A stretch of 43,013 nt of DNA from Pseudomonadota bacterium (GTDB lineage: Bacteria > Desulfobacterota > Syntrophia > Syntrophales > UBA8958), in NCBI GenBank assembly GCA_030057915.1, contig JASGUC010000002.1:1-43013 (forward strand), in the 5' to 3' direction. The first letter of the stretch is position 1. Every line of letters begins with the position of its first letter. A program made the translations under genes and the position numbers. Of this stretch, positions 1-43,013 are shown one piece after another. Under the pieces are notes generated by a model, which saw only the letters and a program-made list of their open reading frames with translations, searched no databases and was not told the DNA's origin.

Positions 1-1975
1 GATTGTGAATGACCTGGGATATCTGTCCTCGGTCTATTTCGGAGGCGTGCAAATCCGGCGGCAAGGTGAAGTTGCAGCGGACATTGGAACCGGTCGCGGC
101 AAACGTCGCGGACTCCTTCACCAGGTCAGCCAGTTGGGCGGATTGCTTGACCGGGACGCCCCCCTTCGCGAAGGTGAGCAGTTGATAAGTAAGGTTATTG
201 GCCAGCAAGGCGGCGTTTTCCATGCGCTCCAGTCTTGAAAACACCTTTTCCGAGGGACTCATCTCGGTTTTGGCCAGGGACAGGTTGCCTATGATCCCGG
301 CCAAAAAGTTGTTGAAGTCGTGCGCAATCCCCCCGGCCAGGACACCCAGGGACTTGAGCTTGTCGAGCTTGGAGAGTTCCTGCTCCATTTTCCTCTGCTT
401 GGCGATGTCCCGAAACACCAGGACGGAGCCGATGACGCCCCCATCTGCATCCAGTATGGGGGCCGCGGTGTGGGCGATGAGGAATTTGGTGCCGTCCCTG
501 TGAATCAGGGTTCTGTCCAGGCTCAATCCACTCTCGGCATCGATCCCCTTTTCCGGCGCCTCATTGTCGCCCGCGAGGGCCTCGGGCCCGGCGATCCGGA
601 AAACCTCGGCAAGGTCTCGGCCCATGGCCTCGGCCTCCGTATAGCCCGTGAGCGCCTCGGCAACCGGGTTCATGAGGGCGACGCGGCCCTTGCGGTCTGT
701 GGAAATCACGCCCTCGCCGATGCTCCGAAGGGTGATCCGCAACCGCTCCTTTTCCGCCATTAATGCCTCTTCGGCCTGTTTGCGGTCTGAAATATCCCGA
801 GAAACCCCCTGGATCGCAATCGGCCAGCCCCGCTTGTCCCGAATAAAGGTCACCTTGGCCTCGACCCAGACATAGGTCCCGTCTTTGCGTCTCTGAAGCA
901 ATTCCACGGCCCCCGACCGGGTTGGGTCCGCCTGGCCGGTTTCTTCCGCGTCCATCTCTTCTTGCAGTCTGTTCAGGGCTTTTTCCAAGGATTCAGGGGC
1001 GTGCAGGTCTTCAATGTTGCATTCCATCGCCTCTTCCACGGAATAGCCCAGTATTCTCTGAATCGACGGGCTTACATAATCGAAACGCATGGTTTCCAGG
1101 TTCACGACCCATATCGTGTCGGTCACGTTTTCCGCCAGGAGCCGATAGCGGCGCTCCGAAGCCTCTAAAGCGGCGGATTGGGCCTCGAGCAGTGTTTTGG
1201 ATTCAACGAGCCGCTTGTTGGTCTCCTCCAGTTCGGAGGCAAGCCTCCTGGCCTCCGCATACTTCTCCTGAATTCGTTGATTGGCTTCCAGAAGGTATTC
1301 CGTGGCGCTTTGGTACGCCTGGTCGCGTTGAAATATCCGCTTCCAAAAGGAGGCCGGGCTGCGAGAGGCGAACCGGACCCGGTACAGGCACCCCTTGGCC
1401 CCATAAACAGGGGCGTCCGGCCAGGCCCTGTGGCCGTATTTATCGGCCGATACCTGGCATTCGATTTCCTCCACGTGAGCGACCGGCATGTCGAAAAATG
1501 TGGGCATCCCGGCGAGTACCCCCCGCATGTAATCGCAGTCGCAGCGGGTCTTTTTGCTTCCGTAGTGGTAGCGCTCCTCCACAAGCGCCCACGAATCCCC
1601 CAGTTCATGGACAAGCACGTCGCCCTTGGCCCTGACCATCCGACTGTATCTGGGGATGGAGGAATAACCGATTTTAGGATCCTTGGTTAGCCGGGCGATC
1701 CGGTCCAGGATGCCGTACGATCCGAAGCGCATGGTCGCCAGCGCCATATGGTAAACCGCCTCTTCGTCGTCCAGGATCCGGATCATCCGCTGGTAGAGCG
1801 TCTGTAAAAGGTTGTGGGAAATCCAGTTGTTGTCGTCCATTAGATAGGCTTCGTCGAGGTCCAGGCCCTCTAACAGATCGCCGAGGGAACCGTTATTCTT
1901 CTCGCGCACATACTCGAGCAGGGTCCGGCTGATCCGGCAACTGAGTTCGGGTTCCGTAGATGAGGGGATGCCCAT
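1..1975 (-). CDS. PAS-domain sensor histidine kinase, 3' end missing
   Basis: The reading frame starts at ATG 1975 and stays open to the window edge (about 658 codons), so the C-terminus is missing. Roughly the first 230 residues form an input region with a Cys-containing stretch that vaguely recalls 4-vinyl-reductase-type sensors; this part is not firmly recognised. A coiled-coil segment (about 230-275) precedes two PAS/PAC domains (about 277-405 and 410-530). The HisKA phosphoacceptor motif is GGIAHDFNNFLAG near residue 550, and the start of the ATPase N-box is cut at the edge. The GGAGG is 13 bases upstream of the ATG, which is long, so the start is only probable. The HDFNN-type H-box resembles that of the other kinase in this window. 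No response regulator is visible beside it. The input signal is unknown. Confidence 0.88.
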   Translation of the reverse strand, partial: MGIPSSTEPELSCRISRTLLEYVREKNNGSLGDLLEGLDLDEAYLMDDNNWISHNLLQTLYQRMIRILDDEEAVYHMALATMRFGSYGILDRIARLTKDPKIGYSSIPRYSRMVRAKGDVLVHELGDSWALVEERYHYGSKKTRCDCDYMRGVLAGMPTFFDMPVAHVEEIECQVSADKYGHRAWPDAPVYGAKGCLYRVRFASRSPASFWKRIFQRDQAYQSATEYLLEANQRIQEKYAEARRLASELEETNKRLVESKTLLEAQSAALEASERRYRLLAENVTDTIWVVNLETMRFDYVSPSIQRILGYSVEEAMECNIEDLHAPESLEKALNRLQEEMDAEETGQADPTRSGAVELLQRRKDGTYVWVEAKVTFIRDKRGWPIAIQGVSRDISDRKQAEEALMAEKERLRITLRSIGEGVISTDRKGRVALMNPVAEALTGYTEAEAMGRDLAEVFRIAGPEALAGDNEAPEKGIDAESGLSLDRTLIHRDGTKFLIAHTAAPILDADGGVIGSVLVFRDIAKQRKMEQELSKLDKLKSLGVLAGGIAHDFNNFLAGIIGNLSLAKTEMSPSEKVFSRLERMENAALLANNLTYQLLTFAKGGVPVKQSAQLADLVKESATFAATGSNVRCNFTLPPDLHASEIDRGQISQVIHN

Positions 1976-2238
1976 GAAGCTGTCCCGTCCTCCTTCATGC
2001 GTCTCGGCCTGGCGTAGCTGATTGGCAAGGGTGCTAATGATTTGACCAAGACTCGCCGTCCATTAGCATCTTGACAGGGCAGGGTCAAGGATAATGGCCT
2101 GGTTGACAGGGATGCGCCGAGGTTATGGCGAGGGGCAATCTTGTCGCTAGCCGGGGAGGGCGGACAGGGAGAGCCTCAACGGGGGCAAAGCCGGAAACGG
2201 CGGCGATGGAAACCAGCGAACGATGGCCATGGGGTTTT

Positions 2239-2270
2239 GCCTCTCCGGGTGGGCCTCACGCCGGAGAGGC
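2239..2270. terminator. Perfect 10-bp stem hairpin in the 1976-2282 gap
   Basis: GCCTCTCCGG (2239-2248) pairs perfectly with CCGGAGAGGC (2261-2270) around a 12-base loop. It lies 12 bases past the stop codon of the glutamate-synthase-like gene, where the end of the minus-strand operon transcript would be. On the minus strand it is followed by A residues, while CTTTTG follows on the plus strand, so as an intrinsic terminator it is weak for the operon. It may act as a 3'-end stabiliser. Nothing else recognisable was seen between 1976 and 2282. Confidence 0.4.
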
Positions 2271-2282
2271 CTTTTGACGGGC

Positions 2283-3866
2283 TCAGAAGTCGAGAATCTT
2301 TGCCGCCTCTTCCTTGTCCAGATCCATTATGTAGTCGATGCCGCTGATACGCGCCGCCTCCGGAGTGAGGGCGGCCAGATCGCCGCGGGACATGTGCTCC
2401 AGGGAGAACTTCCTGCTTCCCGCCATGAGCTGGCGGAGCCCCTGGGCCAGGCGCTCGTAATATGTGTACAGGCCGATGGCCCCCGTGGGCAGCCTTTCGA
2501 ATTCCTTATCGCCCAGTTCATGACGCAGCTCGCTGGCGGTGATGAAGATCTCGTCCTTTGAATTTCCGAAGCGTTCGATATAAACGGGGATCTGCTGCGC
2601 TTCGATGGTCTGGCCGATGGTCTTGCCGACCATGGCCGCCGCGATGGGCGCCCGGGCCATGCCCACCATCTTCACGAAGGGGGCGCCCATCGCCAGGGCC
2701 TTGAATATCTGGTCCTCGAAGGAAAAGCCGCCGTTGACCGAGATGGCCGGCAGATGTTTATTCTTTTCCGCCAGTTGTTTGGCGTAGCGATAGGCGAGGG
2801 TGTGCAGCTCCACCGGCGGGACGCCCCATTCATTCATCATCCGCCAAGGGCTCATGCCGGTGCCGCCGCCGGCGGCGTCCACCGTGAGCAGGTCCAGCCC
2901 GTACTTCGACGCAAAGGCGATGGCGCGGGCCAGATCGACGGGACGGTAGGCCCCTGTCTTGAGGAAGATATATTCCGCCCCGGCCTTGCGCAGCCCCTCC
3001 ACCGTGGCGGCGAAACCCTCCTCGGTTACCATGCCCACCCGGGAATGCCGCTCGAACTCCTTGAAGGCGCCTCTTTCAAAGGCCTTGATCACGTTGGGAT
3101 CATGGGGGTTCGGCAGGACGATGTAGCCGCGGTCCAGGAGCATCTGGGCCCGCTTCAGGTCCTTGATCTTCACCTCGCCGCCGATGTCCTTGGCGCCCTG
3201 GCCCCACTTGAGTTCCACGCACTTCACCCCAAGCTTCTCGATGGCATACTGGTGAACCTTCAAGCGACCGTCTTCCAGATTGGCCTGGACAATGATCGCG
3301 CCGTAGCCGTCCCGCTGGTAGTCCGTATAGAGCTTCACCCGGCGCTTCAGATCCACCGTATCGACGATATTGCCTTTTTTGAATACCGCCTCGGGGTCCA
3401 TGCCGACCACGTTTTCCCCGATGGTCAGTCCGGTCCCCGCCAGGGCGGAGCCGATGGCCAGGCCTTCCCAGTTGTTCTTGGCGATATTCGTGGAGCCGAT
3501 GCCGGAGATCAGCCAGGGCAGCCGGAATTTGATCCCCTTGTCATGACCGAAGGCCACTTCCAGGTTGACGGCGGGGAAGATCGCCTTGTCGCTGTCGGCC
3601 TCGATGCCGTGCGCCCCGGCGGCCGTTCCCATGATGTTGAAGTGGGAGTAATCGACGGGATAGCGCTTCTCCGCCGCCGTGGTGATCACGCCGAAGGGCT
3701 GGGGATAGATGACCTCATGGCCCCGGTAGGCGGATTTCCCTATTTCGCACATGCCGATGCAACCGTCGATGCAGGTGACGCACATGCCCGACGACGGTGT
3801 GATCGACTCTTCCGTGCGGTTCTTCGTGAGGGTTGCACTGGAGGTATTTATTCTTGAAAAAGACAT
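2283..3866 (-). CDS. FMN-binding glutamate synthase-like protein (GltB2 type)
   Basis: This 527-residue protein matches the FMN/Fe-S synthase domain of the large glutamate synthase subunit but lacks the glutamine amidotransferase domain. An N-terminal Cys cluster (C29, C32, C36, C40) could hold an Fe-S centre. The central barrel has the family glycine-rich segment DAAGGGTGMSP and a C-terminal phosphate-binding-like region ISVNGGFSFEDQIFKALAMG. An AGGAG lies 8-9 bases before ATG 3866. It is the last gene of the minus-strand operon, 25 bases after the ferredoxin-like subunit. Family members are annotated as FMN-binding glutamate synthase family proteins and mostly have no proven reaction. Its position next to a GltD-containing flavoprotein suggests it accepts electrons from that complex; this is inferred. 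Confidence 0.88.
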   Translation of the reverse strand: MSFSRINTSSATLTKNRTEESITPSSGMCVTCIDGCIGMCEIGKSAYRGHEVIYPQPFGVITTAAEKRYPVDYSHFNIMGTAAGAHGIEADSDKAIFPAVNLEVAFGHDKGIKFRLPWLISGIGSTNIAKNNWEGLAIGSALAGTGLTIGENVVGMDPEAVFKKGNIVDTVDLKRRVKLYTDYQRDGYGAIIVQANLEDGRLKVHQYAIEKLGVKCVELKWGQGAKDIGGEVKIKDLKRAQMLLDRGYIVLPNPHDPNVIKAFERGAFKEFERHSRVGMVTEEGFAATVEGLRKAGAEYIFLKTGAYRPVDLARAIAFASKYGLDLLTVDAAGGGTGMSPWRMMNEWGVPPVELHTLAYRYAKQLAEKNKHLPAISVNGGFSFEDQIFKALAMGAPFVKMVGMARAPIAAAMVGKTIGQTIEAQQIPVYIERFGNSKDEIFITASELRHELGDKEFERLPTGAIGLYTYYERLAQGLRQLMAGSRKFSLEHMSRGDLAALTPEAARISGIDYIMDLDKEEAAKILDF

Positions 3867-3891
3867 ATATCAGGCTCCTTTCTGGATTTGA

Positions 3892-4566
3892 TCACTTCTT
3901 GATTTCGCATGCCACGCAGGGCGTCAGGTAACACATCATGTCGTGAAATTGTTCCTTCTCGACGCAGGGCGGAGAGAGGTTGGCGCAGGCGCCGCAGATC
4001 GCCTTTTCCGGTTCGTTGAAGGTGCACCGGGCCTGGCAGGCCGGGCAGACCTCCATGCATCCGCCGCAGAGGCGGCAGACCTCCGACTGGACGTCGAAGG
4101 GCGTCCCGAGGCTTCTCCCCCGGCCGCGGCCGCGGAACCCGATGGCCCCGGCCATCATCTGTTCCTCGCACATGCGGACGCACAACCCGCAAAGGATGCA
4201 GTCCTCGTGTTCCTGCCGGAAGCGTTGCTGCCGCACGTTGTGGCGGGAGGCGATATCCTGGATGGTTTTCGATTGGGGGCAGGACGCCAGCAGCAGCTCG
4301 ATGACCATCCTTCGCGCCTTCACGACACGTTCCGAGGCGGTGCGCACGACAAGCCCCTCCTCGACGGGATAGGTGCAGGAAGAAACCAGCCGGGAGTTCG
4401 GTTCCCTGCCGATCTCCACCACGCAGAGCCGGCAGGCCCCGTAAGGCGTAAGCCCCTCCTTGTGACAGAGCGTGGGGATGGGGAAACCCAGATACCGCGC
4501 CGCCTCCAGGACGGTGGTCCCCTTTTCCACGGAGACGGGCACGCCGTTGATAGTGAGGTTAATCAT
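3892..4566 (-). CDS. NuoG/HoxU-like ferredoxin subunit of a flavin-based transhydrogenase (Stn/Hyd type)
   Basis: The 224-residue protein starts with a plant-type [2Fe-2S] ferredoxin domain (C34, C45, C48, C64). Two classical 4Fe-4S motifs follow: C123, C126, C129, C133 and C164, C167, C170, C174. The tail holds eight further cysteines (C177 to C220), which may bind another cluster. It matches the N-terminal part of NuoG, HoxU and HydA but has no hydrogenase H-cluster domain. Its ATG overlaps the stop of the upstream NuoF-GltD gene by 8 bases, so translation is probably coupled. Its likely role is to carry electrons to ferredoxin. The Cys-rich tail is unusual. Confidence 0.88.
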   Translation of the reverse strand: MINLTINGVPVSVEKGTTVLEAARYLGFPIPTLCHKEGLTPYGACRLCVVEIGREPNSRLVSSCTYPVEEGLVVRTASERVVKARRMVIELLLASCPQSKTIQDIASRHNVRQQRFRQEHEDCILCGLCVRMCEEQMMAGAIGFRGRGRGRSLGTPFDVQSEVCRLCGGCMEVCPACQARCTFNEPEKAICGACANLSPPCVEKEQFHDMMCYLTPCVACEIKK

Positions 4567-7500
4567 GTTGTTCTCCTTCTTTCGCGGCCGGCGCGGCCCC
4601 GTCCGCGGACTTATGGGCGGTGAACGCCAGGTCGCAGCGCAGGCAGCGTCTGCTCTCCTCTCGGGCCGTCTTTTCCGGCATGGTCATTTCCACCTCCCGG
4701 AAGTTCTTTATCCTCTCGGCGGGGGTCAGGGCGGGATTTGCGGCCCGGCGATTCGTTCTTCCCTCCGATCCGGGGTCCTGGGGCGGTTCGATGTAAACCT
4801 CGGGGAGCTTCGGCCTTGCCGGCCTCGGGAGGGGTTGCTTCCGCAGGTACAGCTCGATGCTCTCCGCCGCCTTCTTGCCCGCCGCGACGGCGTCGATAAC
4901 CGTGTTCGGACCGGTCACCAGATCGCCCCCGGCGAATACCCCTCTCAAGTTGGTGGCCAGGGTTTTGGGGTTCACTCTTACGCGGCCCCCCTTGTCGATT
5001 TCCAGACCCATGTTGGCCAGAAACCCGCTTTTCGGCCTTTCGCCGATCGCCACGATGAGCGTATCGAGTTTGACCTTGAACTCGCTTCCGGGTATGGGGA
5101 CGGGCCGGCGTCTTCCCGTGGCGTCCACATCGCCCAGCCGGTTTCTGATGCACTCGATGTCTGCCAGCCGGCCCTTGCGGGAATGAATCCTTATAGGTGA
5201 GACGAGGGTTTCCAACTCGACCCCTTCCCGCAGCGCCGCCTCGATCTCCTCCTGGCGGGCGAGAATCTTCACGGGCGAGATCAGGGTCTCGATCCGCACG
5301 CCTTCCTCCAGGGCCGCCTCCACCTCTTCCTCATAGGCGGGCATCTCCTCGCGGGTGCGCCGGTAGAAAAGGGAGACCCCGGTGACATCCTTCTGACGGA
5401 GGGCGACGCGGGCCGCATCCACCGCCGAATTGCCTCCCCCGATGACGCCCACATGGCCCCGCGCCAGCTCCTCGCCCCTCATGTTGAAGGCTTTCAGGAA
5501 CTCGATGGAAGGGTAGATGCCCTCCACGTCTTCATGTTTGAGGTCCAGACGCATGCTTTCGTGGGCGCCGAAGGCCAGGAAGACCGCGTCGTATTTATCG
5601 ACGAACAGGTCATGGATGGTCATGTCTCGGCCCAGAACCCGGCCGAATTCAAATTTGATGTTCTTGTTGACGAGGGTTTTGATTTCCCGGGCGACGATGT
5701 CCCGGGGCAGCCTGTAGGCCGGCAGGGAGCACGACAACATGCCGCCCGGCCTGTCCTCCGCCTCGAAGATCGTCACGCCGTACCCCAGCAGGGAAAGGCC
5801 GTGGGCGGCGGTTATGCCCGCCGGACCGGCGCCGATGACCGCCACCTTCATCCTCTTCTTCCTGGCGGGGGTGGGCTTATAGACCGACGGCTTCACCCGG
5901 TCCGTCACGAAGCGTTTCAGGGCCCGGATGGCGATGGCCTCGCCGCCGCTTACGCCCAGGGTGCAACGGCTTTCGCATTTGCGGTCGCAGACCCGGGCGC
6001 TTACCGCCGGGAACGGGTTGGCGGACCGGATCACCCGGTAGGCCTCCTCGTAATCGCCCCTCTCGATCATGGCCACGTACCGCCACGGTTCGGTGTCCAC
6101 GGGGCAGGCGGCCTGGCAGGGAGCGCCTGTCAACTGCTTGCAGACAAAGGCGTCGCACCGTTTATCCACGATGTGGCGCTCATACTCCTCGCGGAAATAC
6201 TTGAGCGTGCTGAGGACGGGATTGGCGGCGGTCTGGCCGAGGCCGCACATGGTGGTATCCTTTACGGTCCGCGCCAGCTCTTCCAGAAGGACCAGATGTT
6301 CCGGCGTGCCCTTCCCGAGGGTGATGTCCTCGAGTATTTCGTGGAGCCGCTGCGTTCCCTTGCGGCAGGTGAAGCATTTGCCGCAGGATTCGTCCTGGAG
6401 GAAGTTCATGAAGTACTTGGCCACATCGACCATGCAGGTGTTCTGGTCCATCACGATCATGCCCCCCGATCCCATGATGGAGCCCGCCTTCGCCAGGCTG
6501 TCGTAATCGATGGGCAGATCGAACATGGAGGCGGGGATGCAGCCTCCGGAAGGCCCTCCCGTCTGGATGGCCTTGATCTTCGCCGTCCCGGAGGGGCCGC
6601 CGCCTATTTCGTGGACGACCTTGCCGATGGGGGTCCCCAGGGGCACTTCGACCAGGCCGGTATTCTTGATCTTCCCGACCAGGGAGAAGATCTTCGTCCC
6701 GGCGTTGTTCTCCGCGCCGATCTTCAGATAGGCGTCGGCGCCGTGGCTGAGGATGTAGGGGACATTCGCCAGGGTCTCCACATTGTTGATGCAGGTGGGA
6801 CAGCCGAAGAGGCCCTTGACGATAGGGTAGGGGGGACGCTGTCGCGGCTCGCCCATCTTCCCTTCGATGGATTTGATGAGCGCCGTCTCCTCGCCGCAGA
6901 CAAAGGCGCCGGCGCCGTGAAAGGTCTCGATATCGAAGTCGAAGCCCTGCCCCAGGATATTCTTCCCCAGCAGCCCCATGCGGCGGGCTTCCCGGATGGC
7001 GATGGTCGCATGTTTGATGGCCAGGGGATACTCGGTGCGCACATAGACGATCCCGTGGGTGGCCTCCATGGCCAGGGCGGCGATGATCATCCCCTCGATG
7101 ATGAGGTGCGGATTGCCCTCCAGCATGCTCCGGTCCATATAGGCCCCCGGGTCCCCCTCGTCGGCGTTGCAGATGACGTATTTTCTGCCGGAAGGACTCC
7201 GTTGGCCGCGCGCCATTTCCCATTTTTTCCCTGTCGGGAAGCCGGCCCCGCCGCGCCCCCGCAGTTTCGATTTCAGGATTTCCTCCACGATCCATCCCCG
7301 GTCCGGCCCCGCCAGCGCCTTTTCCAGGGCCGCATAGCCCCCGATCCTCAGGTAATCGTCGATCCGTATGGGATCGACGCGCTGGTTCTGTCCGAGGACG
7401 ATCCGCGTTTGCCCCTGGAAGAACGGGATGTCCTGTTCGGAAAAACGGATGACCGTGGAGCCCGGTTCCCGGTAAAGGAGGTCCTCCACGACCTCGCCTT

Positions 7501-7810
7501 TCACGGCGGCGGCGACGATCCGCGGCACGTCTGCCATCTTGAGTTTTGGATACAGATTATACCCCGGTTCGACGATGATGAAGGGGTCCATCTCGCAGAA
7601 ACCGAGACATCCGGTGATGCGGAGGGAGAGCCGGTCATGGAGATTCTGCTCCAGGATCTGACGTTTGATGACCCGGATCAGATCGTTCGAGCCGCTGGCC
7701 TGGCCCCCGGTGCCCCCGCAGATGACGAGGCAGGGCTTGCCCTTGTCCTTGGCATCTAGAAGTGATTTACGATAGGCCTTGAATTCGGCGATAGTCTGAA
7801 AAGAGCGCAT
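4559..7810 (-). CDS. NuoF-GltD fusion flavoprotein, Stn-type electron-bifurcating transhydrogenase subunit
   Basis: This 1083-residue multidomain oxidoreductase starts with a thioredoxin-like [2Fe-2S] domain (C27, C31, C68, C72). A NuoF/HydB-type FMN and NADH domain follows (GRGGAGFPTG at 185; ICNADEGDPGAY at 213), with a 4Fe-4S motif SCGKCFTC near 475 and C522. From about 545 it becomes a GltD/NfnB-like module: Fe-S cysteines C552, C557, C565, C569 and C608-C616, an FAD motif GAGPAG (660) and an NADP-type motif GGGNSA (791). A C-terminal RRCLRC ends the module. This architecture is that of the central subunit of Stn (Sporomusa-type Nfn), which couples NADH, NADPH and ferredoxin. ATG 7810 has AAAGGG upstream; the frame is open further upstream but that stretch overlaps the NuoE gene. 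A 26-residue tandem duplication lies at 828-879. Confidence 0.92.
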   Translation of the reverse strand: MRSFQTIAEFKAYRKSLLDAKDKGKPCLVICGGTGGQASGSNDLIRVIKRQILEQNLHDRLSLRITGCLGFCEMDPFIIVEPGYNLYPKLKMADVPRIVAAAVKGEVVEDLLYREPGSTVIRFSEQDIPFFQGQTRIVLGQNQRVDPIRIDDYLRIGGYAALEKALAGPDRGWIVEEILKSKLRGRGGAGFPTGKKWEMARGQRSPSGRKYVICNADEGDPGAYMDRSMLEGNPHLIIEGMIIAALAMEATHGIVYVRTEYPLAIKHATIAIREARRMGLLGKNILGQGFDFDIETFHGAGAFVCGEETALIKSIEGKMGEPRQRPPYPIVKGLFGCPTCINNVETLANVPYILSHGADAYLKIGAENNAGTKIFSLVGKIKNTGLVEVPLGTPIGKVVHEIGGGPSGTAKIKAIQTGGPSGGCIPASMFDLPIDYDSLAKAGSIMGSGGMIVMDQNTCMVDVAKYFMNFLQDESCGKCFTCRKGTQRLHEILEDITLGKGTPEHLVLLEELARTVKDTTMCGLGQTAANPVLSTLKYFREEYERHIVDKRCDAFVCKQLTGAPCQAACPVDTEPWRYVAMIERGDYEEAYRVIRSANPFPAVSARVCDRKCESRCTLGVSGGEAIAIRALKRFVTDRVKPSVYKPTPARKKRMKVAVIGAGPAGITAAHGLSLLGYGVTIFEAEDRPGGMLSCSLPAYRLPRDIVAREIKTLVNKNIKFEFGRVLGRDMTIHDLFVDKYDAVFLAFGAHESMRLDLKHEDVEGIYPSIEFLKAFNMRGEELARGHVGVIGGGNSAVDAARVALRQKDVTGVSLFYRRTREEMPAYEEEVEAALEEGVRIETLISPVKILARQEEIEAALREGVELETLVSPIRIHSRKGRLADIECIRNRLGDVDATGRRRPVPIPGSEFKVKLDTLIVAIGERPKSGFLANMGLEIDKGGRVRVNPKTLATNLRGVFAGGDLVTGPNTVIDAVAAGKKAAESIELYLRKQPLPRPARPKLPEVYIEPPQDPGSEGRTNRRAANPALTPAERIKNFREVEMTMPEKTAREESRRCLRCDLAFTAHKSADGAAPAAKEGEQHD
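5174..5329 (-). repeat. 78-bp diverged tandem duplication inside the NuoF-GltD gene
   Basis: Two adjacent in-frame 78-base units encode residues 828-853 and 854-879. They begin EEVEAALEEGVRIETL and EEIEAALREGVELETL, and both continue with an SP(V/I)(K/R)I segment. GltD homologues, as I know them, have one such unit after the RRTREEMPA motif. The copies differ at several residues, so the duplication is not fresh, yet the frame is intact. Confidence 0.85.
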
Positions 7811-7830
7811 TTCGTTTCCCTTTATCGATC

Positions 7831-8682
7831 TTATTTCATGTTGGGTTGATCCAGATTCAGCAGATGACCGGGACAGCCCCGGCTTGTGCATACCTCGTAG
7901 GCGCAGCCGCGACGGATGTACAGGGCGGCCATCGGCGAGCCGCATTCCACGCAGTTCGAGTAATGCGGCATCTCTTCGTGGCAGTGGGGGCAATAAAACC
8001 GGCACGGCTCGTTCATGGGGACTTCGAGTTCCACCTCGCTGGCGCGGCTGCCATAGAGGGATGACAGACCGAGACGGCCCTTCCTTCCGTCGTAAGCAAT
8101 CACGCACGCGATGGAGGGATGGCCGTCGAGACGCCGGTCGTAATCCATGAGACTCCTTTTGCAGTTCGGGCAGGACACGTGGATGGGGAATAGCCTGGCG
8201 CCGGCGGCCCCATCGTCTCTTTCCATGCCCGCAAGGGCGTCGGCGATGATCCCCCCGACCTGGCTTCTGGTTACATGGGGGTAATAATGACCATCCACCA
8301 CGACGGTGGGGCCCAGGGCGCAGGCCCCGAGGCAGTTGACCGTCTCGAAGGTGATTTCTCCGTCGGGGGTGGTCTCGCCGGCCTTGATTTGGAGCTGACT
8401 CATGAATTCCTCGGCAATGGCCTGGCCGCCACGGACGTGGCAGGCCGTTCCCAGGCACACGGAGATCAAGTGCTTCCCCCGGGGCTTGAGGCTGAAGGCC
8501 TTATAGAAGGTCGCCACCCCGTAAATATCCACCAGGCGCCTTCCCGTTTGACGGGCGACGATCCTCAAGGCCTCTTCCGGGAGATACCGATAGCGATTCT
8601 GAACGGCCTCGAGGACGGCGATGATCGATCCCTGTCTTTCTACATAATCTGAAACAATTTTTTCGATTTCTTCCGATGACAT
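7831..8682 (-). CDS. NuoE/HydC-like [2Fe-2S] subunit with zinc-finger-like C-terminal extension
   Basis: Residues 1-155 form a thioredoxin-like [2Fe-2S] NuoE domain with ligands in VCLGTAC and NCLGAC. NuoE proteins are usually about 160 residues, but this one has about 283. The extra C-terminal 120 residues hold CPNC, CPHC and CVEC pairs plus three more cysteines, a pattern typical of zinc ribbons. ATG 8682 is chosen over ATG 8688 because AAAGGA sits 6 bases before the former and touches the latter. The gene lies 20 bases upstream of the NuoF-GltD fusion. It should pass electrons between the FMN subunit and the Fe-S chain of the complex. The function of the tail is unknown. Confidence 0.9.
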   Translation of the reverse strand: MSSEEIEKIVSDYVERQGSIIAVLEAVQNRYRYLPEEALRIVARQTGRRLVDIYGVATFYKAFSLKPRGKHLISVCLGTACHVRGGQAIAEEFMSQLQIKAGETTPDGEITFETVNCLGACALGPTVVVDGHYYPHVTRSQVGGIIADALAGMERDDGAAGARLFPIHVSCPNCKRSLMDYDRRLDGHPSIACVIAYDGRKGRLGLSSLYGSRASEVELEVPMNEPCRFYCPHCHEEMPHYSNCVECGSPMAALYIRRGCAYEVCTSRGCPGHLLNLDQPNMK

Positions 8683-8740
8683 TTCCATTCCTTTCCAGGC
8701 CGAGGGATCCCGACAACCTCGCCGTTATTCGCCCCCGATG

Positions 8741-9019
8741 CTACTGGTAGTCCTCGCAGTGCCATACCCCCGCCTCCGGTTTCGGGTACGAGCAAACCGG
8801 ATAGTGATCGCAATTGCTGCAAAGGCCAAGCGCCCCGGCGTGGGTCCGCGGGGCGACACTCGGGGATGTTTGCTCCCCGGGCGGTTCATCAGCGGCAAGG
8901 AGGAGCGTTTCGTATTCTTCGCAAAACCGGACACCGAGCAAGGCGCTTTTTTTAGAAACCAGTGCGCAATCCGAGGATTTTGTGCAATTCATGCACAATC
9001 CTTGTTTTTCTCTGGTCAT
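8741..9019 (-). CDS. Small cysteine-rich protein heading the operon
   Basis: This 92-residue protein has two similar Cys modules: CMNCTKSSDC followed by FCEEY, and CSNCDHYPVC followed by WHCEDY. It reads as a duplicated metal- or Fe-S-binding unit with a variable linker. GGAGG lies 5 bases before ATG 9019, which is clearly better than the longer open frame starting at 9058. It is about 60 bases upstream of the NuoE-like gene in the same direction and probably shares its mRNA. I do not recognise a named family. Association with the flavoprotein complex is suggested only by position and cysteine content. Confidence 0.75.
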   Translation of the reverse strand: MTREKQGLCMNCTKSSDCALVSKKSALLGVRFCEEYETLLLAADEPPGEQTSPSVAPRTHAGALGLCSNCDHYPVCSYPKPEAGVWHCEDYQ

Positions 9020-9267
9020 GGCATCCTCCCTTTGGTGTTGTAGGAACCGCAACAGCAAGGATCGTGCCGACGGAACGATGGGCCGGGGGGCGAAACGGAG
9101 AAGCCCGTGGAATTATTTGAATATCCCCTGGTGATCCCTGCCTTGGAGGCCCCCGGGGGAAGGGTTTCCCCCTGATCTCCGGGGGGCGGGAGCGGGACGG
9201 ACCGGGGAGATTCTCACCGACCGGCGAGAATCTCCCCATCCGGGTTCAGCGCAGATTTTCCGATGTC

Positions 9268-9303
9268 CTGTCATGAGGCAGAAATCCAGTGTTTTCAAGT
9301 AGC
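9268..9303 (+). repeat. Dispersed repeat, copy 1
   Basis: The 36-base unit starts CTGTCATGAGGCAGAAATCC and ends TTTTCAAGTAGC. It differs from the copy at 9341-9376 at only two positions. Sequences of this kind (AATCCAGTGTTTTCAA) are common dispersed repeats in deltaproteobacterial genomes, as I recall. Confidence 0.8.
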
Positions 9304-9340
9304 CTAATGATGGCCAACCTGGCTGGTCTCGCTGTTGCAA

Positions 9341-9376
9341 CTGTCATGAGACAGAAATCCCGTGTTTTCAAGTAGC
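9341..9376 (+). repeat. Dispersed repeat, copy 2
   Basis: This is the second 36-base copy, starting 73 bases after the first. Similarity to a third copy (23,634-23,722) continues past its end to about 9440, including GGTCGT and TCAAAGGTTTCC. The long form of the repeat is therefore about 90 bases, and copy 1 is a short form. Confidence 0.75.
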
Positions 9377-9618
9377 TTCCGGAGGACGGCTCAGGCCCCG
9401 GCGCGACGGGATGGGTCGTCCTCAAAGGTTTCCGTCTTGACAAAAAGGCACGCTTCGGCTACCGAGTTTCTACGCCACGACCAGATAAAGGATATTGCTC
9501 TTAGGAAAACCTTCACAATGCAGGGAGCGCTGCCGGAGAAGACATTTTGACAGGACTTTTTTTCAATGCCGCGCCTTTCAAGCGAGTTCGACATCCCGAT
9601 AACCAAGGAGGGTTTCAA

Positions 9619-12033
9619 GTGAATCACGAGGGCCGAACGGAGCAGGAACTGGAGAAGGAGAATGAAATACTAAAGGAAAGTATCCGGCAACTTGCAGCGA
9701 AGCCGGCTGAAATGGGGCGCGCCGGGGGGCTGCCGGGCTATCGGGAAGCGCGGAACGAAAGCGTTTTGGAAAAACTTGCCGATATAGTCTGGCTCTTGGA
9801 CGAGGATTTTCGGATCCGGTACATCAGCCCGGCCGTGGAGAGGGTCCTCGGCTACGCCCCGAGGGAATATCTGGCCCTGCCGGTGGACAAACGAATAGCC
9901 CCGGCGTCGCTAAAGACCGCCCGAGAAGCCCTGAGGGGGGAGATGGAGATCGAGCGCCGGGGAGGGGGGACGCCGGACCGGATGACCACCCTGGAGGTGG
10001 AGATGTATCACCAAGACGGCGCCACCCGGTGGTTGGAATTCATCCTCGTGGGCGCCCGGGACTCCCAGGGCACGCTGACGGGCATTTGCGGGGTCTCCCG
10101 GGACATCACGAAGCGCCGTCGGGCGGAGGAGGAGCTGCAGCAGACCCGGGACAACTTCCGCCGCTCCCTGGACGAATCTCCCCTGGGGGTGCGCGTCGTC
10201 GGTGACGACGGCGAGACGCTCTACGCCAATCGGGCGCTGCTGGATTTTTACGGCTACCGGGACATCGAGGAGTTTCGTAACACCCCGGTCAGGATGCGTT
10301 ACACGCCGGAGAGCTATGCCGCGCATGAACGACGGAGGGAAGACAGAAAACGGGGTGAGAGGGAATATTTCCGGTACGATATCAGCATCGTCAGGAAAGA
10401 CGGGGAGGTGCGGCATCTCGAGGTGTTCCGGAAGCCTATCCTCTGGGACGGCGGATGGCGGTATCAGGCGACCTACCAGGACATCACCGAGCGCAAGCGG
10501 ATGGAAGAAGCGCTGCGCAAGCGGGAGGAGTATTTCCGGGAACTGGTGGAGAACATCTCGGACATCATCGTCACCATGGACAAGGGCGGGACGATCACCT
10601 ATGTAAGCCCGTCGGTGGAGCGCATCGCGGGATACCGGCCCGACGAACTCGTCGGCGCCTCCTTCCTGGATTTTTTCATAACCGATGACCTTCCCGGCGC
10701 CTTTGGGGAATTCTCCCGGGCAATGGCTGGCCGGGATGCGGTGTTTCCAATCAACTTTCGCATTGGGCATAAAAACGGCGCGGTCCTGGACATGGAAGGG
10801 GTCTGCAAAAACCTCCTCCACAATCCGGCCATCGCCAGTTTTGTCGCCAACATTCGCGATGTGACGGAAAAGAGGCGGACGGAGAAGGAACGAGCCGGAT
10901 TGGAGGCGAAGCTGCGGTTGGCCCAGAAGATGGAGGCCATCGGCGCCCTCGCCAGCGGCGTCGCCCACGATTTCAATAACCTCCTCGCCGGCATCCAGGG
11001 CCATGTGACCATGTGCCTGCTCCAGAGTGAACGCACCCACGGCAATTACGAGCGCCTCAAGAGGATCGGGGAGATCGTGGACAGCGGGGCGAACCTTACG
11101 AGCCAGTTGCTGGGATTTTCCCGGGAACGGCAACGGGAGGTGCGGCCTTCCAACATGAACGAGCTAATCGAACGGACCCTGATGATGTTTGGCCGGACCA
11201 GAAAGGAGATCTCCATCTGGCGGCATTGCGCCGAGGATCTCTGGGCCGTCGAGATCGACCGGGGCCAGATGGAGCAGGTGATCATGAACCTTCTGGTAAA
11301 CGCCTGGCAGGCCATGCCCCTACCGGGGGAGATCGTCCTGGAAACCAAAAACGTCTTCTTCGCCGACCAGCCGGCGCTGCCCGGCATCGTCGCGCCGGGG
11401 CGCTACGTGAAGATCTCGGTGAAGGACAACGGCGTCGGCATGGACCGGGAGACCCGGGAGCGGATCTTCGATCCGTTTTTCACCACCAAGGAACGGGACG
11501 GCGGCTCCGGCCTGGGGCTGACCACCGCCTACGGGATCGTCAAGGGCCACAACGGGGTGATCGACGTCATGAGCGAACCCGGCCGCGGCACGACGTTCGA
11601 CATCTATCTGCCGGCCACGGAGGGGCCGATCGAACAATCCCGGCAGGTCGATGCGGAGCTTCTGCCCGGCACGGAGACCATTCTGCTGGTTGACGACGAA
11701 GCAGTCAACCTGGAAGTGACCGGAGACCTCTTGGAAATCATGGGCTACAAGGTTTACAAGGCCGGCAGCGGACAGGAGGCGGTTGCAGTTTATATGGAAA
11801 AAGGAGACGAGATCGCCCTCGTCATCCTCGACATGGTCATGCCGGGGATCTCGGGAGGAGAGACCCTGGAACTCCTCAAGGGAATCAATCCCGATCTGCC
11901 GGTCATTCTCTGCAGCGGTTACAGCAACAACAACCAGGTGGAACAGCTCATGAGCAGGGGCTGCAAGGATTTTCTACAGAAGCCCTTTCATGCCGAGGAC
12001 CTTTCCCGCAAGCTCCGGGAGATCCTCTCTTGA
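9619..12033 (+). CDS. Hybrid sensor histidine kinase with three PAS domains and a receiver
   Basis: This 804-residue soluble kinase has a short coiled coil, three PAS/PAC domains (about 48-165, 170-295 and 300-415), a HisKA domain (GVAHDFNNLLAG, His near 450) and an HATPase domain with N-box EQVIMNLLVNAWQAM, DNGVGM and GSGLGL. A C-terminal receiver starts near 688 and has phospho-acceptor Asp 738 (LDMVMP) and a conserved Lys in LQKPF. GTG 9619 follows AAGGAGGG at good spacing. The open frame extends 24 codons upstream to an ATG without a ribosome site, so GTG is preferred. There are no membrane segments, so sensing is probably cytoplasmic. No partner regulator is adjacent. Confidence 0.92.
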   Translation: MNHEGRTEQELEKENEILKESIRQLAAKPAEMGRAGGLPGYREARNESVLEKLADIVWLLDEDFRIRYISPAVERVLGYAPREYLALPVDKRIAPASLKTAREALRGEMEIERRGGGTPDRMTTLEVEMYHQDGATRWLEFILVGARDSQGTLTGICGVSRDITKRRRAEEELQQTRDNFRRSLDESPLGVRVVGDDGETLYANRALLDFYGYRDIEEFRNTPVRMRYTPESYAAHERRREDRKRGEREYFRYDISIVRKDGEVRHLEVFRKPILWDGGWRYQATYQDITERKRMEEALRKREEYFRELVENISDIIVTMDKGGTITYVSPSVERIAGYRPDELVGASFLDFFITDDLPGAFGEFSRAMAGRDAVFPINFRIGHKNGAVLDMEGVCKNLLHNPAIASFVANIRDVTEKRRTEKERAGLEAKLRLAQKMEAIGALASGVAHDFNNLLAGIQGHVTMCLLQSERTHGNYERLKRIGEIVDSGANLTSQLLGFSRERQREVRPSNMNELIERTLMMFGRTRKEISIWRHCAEDLWAVEIDRGQMEQVIMNLLVNAWQAMPLPGEIVLETKNVFFADQPALPGIVAPGRYVKISVKDNGVGMDRETRERIFDPFFTTKERDGGSGLGLTTAYGIVKGHNGVIDVMSEPGRGTTFDIYLPATEGPIEQSRQVDAELLPGTETILLVDDEAVNLEVTGDLLEIMGYKVYKAGSGQEAVAVYMEKGDEIALVILDMVMPGISGGETLELLKGINPDLPVILCSGYSNNNQVEQLMSRGCKDFLQKPFHAEDLSRKLREILS

Positions 12034-12092
12034 CCCCGGTGGTGTCAGGCCTTGAAAAATGGCATTTCCCCGGGATGCGGTAGGCTCGGGTC

Positions 12093-14144
12093 TTGAAAGT
12101 CAGCCTTTCTCCGGCGCGTGGGTTCGAGCGACCCATCGTCTCGGAGCGTCTGATCTTCCTGGGGCTGGCCCTGGCGGTCCTGGCGGTGTTCGGACGCCTG
12201 GCCGCCTTTGATTTCGTCTTCTTCGACGACCAGGCATATGTGCTCGAAAAGGCCCAGGTGTGGGCCGGATTGACCCCCGCGTCGGTGTGGTGGGCCCTGA
12301 AGGCCACCGACGCCGGCTTCTGGCATCCCCTGACCTGGATCTCCCTGATGATCGACCATGAGCTTTGGGGTCTCGCCCCGGGCGGGTATCATCTCACCAA
12401 TGTCCTGCTGCACCTGACGGCGACGCTGCTCCTCTTTGCCGGATTGCGCCGTCTTACGGGAGCGGTGGTCCAAAGCGCCTTCGTGGCGGCCCTCTTCGCC
12501 CTCCATCCCCTCCATGTGGAATCGGTCGCCTGGATCGCGGCCCGGAAGGACGTCCTGAGCGGCTGCTTCTGGATGCTGACGCTCCTCCTTTACGCCCGGT
12601 ATGTGGAGAGGCCGGGATGGGGGCGCTATCTCCTGACGCTGCTGTCTTTCCTCCTGGGGCTGGCGGCGAAGTCGATGGTCGTGACCCTCCCCGTCATCCT
12701 GCTGTTGCTGGATTTCTGGCCCTGTGGGCGTCTGACGGCGGAAAACCGACGCCGGAACTGGCGGCTTGCCGTAGGTGAGAAGGCGCCGTTCCTGCTCCTG
12801 GGGGCCGTGGTGGGGATGGCGACGGTGGCGGCGGAGCAGCAGGCGGGGGCATTGAAAGGCTTTGCGGAATTTCCGCTCGCCGCCCGGTTGGCCAATGCGG
12901 CGGTCGCCTATGGTTTCTATCTCTATAAAACGGCGTGGCCGGCGGACCTGGCGGTCCATTATCTTCACCCGGGACGCTGGCCCGCCGGGATGGTCGCCCT
13001 TTCCCTGGCCCTTCTGACCTCCTTCACCTTCCTGGCGGTGAAAACGCGCCAATCACGACCGTTTTACCTGGTGGGCTGGCTTTGGTATCTCATCGGCCTC
13101 CTGCCCGTGATCGGCCTCCTGCAAATCGGCACTCACGCCTTCGCGGATCGCTACGCCTATATCCCCTTGATCGGCGTCTTCATCGCCGTGGTCTGGGGGG
13201 TGGGGGACTGGGCGGCCGGGAGGGGAGAAGGGCGGGTCGCGGAGGACAAACAGGCCGTCGCGTCTTCCCCGCGACCGGAGACCGGGGCCGAAAAGAGTTC
13301 CGGCCTCCCCGCCGACGACATCCGGAAGGCCGCCCGTCTGTCGGCGGCGCCCCTGGCGGATTGGGAGACTTCGATTCCTTGTGGCGTCAATGCGCGGAGG
13401 GTGGGGCAGGGGGAGGTTGCCGGCCGTCGGGATGCCGATGCCCTTGCCGCCGCGACCCCGCCGGGCGCTGTGGTCGTCGCGTCTTCCCCGCGACCGGAGA
13501 CCGGGGCCGAAAAGAGTCCCGACCTCCCTGCCGACGACATCCGGAAGGCCGCCCGTCCGTCGGCGGCGCCCCTGGCGGATTGGGAGACCAAGGGGGTCGG
13601 CTGGTGCGTCGCCGCTTCGGTGAAACCGGGAGAGCCGCCGATGTCGCGGGCGGCGGCGGTCGGGATGGGACTCGCGGCACTTTTTCTGTTTGCCCTGGTT
13701 TCCTTCCAGCAGGTGGGCTGGTGGCGCAACGCCGAGACGCTGTTCCGCCGGGCGGTGGCGGTAGGGGGAGAAAACTGGCTGGCCGTGAACAATCTCGGGG
13801 CGGCCCTTTCCCGGCAGGGACGTTACGAGGAGGCGGCGTCGCATTTCGAGACGGCGCTACGGCTGCGGCCCGACTATGACGAGGCCCGCTTCAACCTCGC
13901 CGCGGCCCTGGCGGGGGCGGGGCGCTATGAGGAGGCGCTGGCTCTGTACCGAGAGGTCATCGCCCGACGCCCCGATTTCGCCGCGGCCCACAACAACATC
14001 GCCATCGTTTATGCCGAAACGGGCGATCTCCCGGCGGCGCGACGGCACTTTTCGGAGGCCCTCCGGATCCGCCCGGATTACCGTGAGGCCCTCCGAAATC
14101 TGGAAATCGCGGAAGGTAAGCACGGGAGCGCCAAAGCGCCTTGA
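12093..14144 (+). CDS. Polytopic membrane protein with C-terminal TPR repeats (TMTC/glycosyltransferase-like)
   Basis: The 683-residue protein has about ten hydrophobic segments in residues 15-375, a charged loop (about 380-515), one more membrane segment (about 527-545), and three TPR units (about 555-665, with motifs NLGAALSRQGRYEEAASHFE and FNLAAALAGAGRYEEALALY). The early acidic motif FFDDQAYV and the HPLHVESVAWI segment resemble the family of integral membrane TPR proteins related to GT-C glycosyltransferases and eukaryotic TMTC proteins. The start is TTG 12093 with a poor ribosome site; no ATG in frame is closer, so the start is uncertain. The loop contains two near-identical 113-base repeats. 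Substrate unknown. Confidence 0.82.
   Translation: MKVSLSPARGFERPIVSERLIFLGLALAVLAVFGRLAAFDFVFFDDQAYVLEKAQVWAGLTPASVWWALKATDAGFWHPLTWISLMIDHELWGLAPGGYHLTNVLLHLTATLLLFAGLRRLTGAVVQSAFVAALFALHPLHVESVAWIAARKDVLSGCFWMLTLLLYARYVERPGWGRYLLTLLSFLLGLAAKSMVVTLPVILLLLDFWPCGRLTAENRRRNWRLAVGEKAPFLLLGAVVGMATVAAEQQAGALKGFAEFPLAARLANAAVAYGFYLYKTAWPADLAVHYLHPGRWPAGMVALSLALLTSFTFLAVKTRQSRPFYLVGWLWYLIGLLPVIGLLQIGTHAFADRYAYIPLIGVFIAVVWGVGDWAAGRGEGRVAEDKQAVASSPRPETGAEKSSGLPADDIRKAARLSAAPLADWETSIPCGVNARRVGQGEVAGRRDADALAAATPPGAVVVASSPRPETGAEKSPDLPADDIRKAARPSAAPLADWETKGVGWCVAASVKPGEPPMSRAAAVGMGLAALFLFALVSFQQVGWWRNAETLFRRAVAVGGENWLAVNNLGAALSRQGRYEEAASHFETALRLRPDYDEARFNLAAALAGAGRYEEALALYREVIARRPDFAAAHNNIAIVYAETGDLPAARRHFSEALRIRPDYREALRNLEIAEGKHGSAKAP
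13257..13369 (+). repeat. 113-bp in-frame direct repeat, copy 1
   Basis: This copy lies inside the membrane TPR gene and encodes a segment beginning VASSPRPETGAEKS and ending SAAPLADWET. It matches the copy at 13,476-13,588 at all but a few bases. It falls in the charged loop between membrane segments, where an insertion would be tolerated. Confidence 0.9.
13476..13588 (+). repeat. 113-bp in-frame direct repeat, copy 2
   Basis: This copy starts 219 bases after copy 1, a multiple of three, so the frame is kept. The spacer between the copies encodes an unrelated Gly/Ala/Arg-rich stretch. High identity suggests a recent duplication or two insertions of one mobile repeat. Confidence 0.9.
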
Positions 14145-14377
14145 GGAGGCCGGGGGACGGCTCGCCTTGCCGCCCCGGCAGCATGCGGGGCTGGATACTT
14201 GCCGTCCCGGGTTCTCGCCGTCCCATCCCGCATCGGAAGTTCGCCTTGTGCCGGAAGCAAACCATCCCGTCCTGGCGGCTTGTCGTCCCACCCCGTGCCG
14301 GAAGTTGCCCGTTCCGATAGCATGCAGAGCCCAGGTGTTTGCCGCCCCGGCAAAACGGGGCGTCGGGGCTTTGGACG
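14145..14377. repeat. GC-rich intergenic stretch with degenerate direct repeats
   Basis: Degenerate repeats fill the gap between the convergent TPR gene and the next gene. AGCATGC followed by a TTGCCG(T/C)CCCGG segment occurs near 14,180 and 14,317. CCCGCATCGGAAGTT and CCCGTGCCGGAAGTT occur about 66 bases apart near 14,226 and 14,293. No gene is supported here. Confidence 0.5.
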
Positions 14378-14848
14378 TCAGTCCGTCCGGGCGGCGTTTA
14401 GGCCTTTGATCATTACGTTTTCCAAACCGTTCTTCTCGAATTCCTCCTTGTATTGGTTTTCGATGTCGATAAAACGCAAGCAGTACTTCTCGAACTCCTT
14501 CTTCTTCTTGGGTTCCTTAGGGCCGAACTCCCTATGGATATCCCGCTGGCAGAGCATCTCGACAAAGCGGTCCCAGAAGACGGAGTTGTCGTAGTCCTCT
14601 ATGATGTCATGACAATCCGATTCTTCCTCGAATTCTGGCGTTTCTATGTAGTATTTCATCTCGGCGTCGTATTCGATGAGATTTCCCAGGCCCGCCTTTT
14701 CGGCGAAGGCGTAGATCTTGTATCGAAGCTGTTGATACCGAAGCAGCTCCTGTATATCTACCGATCGATGCGAATAAATGATCCAGTCGGCGATATAGAG
14801 CATGTCGATCAGATCCCGGTATTCCTCCTTGGTCAGTTCTATCTTCAT
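14378..14848 (-). CDS. Conserved-looking hypothetical cytoplasmic protein
   Basis: The 156-residue protein starts MKIELTKEEYRDLIDMLYIA and is rich in charged and aromatic residues, with no signal peptide or membrane segment. A lysine cluster (KEPKKKKEFEKY) precedes a predicted helical C-terminus. AAAGGA lies 10 bases upstream of ATG 14848. The frame is open to 14947, but the extra residues lack a ribosome site and overlap the divergent gene. I do not recognise the family. Codon use looks normal for the region, which supports a real gene. Confidence 0.72.
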   Translation of the reverse strand: MKIELTKEEYRDLIDMLYIADWIIYSHRSVDIQELLRYQQLRYKIYAFAEKAGLGNLIEYDAEMKYYIETPEFEEESDCHDIIEDYDNSVFWDRFVEMLCQRDIHREFGPKEPKKKKEFEKYCLRFIDIENQYKEEFEKNGLENVMIKGLNAARTD

Positions 14849-14920
14849 GAGTGACGATCCTTTCGGGACGATAGCGGTTTCAGGCCTGCCGAAGCGGCAT
14901 TTGCCCTTGATAAAATCGAC

Positions 14921-14947
14921 ATTATAGGCAATATGGCAAAATTGCAA
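14921..14947 (-). promoter_or_regulatory. Candidate promoter for the 14848-14378 gene
   Basis: On the minus strand a perfect -10 hexamer TATAAT (14926-14921) follows TTGCAA (14947-14942) at a short 15-base spacing. The start of transcription would lie near 14,913, giving a leader of about 65 bases. The -35 box overlaps the ATG of the divergent glycosyltransferase. Confidence 0.4.
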
Positions 14948-15699
14948 TGATAAAGGGGAACCCGGACAAAAAAATAGTGGTGGTCATGCCCGCCTACAAC
15001 GCGGCCCGGACCCTGCGGAAGACCTACGAGGAGGTCATGGAGCAGGGGATCGTCGATCTGGTCATCCTGGTGGACGACGCCAGCGGCGACGACACGGCGG
15101 CCATCGCGGCCTCGCTGCCCCGGACCGAGGTGCGTGTCCATGACCGGAACCGGGGCTACGGGGCGAACCAGAAGACCTGCTACCGCCTGGCCCTGGCCGC
15201 CGGGGCGGACATCGTCATCATGGTCCATCCGGATTATCAGTACACCCCCAAGCTCATCCCGGCCATGGCGACAATGATCGCCAACGGGCTGTATCACTGC
15301 GTCCTTGGCTCCCGGATCCTCGGGGGCCATGCCCTCCGGGGCGGGATGCCCCTCTGGAAATACGTCGCCAACCGCTTTCTCACCCTGGTGGAAAACCTCC
15401 TCATGGGGGCGAAACTCTCGGAATACCATACGGGCTACCGGGCCTTTTCCCGGGAGTTGCTTTTGCGGCTGCCCCTGGATAGGAACTCCGACGATTTCGT
15501 CTTCGACAATCAGATGCTGGCTCAGATCATCTGGCTGGGCTACATCATCGCCGAGGTAAGCTGCCCGACGAAGTATTTCGAGGCGGCCTCGTCCATCAAT
15601 TTTCGGCGGAGCATCCGCTACGGCTTCGGCTGCCTGCATACCGCCCTCCGTTTTCGCCTGGCCAAACTGGGCTTCGCCAGGCCGGACCTATTCCCCTGA
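14947..15699 (+). CDS. Family 2 glycosyltransferase (DPM1/GtrB-like catalytic domain)
   Basis: The 250-residue GT-A protein begins [16 protein letters not shown], has a nucleotide-binding acidic motif [10 protein letters not shown], an HPDYQYTP segment in place of the usual DxD region, and the acceptor-side motif GSRILGG. There are no C-terminal membrane helices, unlike GtrB, and the length fits soluble polyprenyl-phosphate or polysaccharide glycosyltransferases. No ribosome site is obvious before ATG 14947, so the transcript may be leaderless or the start may differ slightly. The nearest neighbour with a possible glycan role is the membrane TPR protein upstream. Substrate unknown. Confidence 0.88.
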
Positions 15700-15769
15700 T
15701 TCCGCCCTCGGGCAAATCAACCGCCCCATTTTTTCCACCGCGCTCCGCCTTTTCACCAAAAAATAAACC

Positions 15770-15826
15770 TTGACAAGGACGAAAAACTACTTTACACAGT
15801 ACGTGACCGTTGGTCAGTAATTGACC
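15770..15826 (+). promoter_or_regulatory. Promoter and overlapping palindromic operators before the TetR gene
   Basis: TTGACA (15,770-15,775) is followed after 17 bases by TACACA (15,793-15,798). Just downstream lie two overlapping palindromes, TGACCGTTGGTCA (15,804-15,816) and GGTCAGTAATTGACC (15,812-15,826). They share one half-site, so three half-sites alternate. This layout, covering the transcription start, is typical of TetR-family autorepression, as in fatty-acid regulators. Confidence 0.7.
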
Positions 15827-15870
15827 GCAATTCAATTTCTGGTTAGAAGTCAGGCTGTGGAGGAAATTCC

Positions 15871-16506
15871 GTGGGGTTCGAAGAGCGGCGGAAAAGGGAG
15901 AAGGAGAGCCGAAAGAACGCAATCCTGAAGTCCGCCCGCGGACTTTTCTTCAACAAGGGCTTCAAACCCGTCACCGTCGAGAGCATCGCCCGAAAGGCGG
16001 AGCTGAGCAAAGGCTCCGTTTATCTCCACTTCAAGAGCAAGGAAGAGATCTACACCCACATCCTTTTGGGCGACATCGACAAGTTCCACAAGATCATCGC
16101 CGGTCTCGTGGAAAGGGAAATCAGCGCGTCGGATAAACTGATGGCCCTGGCCGGCGCCTACGCCGGCTTCTTCATCAATGACCGGGAGCTGTTCCGCATC
16201 ATGATGAATTACATGCTCAATATCAATCACATGAACCTCCCGGAAGAGGTGGACCGTCAAATCGTCTCTGCCACCAATAAAACCGTGAACATTATCGAGG
16301 AGATCTTCCGCATGGGGATCGAGACCGGGGAATTCCCCCCTTACATCGACCTGCGTCAGAAACGGAATGCCATCTGGGGGCTCCTCAACGGAGTCATCTC
16401 GCTGCACCTGTTCACCGGTTCGGAGGATAAGCGGGAGGAGCGGATCCTCGCCTCCATCAGGACGGGGGTCAACACCTTTCTGCGGGGCATGCGGACACCC
16501 TCGTGA
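15871..16506 (+). CDS. TetR/AcrR-family transcriptional regulator
   Basis: The 211-residue protein has a standard N-terminal helix-turn-helix (about 12-58, ARGLFFNKGFKPVTVESIAR then LSKGSVYLHFKSKEEI) and a helical ligand-binding domain. GTG 15871 follows GGAGG at 7 bases. It lies just upstream of an acyl-CoA dehydrogenase, hydroxyacyl-CoA dehydrogenase and thiolase set in the same direction, with a palindromic operator region before its own start. The simplest reading is an acyl-CoA- or fatty-acid-responsive repressor of itself and the beta-oxidation genes. The ligand is inferred from context only. Confidence 0.92.
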   Translation: MGFEERRKREKESRKNAILKSARGLFFNKGFKPVTVESIARKAELSKGSVYLHFKSKEEIYTHILLGDIDKFHKIIAGLVEREISASDKLMALAGAYAGFFINDRELFRIMMNYMLNINHMNLPEEVDRQIVSATNKTVNIIEEIFRMGIETGEFPPYIDLRQKRNAIWGLLNGVISLHLFTGSEDKREERILASIRTGVNTFLRGMRTPS

Positions 16507-16669
16507 AAAGGCTATTGACGGCAAGAGGGCGCCCGGCCCCGCGGCGGACGACAGACTGAAAACACGCATGGGAGGCATGGCTTTCCCCCCGAGGCCTTTT
16601 CCGAAGTGCCTTCCGATGCGCAAAAGATTTTTCGGTTCGGAAAAGGCGGAAAGAAAACAGGAGGTTCTT

Positions 16670-18535
16670 ATGAGCAACGGATTGGTGAACATGCGGGATC
16701 AGTCGTTTGTCCTCTACGAGCAGATCGGGATTCAGAAGTTGTTCGAGAAGGAACAGTTCGCCGATTACTCGGAGGATGTGGTCGAGATGATGCGAAACGA
16801 GGCGGAAAAGATGGCGGTCAACGTCATCGTCCCCACCTATGCCGAGGGCGACAAAGAGGGGTGCCATATCGACAAGGATGGTCAGGTGCGGGTTCCCAGG
16901 TGCTACCATGACGCCTACAAGAAGTTTTGCCAGGGCGGCTGGCTGGCCCCAACGAAATCGCCCGAGGTGGGCGGACAGGGAACGCCGGTGGTGGTGGCCA
17001 GCTCCTGCAGTGAAATGTTTTCGGCGGCCAACTTCGCCTTTATCATGTATCCGGGGCTGACCCTGGGGGCCGCCGGTCTCATCGAGCGTTTCGGCACGGA
17101 AGAATTGAAAAACAAATATATGTACAAGATGTACTCCGGGGAATGGGGCGGGACGATGTGCCTTACCGAGCCGGGCGCGGGGAGCGACGTGGGGGCCCTG
17201 AAGACCACGGCGAAGCGCCTGCCCGACGGCAGGTACCTCATTACCGGGACGAAGTCCTTCATCTCCTCCGGGGACCAGGACTTGACCCCGAACATCATCC
17301 ATCCCGTTCTGGCGCGGATCGAGGGCGATCCTCCGGGCACGGGCGGCATCTCCATCTTCATCGTCCCCAAGTACCGGGTCAACGACGACGGCGGTATCGG
17401 CGAATTCAACGATGTGCGGGTCGGCAACGTGGAGCACAAGATGGGGATCAAGGGTTCCTCCACCTGCACCCTGAATTTCGGCGATGAGGGCAAGTGCATC
17501 GGCGAACTCCTGGGCAATGAACGTCAGGGCATACGGATCATGTTTCACATGATGAACGAGGCCCGCCTGGAAGTGGGCGTTCAGGGCCTGGGTCACGCCT
17601 CGGCGGCCCTGGAGCATGCCGTGCAGTACGCCAAGGAGCGAATCCAGAGCGTCCCGGTGTGGGATATGAAGAACCCCGACGCCAAGGCGGTGCCCATCAT
17701 CATGCACCCCGACGTCCGCCGGGACCTCCTGTGGATGAAGGCCTATGTGGAAGGCATCCGGGCCATGAACCTGTTCACCGCTTATTGCATCGACATGGCG
17801 AAGGTGGGGGACACCCCCGAGGAGCGGGCCAAATACCAGGGTTTCGTCGAACTCCTCACGCCGGTGTGCAAGGCCTACTCCTCCGACATGGCCTGTCTGG
17901 TCACCTCCAAGGCGATCGACGTGTACGGCGGCTACGGCTACTGCCAGGAATACCCCGTGGAGCAGTACATGCGGGACTGCAAGATCTCCTGCCTCTACGA
18001 GGGGACCAACGGCATCCAGGCCCTGGATCTCGTGGGCCGGAAGCTTGGGATGAACAAGGGCGCGAACGTCATGAACATGATGGGAGAGATCGACGCCACG
18101 ATCAAGAAGGCCAAGTCCCATGGAGACCTGGCCAAATACGCCGCCAAGCTCGAAGAGGCCTACTTCGCCGTGGTCGATTTGACCATGGCCTTTGCGGCCC
18201 TGGGGAAGAGTTCCGGCTTCCTCATCCCCATTCTCAACGCCTCGCCGTATCTCGACATCTTCGGCGACATGCTCCTTGGGCATTTCCTCCTCCAGGGCGC
18301 CTCCATCGCCCGGGAAAAGCTTGACGGGATCTTCGCGGCCAGGGGAGCCGACAGCATCGGGAAGAAGCGGGCCCTGGTCCACACCGATCCGGATGTGGCC
18401 TTCTACGAGGGGAAGATCGCGGCGGCAAAATTCTTCGCCATCGAGGTCCTGACATCGGTCAAGTCCAAGTGTGAGGCGATCAAACTGGGAGAAAAGACGC
18501 CGATCGAAATGGCCATCGAGTCCTTCGCGGCATAA
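16670..18535 (+). CDS. fadE: Acyl-CoA dehydrogenase, long form
   Basis: This FAD-dependent enzyme catalyses alpha,beta-dehydrogenation of acyl-CoA, passing electrons to ETF. At 621 residues it belongs to the long (about 600-residue) group with an extra C-terminal domain, like DmdC and FadE5-type proteins, rather than the 380-residue short-chain form. The FAD/substrate region contains MCLTEPGAGSDVGA, and the catalytic base is Glu 444 in LYEGTNGIQ. AGGAGG lies 5 bases before ATG 16670; the open frame upstream to 16367 overlaps the TetR gene and is rejected. It is first in a three-gene order that parallels fadE, fadN and fadA. Chain length is not readable from sequence. No etfAB genes are in the window. 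Confidence 0.93.
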   Translation: MSNGLVNMRDQSFVLYEQIGIQKLFEKEQFADYSEDVVEMMRNEAEKMAVNVIVPTYAEGDKEGCHIDKDGQVRVPRCYHDAYKKFCQGGWLAPTKSPEVGGQGTPVVVASSCSEMFSAANFAFIMYPGLTLGAAGLIERFGTEELKNKYMYKMYSGEWGGTMCLTEPGAGSDVGALKTTAKRLPDGRYLITGTKSFISSGDQDLTPNIIHPVLARIEGDPPGTGGISIFIVPKYRVNDDGGIGEFNDVRVGNVEHKMGIKGSSTCTLNFGDEGKCIGELLGNERQGIRIMFHMMNEARLEVGVQGLGHASAALEHAVQYAKERIQSVPVWDMKNPDAKAVPIIMHPDVRRDLLWMKAYVEGIRAMNLFTAYCIDMAKVGDTPEERAKYQGFVELLTPVCKAYSSDMACLVTSKAIDVYGGYGYCQEYPVEQYMRDCKISCLYEGTNGIQALDLVGRKLGMNKGANVMNMMGEIDATIKKAKSHGDLAKYAAKLEEAYFAVVDLTMAFAALGKSSGFLIPILNASPYLDIFGDMLLGHFLLQGASIAREKLDGIFAARGADSIGKKRALVHTDPDVAFYEGKIAAAKFFAIEVLTSVKSKCEAIKLGEKTPIEMAIESFAA

Positions 18536-18628
18536 CTATTGAGCATTTCCGTAATCGTGGCGGCGATGCGACCTGAGACGGCATACATCGGCCGCCGGCG
18601 ATAACGGTAACCAAAGAGGAGGAAAAAT

Positions 18629-21049
18629 ATGTCCTACGAAATAAAAAAAGCGGCCGTTTTAGGGGCAGGCGTCATGGGGGCCACCATCGCGGCCCATCTG
18701 ACCAATGCGGGAATCGAGTGTTATCTGCTGGATATTATCCCCTTCGAATTGACCGATGCGGACAAGGCGAAAGGCTTGACGGAAAAGAGCCCGGCCTGGC
18801 GGAACCGTTTTGCCGCCAACGGCCTGGCGGGCGTAACGAAATCGAAACCGGCGAGCTTCTACAGCAAGAAGAACGCCGCCATGATCACCATCGGCAACTT
18901 CGAGGACAACCTCGGCTGGCTGGCCGAATGCGACTGGGTCATCGAAGTCGTGGTGGAAAACCTCAAGATCAAACAGGAACTCTTCGCGAAGGTAGAAAAG
19001 ATAGTCAAGCCGACCTGTATCGTAACGACGAACACCTCGGGCCTCCCCATCGTGGACATCAGCGCCAAATTCAGCAAATCGCTGAAGGAGCGCTTCTTGG
19101 GCACCCACTTCTTCAATCCGCCCCGCTACATGAAACTCCTGGAGATCATCCCGGGGAAAGAGACGAAGAAGGAAGTGGTGGACTACATGATCGCATTCGG
19201 GGAGCGGGTCCTCGGCAAGGGCATCGTGGTTTGTAAGGATGTCCCCAATTTCGTGGGCAACCGGATCGGCGTGTTCGACATCTCCAATGCCGTGCGGCTC
19301 ATGGCGGAGAAGGGGATGAAGATCGATGAGGTGGATGCGGTGATTGGCAAGGCCATCGGCCGGCCCGGCAGCTCCATCTTCGGGACCCTGGATCTGGTCG
19401 GCCTGGATACGGGCTACCATGTCATGAAGAACCTCTATGATGCCGTGCCCGACGACGAGGCGCGGGAAACCTTCATCCCCCTGCCCTTCATGGAGAAGAT
19501 GTTTGAACTGAAGTGGCTGGGCAACAAGACCAAGGGCGGTTTCTACAAGAAGACGAAGGATGCCAAGGGCAAGAAGACCAAGCTCATGCTGGACTACGAA
19601 AAGATGGAATATGTGCCCGCCGGCAAGCCCAAGTTCGAATCGGTGAGCGAGGCGAGGAAAAAGGCCGACGAAGGGGCGGCCGTCACGGTCAAGACGGTCT
19701 TTTACGGCAAGGATGCGGCTTCGGAGCTGGTCCGGGAGTACCTCTGCAACAACTTCATCTACGCAGCCAACAGAGTACCGGAGATCTGCGACAATATCAC
19801 CGCCATCGACAACGCCATGAAGTGGGGCTACAACCACGCCCTGGGCCCCTTCGAGACCTGGGACGCCGTAGGGGTGAGGGAATCCGTCGAGATCATGAAG
19901 CAGATGAAGAAGAAGGTCCCCAAAAAGGTCGAGGAGATGCTCAAGAAAGGCTTTGAGACCTTCTATGCCAAGAAGGAAGACGGTCTTTACTATTACGACT
20001 TCGAAACGAAGAATTACGTGAAGATCGGCGAGAATCCCCGCATCATCCTCTTGCCCTCCCTGAAGGATCGCAAAATGGTGGTCGCCGCCAATCCCAGCGC
20101 CACGCTGGTGGATATGGGCGATGGCGTGGCCTGCCTGGAATTCCATACGAAGATGAATGCCCTGGACGACATGATCATCGAGATGATGAACAAGAGCTGC
20201 GATGCGGTCGAGAAGGACTTCCTCGGCCTGGTGGTGGGGAACCACGGGGCGAACTTCTCTGCCGGCGCCAATATCTTCAAGGTCCTGCTCCTCATCCAGA
20301 TGGGCGATTGGGATGTCCTGGAGGCGATGGTTTCGGGTCTCCAGGATGCCAATATGCGAATGAAGTATCTCTCCAAGCCCGTGGTGACGGCCCCGGCGGG
20401 ACTGACCCTGGGGGGCGGCTGCGAAGTCGCCATGCACGGCACCAAGTGCCAGCCCTGTGGCGAGACCTACATGGGCCTGGTGGAAGTGGGCGTCGGCGTC
20501 ATTCCCGCCGGCGGCGGCTGCAAGGAGATGATGGTCCGGATGACGGAGGGAATACCCGACGGCGCCATTGCGGGCGGTCTGAATCTCCAGCACTTCTATG
20601 CCAAGGCCTTCGAGAACATCGGGACCGCCAAGGTGGCGACCTCGGCCATGGAGGCCATGGAACTGGGCTTCATCCGGAAGACCGAGGGCATCTCCCTGAA
20701 CCGCGATCAGCAGCTCTGGGACGCCAAACAGGTCGTCCTGGGTCTGGCGAAGTTCTACAAGAAGCCCCGCCCGGTCATGATCCCCGTCATGGGCGAAAAC
20801 TTCCGCGGCATGGCGGAGGCGATTCTTTACAACATGCAGCACGGGAAGTTCGCCACGGAATACGATGTCCTCGTCGGCAAGAAGCTGGCCCATATCCTTT
20901 CCGGCGGCGACTGTGCGGAAGGGACGCTGGTTTCGGAGCAGGAGATCCTGGATCTGGAGAGGGAAGCCTTCCTCAGTCTCTGCGGCGAAAAACGCACCCA
21001 GGACCGGATCATGCACATGCTGACCACCGGCAAGCCCCTGCGGAACTAA
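18629..21049 (+). CDS. fadN: 3-hydroxyacyl-CoA dehydrogenase / enoyl-CoA hydratase fusion (FadN-like)
   Basis: The 806-residue bifunctional enzyme hydrates enoyl-CoA and oxidises the hydroxyacyl-CoA with NAD. The dehydrogenase comes first: Rossmann motif LGAGVMGATIA at 11, the GTHFFNPP segment, and a C-terminal dehydrogenase domain to about 400. The crotonase domain follows (about 485-720), with ANFSAGANIF, catalytic Glu in LGGGCEVAMH (about 599) and Glu in VEVGVGVIPAGGG (about 621). This order is that of Bacillus FadN, opposite to FadB. GAGGAGG lies 6-7 bases before ATG 18629. It is 93 bases after the acyl-CoA dehydrogenase and 80 before the thiolase, so probably one operon. Confidence 0.94.
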   Translation: MSYEIKKAAVLGAGVMGATIAAHLTNAGIECYLLDIIPFELTDADKAKGLTEKSPAWRNRFAANGLAGVTKSKPASFYSKKNAAMITIGNFEDNLGWLAECDWVIEVVVENLKIKQELFAKVEKIVKPTCIVTTNTSGLPIVDISAKFSKSLKERFLGTHFFNPPRYMKLLEIIPGKETKKEVVDYMIAFGERVLGKGIVVCKDVPNFVGNRIGVFDISNAVRLMAEKGMKIDEVDAVIGKAIGRPGSSIFGTLDLVGLDTGYHVMKNLYDAVPDDEARETFIPLPFMEKMFELKWLGNKTKGGFYKKTKDAKGKKTKLMLDYEKMEYVPAGKPKFESVSEARKKADEGAAVTVKTVFYGKDAASELVREYLCNNFIYAANRVPEICDNITAIDNAMKWGYNHALGPFETWDAVGVRESVEIMKQMKKKVPKKVEEMLKKGFETFYAKKEDGLYYYDFETKNYVKIGENPRIILLPSLKDRKMVVAANPSATLVDMGDGVACLEFHTKMNALDDMIIEMMNKSCDAVEKDFLGLVVGNHGANFSAGANIFKVLLLIQMGDWDVLEAMVSGLQDANMRMKYLSKPVVTAPAGLTLGGGCEVAMHGTKCQPCGETYMGLVEVGVGVIPAGGGCKEMMVRMTEGIPDGAIAGGLNLQHFYAKAFENIGTAKVATSAMEAMELGFIRKTEGISLNRDQQLWDAKQVVLGLAKFYKKPRPVMIPVMGENFRGMAEAILYNMQHGKFATEYDVLVGKKLAHILSGGDCAEGTLVSEQEILDLEREAFLSLCGEKRTQDRIMHMLTTGKPLRN

Positions 21050-21129
21050 GATAAACCCTGGAGAGGCCGGCCGCCGATGGTTCAGACCGTCGGGGCCGGC
21101 CCCCTGAAGATACATGAAGGAGGAAAATC

Positions 21130-22323
21130 ATGAGTGAAGCTGTTATTGTCGAAGCCGTACGCAGTCCCGGCGGACGATATAGACGCGGCGGTCTGGCCGC
21201 GACCAGAGGCGACGAATTTGCCATCGAGGTCCTGAAAGGTCTTTTGGCCAGGGTTCCACAGTTGAAACCGGAGGATGTGGACGACGTCATCGTTGGCTGC
21301 TCCTTCCCCGAGGCGGAGACCGGGATGAACTTAGGCCGCGTGGTCGCCATGGGCGCCGGGTTGCCCATCACCGTCTCCGGCATGACCATCAACCGTTTCT
21401 GCTCCTCGGGCGTTCAGGCCATCGCGGACGCCACGGCGAAGATCCGGGCGGGATGGTCGGACGTCATCATCGCGGGGGGTTGCGAAACCATGACCCACAT
21501 CCCCATGGGCGGCGGGATCTTCCGTCCCAGCCCGGCCTGGAAGTTTGACGGCACCATGCCCAACGTCTATATTTCCATGGGCGTGACGGCGGAGAACGTC
21601 GCGGCGAACCACAATATCTCCCGGGAAGACCAGGACAAGTTCGGCCTGGAGAGCAACCGCCGGGCCCATGAGGCCATTGAGGCGGGAAAATTCAAGGAGG
21701 AGATCATCCCGATCAACGCCTATAAATACAAGATAAAAAACGGCAAGCGGATCCGCGAGACGGCGGTTTTCGATATGGACGACGGCGTGCGGTGGCCCAC
21801 CACCATCGAGGACCTGGCGAAGCTGAAATCGCCCTTCAAGGCCGGCGGGTCGGTCACGGCGGGGAACTCCTCGCAGATGACCGACGGCGCGGCGTTCGCC
21901 CTGCTGATGACGGCGGAAAAGGCCGCGGAACTGGACCTGAAACCCATGGCGAAACTGGCCTACTACGCCGTGGCGGGCTGCAAGGCGGAAGAGATGGGCG
22001 TGGGCCCCGCCTACGCTATCCCCAAGGTCCTCAAGATGGCCGGACTCACCACGCGGGACATCGATGTCTTCGAGATTAACGAGGCCTTCGCCTCTCAGGC
22101 GATCTATTCCTGCCGCACGGTAGGGATCGAGGACCGGTACTGGGCCGGCGACATCAACCCCAACGGCGGCGCCATCGCCCTGGGCCACCCCCTGGGATGC
22201 ACGGGGGCCAAGCTGACGGCCCAGCTCCTCCACGAGCTGAAGCGCCGTAACGCCAAGAGGGGCATCGTCTCCATGTGCATCGGCGGCGGCATGGGCGCCG
22301 CGGCCATCTATGAAATGCTGTAA
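21130..22323 (+). CDS. fadA: Acetyl-CoA acyltransferase (thiolase)
   Basis: The 397-residue thiolase is of normal length. The nucleophile is Cys 91 in NRFCSSGVQAI. The second half has the catalytic His in ALGHPLGCTGA (about 353) and the acid/base Cys 383 in CIGGGMGAAA. AAGGAGG precedes ATG 21130 at 7 bases. It completes the beta-oxidation set begun by the two upstream genes and cleaves 3-ketoacyl-CoA, or condenses acetyl-CoA in the reverse direction. In syntrophs both directions are plausible. A strong terminator lies 170 bases downstream. Confidence 0.94.
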   Translation: MSEAVIVEAVRSPGGRYRRGGLAATRGDEFAIEVLKGLLARVPQLKPEDVDDVIVGCSFPEAETGMNLGRVVAMGAGLPITVSGMTINRFCSSGVQAIADATAKIRAGWSDVIIAGGCETMTHIPMGGGIFRPSPAWKFDGTMPNVYISMGVTAENVAANHNISREDQDKFGLESNRRAHEAIEAGKFKEEIIPINAYKYKIKNGKRIRETAVFDMDDGVRWPTTIEDLAKLKSPFKAGGSVTAGNSSQMTDGAAFALLMTAEKAAELDLKPMAKLAYYAVAGCKAEEMGVGPAYAIPKVLKMAGLTTRDIDVFEINEAFASQAIYSCRTVGIEDRYWAGDINPNGGAIALGHPLGCTGAKLTAQLLHELKRRNAKRGIVSMCIGGGMGAAAIYEML

Positions 22324-22493
22324 GCGAGGCCCGTCCTAACGACTTAACGCCCATGCCCGGCGTGGACACGGCGAAAAATGAAGATAATCGGCCACTCGGA
22401 TATTTTCATATAAACGCCCCCCGCCCGTGGCAGGCACAACGAAAGATCCGAGCATCCAAATAGTTAAAGAAGTTTCGTATAACCCCCTCCTCT

Positions 22494-22543
22494 GAGGCCC
22501 TCCCCGATCACGGGGAGGGCCTCCCTTCCTTCCTCTCTTTTCC
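22494..22543 (+). terminator. Intrinsic terminator of the beta-oxidation operon
   Basis: GAGGCCCTCCCC (22,494-22,505) pairs perfectly with GGGGAGGGCCTC (22,512-22,523) around GATCAC, followed by a pyrimidine run ending CTCTTTTCC. The rest of the 397-bp gap (22,324-22,720) shows no gene. Confidence 0.8.
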
Positions 22544-22720
22544 ATGTTTCGCCCGGCCCTTGAAGAGGGACGGAAAAATTTGACTTTTATGACTCTTTTT
22601 GGTTATTGGCAGGTTCGGGAAAGGTCATCGTTTCCATGACCGCTCCCGGTGGCGATGGCGGCGGTGATGACGGCGGCGACGCCCCGAGGAGGCGCTCGTC
22701 CGGGGAATAGGGGGAAGATT

Positions 22721-23524
22721 ATGAAAATCAAAGCGGGTTTTGTTCAATTCAATCCGGAGTTCGGCGCCGTCGAGGAGAACCTCTCCCGAGCCTGGGCGCT
22801 CCTGGCGGCGGTGGACGCCCAGCTCGTGGTCCTGCCGGAGTTTTTCAACACCGGATATTTGATCGCCTCCCGAGAGGAGGCCTGGCGCCTGGGGGAGGAA
22901 ATCCCCCACGGCCGGACGACCGTGGCCCTCGCCGAAATGGCCCGGGAGAAGAATCTGCATGTCGTGGCGGGGCTAATGGAGAAGTGCGACGACCGCCTCT
23001 ATAACGCCGCGGTTCTCATTTCACCCGGAGGCTATGTGGCCAAATACCGGAAGATCCATCTCTTCAACGAGGAGAAGCTGTGGTTCACGCCGGGAGACCT
23101 GGGGTTTGCGGTCCATGATCTGGACATCGGCAGGATCGGCATCATGATCTGTTTTGACTGGTTCTTCCCGGAATCCATGCGGGTACTGGCCTTGCAGGGC
23201 GCGGACGTGATCTGCCATCCCGCCAATCTGGTGCTGCCTTTCTGCCAGGAGGCCATGATAACCAGGTGCCTGGAAAACCGCGTCTATGCCATTACCGCCA
23301 ATCGTACCGGGACGGAAACGAGGGCCGGCAAGAGCTTCCGCTATACCGGCAGGAGTCAGATCGTGGCACCGGGCGCCCAGGTGCTCTTGCAGGCGAGCGA
23401 AGAGGCGGAAGAGATCGGGGCTGCGGAACTCGATCTGGCGGTGGTCAGGGACAAGAGGATCAATCCCTACAACGACCTGTTCGCCGACCGCCGGACCGGA
23501 CATTACGCCCGGATACTGTCCTGA
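22721..23524 (+). CDS. Nitrilase-superfamily carbon-nitrogen hydrolase
   Basis: The 267-residue protein carries the full nitrilase triad: Glu 40 (LPEFFNTGY), Lys 111 (YRKIHLF) and Cys 144 (ICFDWFFPE). Length and motifs fit omega-amidases and N-carbamoyl amidases of the superfamily; the exact substrate cannot be read. ATG 22721 is preceded by GGGGAAG. The frame is open upstream to 22,649 but the added residues are low-complexity and lie before the ribosome site. It stands alone after the terminator and is probably transcribed separately. Confidence 0.9.
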   Translation: MKIKAGFVQFNPEFGAVEENLSRAWALLAAVDAQLVVLPEFFNTGYLIASREEAWRLGEEIPHGRTTVALAEMAREKNLHVVAGLMEKCDDRLYNAAVLISPGGYVAKYRKIHLFNEEKLWFTPGDLGFAVHDLDIGRIGIMICFDWFFPESMRVLALQGADVICHPANLVLPFCQEAMITRCLENRVYAITANRTGTETRAGKSFRYTGRSQIVAPGAQVLLQASEEAEEIGAAELDLAVVRDKRINPYNDLFADRRTGHYARILS

Positions 23525-23633
23525 TCGCCGCGCATGGGAAGCCGGGCCGCCAGGGGGTGTCTCCCCTCCCGAGACCTCCTTGTGACCTTTGCAAAAGCCC
23601 GTTGCGTCCTCCCTATGGTCCTGCCCGGGAAAG

Positions 23634-23722
23634 TGGGAATCCAGTGTCTTCAACTACCTTCTGGATGCCGGGTCAAGCCCGGCATGAAGAGATAGGTCGT
23701 TTTTCAAAGGTTTCCTCCTTGG
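23634..23722 (+). repeat. Dispersed repeat, copy 3 (long form)
   Basis: This copy reads GGGAATCCAGTGTCTTCAAC and continues through a hairpin GCCGGG-TCAA-GCCCGGC to GATAGGTCGT and TCAAAGGTTTCC. The same order occurs at 9351-9440, so the two are diverged copies of one family. It lies in the 23,525-23,998 gap, which has no supported gene. Confidence 0.65.
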
Positions 23723-23824
23723 TAATCATCGGCCAGAGCGCTGCGCCCGTGGCGAGCGCATGTGAAGCCGGGCCGTCGGGGGATGGCTCTCCTCCATTGT
23801 AGATTGGGCGTGGACGATCCTTAT

Positions 23825-23852
23825 GGCGGCGGTCTCCAGGCGGGGATAGGCC
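23825..23852 (+). repeat. Short direct repeat, copy 1
   Basis: This 28-base unit ends CCAGGCGGGGATAGGCC and differs by one base (T/C) in the core from the copy 61 bases downstream. It lies just upstream of the tRNA promoter. Confidence 0.7.
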
Positions 23853-23885
23853 GACAATACCGAGCCAAGCAATAAATGTGACCGC

Positions 23886-23913
23886 GGCGGCGGTCCCCAG
23901 GCGGGGATAGGCC
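23886..23913 (+). repeat. Short direct repeat, copy 2
   Basis: This is the second copy of GCGGCGGT(C/T)CCCAGGCGGGG with the following ATAGGCC. Function unknown. Confidence 0.7.
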
Positions 23914-23959
23914 CCTCCGGGAGAGGAGAAGATCTTTTCGCCGGACCGACAAATTTTTC

Positions 23960-23988
23960 TTGAAAACGTCGGACCATTGGTTTATAGA
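23960..23988 (+). promoter_or_regulatory. Promoter of the tRNA-Val gene
   Basis: TTGAAA (23,960-23,965) and TATAGA (23,983-23,988) are separated by exactly 17 bases and end 10 bases before the tRNA. This fits a sigma-70 promoter with a very short 5' leader. Confidence 0.7.
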
Positions 23989-23998
23989 GAACACACAT

Positions 23999-24073
23999 GG
24001 GCGGTTAACTCAGCGGGAGAGTGCTACCTTCACACGGTAGAAGTCACTGGTTCAATCCCAGTACCGCCTACCA
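23999..24073 (+). tRNA. tRNA-Val (anticodon CAC)
   Basis: The sequence folds as a full cloverleaf. The acceptor GGGCGGT pairs with ACCGCCT (one G-T), the D stem is ACTC/GAGT, the anticodon stem CTACC/GGTAG encloses TTCACAC with anticodon CAC (24,031-24,033), and the T arm is ACTGG-TTCAATC-CCAGT. CCA is encoded at 24,071-24,073. The 3' half is intact, as expected when an integrated element restores the tRNA end. Confidence 0.95.
24046..24073 (+). other. Presumed attachment site (attL) at the tRNA 3' end
   Basis: A P4-type integrase gene starts about 210 bases downstream in the same direction, followed by conjugation genes. Such integrases typically recombine at the T-arm/3' end of tRNA genes. 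The matching direct repeat is not in this window, so the exact core is unknown and the range given is only the T arm to CCA. Confidence 0.55.
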
Positions 24074-24113
24074 TTTGACGATTCAGCAAGCATCAATGCA
24101 GACCAATATGGAC

Positions 24114-24143
24114 AAAAAACCCGTGAAAATTCACGGGTTTTTT
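24114..24143 (+). terminator. Intrinsic terminator after the tRNA
   Basis: CCCGTGAA (24,120-24,127) pairs with TTCACGGG (24,130-24,137), followed by six T and preceded by six A. It can work in both directions and separates the tRNA transcript from the integrase region. Confidence 0.9.
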
Positions 24144-24227
24144 ATTGTCCGCCGTTCAGTAAAGATCAAAGACGATCAATAAAAGTTGACTGAAGCCACG
24201 ATTTTTAGGTATAGAAATCGCCCAAAG

Positions 24228-24267
24228 TTACTCCTACAGCCGATATTTTGGAATAACTTACTCCTAC
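24228..24267 (+). repeat. Two TTACTCCTAC direct repeats 30 bp apart
   Basis: TTACTCCTAC occurs at 24,228-24,237 and 24,258-24,267, about three helical turns apart, between the attachment site and the integrase start (24,287). Position and spacing fit arm-type binding sites of an integrase or excisionase, or an autoregulatory operator. Confidence 0.6.
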
Positions 24268-24286
24268 GAACATAAGGAGAGCCTCT

Positions 24287-25504
24287 ATGCCCAGAATGGT
24301 CGTGCCTTTAACCGACACGAAGGTGTCGAAATCCAAGCCCAAGGAGAAGCCATACAGCCTTTTTGACGGCGGAGGTCTGTTCATCCAGATTCTACCAGCG
24401 GGCGGAAAGTTTTGGAGATTCAAATATCGTTTCGCCGGCAAAGACAATCTGCTGTCCTTTGGAAAGTATCCCGAAGTCAGTCTTGCCGAAGCGCGAAAGA
24501 AAAGAGATGAAGCCAGGCAACTGATCGCAAGCGGCGCAGACCCATCCACGGAACGAAAAGCGCAAAGAACGCTCGAAACGACGGATTCAGACACACTTGA
24601 GAATGTTGCTCGTGAGTGGTTGCAGAAGTTCATGACCTCGTTGAATCAAGGCTACTACATGAGGGTTGTCTCCTCGCTTGAGCACGATATATTTCCCTAT
24701 GTAGGCCAGAGGCCCATAAGAGAGATAATGGCTCCCGAACTGCTCTCCGTACTGCGCAGAATCGAAGATCGGGGGGCGCTCGATACAACTCGACGAGTCA
24801 AAGAGTTTTGCGGGCGAATATTCCGCTATGCCGTAGCTACTGGGCGGGCTGATCGTGATCCCACGGGCGATTTGCGAGGCGCAATACCTCCGCCCGTTTC
24901 CCATCATAGAGCAGCCATTACCGAACCCAAGCGGGCGGCTGAATTATTACGGGCTATCGATAGCTACAGCGGCAGCATCCCTGTTCTATGCGCCCTGAAG
25001 CTGGCGCCGATGCTGTTTGTCCGGCCAGGAGAGCTGAGAAAGGCAGAATGGTCCGAAATCAATCTTGATAAAGCTGAATGGAACATACCGGCAGAAAAGA
25101 TGAAAATGAAGATAGCACACCTCGTTCCGCTACCACGACAAGCTGTAGAGATACTGACAGACCTACGTCGGTACACGGGGCGTAGCCAATACTGCTTCCC
25201 GTCTGGCCGATCCTTTCAGCGGCCACTGTCGGATGTAGCGTTATTGGCGGCATTGCGACGCATGGATTTCGGTAAAGACGAGATGACTGTGCATGGTTTC
25301 CGTGCAATGGCGCGAACGATTCTCGATGAAGTGTTGGGAGTGAGGCCGGATATTATTGAACATCAGCTAGCCCACCAAGTAAAAGACCCACTGGGGCGTG
25401 CATACAACCGAACGAAGTTTATAGATGAACGCCGGAAAATGATGCAACAATGGGCCGACTACCTTGATGGACTGAAAAAGGGGGAGCTTACGACTGTTCG
25501 ATGA
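24287..25504 (+). CDS. int: P4-type tyrosine integrase of the ICE
   Basis: The 405-residue recombinase has the N-terminal domain typical of P4-like integrases (KPYSLFDGGGLFIQILPAGG; FGKYPEVSLAEARKKRDEAR), a core-binding domain (about 100-200) and a catalytic domain. Catalytic residues visible are Arg 246 (FVRPGELR), His 336 and Arg 339 (HGFRAMART), a His in EHQLAH and the nucleophile Tyr 373 (AYNRT). AAGGAG lies about 9 bases before ATG 24287. It faces away from the tRNA and its 3' end overlaps the convergent AlpA-like gene by 17 bases. Integration into the tRNA-Val gene is inferred from position. Confidence 0.95.
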   Translation: MPRMVVPLTDTKVSKSKPKEKPYSLFDGGGLFIQILPAGGKFWRFKYRFAGKDNLLSFGKYPEVSLAEARKKRDEARQLIASGADPSTERKAQRTLETTDSDTLENVAREWLQKFMTSLNQGYYMRVVSSLEHDIFPYVGQRPIREIMAPELLSVLRRIEDRGALDTTRRVKEFCGRIFRYAVATGRADRDPTGDLRGAIPPPVSHHRAAITEPKRAAELLRAIDSYSGSIPVLCALKLAPMLFVRPGELRKAEWSEINLDKAEWNIPAEKMKMKIAHLVPLPRQAVEILTDLRRYTGRSQYCFPSGRSFQRPLSDVALLAALRRMDFGKDEMTVHGFRAMARTILDEVLGVRPDIIEHQLAHQVKDPLGRAYNRTKFIDERRKMMQQWADYLDGLKKGELTTVR

Positions 25505-25754
25505 ACCGTCTGATGTCAGACTTCTTCCATAGTGGCGTCCTCTCTCCCAGGTAAACGGGGGCCGGGAAGATACCCTTTTTCACGCCAGACAAAAAGCTCG
25601 TCTTTGAGATCGGGATTATGGGAGGGATCGCCGCTTGATTCTTTGCAGGGTTCGCCTTCCGGCCAACTATTTGAACCAGGCGCAGGAATCCTTCTACCGG
25701 CATGTCATCTGCCGGAGTTTCTTTTAAAATCTGCATGGCATTTCCGCTGTTCAC
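25488..25754 (-). CDS. AlpA-like small DNA-binding protein, candidate excisionase
   Basis: The 88-residue protein has a C-terminal winged-helix-like segment ending in FLSGVKKGIFPAPVYLGER and WKKSDIRRFIE, the pattern of AlpA/MerR-like excisionases (SKT-FxxGVKxGxFPxPVxLG-WxxxDIxxFI). The start is GTG 25754, with GGAGG 9 bases upstream. It overlaps the integrase 3' end by 17 bases in the opposite direction, so readthrough from either side would give antisense RNA. AlpA-family proteins direct excision of P4-like elements, so a role as recombination directionality factor is likely. Confidence 0.8.
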   Translation of the reverse strand: MNSGNAMQILKETPADDMPVEGFLRLVQIVGRKANPAKNQAAIPPIIPISKTSFLSGVKKGIFPAPVYLGERTPLWKKSDIRRFIEQS

Positions 25755-25888
25755 CTTCTTTTTCCTCCTTTGCCGTTGTCTTATTTATACGCCGGCGCTT
25801 CCCTCTTGCGCATAGCATGATAATTTATACCATTATGATACTTTCCACGAACAGCTAGTTTGCCTATTTTGTATCTGGCTACTGCTGG

Positions 25889-26335
25889 CTACCGCGAGTT
25901 GCCACGTTTTCGGGTAAGCCATGCATGAAGGCGCAATATCCATCTGCCTAATACACCAAGAGCAAAGTAAAACAGTACGGACGGGATAAACAGCATGCCA
26001 ACGCTACCGGCGGCGTCGCCATCGTAGTAATCAATCAATTGGTATGTGTCGAGCATCAACACCGTGGTCAGGGTAACGACCATTTGCGCTGTATAAGCTG
26101 CGCACAGCCAGTAATACCTTTCCCCGAGGCTTGCTTCTTTCCAGTATGGATATAAGGAGCTTCCAAGGGTCACACCGAGGGCCGTAATAATGGCTAACCC
26201 GATAATAACGCAATAGAGAGTGTGCGACGGGAGGTAGGCAGCCGAAGGATACCGCCAGAGGTGCAGGGCAAACAACGGCAATGCCCACCACAGGGTCATC
26301 AACAGCAGTATTAACGCTGGTTTATCGCGATACAC
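25889..26335 (-). CDS. Small integral membrane protein, function unknown
   Basis: The 148-residue protein has four hydrophobic stretches (about 7-28, 38-58, 73-95 and 110-132) and a basic C-terminus (LTRKRGNSR). The start appears to be GTG 26335; a GGAG lies about 12 bases upstream and is weak, so an internal start such as Met 13 remains possible. It follows the short HD-like gene by 20 bases in the same direction. I do not recognise the family. Position near the integrase end suggests an accessory or exclusion-type function, which is speculation. Confidence 0.65.
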   Translation of the reverse strand: MYRDKPALILLLMTLWWALPLFALHLWRYPSAAYLPSHTLYCVIIGLAIITALGVTLGSSLYPYWKEASLGERYYWLCAAYTAQMVVTLTTVLMLDTYQLIDYYDGDAAGSVGMLFIPSVLFYFALGVLGRWILRLHAWLTRKRGNSR

Positions 26336-26355
26336 CGTCTAATTATGCTCCATAA

Positions 26356-26538
26356 TTACTGGCGTCCCGCCAGGCTGTCCGGCAGGTTCCCGCCGGATGC
26401 CGTCTTGCCTATGTCGTGTAGATAGCCGGATACGCCGCAACAGGCCTGTAAGTTGTCGTTGAAGCCGGCGCACGCCGCCATATGGCGGGCTATGGTCGAT
26501 ACCGCTTGTAAATGATTGATGAGCATTGCTGTGGGCAT
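26356..26538 (-). CDS. 60-residue ORF resembling the N-terminus of an HD-domain protein
   Basis: The peptide contains INHLQAVSTIARHMAACAG and YLHDIGKTA, spaced like the first His and the HD pair of HD phosphohydrolases. It ends 14 residues later, far short of a full domain, so it is either a truncated remnant or a miniature protein. AAGGA is well placed before ATG 26538, and a shared upstream motif (26,569-26,580) precedes it. Without the rest of the domain it should lack the complete metal site. Confidence 0.5.
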   Translation of the reverse strand: MPTAMLINHLQAVSTIARHMAACAGFNDNLQACCGVSGYLHDIGKTASGGNLPDSLAGRQ

Positions 26539-26568
26539 AGTCCTTCCCCTTTTTTGTTCGTTTATCCG

Positions 26569-26580
26569 TATATTACTTCC
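26569..26580 (-). promoter_or_regulatory. Shared ICE motif GGAAGTAATATA, copy 1
   Basis: This copy lies 30 bases upstream of ATG 26538. TAATAT within the motif would serve as a -10 box. The bases that follow (GGATAAAC) resemble those after copy 3 (GGATAGAC). There is no good -35 hexamer, which fits an activator-dependent promoter. Confidence 0.55.
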
Positions 26581-26623
26581 CAGACCGCACTACATGGCGC
26601 TTTATATATAATACGCCGCTGTT

Positions 26624-27922
26624 CTATTGAAAACTACCGTGGCTGATTTTTTTGTAACTTCTGGAGTGCTCGACGGCATCCACGTCAAACGTGACGCCAT
26701 GTATCTTTTTGTCGTACTTGGAGGCCCAGAACTCAAGCTTTTCGCGGCCCTGATAGTACACTCCATCCGGCCCGAAGGATCTTGTGTGGCCTTGCCACTC
26801 GTCGCCTATGCCGCATTTTGCGTAATAGTCCCCAAAAGGCACTTGAACTGTTATCTTGCCGCCGGCCCGGACAAATACCGTCACCACGGGACTGCTGGAC
26901 TTAGATCGGATGCGGATCAGCTTGATTATGCCGTGTTTTTTTCGATGGCCCGTGATCTCCATGGGAGCGACCAGGGCTGTGCGGGCCGCATCCGTATATG
27001 TGGCGCCCGATGCAGGCACGGATTCCTCGCCCCTGCCTTGGCTTCCGGGCTCAGAAAGGGCAGCCCTATAGACATATTGCCCGGCCACCGAGGCCAAGAT
27101 TATCCCGATGGTCAGTGTCACCGTAAGAATGGCAACGGTCCGTAGCCTGGGGTGTTCGCGCCACAGAGACAACGGCCGGCGTCGTTGTTCCCACAGCGAT
27201 GCCAATGCCTTAATAAGCGCAGCACCTTTCCGTGGGGCTGCCTCGCTGCTGGACACCTCTGCTTCGTCGGCGACCGGGGCCGGTGCATTGTCGGATTGCT
27301 GGTCTGGCGAGGGTTTTGCGTCTTCTTTTGCTTCGGACGCGGCGCCTTGAGCTGCCTGGGTATCGCCTTCCTTTGATCCTTGTTCTGCGGCCGCTTGAGC
27401 CTGCTTCCTTGCGCGTCGTGATCGCTGTTGATTGGATCCTTCTGTGGTTGCCAGGTCAAGTTGGCCAGTTACCTGGGCAGCTCTGCTCTCCTGATTGCTG
27501 TCCGGCGGTGTAGCTGCGCCTGCACGCGTGTCTGTGGCCGCATCTGCGACGCGTGACGACGTAGCGGCATCCCCCGCGGCGGGCGTGCTCAGCTGCGCAT
27601 CTTCTCTGGGAGGTTGAGGTCCGGAAGGAGGCAAAGGAGCGTCTGTGGAGTTATCCGGCACGGGAGGTTCCGCCGGCAATGATGGCTTCTCGGCCTCGGG
27701 GGCGGAGGCGGGCGGAGGCGCAGACTTCTCCCGTCGTCTGCGAAATGGCGATATGGGGACAGACTTGGTTTCGCTCGTGTATTCTGTCTTGGGATGAGGG
27801 CCGAATATTTTCGACTGGGGAGGTGTCACCTTTATCCTGCTGATGTCTATCTGGGGGCTGCTCTCCGGGTTGGGCACGAATGGGGTTGGCTCGGCTTGGT
27901 CAGATAAATAGATTGCATTCAA
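26624..27922 (-). CDS. Membrane-anchored protein with long Pro/Ala-rich cytoplasmic region
   Basis: Of 432 residues, about the first 225 are low-complexity, rich in Pro, Ala, Ser, Gln and charged residues. A short basic region and one membrane helix (about 265-287, TVAILTVTLTIGIILASVAG) follow. The C-terminal 130 residues form a compact domain (VTVFVRAGGKITVQVPFG, GDEWQGHTRSFGPDGVYY) resembling a small domain I recall in many bacterial hypothetical membrane proteins, with a VPxGxY and FGPD pattern. The topology is single-pass with the C-domain outside. The start is TTG 27922, preceded by GAGGA at 9 bases. The role in the ICE is unknown; a bitopic organiser of the envelope is one possibility. 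Confidence 0.75.
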   Translation of the reverse strand: MNAIYLSDQAEPTPFVPNPESSPQIDISRIKVTPPQSKIFGPHPKTEYTSETKSVPISPFRRRREKSAPPPASAPEAEKPSLPAEPPVPDNSTDAPLPPSGPQPPREDAQLSTPAAGDAATSSRVADAATDTRAGAATPPDSNQESRAAQVTGQLDLATTEGSNQQRSRRARKQAQAAAEQGSKEGDTQAAQGAASEAKEDAKPSPDQQSDNAPAPVADEAEVSSSEAAPRKGAALIKALASLWEQRRRPLSLWREHPRLRTVAILTVTLTIGIILASVAGQYVYRAALSEPGSQGRGEESVPASGATYTDAARTALVAPMEITGHRKKHGIIKLIRIRSKSSSPVVTVFVRAGGKITVQVPFGDYYAKCGIGDEWQGHTRSFGPDGVYYQGREKLEFWASKYDKKIHGVTFDVDAVEHSRSYKKISHGSFQ

Positions 27923-27937
27923 TGGCTCTAATCCTCA

Positions 27938-28165
27938 TCAATGTTCAAGTTCTATGACGATTTCGGATACGCCGTGAGCATGAATGATTTGTATGCGGCA
28001 CCTTGGATCGGACAAGGCATTGCCACGCAGGACTACATCGGGCCGTACTAGTACGTGAAGTTGGCCTGTTCGATGATTCCTCGTTGCCTGGCAGCCGCCC
28101 CCACATGACAATAATTCCTCGGGCCGAGCGGTTGTCTTTGCCTCTTGAACGCGCTTTGTGTGCAT
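27938..28165 (-). CDS. Small hypothetical protein
   Basis: This 75-residue frame begins MHTKRVQEAKTTARPEELLS and ends with a regular beta-like stretch (HVLVRPDVVLRGNAL, HGVSEIVIELEH). No ribosome site is visible, but it starts 5 bases after the stop of the preceding small ORF, so coupled translation is possible. A Cys-rich GGGC patch is present. No family recognised; it fills the gap between two better supported genes. Confidence 0.4.
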   Translation of the reverse strand: MHTKRVQEAKTTARPEELLSCGGGCQATRNHRTGQLHVLVRPDVVLRGNALSDPRCRIQIIHAHGVSEIVIELEH

Positions 28166-28169
28166 TTTC

Positions 28170-28265
28170 TCATTTTTTTCTACTGGCCTCGTCGTCCATG
28201 TTCCAACAAACATAGCCGAGCGCGAGAGCGACAACGCTGCTAAGACCGAGCAGTACGATTTCCAT
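28170..28265 (-). CDS. 31-residue single-pass membrane peptide
   Basis: The frame encodes MEIVLLGLSSVVALALGYVC followed by a charged tail (NMDDEASRKK). GAGGA lies about 11 bases before ATG 28265. It overlaps the end of the upstream deoxyribosyltransferase-like gene by 26 bases. The shape (one helix then a charged tail) resembles small membrane proteins of mobile elements. Short length makes this uncertain. Confidence 0.45.
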   Translation of the reverse strand: MEIVLLGLSSVVALALGYVCWNMDDEASRKK

Positions 28266-28725
28266 ATTCTCGATTATCCTCTTTTGATCGCAACTGATTG
28301 TCCCGCAACGTATCCCGCAGTTGACCGAGATCGTCGGGACCAAAGATGTTATCGGCAAAGCTGTACATATTCTCAAAATACCCAGGGGGAAATTGTCCCC
28401 AAATATATAGCTTTTTCCCGCAGCCTTTCGCGTACCCGCCCTCGAGATGCGAGGAATTGCCGCAGGGATAGATCATCACCACCGCGTCGCACCAATCGAG
28501 GTACTTTTTGTCTTCCTCGAACGCCCGGCGTGCTTCCGGTAAAGACAAAAAAGAAAAGACGTTCGCGTCCTCTATCTTCTCGAAGTGATCGGTCCAGCGG
28601 AAGCAGTACCGTCCGGTAGAGGTGTCGCAGAAGCAATCAACCTCGTGACCGTCCTGCCGCAAAATAGTGGCAATAATTTTTGCCAGTTCTTCGTTTCGCC
28701 ACGACGTCGCAACGTATATCTTCAC
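28240..28725 (-). CDS. Nucleoside 2-deoxyribosyltransferase-like protein
   Basis: The 161-residue protein starts VKIYVATSWRNEELAKIIAT and contains the acidic/Asn motif WCDAVVMIYPCGNSSHLEGG, matching the nucleoside deoxyribosyltransferase fold (families also annotated DUF4406). Such folds cleave or transfer the base of nucleosides or nucleotides and occur both in salvage and in phage-defence or counter-defence settings. GTG 28725 with GGAGG 11 bases upstream is preferred over the upstream ATG, which overlaps the helicase gene. It directly follows the RecD-like helicase. Enzymatic role is inferred from the fold. Confidence 0.75.
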   Translation of the reverse strand: MKIYVATSWRNEELAKIIATILRQDGHEVDCFCDTSTGRYCFRWTDHFEKIEDANVFSFLSLPEARRAFEEDKKYLDWCDAVVMIYPCGNSSHLEGGYAKGCGKKLYIWGQFPPGYFENMYSFADNIFGPDDLGQLRDTLRDNQLRSKEDNREYGNRTARS

Positions 28726-28745
28726 CGATTCCGTTTCCTCCGCTC

Positions 28746-31040
28746 CTAAACACTCAAAAACGTGACCCGCTTTGTCTGGTCTATGTTCGTACAGGCTCTC
28801 CTGAAGGCAAATACCTGTCCGATTAAAAAAACCTTCTTCTCCGCACGGGTCAGGGCCGTGTAAAACCACTTGTTGTTGAGCATCAGATAGCTGCTGTTGC
28901 TCATGGGCAGGGCGACGTACTTGTACTGGCTGCCCTGGGCCTTGTGAACAGTAAGGCAGTAAGCCAGATCAACCAAATGCTGGATATGATCGAACTCGTA
29001 CCGGACCAGGAGCTGGTCCGGATAGAGGACATAAAACTCCTCGTTTTCGTGATCTATTTTCATGACCAGGCCGACGGAACCATTGAATATGCGCTGTTTC
29101 CCATAGTCACGTATATCGCCCTCCAAAATGTGCGGGTGATACCATACCGTCTCCATGTCCTGGTTCCGCAGATGCACCACCTTGTCGCCTTCCTTGATCT
29201 TGATTCCGAACGCCGTCACAGGATTCCTGCCATGAGGATTGAATATCTCTTGCAGTGCCGGGTTGAGCGTTTCGGATCCCAGGATGCCTTTCCTCATAGG
29301 AGTCAACACCTGAAAGTCCCAGGAAGGATGAGCCAGTTGAGCAACCATCTCCGACGCTACCGCCTTGATCTTGTCCCGGATCTTTTCGTTGTTGGCATCC
29401 CGGAGTTTCCTCAGATCCTCTTCCGGCTTTTCCTTCTTGAGGGCGTAATAATTGGGTATGTCCTGGAGCATGAAACAATAATCCAAGTAATTCTTCGCAT
29501 ACCCGTCGGGCACCTCGCCCTTGCGTATCTGGTTCGCAAAATGGACCAAAACGGAATTCTCACTCTGCCTGAATATAGCGGTCAGGATTGTTTTCGGGAA
29601 CTCCCTGGGCGCCGTGATGTCGCAAAAGACATTGCCGGCGCCGATGGGCGGAAGCTGCGCCGGATCGCCCACCATGATAAAAAGCGCGTTGGGAGCGATA
29701 GCCTGAGCCAACCGATAAAACAGGGGCAGGTTCACCATGCTGGCCTCATCGAGTAAGATGACCCGGTGGGGCAGGGGGTTGTCCTTATCAAAAGCAAACT
29801 TGTTTTCTCCCTGGTACTTCAGCAGGGTGTGAATGGTAAAGGACGGATAGCCGGTGAGCTTTTTGATTCTTGTAGCGGCCATGCCCGTGAAGGCGCAGCA
29901 CACAATATCTTCCCGCCGGCAATAATTTTCCGAAAGGAAGTCCAGAATGGCCCGCGAAATGGTTGACTTGCCAGTGCCGGCGTAGCCCAGGAGGGCGTAA
30001 ACGCTGGTCTTGCCCGCCGCAATACGGCGAATGATATTCTTCTGATCGGAAGAAAACTCGAAACCAAGGTACTGTTGGGATCTGGCAATGAACTGCTCCG
30101 CCTTATCCGGCAGGGCAATGGCTGAATAATTGTCTATGCAGCGATTCTGGAAGAACTTCAACAGCCAACGCTCCATGTGCCGGTAGGAGGCTATAGACAC
30201 GCCTGCTTCATCAACGATTACATTGCCCATTGCAGACAGCGAGAGCAGGGCGTCATCCATCGCTTGGTTGGTAGCCTTTTCCGTGTCCGTATCGAGGATT
30301 TCGTGCAGCGCGACACACAGATCCTCGACGGACGTACAGGTGTGGCCGCTGTCGTCGGCCGCCTTGTACAGTACATAGATAATGGCGGCCTGGATCCGGA
30401 ACGGAGAATCAAAGGCAACGTCCAGCTTGCGGGCCACATTGTCTGCGGTCTTGAAGCCAATTCCCGTAATTTCAGTCAGGCAATAAGGGTTCGCCTTGAC
30501 CTTTTGCACCGCGTCCGCGCCGAACTGGGTGAACACGCGCACCAGCATGTTGGAGGTTACGCCGGCGGGAAGCAGATAGTCGGACAGGTCCCGGAGACAC
30601 TTCTGCTTTTCCCAGGAGGCCTTAATGCGGGCAAGCTTTTTTTCCTTGATTCCCTTGTATTCCAGCAGGACCTCGGGCGTCTTGTCCAGTATCTCGATCA
30701 GGCGGCTTTCCCCGTAATGCTCGACAAGATCCCTGGCCATATTCTCGCCCAGGCCCTTGACCATTTTCGCGAGAAACTGGTGAAGCTGGCTGCCAACCAT
30801 TTGCCCGTAGGCGAATGAAAACTGCCGGCCATACTTCGCGTCGGCCTTCCAGTCCCCCTGGAGCATGTACTCCATGCCCACGAGATCGGTCGTAGTCATG
30901 GCATCGGGAAGAATGCCCACCGCTGTAACGTCCTGTGCGGTCCTGGCCGTGGAACCGCCCTTGCCGCGCAATACGACGAAGCCATTGGTTTGATTCGCGT
31001 AGGTGACGCGATCTATTTTAATCCGCAGGCTTTGCTGCAT
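28746..31040 (-). CDS. RecD2-like ATP-dependent DNA helicase
   Basis: The 764-residue SF1 helicase has an N-terminal OB-like and helix-hairpin-helix region (GLGENMARDLVEHYG, ITGIGFKTADNVA), Walker A GYAGTGKST (about 353), Walker B VILLDEASM (about 430), motif III GDPAQLPPIG, and the C-terminal UvrD-like motif TVHKAQGSQ. It is longer than E. coli RecD and fits the RecD2 type, which acts without RecBC and moves 5' to 3'. ATG 31040 with GAGGGAA 8 bases upstream is preferred over ATG 31076. It overlaps the ribbon-helix-helix gene by 23 bases. A role in ICE DNA processing or repair is likely but not shown. Confidence 0.92.
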   Translation of the reverse strand: MQQSLRIKIDRVTYANQTNGFVVLRGKGGSTARTAQDVTAVGILPDAMTTTDLVGMEYMLQGDWKADAKYGRQFSFAYGQMVGSQLHQFLAKMVKGLGENMARDLVEHYGESRLIEILDKTPEVLLEYKGIKEKKLARIKASWEKQKCLRDLSDYLLPAGVTSNMLVRVFTQFGADAVQKVKANPYCLTEITGIGFKTADNVARKLDVAFDSPFRIQAAIIYVLYKAADDSGHTCTSVEDLCVALHEILDTDTEKATNQAMDDALLSLSAMGNVIVDEAGVSIASYRHMERWLLKFFQNRCIDNYSAIALPDKAEQFIARSQQYLGFEFSSDQKNIIRRIAAGKTSVYALLGYAGTGKSTISRAILDFLSENYCRREDIVCCAFTGMAATRIKKLTGYPSFTIHTLLKYQGENKFAFDKDNPLPHRVILLDEASMVNLPLFYRLAQAIAPNALFIMVGDPAQLPPIGAGNVFCDITAPREFPKTILTAIFRQSENSVLVHFANQIRKGEVPDGYAKNYLDYCFMLQDIPNYYALKKEKPEEDLRKLRDANNEKIRDKIKAVASEMVAQLAHPSWDFQVLTPMRKGILGSETLNPALQEIFNPHGRNPVTAFGIKIKEGDKVVHLRNQDMETVWYHPHILEGDIRDYGKQRIFNGSVGLVMKIDHENEEFYVLYPDQLLVRYEFDHIQHLVDLAYCLTVHKAQGSQYKYVALPMSNSSYLMLNNKWFYTALTRAEKKVFLIGQVFAFRRACTNIDQTKRVTFLSV

Positions 31041-31242
31041 CAAAGCTTCCCTCGATTCCCCCGGACACTCTGCCATCGGCAGATGGCGCTTTCAAAAGTC
31101 TTTTGGATAGATAACTCTCGATCATCGTTTCCAGCATGTGGCTCATCCAGAATTTGTCTTCCCTGGCAGCTTGGCGGAACTTATTCCACACGTCTTCCCG
31201 TATCCTGATGCTCCTGATTATTCTCACAACGAACTTATCCAT
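31018..31242 (-). CDS. Small ribbon-helix-helix-like DNA-binding protein
   Basis: The 74-residue protein opens with a beta strand and two helices: VRIIRSIRIREDVWNKFRQA and HMLETMIESYLSKRLL, the layout of Arc/MetJ-type regulators (strand then VW-KF helix). The C-terminal tail is Gly/Ala-rich and disordered. It sits between traK and the helicase gene and overlaps the latter by 23 bases. A GGAGG is 15 or more bases before ATG 31242, so initiation may be weak. It may regulate the transfer genes or act as a relaxosome accessory; both are inferences. Confidence 0.7.
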   Translation of the reverse strand: MDKFVVRIIRSIRIREDVWNKFRQAAREDKFWMSHMLETMIESYLSKRLLKAPSADGRVSGGIEGSFDAAKPAD

Positions 31243-31270
31243 TGTAATTGCGGTCCCCCCTCCCCGCTTT

Positions 31271-32074
31271 TTACGGCGTGGTGCGCCGGCCTGTGTCTCT
31301 CAACATCTCCAGCGGGCTATAGCGTTTGAGCATGGAGTTCATGTCTTTCTGAGTTGCTGACCTGCTGATCAGGTAGATCGTCGCGTTTCCCTTTGGAGGC
31401 ACCTCGTGGCGATCAACCGATACCGCCAGCACTCCCCGGTCGTAAAACTCGTTTTCCGCCACCCGGATTGTCTCTCGGGAGACATTCGTCAACATTTGCA
31501 CCTCACCCTCAAGCGAGGCCCCGACATATCGTGCCATCACCTTTCTATGCGTGCCCTGCCAGGAACGCACTTCGCGGCTGTCCTTGTTCAAGGCGAACCC
31601 CATGGGCGGAGATTCAAGGTACATCGCCTTGATGAGTTCCTTGAGGCCGCTTATATGGTCATGACTCTGTTCCCACAGCGTAGCATCATGCAGGGCCTCC
31701 GCTGGCGTCCTGGCTATGACCATCTCGGCAGGAACACCCTTGGGAACCAGCATTAACAGGTAGGTCCCTCCGGGGGCGACTATGAACAATTCCTGCGGCG
31801 CCGTGGCGCTTTTATCCAAGACGTTGATGTAGATGCTGTCCCCTTCAACCTTAACATCGAGCATCCGGCTAACCGTGTACGCCTTCAGGTTGCTTATCCC
31901 CGGCAGCTTGACCACGTTCAGATCCTTCTGCGATATGTCTATGAACTGGGTTGCACCCTCTTTGAGCATCACGGTTTGCAGAGCAGAGGCTTCCTGCACA
32001 ATGACACAGGCGAGAAGCGCGAACAGGCATGCAATCAGCCTGATTTTTAGATTTCTATTCGGTTCCCTTCCCAC
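31271..32074 (-). CDS. traK: TraK, F-type T4SS secretin-like outer membrane component
   Basis: The 267-residue precursor has a signal peptide (LIACLFALLACVIVQEASA) and the TraK pattern of an N-terminal beta domain that starts QTVMLKEGATQFIDISQKD, with LFIVAPGGTYLLMLVPKG in the middle. TraK (VirB9/TrbG counterpart) joins TraB and TraV in the outer-membrane core complex. Its start overlaps the traE end by 20 bases. It is the last transfer gene of the L-E-K block before the regulator and helicase genes. Confidence 0.88.
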   Translation of the reverse strand: MGREPNRNLKIRLIACLFALLACVIVQEASALQTVMLKEGATQFIDISQKDLNVVKLPGISNLKAYTVSRMLDVKVEGDSIYINVLDKSATAPQELFIVAPGGTYLLMLVPKGVPAEMVIARTPAEALHDATLWEQSHDHISGLKELIKAMYLESPPMGFALNKDSREVRSWQGTHRKVMARYVGASLEGEVQMLTNVSRETIRVAENEFYDRGVLAVSVDRHEVPPKGNATIYLISRSATQKDMNSMLKRYSPLEMLRDTGRRTTP

Positions 32075-32702
32075 TCTTAGCCCTCTCTTTTTCCTTTTCC
32101 TTTTCTTTTTCTATTTCCACTTTTTCTTCTCGGGCCGCCTGTTTGTCCCGGCCAGGATACTCAGTGTAGAATTCCTGCAACCAGAGCTTGTAATTCTCGG
32201 GATGGAACTTTATGCGCAGAATCATCTTTTCTCTGGAGATCCGGGTCGTGCCAATATTGCGGATAACCTCGCCCTCGATGGTAACGGAGTTGAATTCGGG
32301 ATCGACATTGACCGCCGCCGGATAGAAGGACTGCGTAATGTTGTTCTTCTTGATATAGAGCGCCTGTGCAGCCAAATCCGCCTTGGCGTCACTGGTCCCC
32401 GAAGAACCGCCTATGTGATGTATCAGCAGGGAGACGTTGTACTCGGCGTTTTCAGGAGACAGATTGCCGCCAAGCATGGCAAAGAACATTCCCATTTGCT
32501 CCAGATATTCAGGCGCAGCACGCTTCGACTCAATCCAGAATTGCTTTGTTACCTGCGGGGGAACGATGACAACTCGATCGTTTGACTTGAACACCGTGGC
32601 GTTGAGAATCAAGCCGATGGCAAGGAACAGGCAAAGCGAACGAAGAAAGAAGTTTTCCGCCAGGGCGGTTTTCCAGTCTCGAATCCATTTATCGTATAGC
32701 AC
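32055..32702 (-). CDS. traE: TraE, VirB8-like T4SS inner membrane component
   Basis: The 215-residue protein has a short cytoplasmic start, one membrane helix (about 20-40, FFLRSLCLFLAIGLILNATV) and a periplasmic domain with VRNIG-type strand patterns (VTIEGEVIRNIGTTRI). A highly charged tail (EKVEIEKEKEKEKERA) ends the protein. This fits TraE/VirB8. The start is GTG 32702 with GAGG 4 bases upstream. It lies 10 bases after traL. It helps assemble the inner membrane part of the F-type channel. Confidence 0.9.
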   Translation of the reverse strand: MLYDKWIRDWKTALAENFFLRSLCLFLAIGLILNATVFKSNDRVVIVPPQVTKQFWIESKRAAPEYLEQMGMFFAMLGGNLSPENAEYNVSLLIHHIGGSSGTSDAKADLAAQALYIKKNNITQSFYPAAVNVDPEFNSVTIEGEVIRNIGTTRISREKMILRIKFHPENYKLWLQEFYTEYPGRDKQAAREEKVEIEKEKEKEKERAKSGKGTE

Positions 32703-32712
32703 AATGCCTCGC

Positions 32713-32982
32713 TTATTCTATGTACGACCTGAAATGACTGGGCGGACAACTTTTTAGATTGAGGCCGGCCACCCAGTAGAGAACGTGAAGGAAAAACCCG
32801 TCCGATCTTCCGGCTTTCACGCGGGACAGCAAGTACGCCAGGACAACCCCCAAGGTGATCATTACCGTGGGAACCCCGGTGATCGTACCGATGGAAAAGC
32901 AGGTGCCAAATACAATGAACTCGTCAAGCTCCCAAAAGAAAATTTGCGGGGGGTCGTCAATATACCTGGATATGCGCGTCAT
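32713..32982 (-). CDS. traL: TraL, small T4SS inner membrane protein
   Basis: The 89-residue protein opens with the TraL signature ISRYIDDPPQIFFWELDE, followed by two membrane segments (about 23-55) and a short tail. It corresponds to VirB3. GGAGG lies 9 bases before ATG 32982, and the shared ICE motif copy 2 lies 29 bases upstream. It starts the L-E-K block, which is separated from the rest of the transfer genes by 200 bases that contain an insertion-sequence-end-like remnant. Confidence 0.92.
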   Translation of the reverse strand: MTRISRYIDDPPQIFFWELDEFIVFGTCFSIGTITGVPTVMITLGVVLAYLLSRVKAGRSDGFFLHVLYWVAGLNLKSCPPSHFRSYIE

Positions 32983-33011
32983 GCCGCCGTTCCTCCTTGT
33001 ATTCTTTGTTT

Positions 33012-33023
33012 TATATTACTTCC
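33012..33023 (-). promoter_or_regulatory. Shared ICE motif GGAAGTAATATA, copy 2
   Basis: This copy is 29 bases upstream of the traL ATG, the same distance as copy 1 from its gene. It starts a new gene group after the gap that follows the OmpA-family gene. Confidence 0.55.
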
Positions 33024-33063
33024 GCAGAGCGCCGGATATTAGGAATATTTATCCAATGGGGCC

Positions 33064-33090
33064 TTGACCCGCCTGAAAGGCGAGGATTCT
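33064..33090 (-). mobile_element. IS200/IS605-end-like palindrome remnant
   Basis: The sequence reads TTGACC then CGCCTGAAAGGCGAGGATTC, a shortened form of the TTGACATCCTCCCC-hairpin-GAGGATTCC seen at 41,158-41,193. Such palindromes are typical of IS200/IS605 ends. No transposase or TnpB gene is near. The 32,983-33,185 gap has no supported gene. Confidence 0.45.
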
Positions 33091-33185
33091 CGGGAATGCT
33101 CAACGTGCCAGAAGCTATGCGCAACTGGTATAGGTCGATTTTATTGGGCGCGGTATGCCAGGAAGGTTCTCTTGATGGGGACAGT

Positions 33186-33890
33186 TTAGGAATTCCCGGC
33201 TTTAGCCGCAGGGGGGGACAGGACAGGCTTCGGAGCAGGAGCAACGTGCGTGTTGCCAACCGGCGACACATTGGCATCCGCCTCTGCTCTTTGAGGCTTA
33301 TTTTTGATCTCCAGCTCGACTCGGCGATTCATGCTGTTGTCTTTTTCGTCTTTGTAGCAACACTTGCCCTTTCCGGTAACAATCGCATCTTCGTATCCCA
33401 GTTGGCGATTGACGGTTTCGGCACGCCGTAGCGCGAGCTTGTCGTTGTAGGACCGGGAACCGATCTTGTCGGTATAGCCGGTTATAACGGCCGTGCTTTC
33501 CGGGGCCGGGGCCTTGTGCTTTATCCGCTCTATCTTCTCCTTTTCTTGTTTGTCCAGGGCCGCCGAATCAAAATCGAAGTACACCGTTTCCCGGACAGGC
33601 GGAGTGGCAACGGAACGAGGCATTACTTTTTGAGCACTGATTCTCATGGGTGTAGCGGGTCTTTGTACGCGAACCTGAGCATACGGTCGTTTTTTCGTGG
33701 GCGTGCTGCAATCAGGCCCGGCGCATAATATAAAGGATGGTGATTTAAGGTACTTGCCAACATCGGACGGATACGCATATTCGGCTTGGCTGGTTTTGAT
33801 GACCTGCGCACCGGCGATTACATCCCCAGGAATCGTCAAGCTGAATGCGATTGCCAATGCGATTATGGTTGTTTTTCGGTCTATATTCAT
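33186..33890 (-). CDS. OmpA-family protein encoded within the transfer cluster
   Basis: The 234-residue precursor has a signal peptide (ALAIAFSLTIPGDVIAGA), a variable linker rich in Pro and Arg, and an OmpA/MotB peptidoglycan-binding domain (about 105-195; YFDFDSAALDK, ITGYTDKIGSRSYNDKLALRRA, NRRVELEI). The tail is Pro/Ala-rich. It has no beta-barrel, so it is a periplasmic or outer-membrane-attached anchor. It starts 20 bases after traC in the same direction. An OmpA-like protein inside an F-type transfer operon may anchor the channel to the cell wall; this is inferred. Confidence 0.88.
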   Translation of the reverse strand: MNIDRKTTIIALAIAFSLTIPGDVIAGAQVIKTSQAEYAYPSDVGKYLKSPSFILCAGPDCSTPTKKRPYAQVRVQRPATPMRISAQKVMPRSVATPPVRETVYFDFDSAALDKQEKEKIERIKHKAPAPESTAVITGYTDKIGSRSYNDKLALRRAETVNRQLGYEDAIVTGKGKCCYKDEKDNSMNRRVELEIKNKPQRAEADANVSPVGNTHVAPAPKPVLSPPAAKAGNS

Positions 33891-33910
33891 AAAATCTCTC
33901 GCTTCTTCTC

Positions 33911-36325
33911 TTAATGCGCGACGGGAGACTGCTGTTCCCGCTGCAATTGTTCCAGAATGGCTTCCTTGATGGTCATGCCGCTGTCCGTCATTTGCTTTAG
34001 CACCAGGAATTCCTCCGGCTTTGTCGTGTAAAGCAACTGGGTGAACCGATCCACGACCAGGCGACCGATGGCGATCCCGTCGGGAGCATAAAGGAATATT
34101 TCAGAGTAATTGTCTGCGTCGGTATGCACCGATTTGAGCAACTCGTACATCCCTTCGGATAGAGACACCTTCTGGGACTGCTTGAGCGCCTCTATGCTTT
34201 CCGCACGTTGCCGCAACAGGAAAAAATAATCGGAATTCTCGACAATGGCGACGCCGGCAGGATTCTTGTGAAAGTCATTGATGGACTGCGTTATTGACAG
34301 ACACGCGCCACCATACTTGCGAAAGCGGCGATACCCGGTTTCCATGAACTGACTGGTGTTGCCGCCGCTCAGCAATTCCCACGCCTCGTCGATGATAACG
34401 AGCTTGTTTTCGCCCCGCTGCATCATGTCCTGCTGGATCTTGTACACCAGGGTGAGCAGGACGACTTCCTGGAGATCCTTCTTCGACTTCAATTCCTCCA
34501 GCTCCAGGCAGACGAATCCGCCCTTGGGATTGAAGGTGCTTGGGCCTTCGAAGAAAGTTGCATAGGAACCGCCCGACGTGTATGGGTAAAGCTTCATGCC
34601 GAGATCCACTTGCCTTGTATCCGGCTTCGCCGTGAGATACGAGGCAATATCCGTTATCGTGGTAGAGGTGCCGTGTTTGGCGAAACAATCCTTGATCGCC
34701 TCCTCCATGTACGACTGAGAAAGGTCGTCCAGGGGACTGTTTGAGGCCATTTGCGCGAGGATTGCCTTGATCATGGTCATTTCCTCGTCAATGTCCACCA
34801 CGGAAGAGAATGGGTTGAGGCTCATGTTGGTCGCCGTATCGAACACAAGGAAATCGCCGTCCAATATCGCGCACAGCTTTTCATAGCTGCGTCCCACGTC
34901 GATAATCCAGACCTTGGCGCCCAGGCCGAGGTAGGATACGATCAGTTCATTGACAAAAAATGACTTGCCGGCGCCCGTACCGGCACATACCACCCCGGAA
35001 TAGCCGCCTCGCTTGTTGGAGAACAGGTCAATAAATTGAAGCTGGCCCCGGCGGCTGATCAGGGGCAGGACCGGACGCCCGCCACCCTTCCAGTCGGACT
35101 GTATAGGGGCAATTTCGGCCACATTCGCCGTAGTGAATGTACGCCGCCGACGCAGGTCCCTCTGTGCCTCTCTATGATAACACATCGGGAGCGCCTGCAA
35201 GATCAGGGGCAGCATAATGTAGTTGTCCTCCTGCAATATAAAGCCCATGCCGCGATAGAGACTCTGACAAATGCTCCCCATGGACGTGGCCTCAGCCGCA
35301 TCCTTGGCGTAAATAAACATGTTCAGGTAAGCTTTGAATGGGGTCTCCCCATGCTCCAGGGCTACTGTGAATTCGTCGAAATGCTCCTTCCGCATCCCGA
35401 GCTTGGGAAACCACTTGGCAAACTGCCCGTATGCCTGATAACTGGCTACCGTGGCTTTCTTCTGAATCTCGCGCCTTGTGGATAGCTGATCCAGATATTC
35501 GCAGTTCAAGACCAGCATGAAGGGAGCGCCTATCTGCTTCACGTTCTGGTACACATCACCTGTATAGGAGATGATCCCGGACGCATCCCACTCACGCGGA
35601 TATTGCTTCACGGTAAAGCTTTTTACATGATAGCCGTCTAGCACCAGGCAGTCCTTGCGGACCTCCGTTTCCGTATCGGCGTATATCACCTGGTCCTTTA
35701 TGGCCGCCTTGGGATCGTAATAAAGGTTGTCCGATAAACGATGGCCCGGATTGAGCAGCTCGCTCAGGATGTTGATCAGTTCCTCCGGTCCTATGGCGGT
35801 GGGATACAAGCCCGTCGTGTTCAACGCCTGGTAAACGGTTTCCCTCATGGTCGGCAGGATGTTCTCTTTGGCGTTCTTTATGGCCTGGGGAGTGTGAGCA
35901 CATGGCGTGGCGACGGATACAATCATCCGGAAATCCCGCACGCGAATATCGCAGCCCTTGAAAAGGGACTTGTCGGCGCCGGAGTTAAGAAACTCCGCAC
36001 GCTGCCGGGCAAAATCGGAGAACATGGAATTCCCGTGAGTGTTCTCTCGATACATCACATAAGCGTCAAGCTGCTCGTTGATTTTCCGGGATGAGTAAAG
36101 CATTATCTGGAGAGAGGTGCCGGCGGGAAATTGCGTTTCGAACAAGCCTCGCAAAGTCGATGCCGCACTACTGCTCGGATAGGGCAGGGGATGGCACTCG
36201 AAAATCAGACCGACGGCATTGTCAAGGATGTACGCCCTGGATTGCTCGTCATAGGCCAGATAGGGCAAGTACTCCGATAACGGTTGCCGGTCGAGAAGCA
36301 TCTTGGCGGCCCTAAGAGAGTCCAT
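33911..36325 (-). CDS. traC: TraC, T4SS ATPase (VirB4 family)
   Basis: The 804-residue ATPase has the TraC N-terminal domain (LPYLAYDEQSRAYILDN), Walker A GTGAGKSFF (about 452) and Walker B LVIIDEAWELL (about 643). The C-terminal part matches VirB4-type motifs (FRKYGGACLSITQSINDF). It powers pilus assembly and substrate transfer at the inner membrane. ATG 36325 lacks its own ribosome site; the only GGAGG is about 60 bases upstream, beyond a hairpin repeat. An in-frame TAA within that repeat rules out an upstream start. A terminator and a promoter-like motif lie further upstream, so traC and the OmpA gene form their own unit. Confidence 0.93.
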   Translation of the reverse strand: MDSLRAAKMLLDRQPLSEYLPYLAYDEQSRAYILDNAVGLIFECHPLPYPSSSAASTLRGLFETQFPAGTSLQIMLYSSRKINEQLDAYVMYRENTHGNSMFSDFARQRAEFLNSGADKSLFKGCDIRVRDFRMIVSVATPCAHTPQAIKNAKENILPTMRETVYQALNTTGLYPTAIGPEELINILSELLNPGHRLSDNLYYDPKAAIKDQVIYADTETEVRKDCLVLDGYHVKSFTVKQYPREWDASGIISYTGDVYQNVKQIGAPFMLVLNCEYLDQLSTRREIQKKATVASYQAYGQFAKWFPKLGMRKEHFDEFTVALEHGETPFKAYLNMFIYAKDAAEATSMGSICQSLYRGMGFILQEDNYIMLPLILQALPMCYHREAQRDLRRRRTFTTANVAEIAPIQSDWKGGGRPVLPLISRRGQLQFIDLFSNKRGGYSGVVCAGTGAGKSFFVNELIVSYLGLGAKVWIIDVGRSYEKLCAILDGDFLVFDTATNMSLNPFSSVVDIDEEMTMIKAILAQMASNSPLDDLSQSYMEEAIKDCFAKHGTSTTITDIASYLTAKPDTRQVDLGMKLYPYTSGGSYATFFEGPSTFNPKGGFVCLELEELKSKKDLQEVVLLTLVYKIQQDMMQRGENKLVIIDEAWELLSGGNTSQFMETGYRRFRKYGGACLSITQSINDFHKNPAGVAIVENSDYFFLLRQRAESIEALKQSQKVSLSEGMYELLKSVHTDADNYSEIFLYAPDGIAIGRLVVDRFTQLLYTTKPEEFLVLKQMTDSGMTIKEAILEQLQREQQSPVAH

Positions 36326-36328
36326 CTC

Positions 36329-36398
36329 AAATTCGCGGCGCGGAATCCCCTGCCTTTAGGCATCGGGAGGAGCGCCGCTTCCTCCTTTCTTTTTGTAG
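36329..36398 (-). repeat. Hairpin repeat family, copy A, with ribosome-site leader
   Basis: On the minus strand a leader CTACAAAAAGAAAGGAGG is followed by the 48-base core, which starts GGCGCTCCTCCCGATGCC and ends GCGCCGCGAATTT. The core folds as a hairpin around TGCC-TAAA-GGCA, with outer GGCGC/GCGCC pairing. It ends 3 bases before the traC ATG, and copies A and B share GAATTTGAGATG at this edge, so the traC start codon is part of the repeat. Confidence 0.85.
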
Positions 36399-36406
36399 TC
36401 TATCCC

Positions 36407-36418
36407 TATATTACTTCC
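36407..36418 (-). promoter_or_regulatory. Shared ICE motif GGAAGTAATATA, copy 3
   Basis: This copy lies between the terminator of the PKD gene and the leader of repeat A, exactly where a promoter for traC would be needed. CTGACT 18 bases upstream of TAATAT is a possible -35. Confidence 0.6.
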
Positions 36419-36465
36419 GGGCCGCCGGGTAAGTCAGCCTTTCGGGCAGGGAGCGTATTTTCCAC

Positions 36466-36499
36466 AAAAAAACCGGACGGAGAACGGTCCCCGCCCGGT
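36466..36499 (-). terminator. Intrinsic terminator of the PKD-protein gene
   Basis: On the minus strand ACCGGGCGGGGA pairs with TCTCCGTCCGGT (two G-U pairs) around CCGT and is followed by seven T. It lies 26 bases after the PKD gene stop. Confidence 0.88.
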
Positions 36500-36525
36500 C
36501 GTGTGCCGCAAAAGATGTTTGGTGG

Positions 36526-39500
36526 TTAGTATCCTTCTACCGTGACCTCCTTGGATACCGTCGTTGAATCGCCGTTGTCATCATAAGCAGTCAGCGTGGC
36601 GGAGTAGGTGCCACCCGTATCATATTTCACGCTGGCTTTCCGGGTACTCGCCGTCAGGCCGCCTCCGAAGTCCCATTCGTATCCCTTGATCTTGCCGTCC
36701 GGATCTTTGCATACTGCATCATACTGCATAACGCCGCGCTTCTGATTATACTCATGGGCAATCGTGCAATTAGGCGGCTGATTCTGAACTACCGTTATTG
36801 TCGTTGACCCCGACCCTTCATACCCATATTGCGATGTTGCAGTGAGACTAATGTCGTAGGTTCCCGGCTCATTGAAAGTAAAGACCCCCATGGCCTTGTT
36901 GTCACCCATGGGCGCACCATTTACATACCATTGATAGGTCTGTATCTTGTCCTTCTTCTGATTGCCGCCAGTGACTTTGGGTCTTAATCTTACCGTCAAT
37001 GGAGCTTTCATGTACTTGTTGCTCGTACTTACCTTGATGGAACCAACGACAATTTCGGGCTGATCTGCTACGGTTACGGTATCCGTAATGGTCTGTGTAT
37101 GGCCTCTTGTGTCGCTGACAGTCAGGCTTACATCATATGTTCCGCCGGCCGGGTACGTGTGCGTTATCCTTTTGTCTTCGGTCGTGTAAACCGTCCCATC
37201 GCCCATATCCCAAGCGTAAGTAAAAACTTCTCCTTTGGCGGCCTTTAAATCTGCGTTTATTTTGTAGGTCACACCGTATGGCGCCGTCCCCGTAGGTTTG
37301 TGGTTTTTCTTGATAGTAAATACCGGCATAACATAACGAGAAACCTTGACCTTGGTTTTGGCTGTCGATAGCGCCGATTCGTACCCCTGTGGATGCACCT
37401 GAGCCGTAATCATTATGTCTCCCTCGTCTGACGGGCGGGGAGTGTATGTTATGCTCGTGCCCGTAGGAGTGGTAAGATCAGGCAATTGCCATGTCACTAC
37501 CGGCGTGAGCCCTTCTTGCAGCTTGGTTACTTTTGCTTCCAGGATCATTGGATAGCCCACCTCGGCCCTGCACTTGTTGGAACAAGTAATAGTCATCCTT
37601 GGCGGGGGAACGGCCCGTACAGATACAGTTATTGCCGTTTCACCTATCAAATCTGGATGCTCTTCGCGGTACGCTGAGGCTTTAATGACATATCGGCCCG
37701 GTGTATCCATGTGAAAATCAATATAATTGCCCGACATGGTTTCTCCGTTAACATCCCATGTGAGGACCATATTTTCGCCGGATGCATCAGCGTCTGTTAT
37801 TGCGGTGTAACGCGTGGTTGCCTTCTCGACTACCGTTTTGGGACCGTCAATGGCAATTTTTGGTTTGGCTGGCGCAGTAACTTGAACAGCCTTCTGGGCC
37901 AGCGTTCTATCCGGTCCATCAAGGCCCCCGTACCCGGTGCTGATTACACCTATAAGTAGAGGTGTGGAGGTAGAGTAGGTATGGTACGAGGATACAAGCT
38001 TTGTACCGGCAAGATTGCCGGTCTTTATGTTGCTGCCGCCATCTGGGATAGCGTATATTTGGCCTCCCGCAGCGTTTGTGCCTCCTCCCGGTGCGCTACC
38101 GTTACTCGTAAAGGGGATTAGCTCACCGTGTGGAACCGCTATTCCGATGCTGTAACCGGGCTTGACTGCTGCGGGCTTGTCTAACACATAAGTGTGCGCT
38201 TTGCCGAGTTCCTCTGCGGTTGCGGTAATCAAGCCACTACTCCATGTTATCCTATTCGTATCGTCAACAAGCACGAATTTGTAGGAGCCAATGTAATCAG
38301 GTGAGCTATGATACGCATACATGATTTCTTTTAGCCATCCCGTATTTTTTGCAACTCCGTTTACTTTGTCCTTGCTATGCAGAAGATACACTTGATGCCT
38401 GGCCACTGTGACATTTGGCTCGACTTTGCTCATAATAATCCAATTCTGCAGGGCGCCACCGGTTATACCGAGGGTCTTCAAAGTGTCCGTACTATATTGC
38501 GTAAAGCCCATGTAGAAAGTCTCAGCCGCAAAAGTTGTCGGGGTCAAGATGTCAACTGCTATCTCTTCTGGTCCGGAAACTTCCCCGGCAGTCAGGTTGA
38601 CGCGATCAGTTCCCTGTCCAGATACGATGGAGCTGAACTTCATGTCATGCCAATCGTAGCCCACTATATTGCCCTCGGCAACAATATTACAACTATAACT
38701 TGTGCCTGTATATACTTTTGCCGGACAGATCATGTCGATCACGGCAACTACCGGATCCCGTGGGGTTGTCGTAATCGGAGCAGAAGCAAAATCCCAGTGC
38801 AGTCCCGCATCGGGAAAACGAGTAGGGATTATACGCGCCTTTACAACAAAAGGCCCGCTCGTGTTGGCTCGAATGGCTACTGTACTACCATTAGATGCTT
38901 CCACTACTGCGCCTCCTTCAATGCTCCATGTCACTGTCATGGGTTCAGTAGTGCCCGGAGTGCTGTACGACAGGCTACACTGTGCCTCCCTCCCTTGGTA
39001 TATGAATTCGTCGCAAGTAATCGTTCCCTGGACATCGCCGGACAGACCGTTGTTGTACACAACGAACTGTTCGCGAAAAGGATGCTTGATGCCATAAATC
39101 CGGTTATCGTCCAGCACATCACCGGCCCATAAATAATCTGGCAGATGACCCGCCACACCAAATGTTGCATCCTTGGTGCCGTCCATATTCAGCCGCGTTA
39201 TGCCATCCTCTTGCATGAATAAGGTTATCTTGTTATTCTTTATGACGATATTGACTGGTGTGGCTTCCAATGCCAGGTATCCATCTGTTCCAAATCCTGT
39301 ATCGAGCGTCATGGAAGGAATATTGATCCTGCAGAGGGATAGCTTGGAGCCGTTACTATAATTGTTAGTCACTACATATAACGCCTCAGTGCCGTACCCG
39401 GTGACATAAACTGGGTCGCTTATGGGCAACAGTTGGGGGGATACTGTACTCGTAGCAGAGATTGTGCCTGTTCCTACTCCATCCACCTGCACCTGTACAA

Positions 39501-40197
39501 GCTGCCGCTTGCTCAGATCGGTTTCATTTCTCTTAAATAAATACACATGTTGGGTGCTCGGCGTTGTGGCAACCGTGACGGATTTAGCGGAATAGGAGTT
39601 GTCCAGGGGGACAAAGGCGTACCCTTGTGTCGGCGCTACCACTTTGATTACCAGGCCATATAGACTGTCTTTTACTCTGGTGGCGATCATTGCCATTAAG
39701 GTATGTTCTCCATCCATGCCGGGCATGATTCCCTGCGGGTAAACAGTCCACTCCCAGTTCGCCATTCCCTCAATGGCATACGAATACGTGGCGGAGCCCT
39801 CATACCTTTTAAAGACGACCGTACCGTTACCACCTTGTATTACCACTAACCGCTTTTCTGGGTGAGTGTACACTATAGGAGCGCCGCCTCTGCTCGTGTT
39901 AGAGATAAATGATGCGGGCTCTGGATATGTTGGTATTTCGATGGTCCTTAGAGAACCGTCAAAGTGTGTGTGGATAGTAATGTATTGATTTCCATCATTT
40001 ACACAGGACCTAATCGTCGGGGTAGGATAAGTTTTGTAGTTTACATTGGTGCTCCTTTGAGTCCAGTCCCTGACGAAGTCATAGTTTACGTAGTCTATGC
40101 TTTCCAGGGCCGCAAACCCCGGAGACACCCACATAAGGAGTGTCGCGGCCACTGCAAGAGCCAGCAAGATTTGTGTGATTCCTCTTTTTTGTTTCAT
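36526..40197 (-). CDS. Large exported protein with three C-terminal PKD domains
   Basis: The 1223-residue protein has a signal peptide (ILLALAVAATLLMWVSPGFA, cleavage near residue 29), then a long beta-rich region (30-400, possibly propeller-like), several Ig-like segments (about 400-950), and three PKD domains (about 960-1043, 1047-1135, 1138-1222; motifs YAWDMGDGT, GTYDVSLTV, YEWDFGGG). It ends without a sorting signal or membrane anchor. AAGGAG lies 8 bases before ATG 40197. It sits between the pilin and traC in the same direction and ends in its own terminator. PKD and Ig-like arrays usually mediate protein or carbohydrate binding on the cell surface, so a mating-contact adhesin is plausible but inferred. 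Confidence 0.85.
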   Translation of the reverse strand: MKQKRGITQILLALAVAATLLMWVSPGFAALESIDYVNYDFVRDWTQRSTNVNYKTYPTPTIRSCVNDGNQYITIHTHFDGSLRTIEIPTYPEPASFISNTSRGGAPIVYTHPEKRLVVIQGGNGTVVFKRYEGSATYSYAIEGMANWEWTVYPQGIMPGMDGEHTLMAMIATRVKDSLYGLVIKVVAPTQGYAFVPLDNSYSAKSVTVATTPSTQHVYLFKRNETDLSKRQLVQVQVDGVGTGTISATSTVSPQLLPISDPVYVTGYGTEALYVVTNNYSNGSKLSLCRINIPSMTLDTGFGTDGYLALEATPVNIVIKNNKITLFMQEDGITRLNMDGTKDATFGVAGHLPDYLWAGDVLDDNRIYGIKHPFREQFVVYNNGLSGDVQGTITCDEFIYQGREAQCSLSYSTPGTTEPMTVTWSIEGGAVVEASNGSTVAIRANTSGPFVVKARIIPTRFPDAGLHWDFASAPITTTPRDPVVAVIDMICPAKVYTGTSYSCNIVAEGNIVGYDWHDMKFSSIVSGQGTDRVNLTAGEVSGPEEIAVDILTPTTFAAETFYMGFTQYSTDTLKTLGITGGALQNWIIMSKVEPNVTVARHQVYLLHSKDKVNGVAKNTGWLKEIMYAYHSSPDYIGSYKFVLVDDTNRITWSSGLITATAEELGKAHTYVLDKPAAVKPGYSIGIAVPHGELIPFTSNGSAPGGGTNAAGGQIYAIPDGGSNIKTGNLAGTKLVSSYHTYSTSTPLLIGVISTGYGGLDGPDRTLAQKAVQVTAPAKPKIAIDGPKTVVEKATTRYTAITDADASGENMVLTWDVNGETMSGNYIDFHMDTPGRYVIKASAYREEHPDLIGETAITVSVRAVPPPRMTITCSNKCRAEVGYPMILEAKVTKLQEGLTPVVTWQLPDLTTPTGTSITYTPRPSDEGDIMITAQVHPQGYESALSTAKTKVKVSRYVMPVFTIKKNHKPTGTAPYGVTYKINADLKAAKGEVFTYAWDMGDGTVYTTEDKRITHTYPAGGTYDVSLTVSDTRGHTQTITDTVTVADQPEIVVGSIKVSTSNKYMKAPLTVRLRPKVTGGNQKKDKIQTYQWYVNGAPMGDNKAMGVFTFNEPGTYDISLTATSQYGYEGSGSTTITVVQNQPPNCTIAHEYNQKRGVMQYDAVCKDPDGKIKGYEWDFGGGLTASTRKASVKYDTGGTYSATLTAYDDNGDSTTVSKEVTVEGY

Positions 40198-40264
40198 TTT
40201 TTTGTCTCCTTATTTTGTGCGGATGTGGGGCTCTGGCACCCAGGCCGGGTTGCGAAGTACAACG

Positions 40265-40334
40265 TTGACATCCTCCCCGGTAAGCTATTAGGCTGAATCT
40301 GGCAGGGCGTCTCTCCCCGGCCCAAAGGCCGGGG
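40265..40334 (-). mobile_element. IS200/IS605-end-like palindromes
   Basis: TTGACATCCTCCCCGG (40,265-40,280) matches the left half of the palindrome at 41,158. A second perfect hairpin CCCCGGCC-CAAA-GGCCGGGG lies at 40,315-40,334, followed by TTTACG. The two look like partial ends joined by an unrelated stretch. They lie within the 40,198-40,546 gap, which has no supported gene. Confidence 0.5.
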
Positions 40335-40350
40335 TTTACGCCCCCATCTC

Positions 40351-40420
40351 AAATTCGCGGCGCGGGGAACCCTGCCTTTAGGCATGGGGAGGAGCGCCGT
40401 TTCCCCCTTTCTGTTTATAG
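40351..40420 (-). repeat. Hairpin repeat family, copy B, with leader
   Basis: The core is 48 bases, as in copy A, with loop-stem TGCC-TAAA-GGCA. Its flanking stem changes on both sides relative to A (CTCCCC with GGGTTCCCC). The leader is altered to CTATAAACAGAAAGGGGG. It keeps GAATTTGAGATG at the edge, but here that ATG begins no gene. The PKD gene starts 153 bases downstream. Confidence 0.82.
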
Positions 40421-40546
40421 TTGAAATAATTGTAGCCGTTGGATCGGTGCAGAATCACACAATGCCTATGGTTTACGCCCTGGACCGTGCCGCTTGCCTT
40501 GGCTATATTGAAAGAGTCGCTGCTTCTCACGGCCACCCTGCCTGCC

Positions 40547-40849
40547 TTAAAACAACTGGGCCGTGACCATGGTTTCGATGATTTCCGGCGTATATTGTAC
40601 CGCCATGCCGGCGCCTACACCTACTGCAATCGCCATAAGGGACTGACGGACAATCCCGATGGCCATACCCGTCACGAACGAACTGATCGCAATCAGTTTA
40701 CCCAGGTATCCCTGAGACCACCCCGAGACCGTATCGTAAAGTGTCTGGAATTCATCACCCTCCGCACCTGCCCACGCTGCCGATGCCCATACCAGCAGCA
40801 AAACGAAAGCTACCCAAAAATCTTGTTTCGTAAGACGCTTCTTGATCAT
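40547..40849 (-). CDS. traA: TraA-like conjugative pilin precursor
   Basis: The 100-residue protein has a signal peptide ending near ASAAWA and two membrane helices (about 50-66 and 70-86, with IAVGVGAGMAVQYTPEII), the layout of F-type and SXT-type TraA pilins. ATG 40849 (MIKKRLTK) with AGGA 9 bases upstream is preferred over an ATG 24 bases earlier that lies in repeat-derived sequence. The gene stands between traV and the PKD gene, in the usual place of traA after dsbC and traV. A stem of TCACGGCC/GGCCGTGA spans the stop codon. Confidence 0.8.
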   Translation of the reverse strand: MIKKRLTKQDFWVAFVLLLVWASAAWAGAEGDEFQTLYDTVSGWSQGYLGKLIAISSFVTGMAIGIVRQSLMAIAVGVGAGMAVQYTPEIIETMVTAQLF

Positions 40850-40876
40850 TTCGATAATCCTAAATTCGCGCATCCT

Positions 40877-40946
40877 AAATTCGCGGCGCGGGGCTCCCTG
40901 CCTTTAGGCATCGGGAGGAGCGCCACTTCCTCCTTTCTTTTTGTAG
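40877..40946 (-). repeat. Hairpin repeat family, copy C, with leader
   Basis: The leader (CTACAAAAAGAAAGGAGG) is identical to that of copy A and is followed by the 48-base core, with CTCCC/GGGAG pairing around the TGCC-TAAA-GGCA hairpin. GCGAATTTAGGATG is partly duplicated at its edge. It ends 27 bases before the traA start. The core can be read from GTG as VALLPMPKGREPRAANL, but this start is not kept in copies A and B. Confidence 0.85.
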
Positions 40947-40988
40947 TTTTTGTAATTGATAATTGTAAAATTCCATCGTGCTCACCGC

Positions 40989-41107
40989 AAATTCGCGGCG
41001 CGGGACCCCTGACTTTAGGCATCGGGAGGAGCGCCACTACGTCCTTCCCTGATCTTCTCAGGGCTCCTTCAAGCCCCCGGCAACTTATACCTCCTTTCTG
41101 TTTGTAG
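40989..41107 (-). repeat. Hairpin repeat family, copy D, with interrupted leader
   Basis: A 47-base core with a G-to-T change in the stem (AAAGTC) is separated from the leader (CTACAAACAGAAAGGAGG, at 41,107-41,090) by about 55 extra bases containing two small hairpins (GGGGGCTTGAAGGAGCCC; CCCTGAGAAGATCAGGG). Copies A-C lack these bases, so they are either an insertion or the only remnant of a longer original element. Confidence 0.78.
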
Positions 41108-41157
41108 TGTTATCCGGCGCTCAACTCGTTGAGCGATACGAAAACATGGCTGTATGT

Positions 41158-41193
41158 CTTGACATCCTCCCCGGCCTTAAGGCCGAGGATTCC
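41158..41193 (-). mobile_element. IS200/IS605-end-like palindrome
   Basis: The plus strand reads TTGACATCCTCCCC, then GGCC-TTAA-GGCC, then GAGGATTCC. This is the most complete of three such palindromes in the ICE and is typical of IS200/IS605 ends. A perfect GCTCAAC-TC-GTTGAGC hairpin lies nearby at 41,119-41,134. No transposase gene is in the 40,850-41,258 gap, which otherwise holds repeats C and D. Confidence 0.55.
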
Positions 41194-41258
41194 GTGTTTA
41201 TCGCCGCGTTCGCATCGGCGTTATCGGTATAATACTTACCTATCAGGCGTAATTCGGA

Positions 41259-41963
41259 TTATTTTTTTACGGAGGGGAGTTTCAGGGTCGGATCGTTGGC
41301 GGGAGGTCTCCACTTATCAGCGGTGGTTTTGGATTCTTTTTGTTGTCCAGCTTGCTGCTTTTCATATTTTCTTTCCTCGGCAAGAGCCTTTCTTTCCGCC
41401 TGAGCTGCTCCTCTTGCCGCATCCTTGCCTTGGCGGTCTTGTACTGCTCCTGTCTGTTTCCCGGCTGTTGGATCGGGTTGTCCCTCCTCTTCGGGAGCGT
41501 CCACGGGCGTCAAGAGTGCCGCGGAACCCGATACCTGCCTTTCGCCGAAGACCCATCGGCCCCGCTTGTCGTTGATTTCACTAAATATATAGCCAGGCTG
41601 ATGCAAATCTCCGTCCGCATCTTCCCAGGGCGCTATCCAGATACGAATCACCTTCGGGGGAACACGCACCGGAACCTTCACCTCATACGCTGATCCCTGT
41701 ACGAGGGCCACGCCCATATCGGCGGCCCGCTCCTGAACGGGAGGAGGTGACTGTGCCTTCTCCCCGCTGTCTTCCTCTTGGGGCTTCTGGGGGTCGGCTT
41801 TGCCACGCATCTTGATGTGATACATATTACTGACTGAATGACAGCGCGGATCATCAAGGTTCACGGAATCCTCGCAGGCGAATTTTGGCGCACAGCCGGG
41901 CACGCAGCACAGCAATGCGATGATGCAGGTTGCCAATGACATTTGAAGGATTATTCTGCTCAT
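41259..41963 (-). CDS. traV: TraV, T4SS outer membrane lipoprotein
   Basis: The 234-residue precursor has a lipoprotein signal with probable lipidated Cys 24 (CCVPGCAPKFAC), paired cysteines C30 and C41 as in TraV, a Pro/Glu-rich linker, and the TraV-type C-terminal motif VIRIWIAPWEDADGDLH. It then has a long charged extension (Gln/Lys/Glu-rich). TraV anchors the TraB-TraK core in the outer membrane (VirB7 role). ATG 41963 overlaps the dsbC stop by 4 bases, so the two are translationally coupled. Confidence 0.88.
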   Translation of the reverse strand: MSRIILQMSLATCIIALLCCVPGCAPKFACEDSVNLDDPRCHSVSNMYHIKMRGKADPQKPQEEDSGEKAQSPPPVQERAADMGVALVQGSAYEVKVPVRVPPKVIRIWIAPWEDADGDLHQPGYIFSEINDKRGRWVFGERQVSGSAALLTPVDAPEEEGQPDPTAGKQTGAVQDRQGKDAARGAAQAERKALAEERKYEKQQAGQQKESKTTADKWRPPANDPTLKLPSVKK

Positions 41964-42685
41964 TTGTCCTCTGCTTTGATCAAGGCGATCAGATCAGCCT
42001 CGCTTTTGTAGCCTACCACTACCCTGCCGCTCTCGAAGATCATCGTGGGAGTCGAGGATATGCGATGGCTTCTGCCGACGCGGATGTTGTCCTCGATCGA
42101 CGCCATGCAAGCTGCCGACGGTTCACCTTCGGCCTTGAAAGGCTCTTTTGCAAACCAGGTCTTGTTCAGGGCGGCAAGACTGTCGCCCGCGCACAGAATG
42201 GAGGCCGCCTTCTTCTTGGCTTCCAAGTTCTGCGCGGCCAGGGGATACAGGTAGATATATGCGGTAACATCCTTGAGTTTGCTCAATTCACCGTGCAGCT
42301 TTTTACAGTACCCGCAGTTAGGGTCGGTAAACACCGCTACAAACCTCTTGCCGCTTCCCATGCTAATGGCGTTTTTAGTGTTTAGCGTCTTGAAGTCTAT
42401 CCGGCGCAATGAATCGATTCGTTCAGTGGTCAGGTCGCGCTTGGCGTGGATGTCAAACACGCGGCCCACGATAAAGTAACGCATGTCCTTGGTGAGGTAG
42501 GCAGCCTGGTTGTCGGACACGACTTCATACATATTGAGACCCTCGACATACCTGATCGTATCGATCCGTAGACCATTCAGGGTCCTCTTGATGGCTTCGT
42601 GCTCCGATTGCGCCTGGGACCTTGCATAAGAGGGGATCAGGGCGGCCGCAAAAGCGAGCAGGAAAGCGGTCTTTTTGCAAAGCAT
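41960..42685 (-). CDS. dsbC: DsbC-like thiol-disulfide isomerase of the transfer system
   Basis: The 241-residue precursor has a signal peptide (AFLLAFAAALIPSYARS), an N-terminal dimerisation domain and a thioredoxin fold with active site CGYC (124-127) and the cis-Pro segment SSTPTMIF. AAGGAG lies 7-8 bases before ATG 42685. It lies between traB and traV, as in SXT-type clusters, and probably forms correct disulfides in Cys-containing transfer proteins such as TraV. Confidence 0.93.
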   Translation of the reverse strand: MLCKKTAFLLAFAAALIPSYARSQAQSEHEAIKRTLNGLRIDTIRYVEGLNMYEVVSDNQAAYLTKDMRYFIVGRVFDIHAKRDLTTERIDSLRRIDFKTLNTKNAISMGSGKRFVAVFTDPNCGYCKKLHGELSKLKDVTAYIYLYPLAAQNLEAKKKAASILCAGDSLAALNKTWFAKEPFKAEGEPSAACMASIEDNIRVGRSHRISSTPTMIFESGRVVVGYKSEADLIALIKAEDK

Positions 42686-42696
42686 AATTTTTCTCC

Positions 42697-43013
42697 TTAT
42701 CTGTGTTGGGACAAGCTGCTTCCGGATATTTTAAGCTCCTGGCCTTTCAAGAGCACAAGCTCTACCTCGCGGCCAGCATCTATCTCAATAATCGGAAACA
42801 GCCTTTCCGCCATGCGCATATAATACTGCGCTACCATCTCCAGCGCCTTCCCCGTGCCGCCTAGCCCGGCGGACTGCAACACATCGCTTGTGTCAGGACG
42901 CGAGAAGTTGGTGTGCGTGTTGGTGTCGCCCGTGGTAAGTTGCAGTGTCGTACTTGAGGTAGGCTTGACCGCCGTGGCAATGCCGCTGAGCGTGCCGGCG
43001 AAAATCGCCATGG
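42697..43013 (-). CDS. traB: TraB (VirB10-like), C-terminal part only
   Basis: The frame is open to the window edge, so only the last 105 or so residues are seen. They match the end of TraB: a Gly/Ala-rich segment, then MVAQYYMRMAERLFPIIEID and a short strand (REVELVLLKGQELKI). TraB spans both membranes in the F-type channel. It ends 11 bases before dsbC. Confidence 0.85.
   Translation of the reverse strand, partial: MAIFAGTLSGIATAVKPTSSTTLQLTTGDTNTHTNFSRPDTSDVLQSAGLGGTGKALEMVAQYYMRMAERLFPIIEIDAGREVELVLLKGQELKISGSSLSQHR

Follow-up and report, generated by a model that had tools for sequence, protein, structure and literature searches.

SetCD works together with host sigma70, and the known master switches of Gram-negative ICEs are, to our knowledge, DNA-binding activators that still use host sigma70. 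SetCD itself is the classical master activator of the SXT/R391 ICEs (PMC4344509), and IncA/C also has a master activator (PMC4207636). In other conjugation operons elongation is the controlled step, as with RfaH/ops in F-like plasmids and conAn in pLS20 (PMC8955417). Plasmid-encoded sigma factors are described as rare, and SigN (ZpdN) of pBS32 from Bacillus subtilis is a self-activating representative that uses promoters with -35 and -10 elements (PMC6751061). The late promoters of phage T4 are reduced to a simple -10-type box without a -35 element, and their reader gp55 is related only to domain 2 of sigma factors (PMC2988020).

The window analysed here, which is the whole stretch of 43,013 nucleotides, represents an entire contig and ends inside traB. 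Its gene content comprises an integrase beside tRNA-Val, an HD-like ORF, a RecD-like helicase, TraK, TraE, TraL and an OmpA-like protein, together with TraC, a PKD protein, a pilin-like protein, TraV, DsbC and the end of TraB. On the basis of the set of TraC, TraE, TraK, TraL, TraV, TraB and DsbC in combination with the integrase, the element is an F-type (MPF_F) ICE. The copies of the motif GGAAGTAATATA and the features around them are located as follows:

24287-25504 (+), tyrosine integrase of the ICE, adjoining tRNA-Val; 71.5% identical to the G022 integrase beside the sigma gene
26356-26538 (-), small HD-domain-like ORF of 60 aa that the motif opens; Pfam HD with E 0.0014, below the family cut-off
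26569-26580 (-), motif copy ahead of the HD-like ORF; exact 12-mer, supported by the site alignment; predicted +1 at A26563
32713-32982 (-), traL, heading the traL-traE-traK group; Pfam TraL 3.7e-25, with TraE and TraK matches
33012-33023 (-), motif copy ahead of traL; exact 12-mer, with AGAAGTAATATA at the equivalent spot of the sister ICE; predicted +1 at A33006
33911-36325 (-), traC, T4SS ATPase, heading the traC-ompA-like group; Pfam TraC_F_IV 2.4e-75, homologue in the sister ICE 75% identical
36354-36376 (-), palindromic repeat, an insertion in the traC leader; one of 4 near-identical copies, against 0 expected
36407-36418 (-), motif copy ahead of the traC leader; exact 12-mer, 47 nt past the T-run of a terminator; predicted +1 at A36401
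36471-36500 (-), intrinsic terminator upstream of the traC motif, ending the PKD-gene transcript; 13-bp stem with 8 GC pairs
41228-41239 (-), probable degenerate fourth copy GTAAGTATTATA in the traV/pilin gap; 2 mismatches

The three exact copies of GGAAGTAATATA are all located on the coding strand of the downstream ICE genes, at distances from the ATG of 30 nt for the HD-like ORF, 29 nt for traL and 81 nt for traC (ATG at 36325). Thus, the identical 12-mers that the original prediction had placed before these genes, with their spacing to the first two, were confirmed, and the strong terminator before the traC copy proved to be real. The host genome, with 2.85 Mb on 64 contigs, has no exact match of the 12-mer beyond these three, and none of the reversed control pattern. 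The flanks of the three copies are dissimilar to each other in the site alignment, and the copies are therefore not parts of a longer duplicated repeat. Sigma70-type promoter calling returned no promoter at any of the three sites.

Several side observations were made on the neighbouring sequences. The HD metal motif is positioned near the end of the 60 aa of the HD-like gene, which may encode a truncated HD protein. The palindromic repeat has the form GGCGCTCCTCCC[G/C]ATGCCTAAAG...GGGG...GCGCC and resembles an IS200/IS605-type end or a MITE; in addition to the copy that separates the SD-like sequence of traC from its ATG, it is found at 40376-40398, 40902-40924 and 41013-41035 (-), two copies being ahead of the pilin gene. 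The PKD-repeat protein within the tra region (36526-40197, -) is an exported-looking protein of 1223 aa, and two diverged homologues of 900 and 1616 aa are encoded by the sister ICE.

Outside the host genome, about 20 further genomes of the order also contain exact 12-mers, with the reversed control occurring at similar rates. When the pattern GGAAGTAATAY followed by an SD sequence was searched in 155 genomes of the class, more than one occurrence was obtained in G002 (4) and G000 (2) only. At 11 TraL loci elsewhere in the order no motif was detected within 2 mismatches just upstream of traL; the motif is therefore not a general tra feature of this order.

A TraC search identified one close relative, G002, the uncultured delta proteobacterium AlinenLipids_bin-9048. 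Its ICE is distributed over two contigs: the first 41.7 kb or so of C17 span the tra genes up to the integrase, and C29 has TraG, TraH, TraN, TraU, TraW and the coupling protein at about 78-117.6 kb; TraN, TraU and TraW were named by position and by matches in G500. The pattern RGAAGTAATA occurs 22 times in this 4.0-Mb genome, and 12 of the occurrences fall within the 81 kb of the ICE, compared with 0.21 expected from the rest of the genome (about 58-fold enrichment, P about 1e-17). The 12-mer is confined to the window ICE in its own genome, and the proposal that the motif defines a regulon of the element was supported.

In the sister ICE the core GGAAGTAATAY is found ahead of about ten gene groups. 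A copy stands upstream of traL, of a 515-aa gene and of a 225-aa gene. Others open the operon o14842-ParB-NusA-like-...-TraB, an operon of NusG-like and HD genes as well as its divergent neighbour, the traF-traH-traG-leading group and the TraF26/TraW/TraU/TraN group, and copies are also associated with the traV-pilin gap and with the end of the element that has the integrase. Two near-copies, GGAAGTAGTACA, are located one before each PKD gene. At traL, AGAAGTAATATA occupies the place equivalent to that in the window, 28 nt from the ATG-proximal end of the leader, and copies in the traV-pilin gap are present in two related ICEs (G002 C17:22044 and G291:18490). Hence, the expected recurrence of the motif before transfer genes of related ICEs was seen for traL, the traV-pilin gap and other transfer groups, but not for traC of the sister ICE, which has no motif upstream and where the gene order differs from the window. 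At one divergent gene pair, two inverted motif copies lie 14 nt apart, each facing one gene.

Variants of the motif were found in further elements. G500 has GGAGGTAATAC ahead of a sigma gene (24 nt) and of the gene preceding traL, and AGGTAATAY ahead of the TraF and TraH genes. The variant RAGTAWTAC precedes the sigma, NusA-like, DsbC and pilin genes of G291, AGTAATAY precedes the sigma gene, the NusA-like gene and a divergent gene in G022, and GGAAGTAATAG occurs twice in G372 with an SD sequence behind each. Most variants scored 0.002-0.05 against shuffles and three scored 0.08-0.12; those of G291 and G022 are degenerate and individually weak (most P 0.01-0.12). The core common to the elements is RGTAATAY, the GG prefix being kept in some only and lost in G291 and G022, and the motif is conserved over elements in different families of the phylum. 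The gene order sigma-ParB-NusA-like-o17464-SLT is common to G291 and G022, and in G291 it continues into TraB, DsbC, TraV, pilin and TraC. Separately, another repeat of about 45 nt, RRGTAATAYA...(T)AGTTTTTTCAGTAGG...CGAAC, was observed, whose layout is unrelated to SD-linked promoters; it is located in G500 C5 at about 114350, 115194, 117695, 128483 and 129706 (-) and in G372 C22 at 127 and 7480 (-).

For the analysis of the layout 13 sites were aligned; a copy inside the NusA-like ORF (C17:17287) and one antisense inside traW (C29:115175) were left out, and the invariance of positions 1-10 results in part from selecting sites by the core. Position 11 is Y in all 13 sites, position 12 is A in 10 of them, and position 18 is A in 11 and G in the other 2. 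If TAATAY is taken as -12 to -7, position 18 falls exactly on the predicted +1; the A-richness of this column had a P of 0.005 when A-rich leaders were shuffled, and of 0.08 if any column was allowed. No conserved -35 hexamer was present at any spacing over the 13 sites, including 15-19 nt. Most copies have a start codon 18-36 nt downstream, and the SD sequence can be as close as 8-10 nt. Moreover, the T-runs of terminators end 7 nt (C29:102414) and 10 nt (traL) upstream of the motif in G002 and 47 nt upstream at traC of the window, so that transcription would start at or after the motif, barring polymerase readthrough.

The motif heads gene groups of the ICE, on the coding strand and at two sites with terminators just upstream, and the description as a shared promoter-like motif was upheld. 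The layout strongly suggests that it is the -10 element of a promoter with the start 7 nt further on. As to the -10-like TAATAT without a strong -35 element, the lack of the latter stands, but TAATAT is not a plain sigma70 -10 box, its last base (position -7) being C in 7/13 sites. GGAA is typical of the -35 boxes of ECF sigma factors; such a reading was rejected because a -10 element about 16 nt further on would fall in or after the SD sequence at several sites.

The sister ICE encodes, less than 1 kb upstream of one motif copy and at C17:13777-14280, a protein with sigma-70 region 2 (Pfam Sigma70_r2 7.6e-8, with further matches to NCBIfam sigma families). The likely start gives a protein of 167 aa, after which nothing follows that could be region 4. 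Homologues are encoded in G022 (38%), G291 (36%), G500 (quite diverged), G518 and, weakly, G372, so that short sigma proteins of 127-181 aa, with domain 2 present and domain 4 absent, were found in the G002 ICE and five other elements of the phylum; as the relatives were found from a few homologues, the range of the family is underestimated. These proteins share a block after region 2 that is absent from RpoD, with the consensus V..YPDGR.E..SYKKF..IKR in three of them. Modelled from three homologues (mean pLDDT 69), the protein matched domain 2 of many sigma factors over about 90-100 residues (residues 10-112) with Z 9-10.8. Although such values are modest for a helical domain, all top matches of the structure search were sigma factors or scaffolds derived from one, in agreement with the sequence.

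In the alignment with RpoD of the host, the helix with the conserved W (the aromatic melting helix of region 2) is kept, with changes at several neighbouring positions. Residues of the helix by which sigma70 reads -12 differ in the ICE sigma, and its motif specificity is therefore not deducible from sequence. The sole PHROG match was the general sigma family phrog_351. Searches for relatives returned only general sigma factors in plasmids and nothing in viral contigs. The sigma, NusA-like and NusG-like genes were not found in the assembly of the window, where only ordinary full-length factors are present; since the sigma and NusA-like genes of G002 lie a few kb beyond the point equivalent to the contig end, this absence is uninformative. 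Motif variants are positioned ahead of the sigma gene itself in G500, G291 and G022, while no clear motif was seen upstream of the sigma gene in G002, G518 and G372.

Two observations concern the surroundings of the sigma gene in G002. Directly after it, a fragment of a peptide-release-factor-like (GGQ) protein is encoded (L022:4280-4573, +), and past this fragment tandem repeats of about 38 nt fill the stretch from the motif copy at C17:14644 to the gene that follows. An S24 peptidase (LexA/CI-type) repressor gene (L022:2680-3402, -) is oriented divergently to the sigma gene and is a candidate for a damage-responsive switch of the sigma factor.

Two further transcription-related proteins are encoded by the ICE of G002:

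L022:6803-7435, corresponding to G002 C17:16802-17434 (+), short NusA-like protein with S1-KH-KH architecture
L024:9499-9966, corresponding to G002 C29:93617-94084 (-), NusG/Spt5-like protein of 155 aa; TIGR00405 3e-6, NusG_myco 1e-4

The NusA-like protein has about 210 aa and no N-terminal RNAP-binding domain. Its family is present in at most 8/395 genomes of the phylum, with ICE genes adjoining where resolved, and within this sample all five genomes with the sigma gene also have the short NusA-like gene (P 7e-10). The NusG-like gene is the first in an operon with a 467-aa HD-domain protein, and the motif opens this operon. By sequence, NusG-like genes were detected in G002 and weakly in G500, thus not in all sigma genomes, and none in G000. 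A single-sequence model of the NusG-like protein reached a pLDDT of 37 and was not used.

Taken as the working model and considered fairly probable, GGAAGTAATAY would be the whole recognition part of the promoter, read by the ICE-encoded domain-2-only sigma factor. We infer this reader because sigma gene and motif co-occur, because three elements have the motif upstream of the sigma gene itself and because the missing -35 element fits the lack of domain 4. In such a promoter, GGAAG at -17 to -13 and TAATAY at -12 to -7 would form an extended -10 element without a -35 box, and transcription would start with an A 7 nt past the -10 element. Sigma domain 2 would dock on RNA polymerase and read and melt the -10 region, domain 4 as the -35 reader being missing. 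Once made, the ICE sigma would direct the host polymerase to all ICE gene groups together, from the genes for pilus and mating to the operon of ParB and NusA-like genes and the end with the integrase. The motif of the sigma gene in the three relatives may provide positive feedback and switch behaviour, and the NusA-like and NusG-like proteins may carry the polymerase through the long operons and thereby the programme into elongation.

The original prediction had favoured an ICE-encoded activator as the reader of the motif, which was not sustained: the motif occupies the -10 position, as little as 18 nt from start codons. Being too close to the RBS and start codons, it is not an upstream activator site, and the small ICE sigma is the better candidate; the factor that reads the motif is probably an ICE-encoded sigma and not a classical activator. 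In a variant of the activator proposal, GGAAGTAATAY is bound by an ICE-encoded activator or repressor, for example of the XRE or S24 type of G002, over an ordinary sigma70 promoter with TAATAT as -10. HTH and S24-type regulators are indeed encoded in the G002 ICE, TAATAT resembles a -10 box, and control of a regulon by ICE activators is well known from SetCD (PMC4344509). With SetCD and IncA/C the present system would share an element-encoded master factor, a common promoter motif and many scattered transfer operons. SetCD, however, is an activator, whereas here a sigma is the candidate factor and the motif takes the -10 position. The motif is not palindromic, has no -35 element at any spacing and gave no sigma70 call at the three window sites; given also the C at position -7 and the short distance to the start codon, control by such a regulator is unlikely. 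No match to an FlhDC-like activator was obtained among the ICE proteins scanned, which were part of the set.

Alternatively, the motif could act during elongation in the manner of ops, being transcribed from promoters further upstream and serving as a pause where the NusG paralogue of the ICE, like RfaH, joins the polymerase and blocks termination. The NusG-like protein of G002, whose operon starts with the motif, the NusA-like protein, the terminators inside the tra region and the GG/Y spacing of the motif, a spacing characteristic of pause sites, all fit this proposal. The motif also shares GG..GTA...Y with ops, the published RfaH site of F-like tra operons (PMC8955417). Like RfaH/ops and conAn, the ICE family combines long conjugation operons and internal terminators with special elongation factors, here NusA-like and NusG-like proteins; a difference is that ops is transcribed and RfaH comes from the host, while the ICE supplies its own factors and its motif appears to mark where transcription starts. 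A pause reading was favoured at first, since a NusG-like gene is present and the sequence matches ops; the short distance to the terminators, the inverted copies at the divergent pair and the missing GG in G291 and G022 then weighed against it. Two copies follow intrinsic terminators after 7-10 nt, leaving no space for an upstream promoter, and the inverted copies 14 nt apart serve divergent genes. In G291 and G022 the core RGTAATAY is kept and GG is lost, which is opposite to the requirement of a pause (a G at pause position -10) and favours a -10 promoter element. Considering moreover the tight distance to the start codons and the presence of the NusG-like gene in part of the sigma genomes only, an ops-like role is improbable.

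Very improbable are extended -10 promoters of host sigma70 that have no dedicated factor and whose identical copies stem from recent shuffling of gene modules. The TAATAT sequence with its A-rich downstream region and the short SD spacing would suit host sigma70, but the exact 12-mer is found nowhere else in the host genome, GGAAG is kept in the place where a TG extension would be expected and is missing, the unrelated flanks speak against recent duplication, and the motif is conserved across different families of the phylum. Finally, 12-mers can recur by chance in AT-rich intergenic DNA, but the genome-wide restriction to the ICE and the 58-fold enrichment in the sister ICE leave virtually no room for this explanation.

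The preferred reading, an ICE sigma acting on -10-only promoters, resembles the late system of T4 with gp55 and gp33, in which a -10-type box alone, AT-rich DNA downstream and a small domain-2-only reader are likewise combined. It differs in the box, which is GGAAGTAATAY and not the TATA box of T4, and in being borne by conjugative elements instead of a lytic phage; furthermore, the ICE proteins keep a clearly recognisable region 2 and share their own C-terminal block, in contrast to gp55. Members of the gp55 family have conserved segments 1, 3 and 4, including a clamp-binding tail, and the T4 system further employs gp33 as coactivator and the sliding clamp for activation; the likeness to gp55 proposed here would concern the way of working and is not extended to membership of that family. 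SigN similarly is a sigma of a mobile element that drives an element-specific regulon and its own promoter, and its LexA-type control has a counterpart in the S24-type repressor gene near the sigma gene of G002. Unlike the promoters of the ICE sigma, the SigN consensus has both -35 and -10 elements; its regulon is tied to cell death and not known for conjugation, and its host is Gram-positive. Full-text literature searches in an incomplete collection found no report of an ICE-encoded sigma in the role proposed here.

If the proposed sigma-promoter pair holds, a minimal ICE-borne sigma with private promoters would be a different solution from activator switches. The host polymerase would hardly recognise the transfer genes before a single small protein is made, and these genes would function in every host with an RNA polymerase core that is compatible with the sigma. 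Such a natural and compact orthogonal promoter/sigma pair would also be a cellular counterpart to T4 gp55 for studying transcription start by a lone sigma domain 2. More tentatively, a family of F-type ICEs may possess a complete private kit consisting of the domain-2-only sigma, private -10-only promoters and its own NusA-like and NusG-like factors. In that case the host polymerase, refitted for both initiation and elongation in the manner of large phages, would transcribe the whole conjugation programme. Related elements carry the motif beside a small sigma of their own, and their transfer genes may be switched on by a private transcription key.
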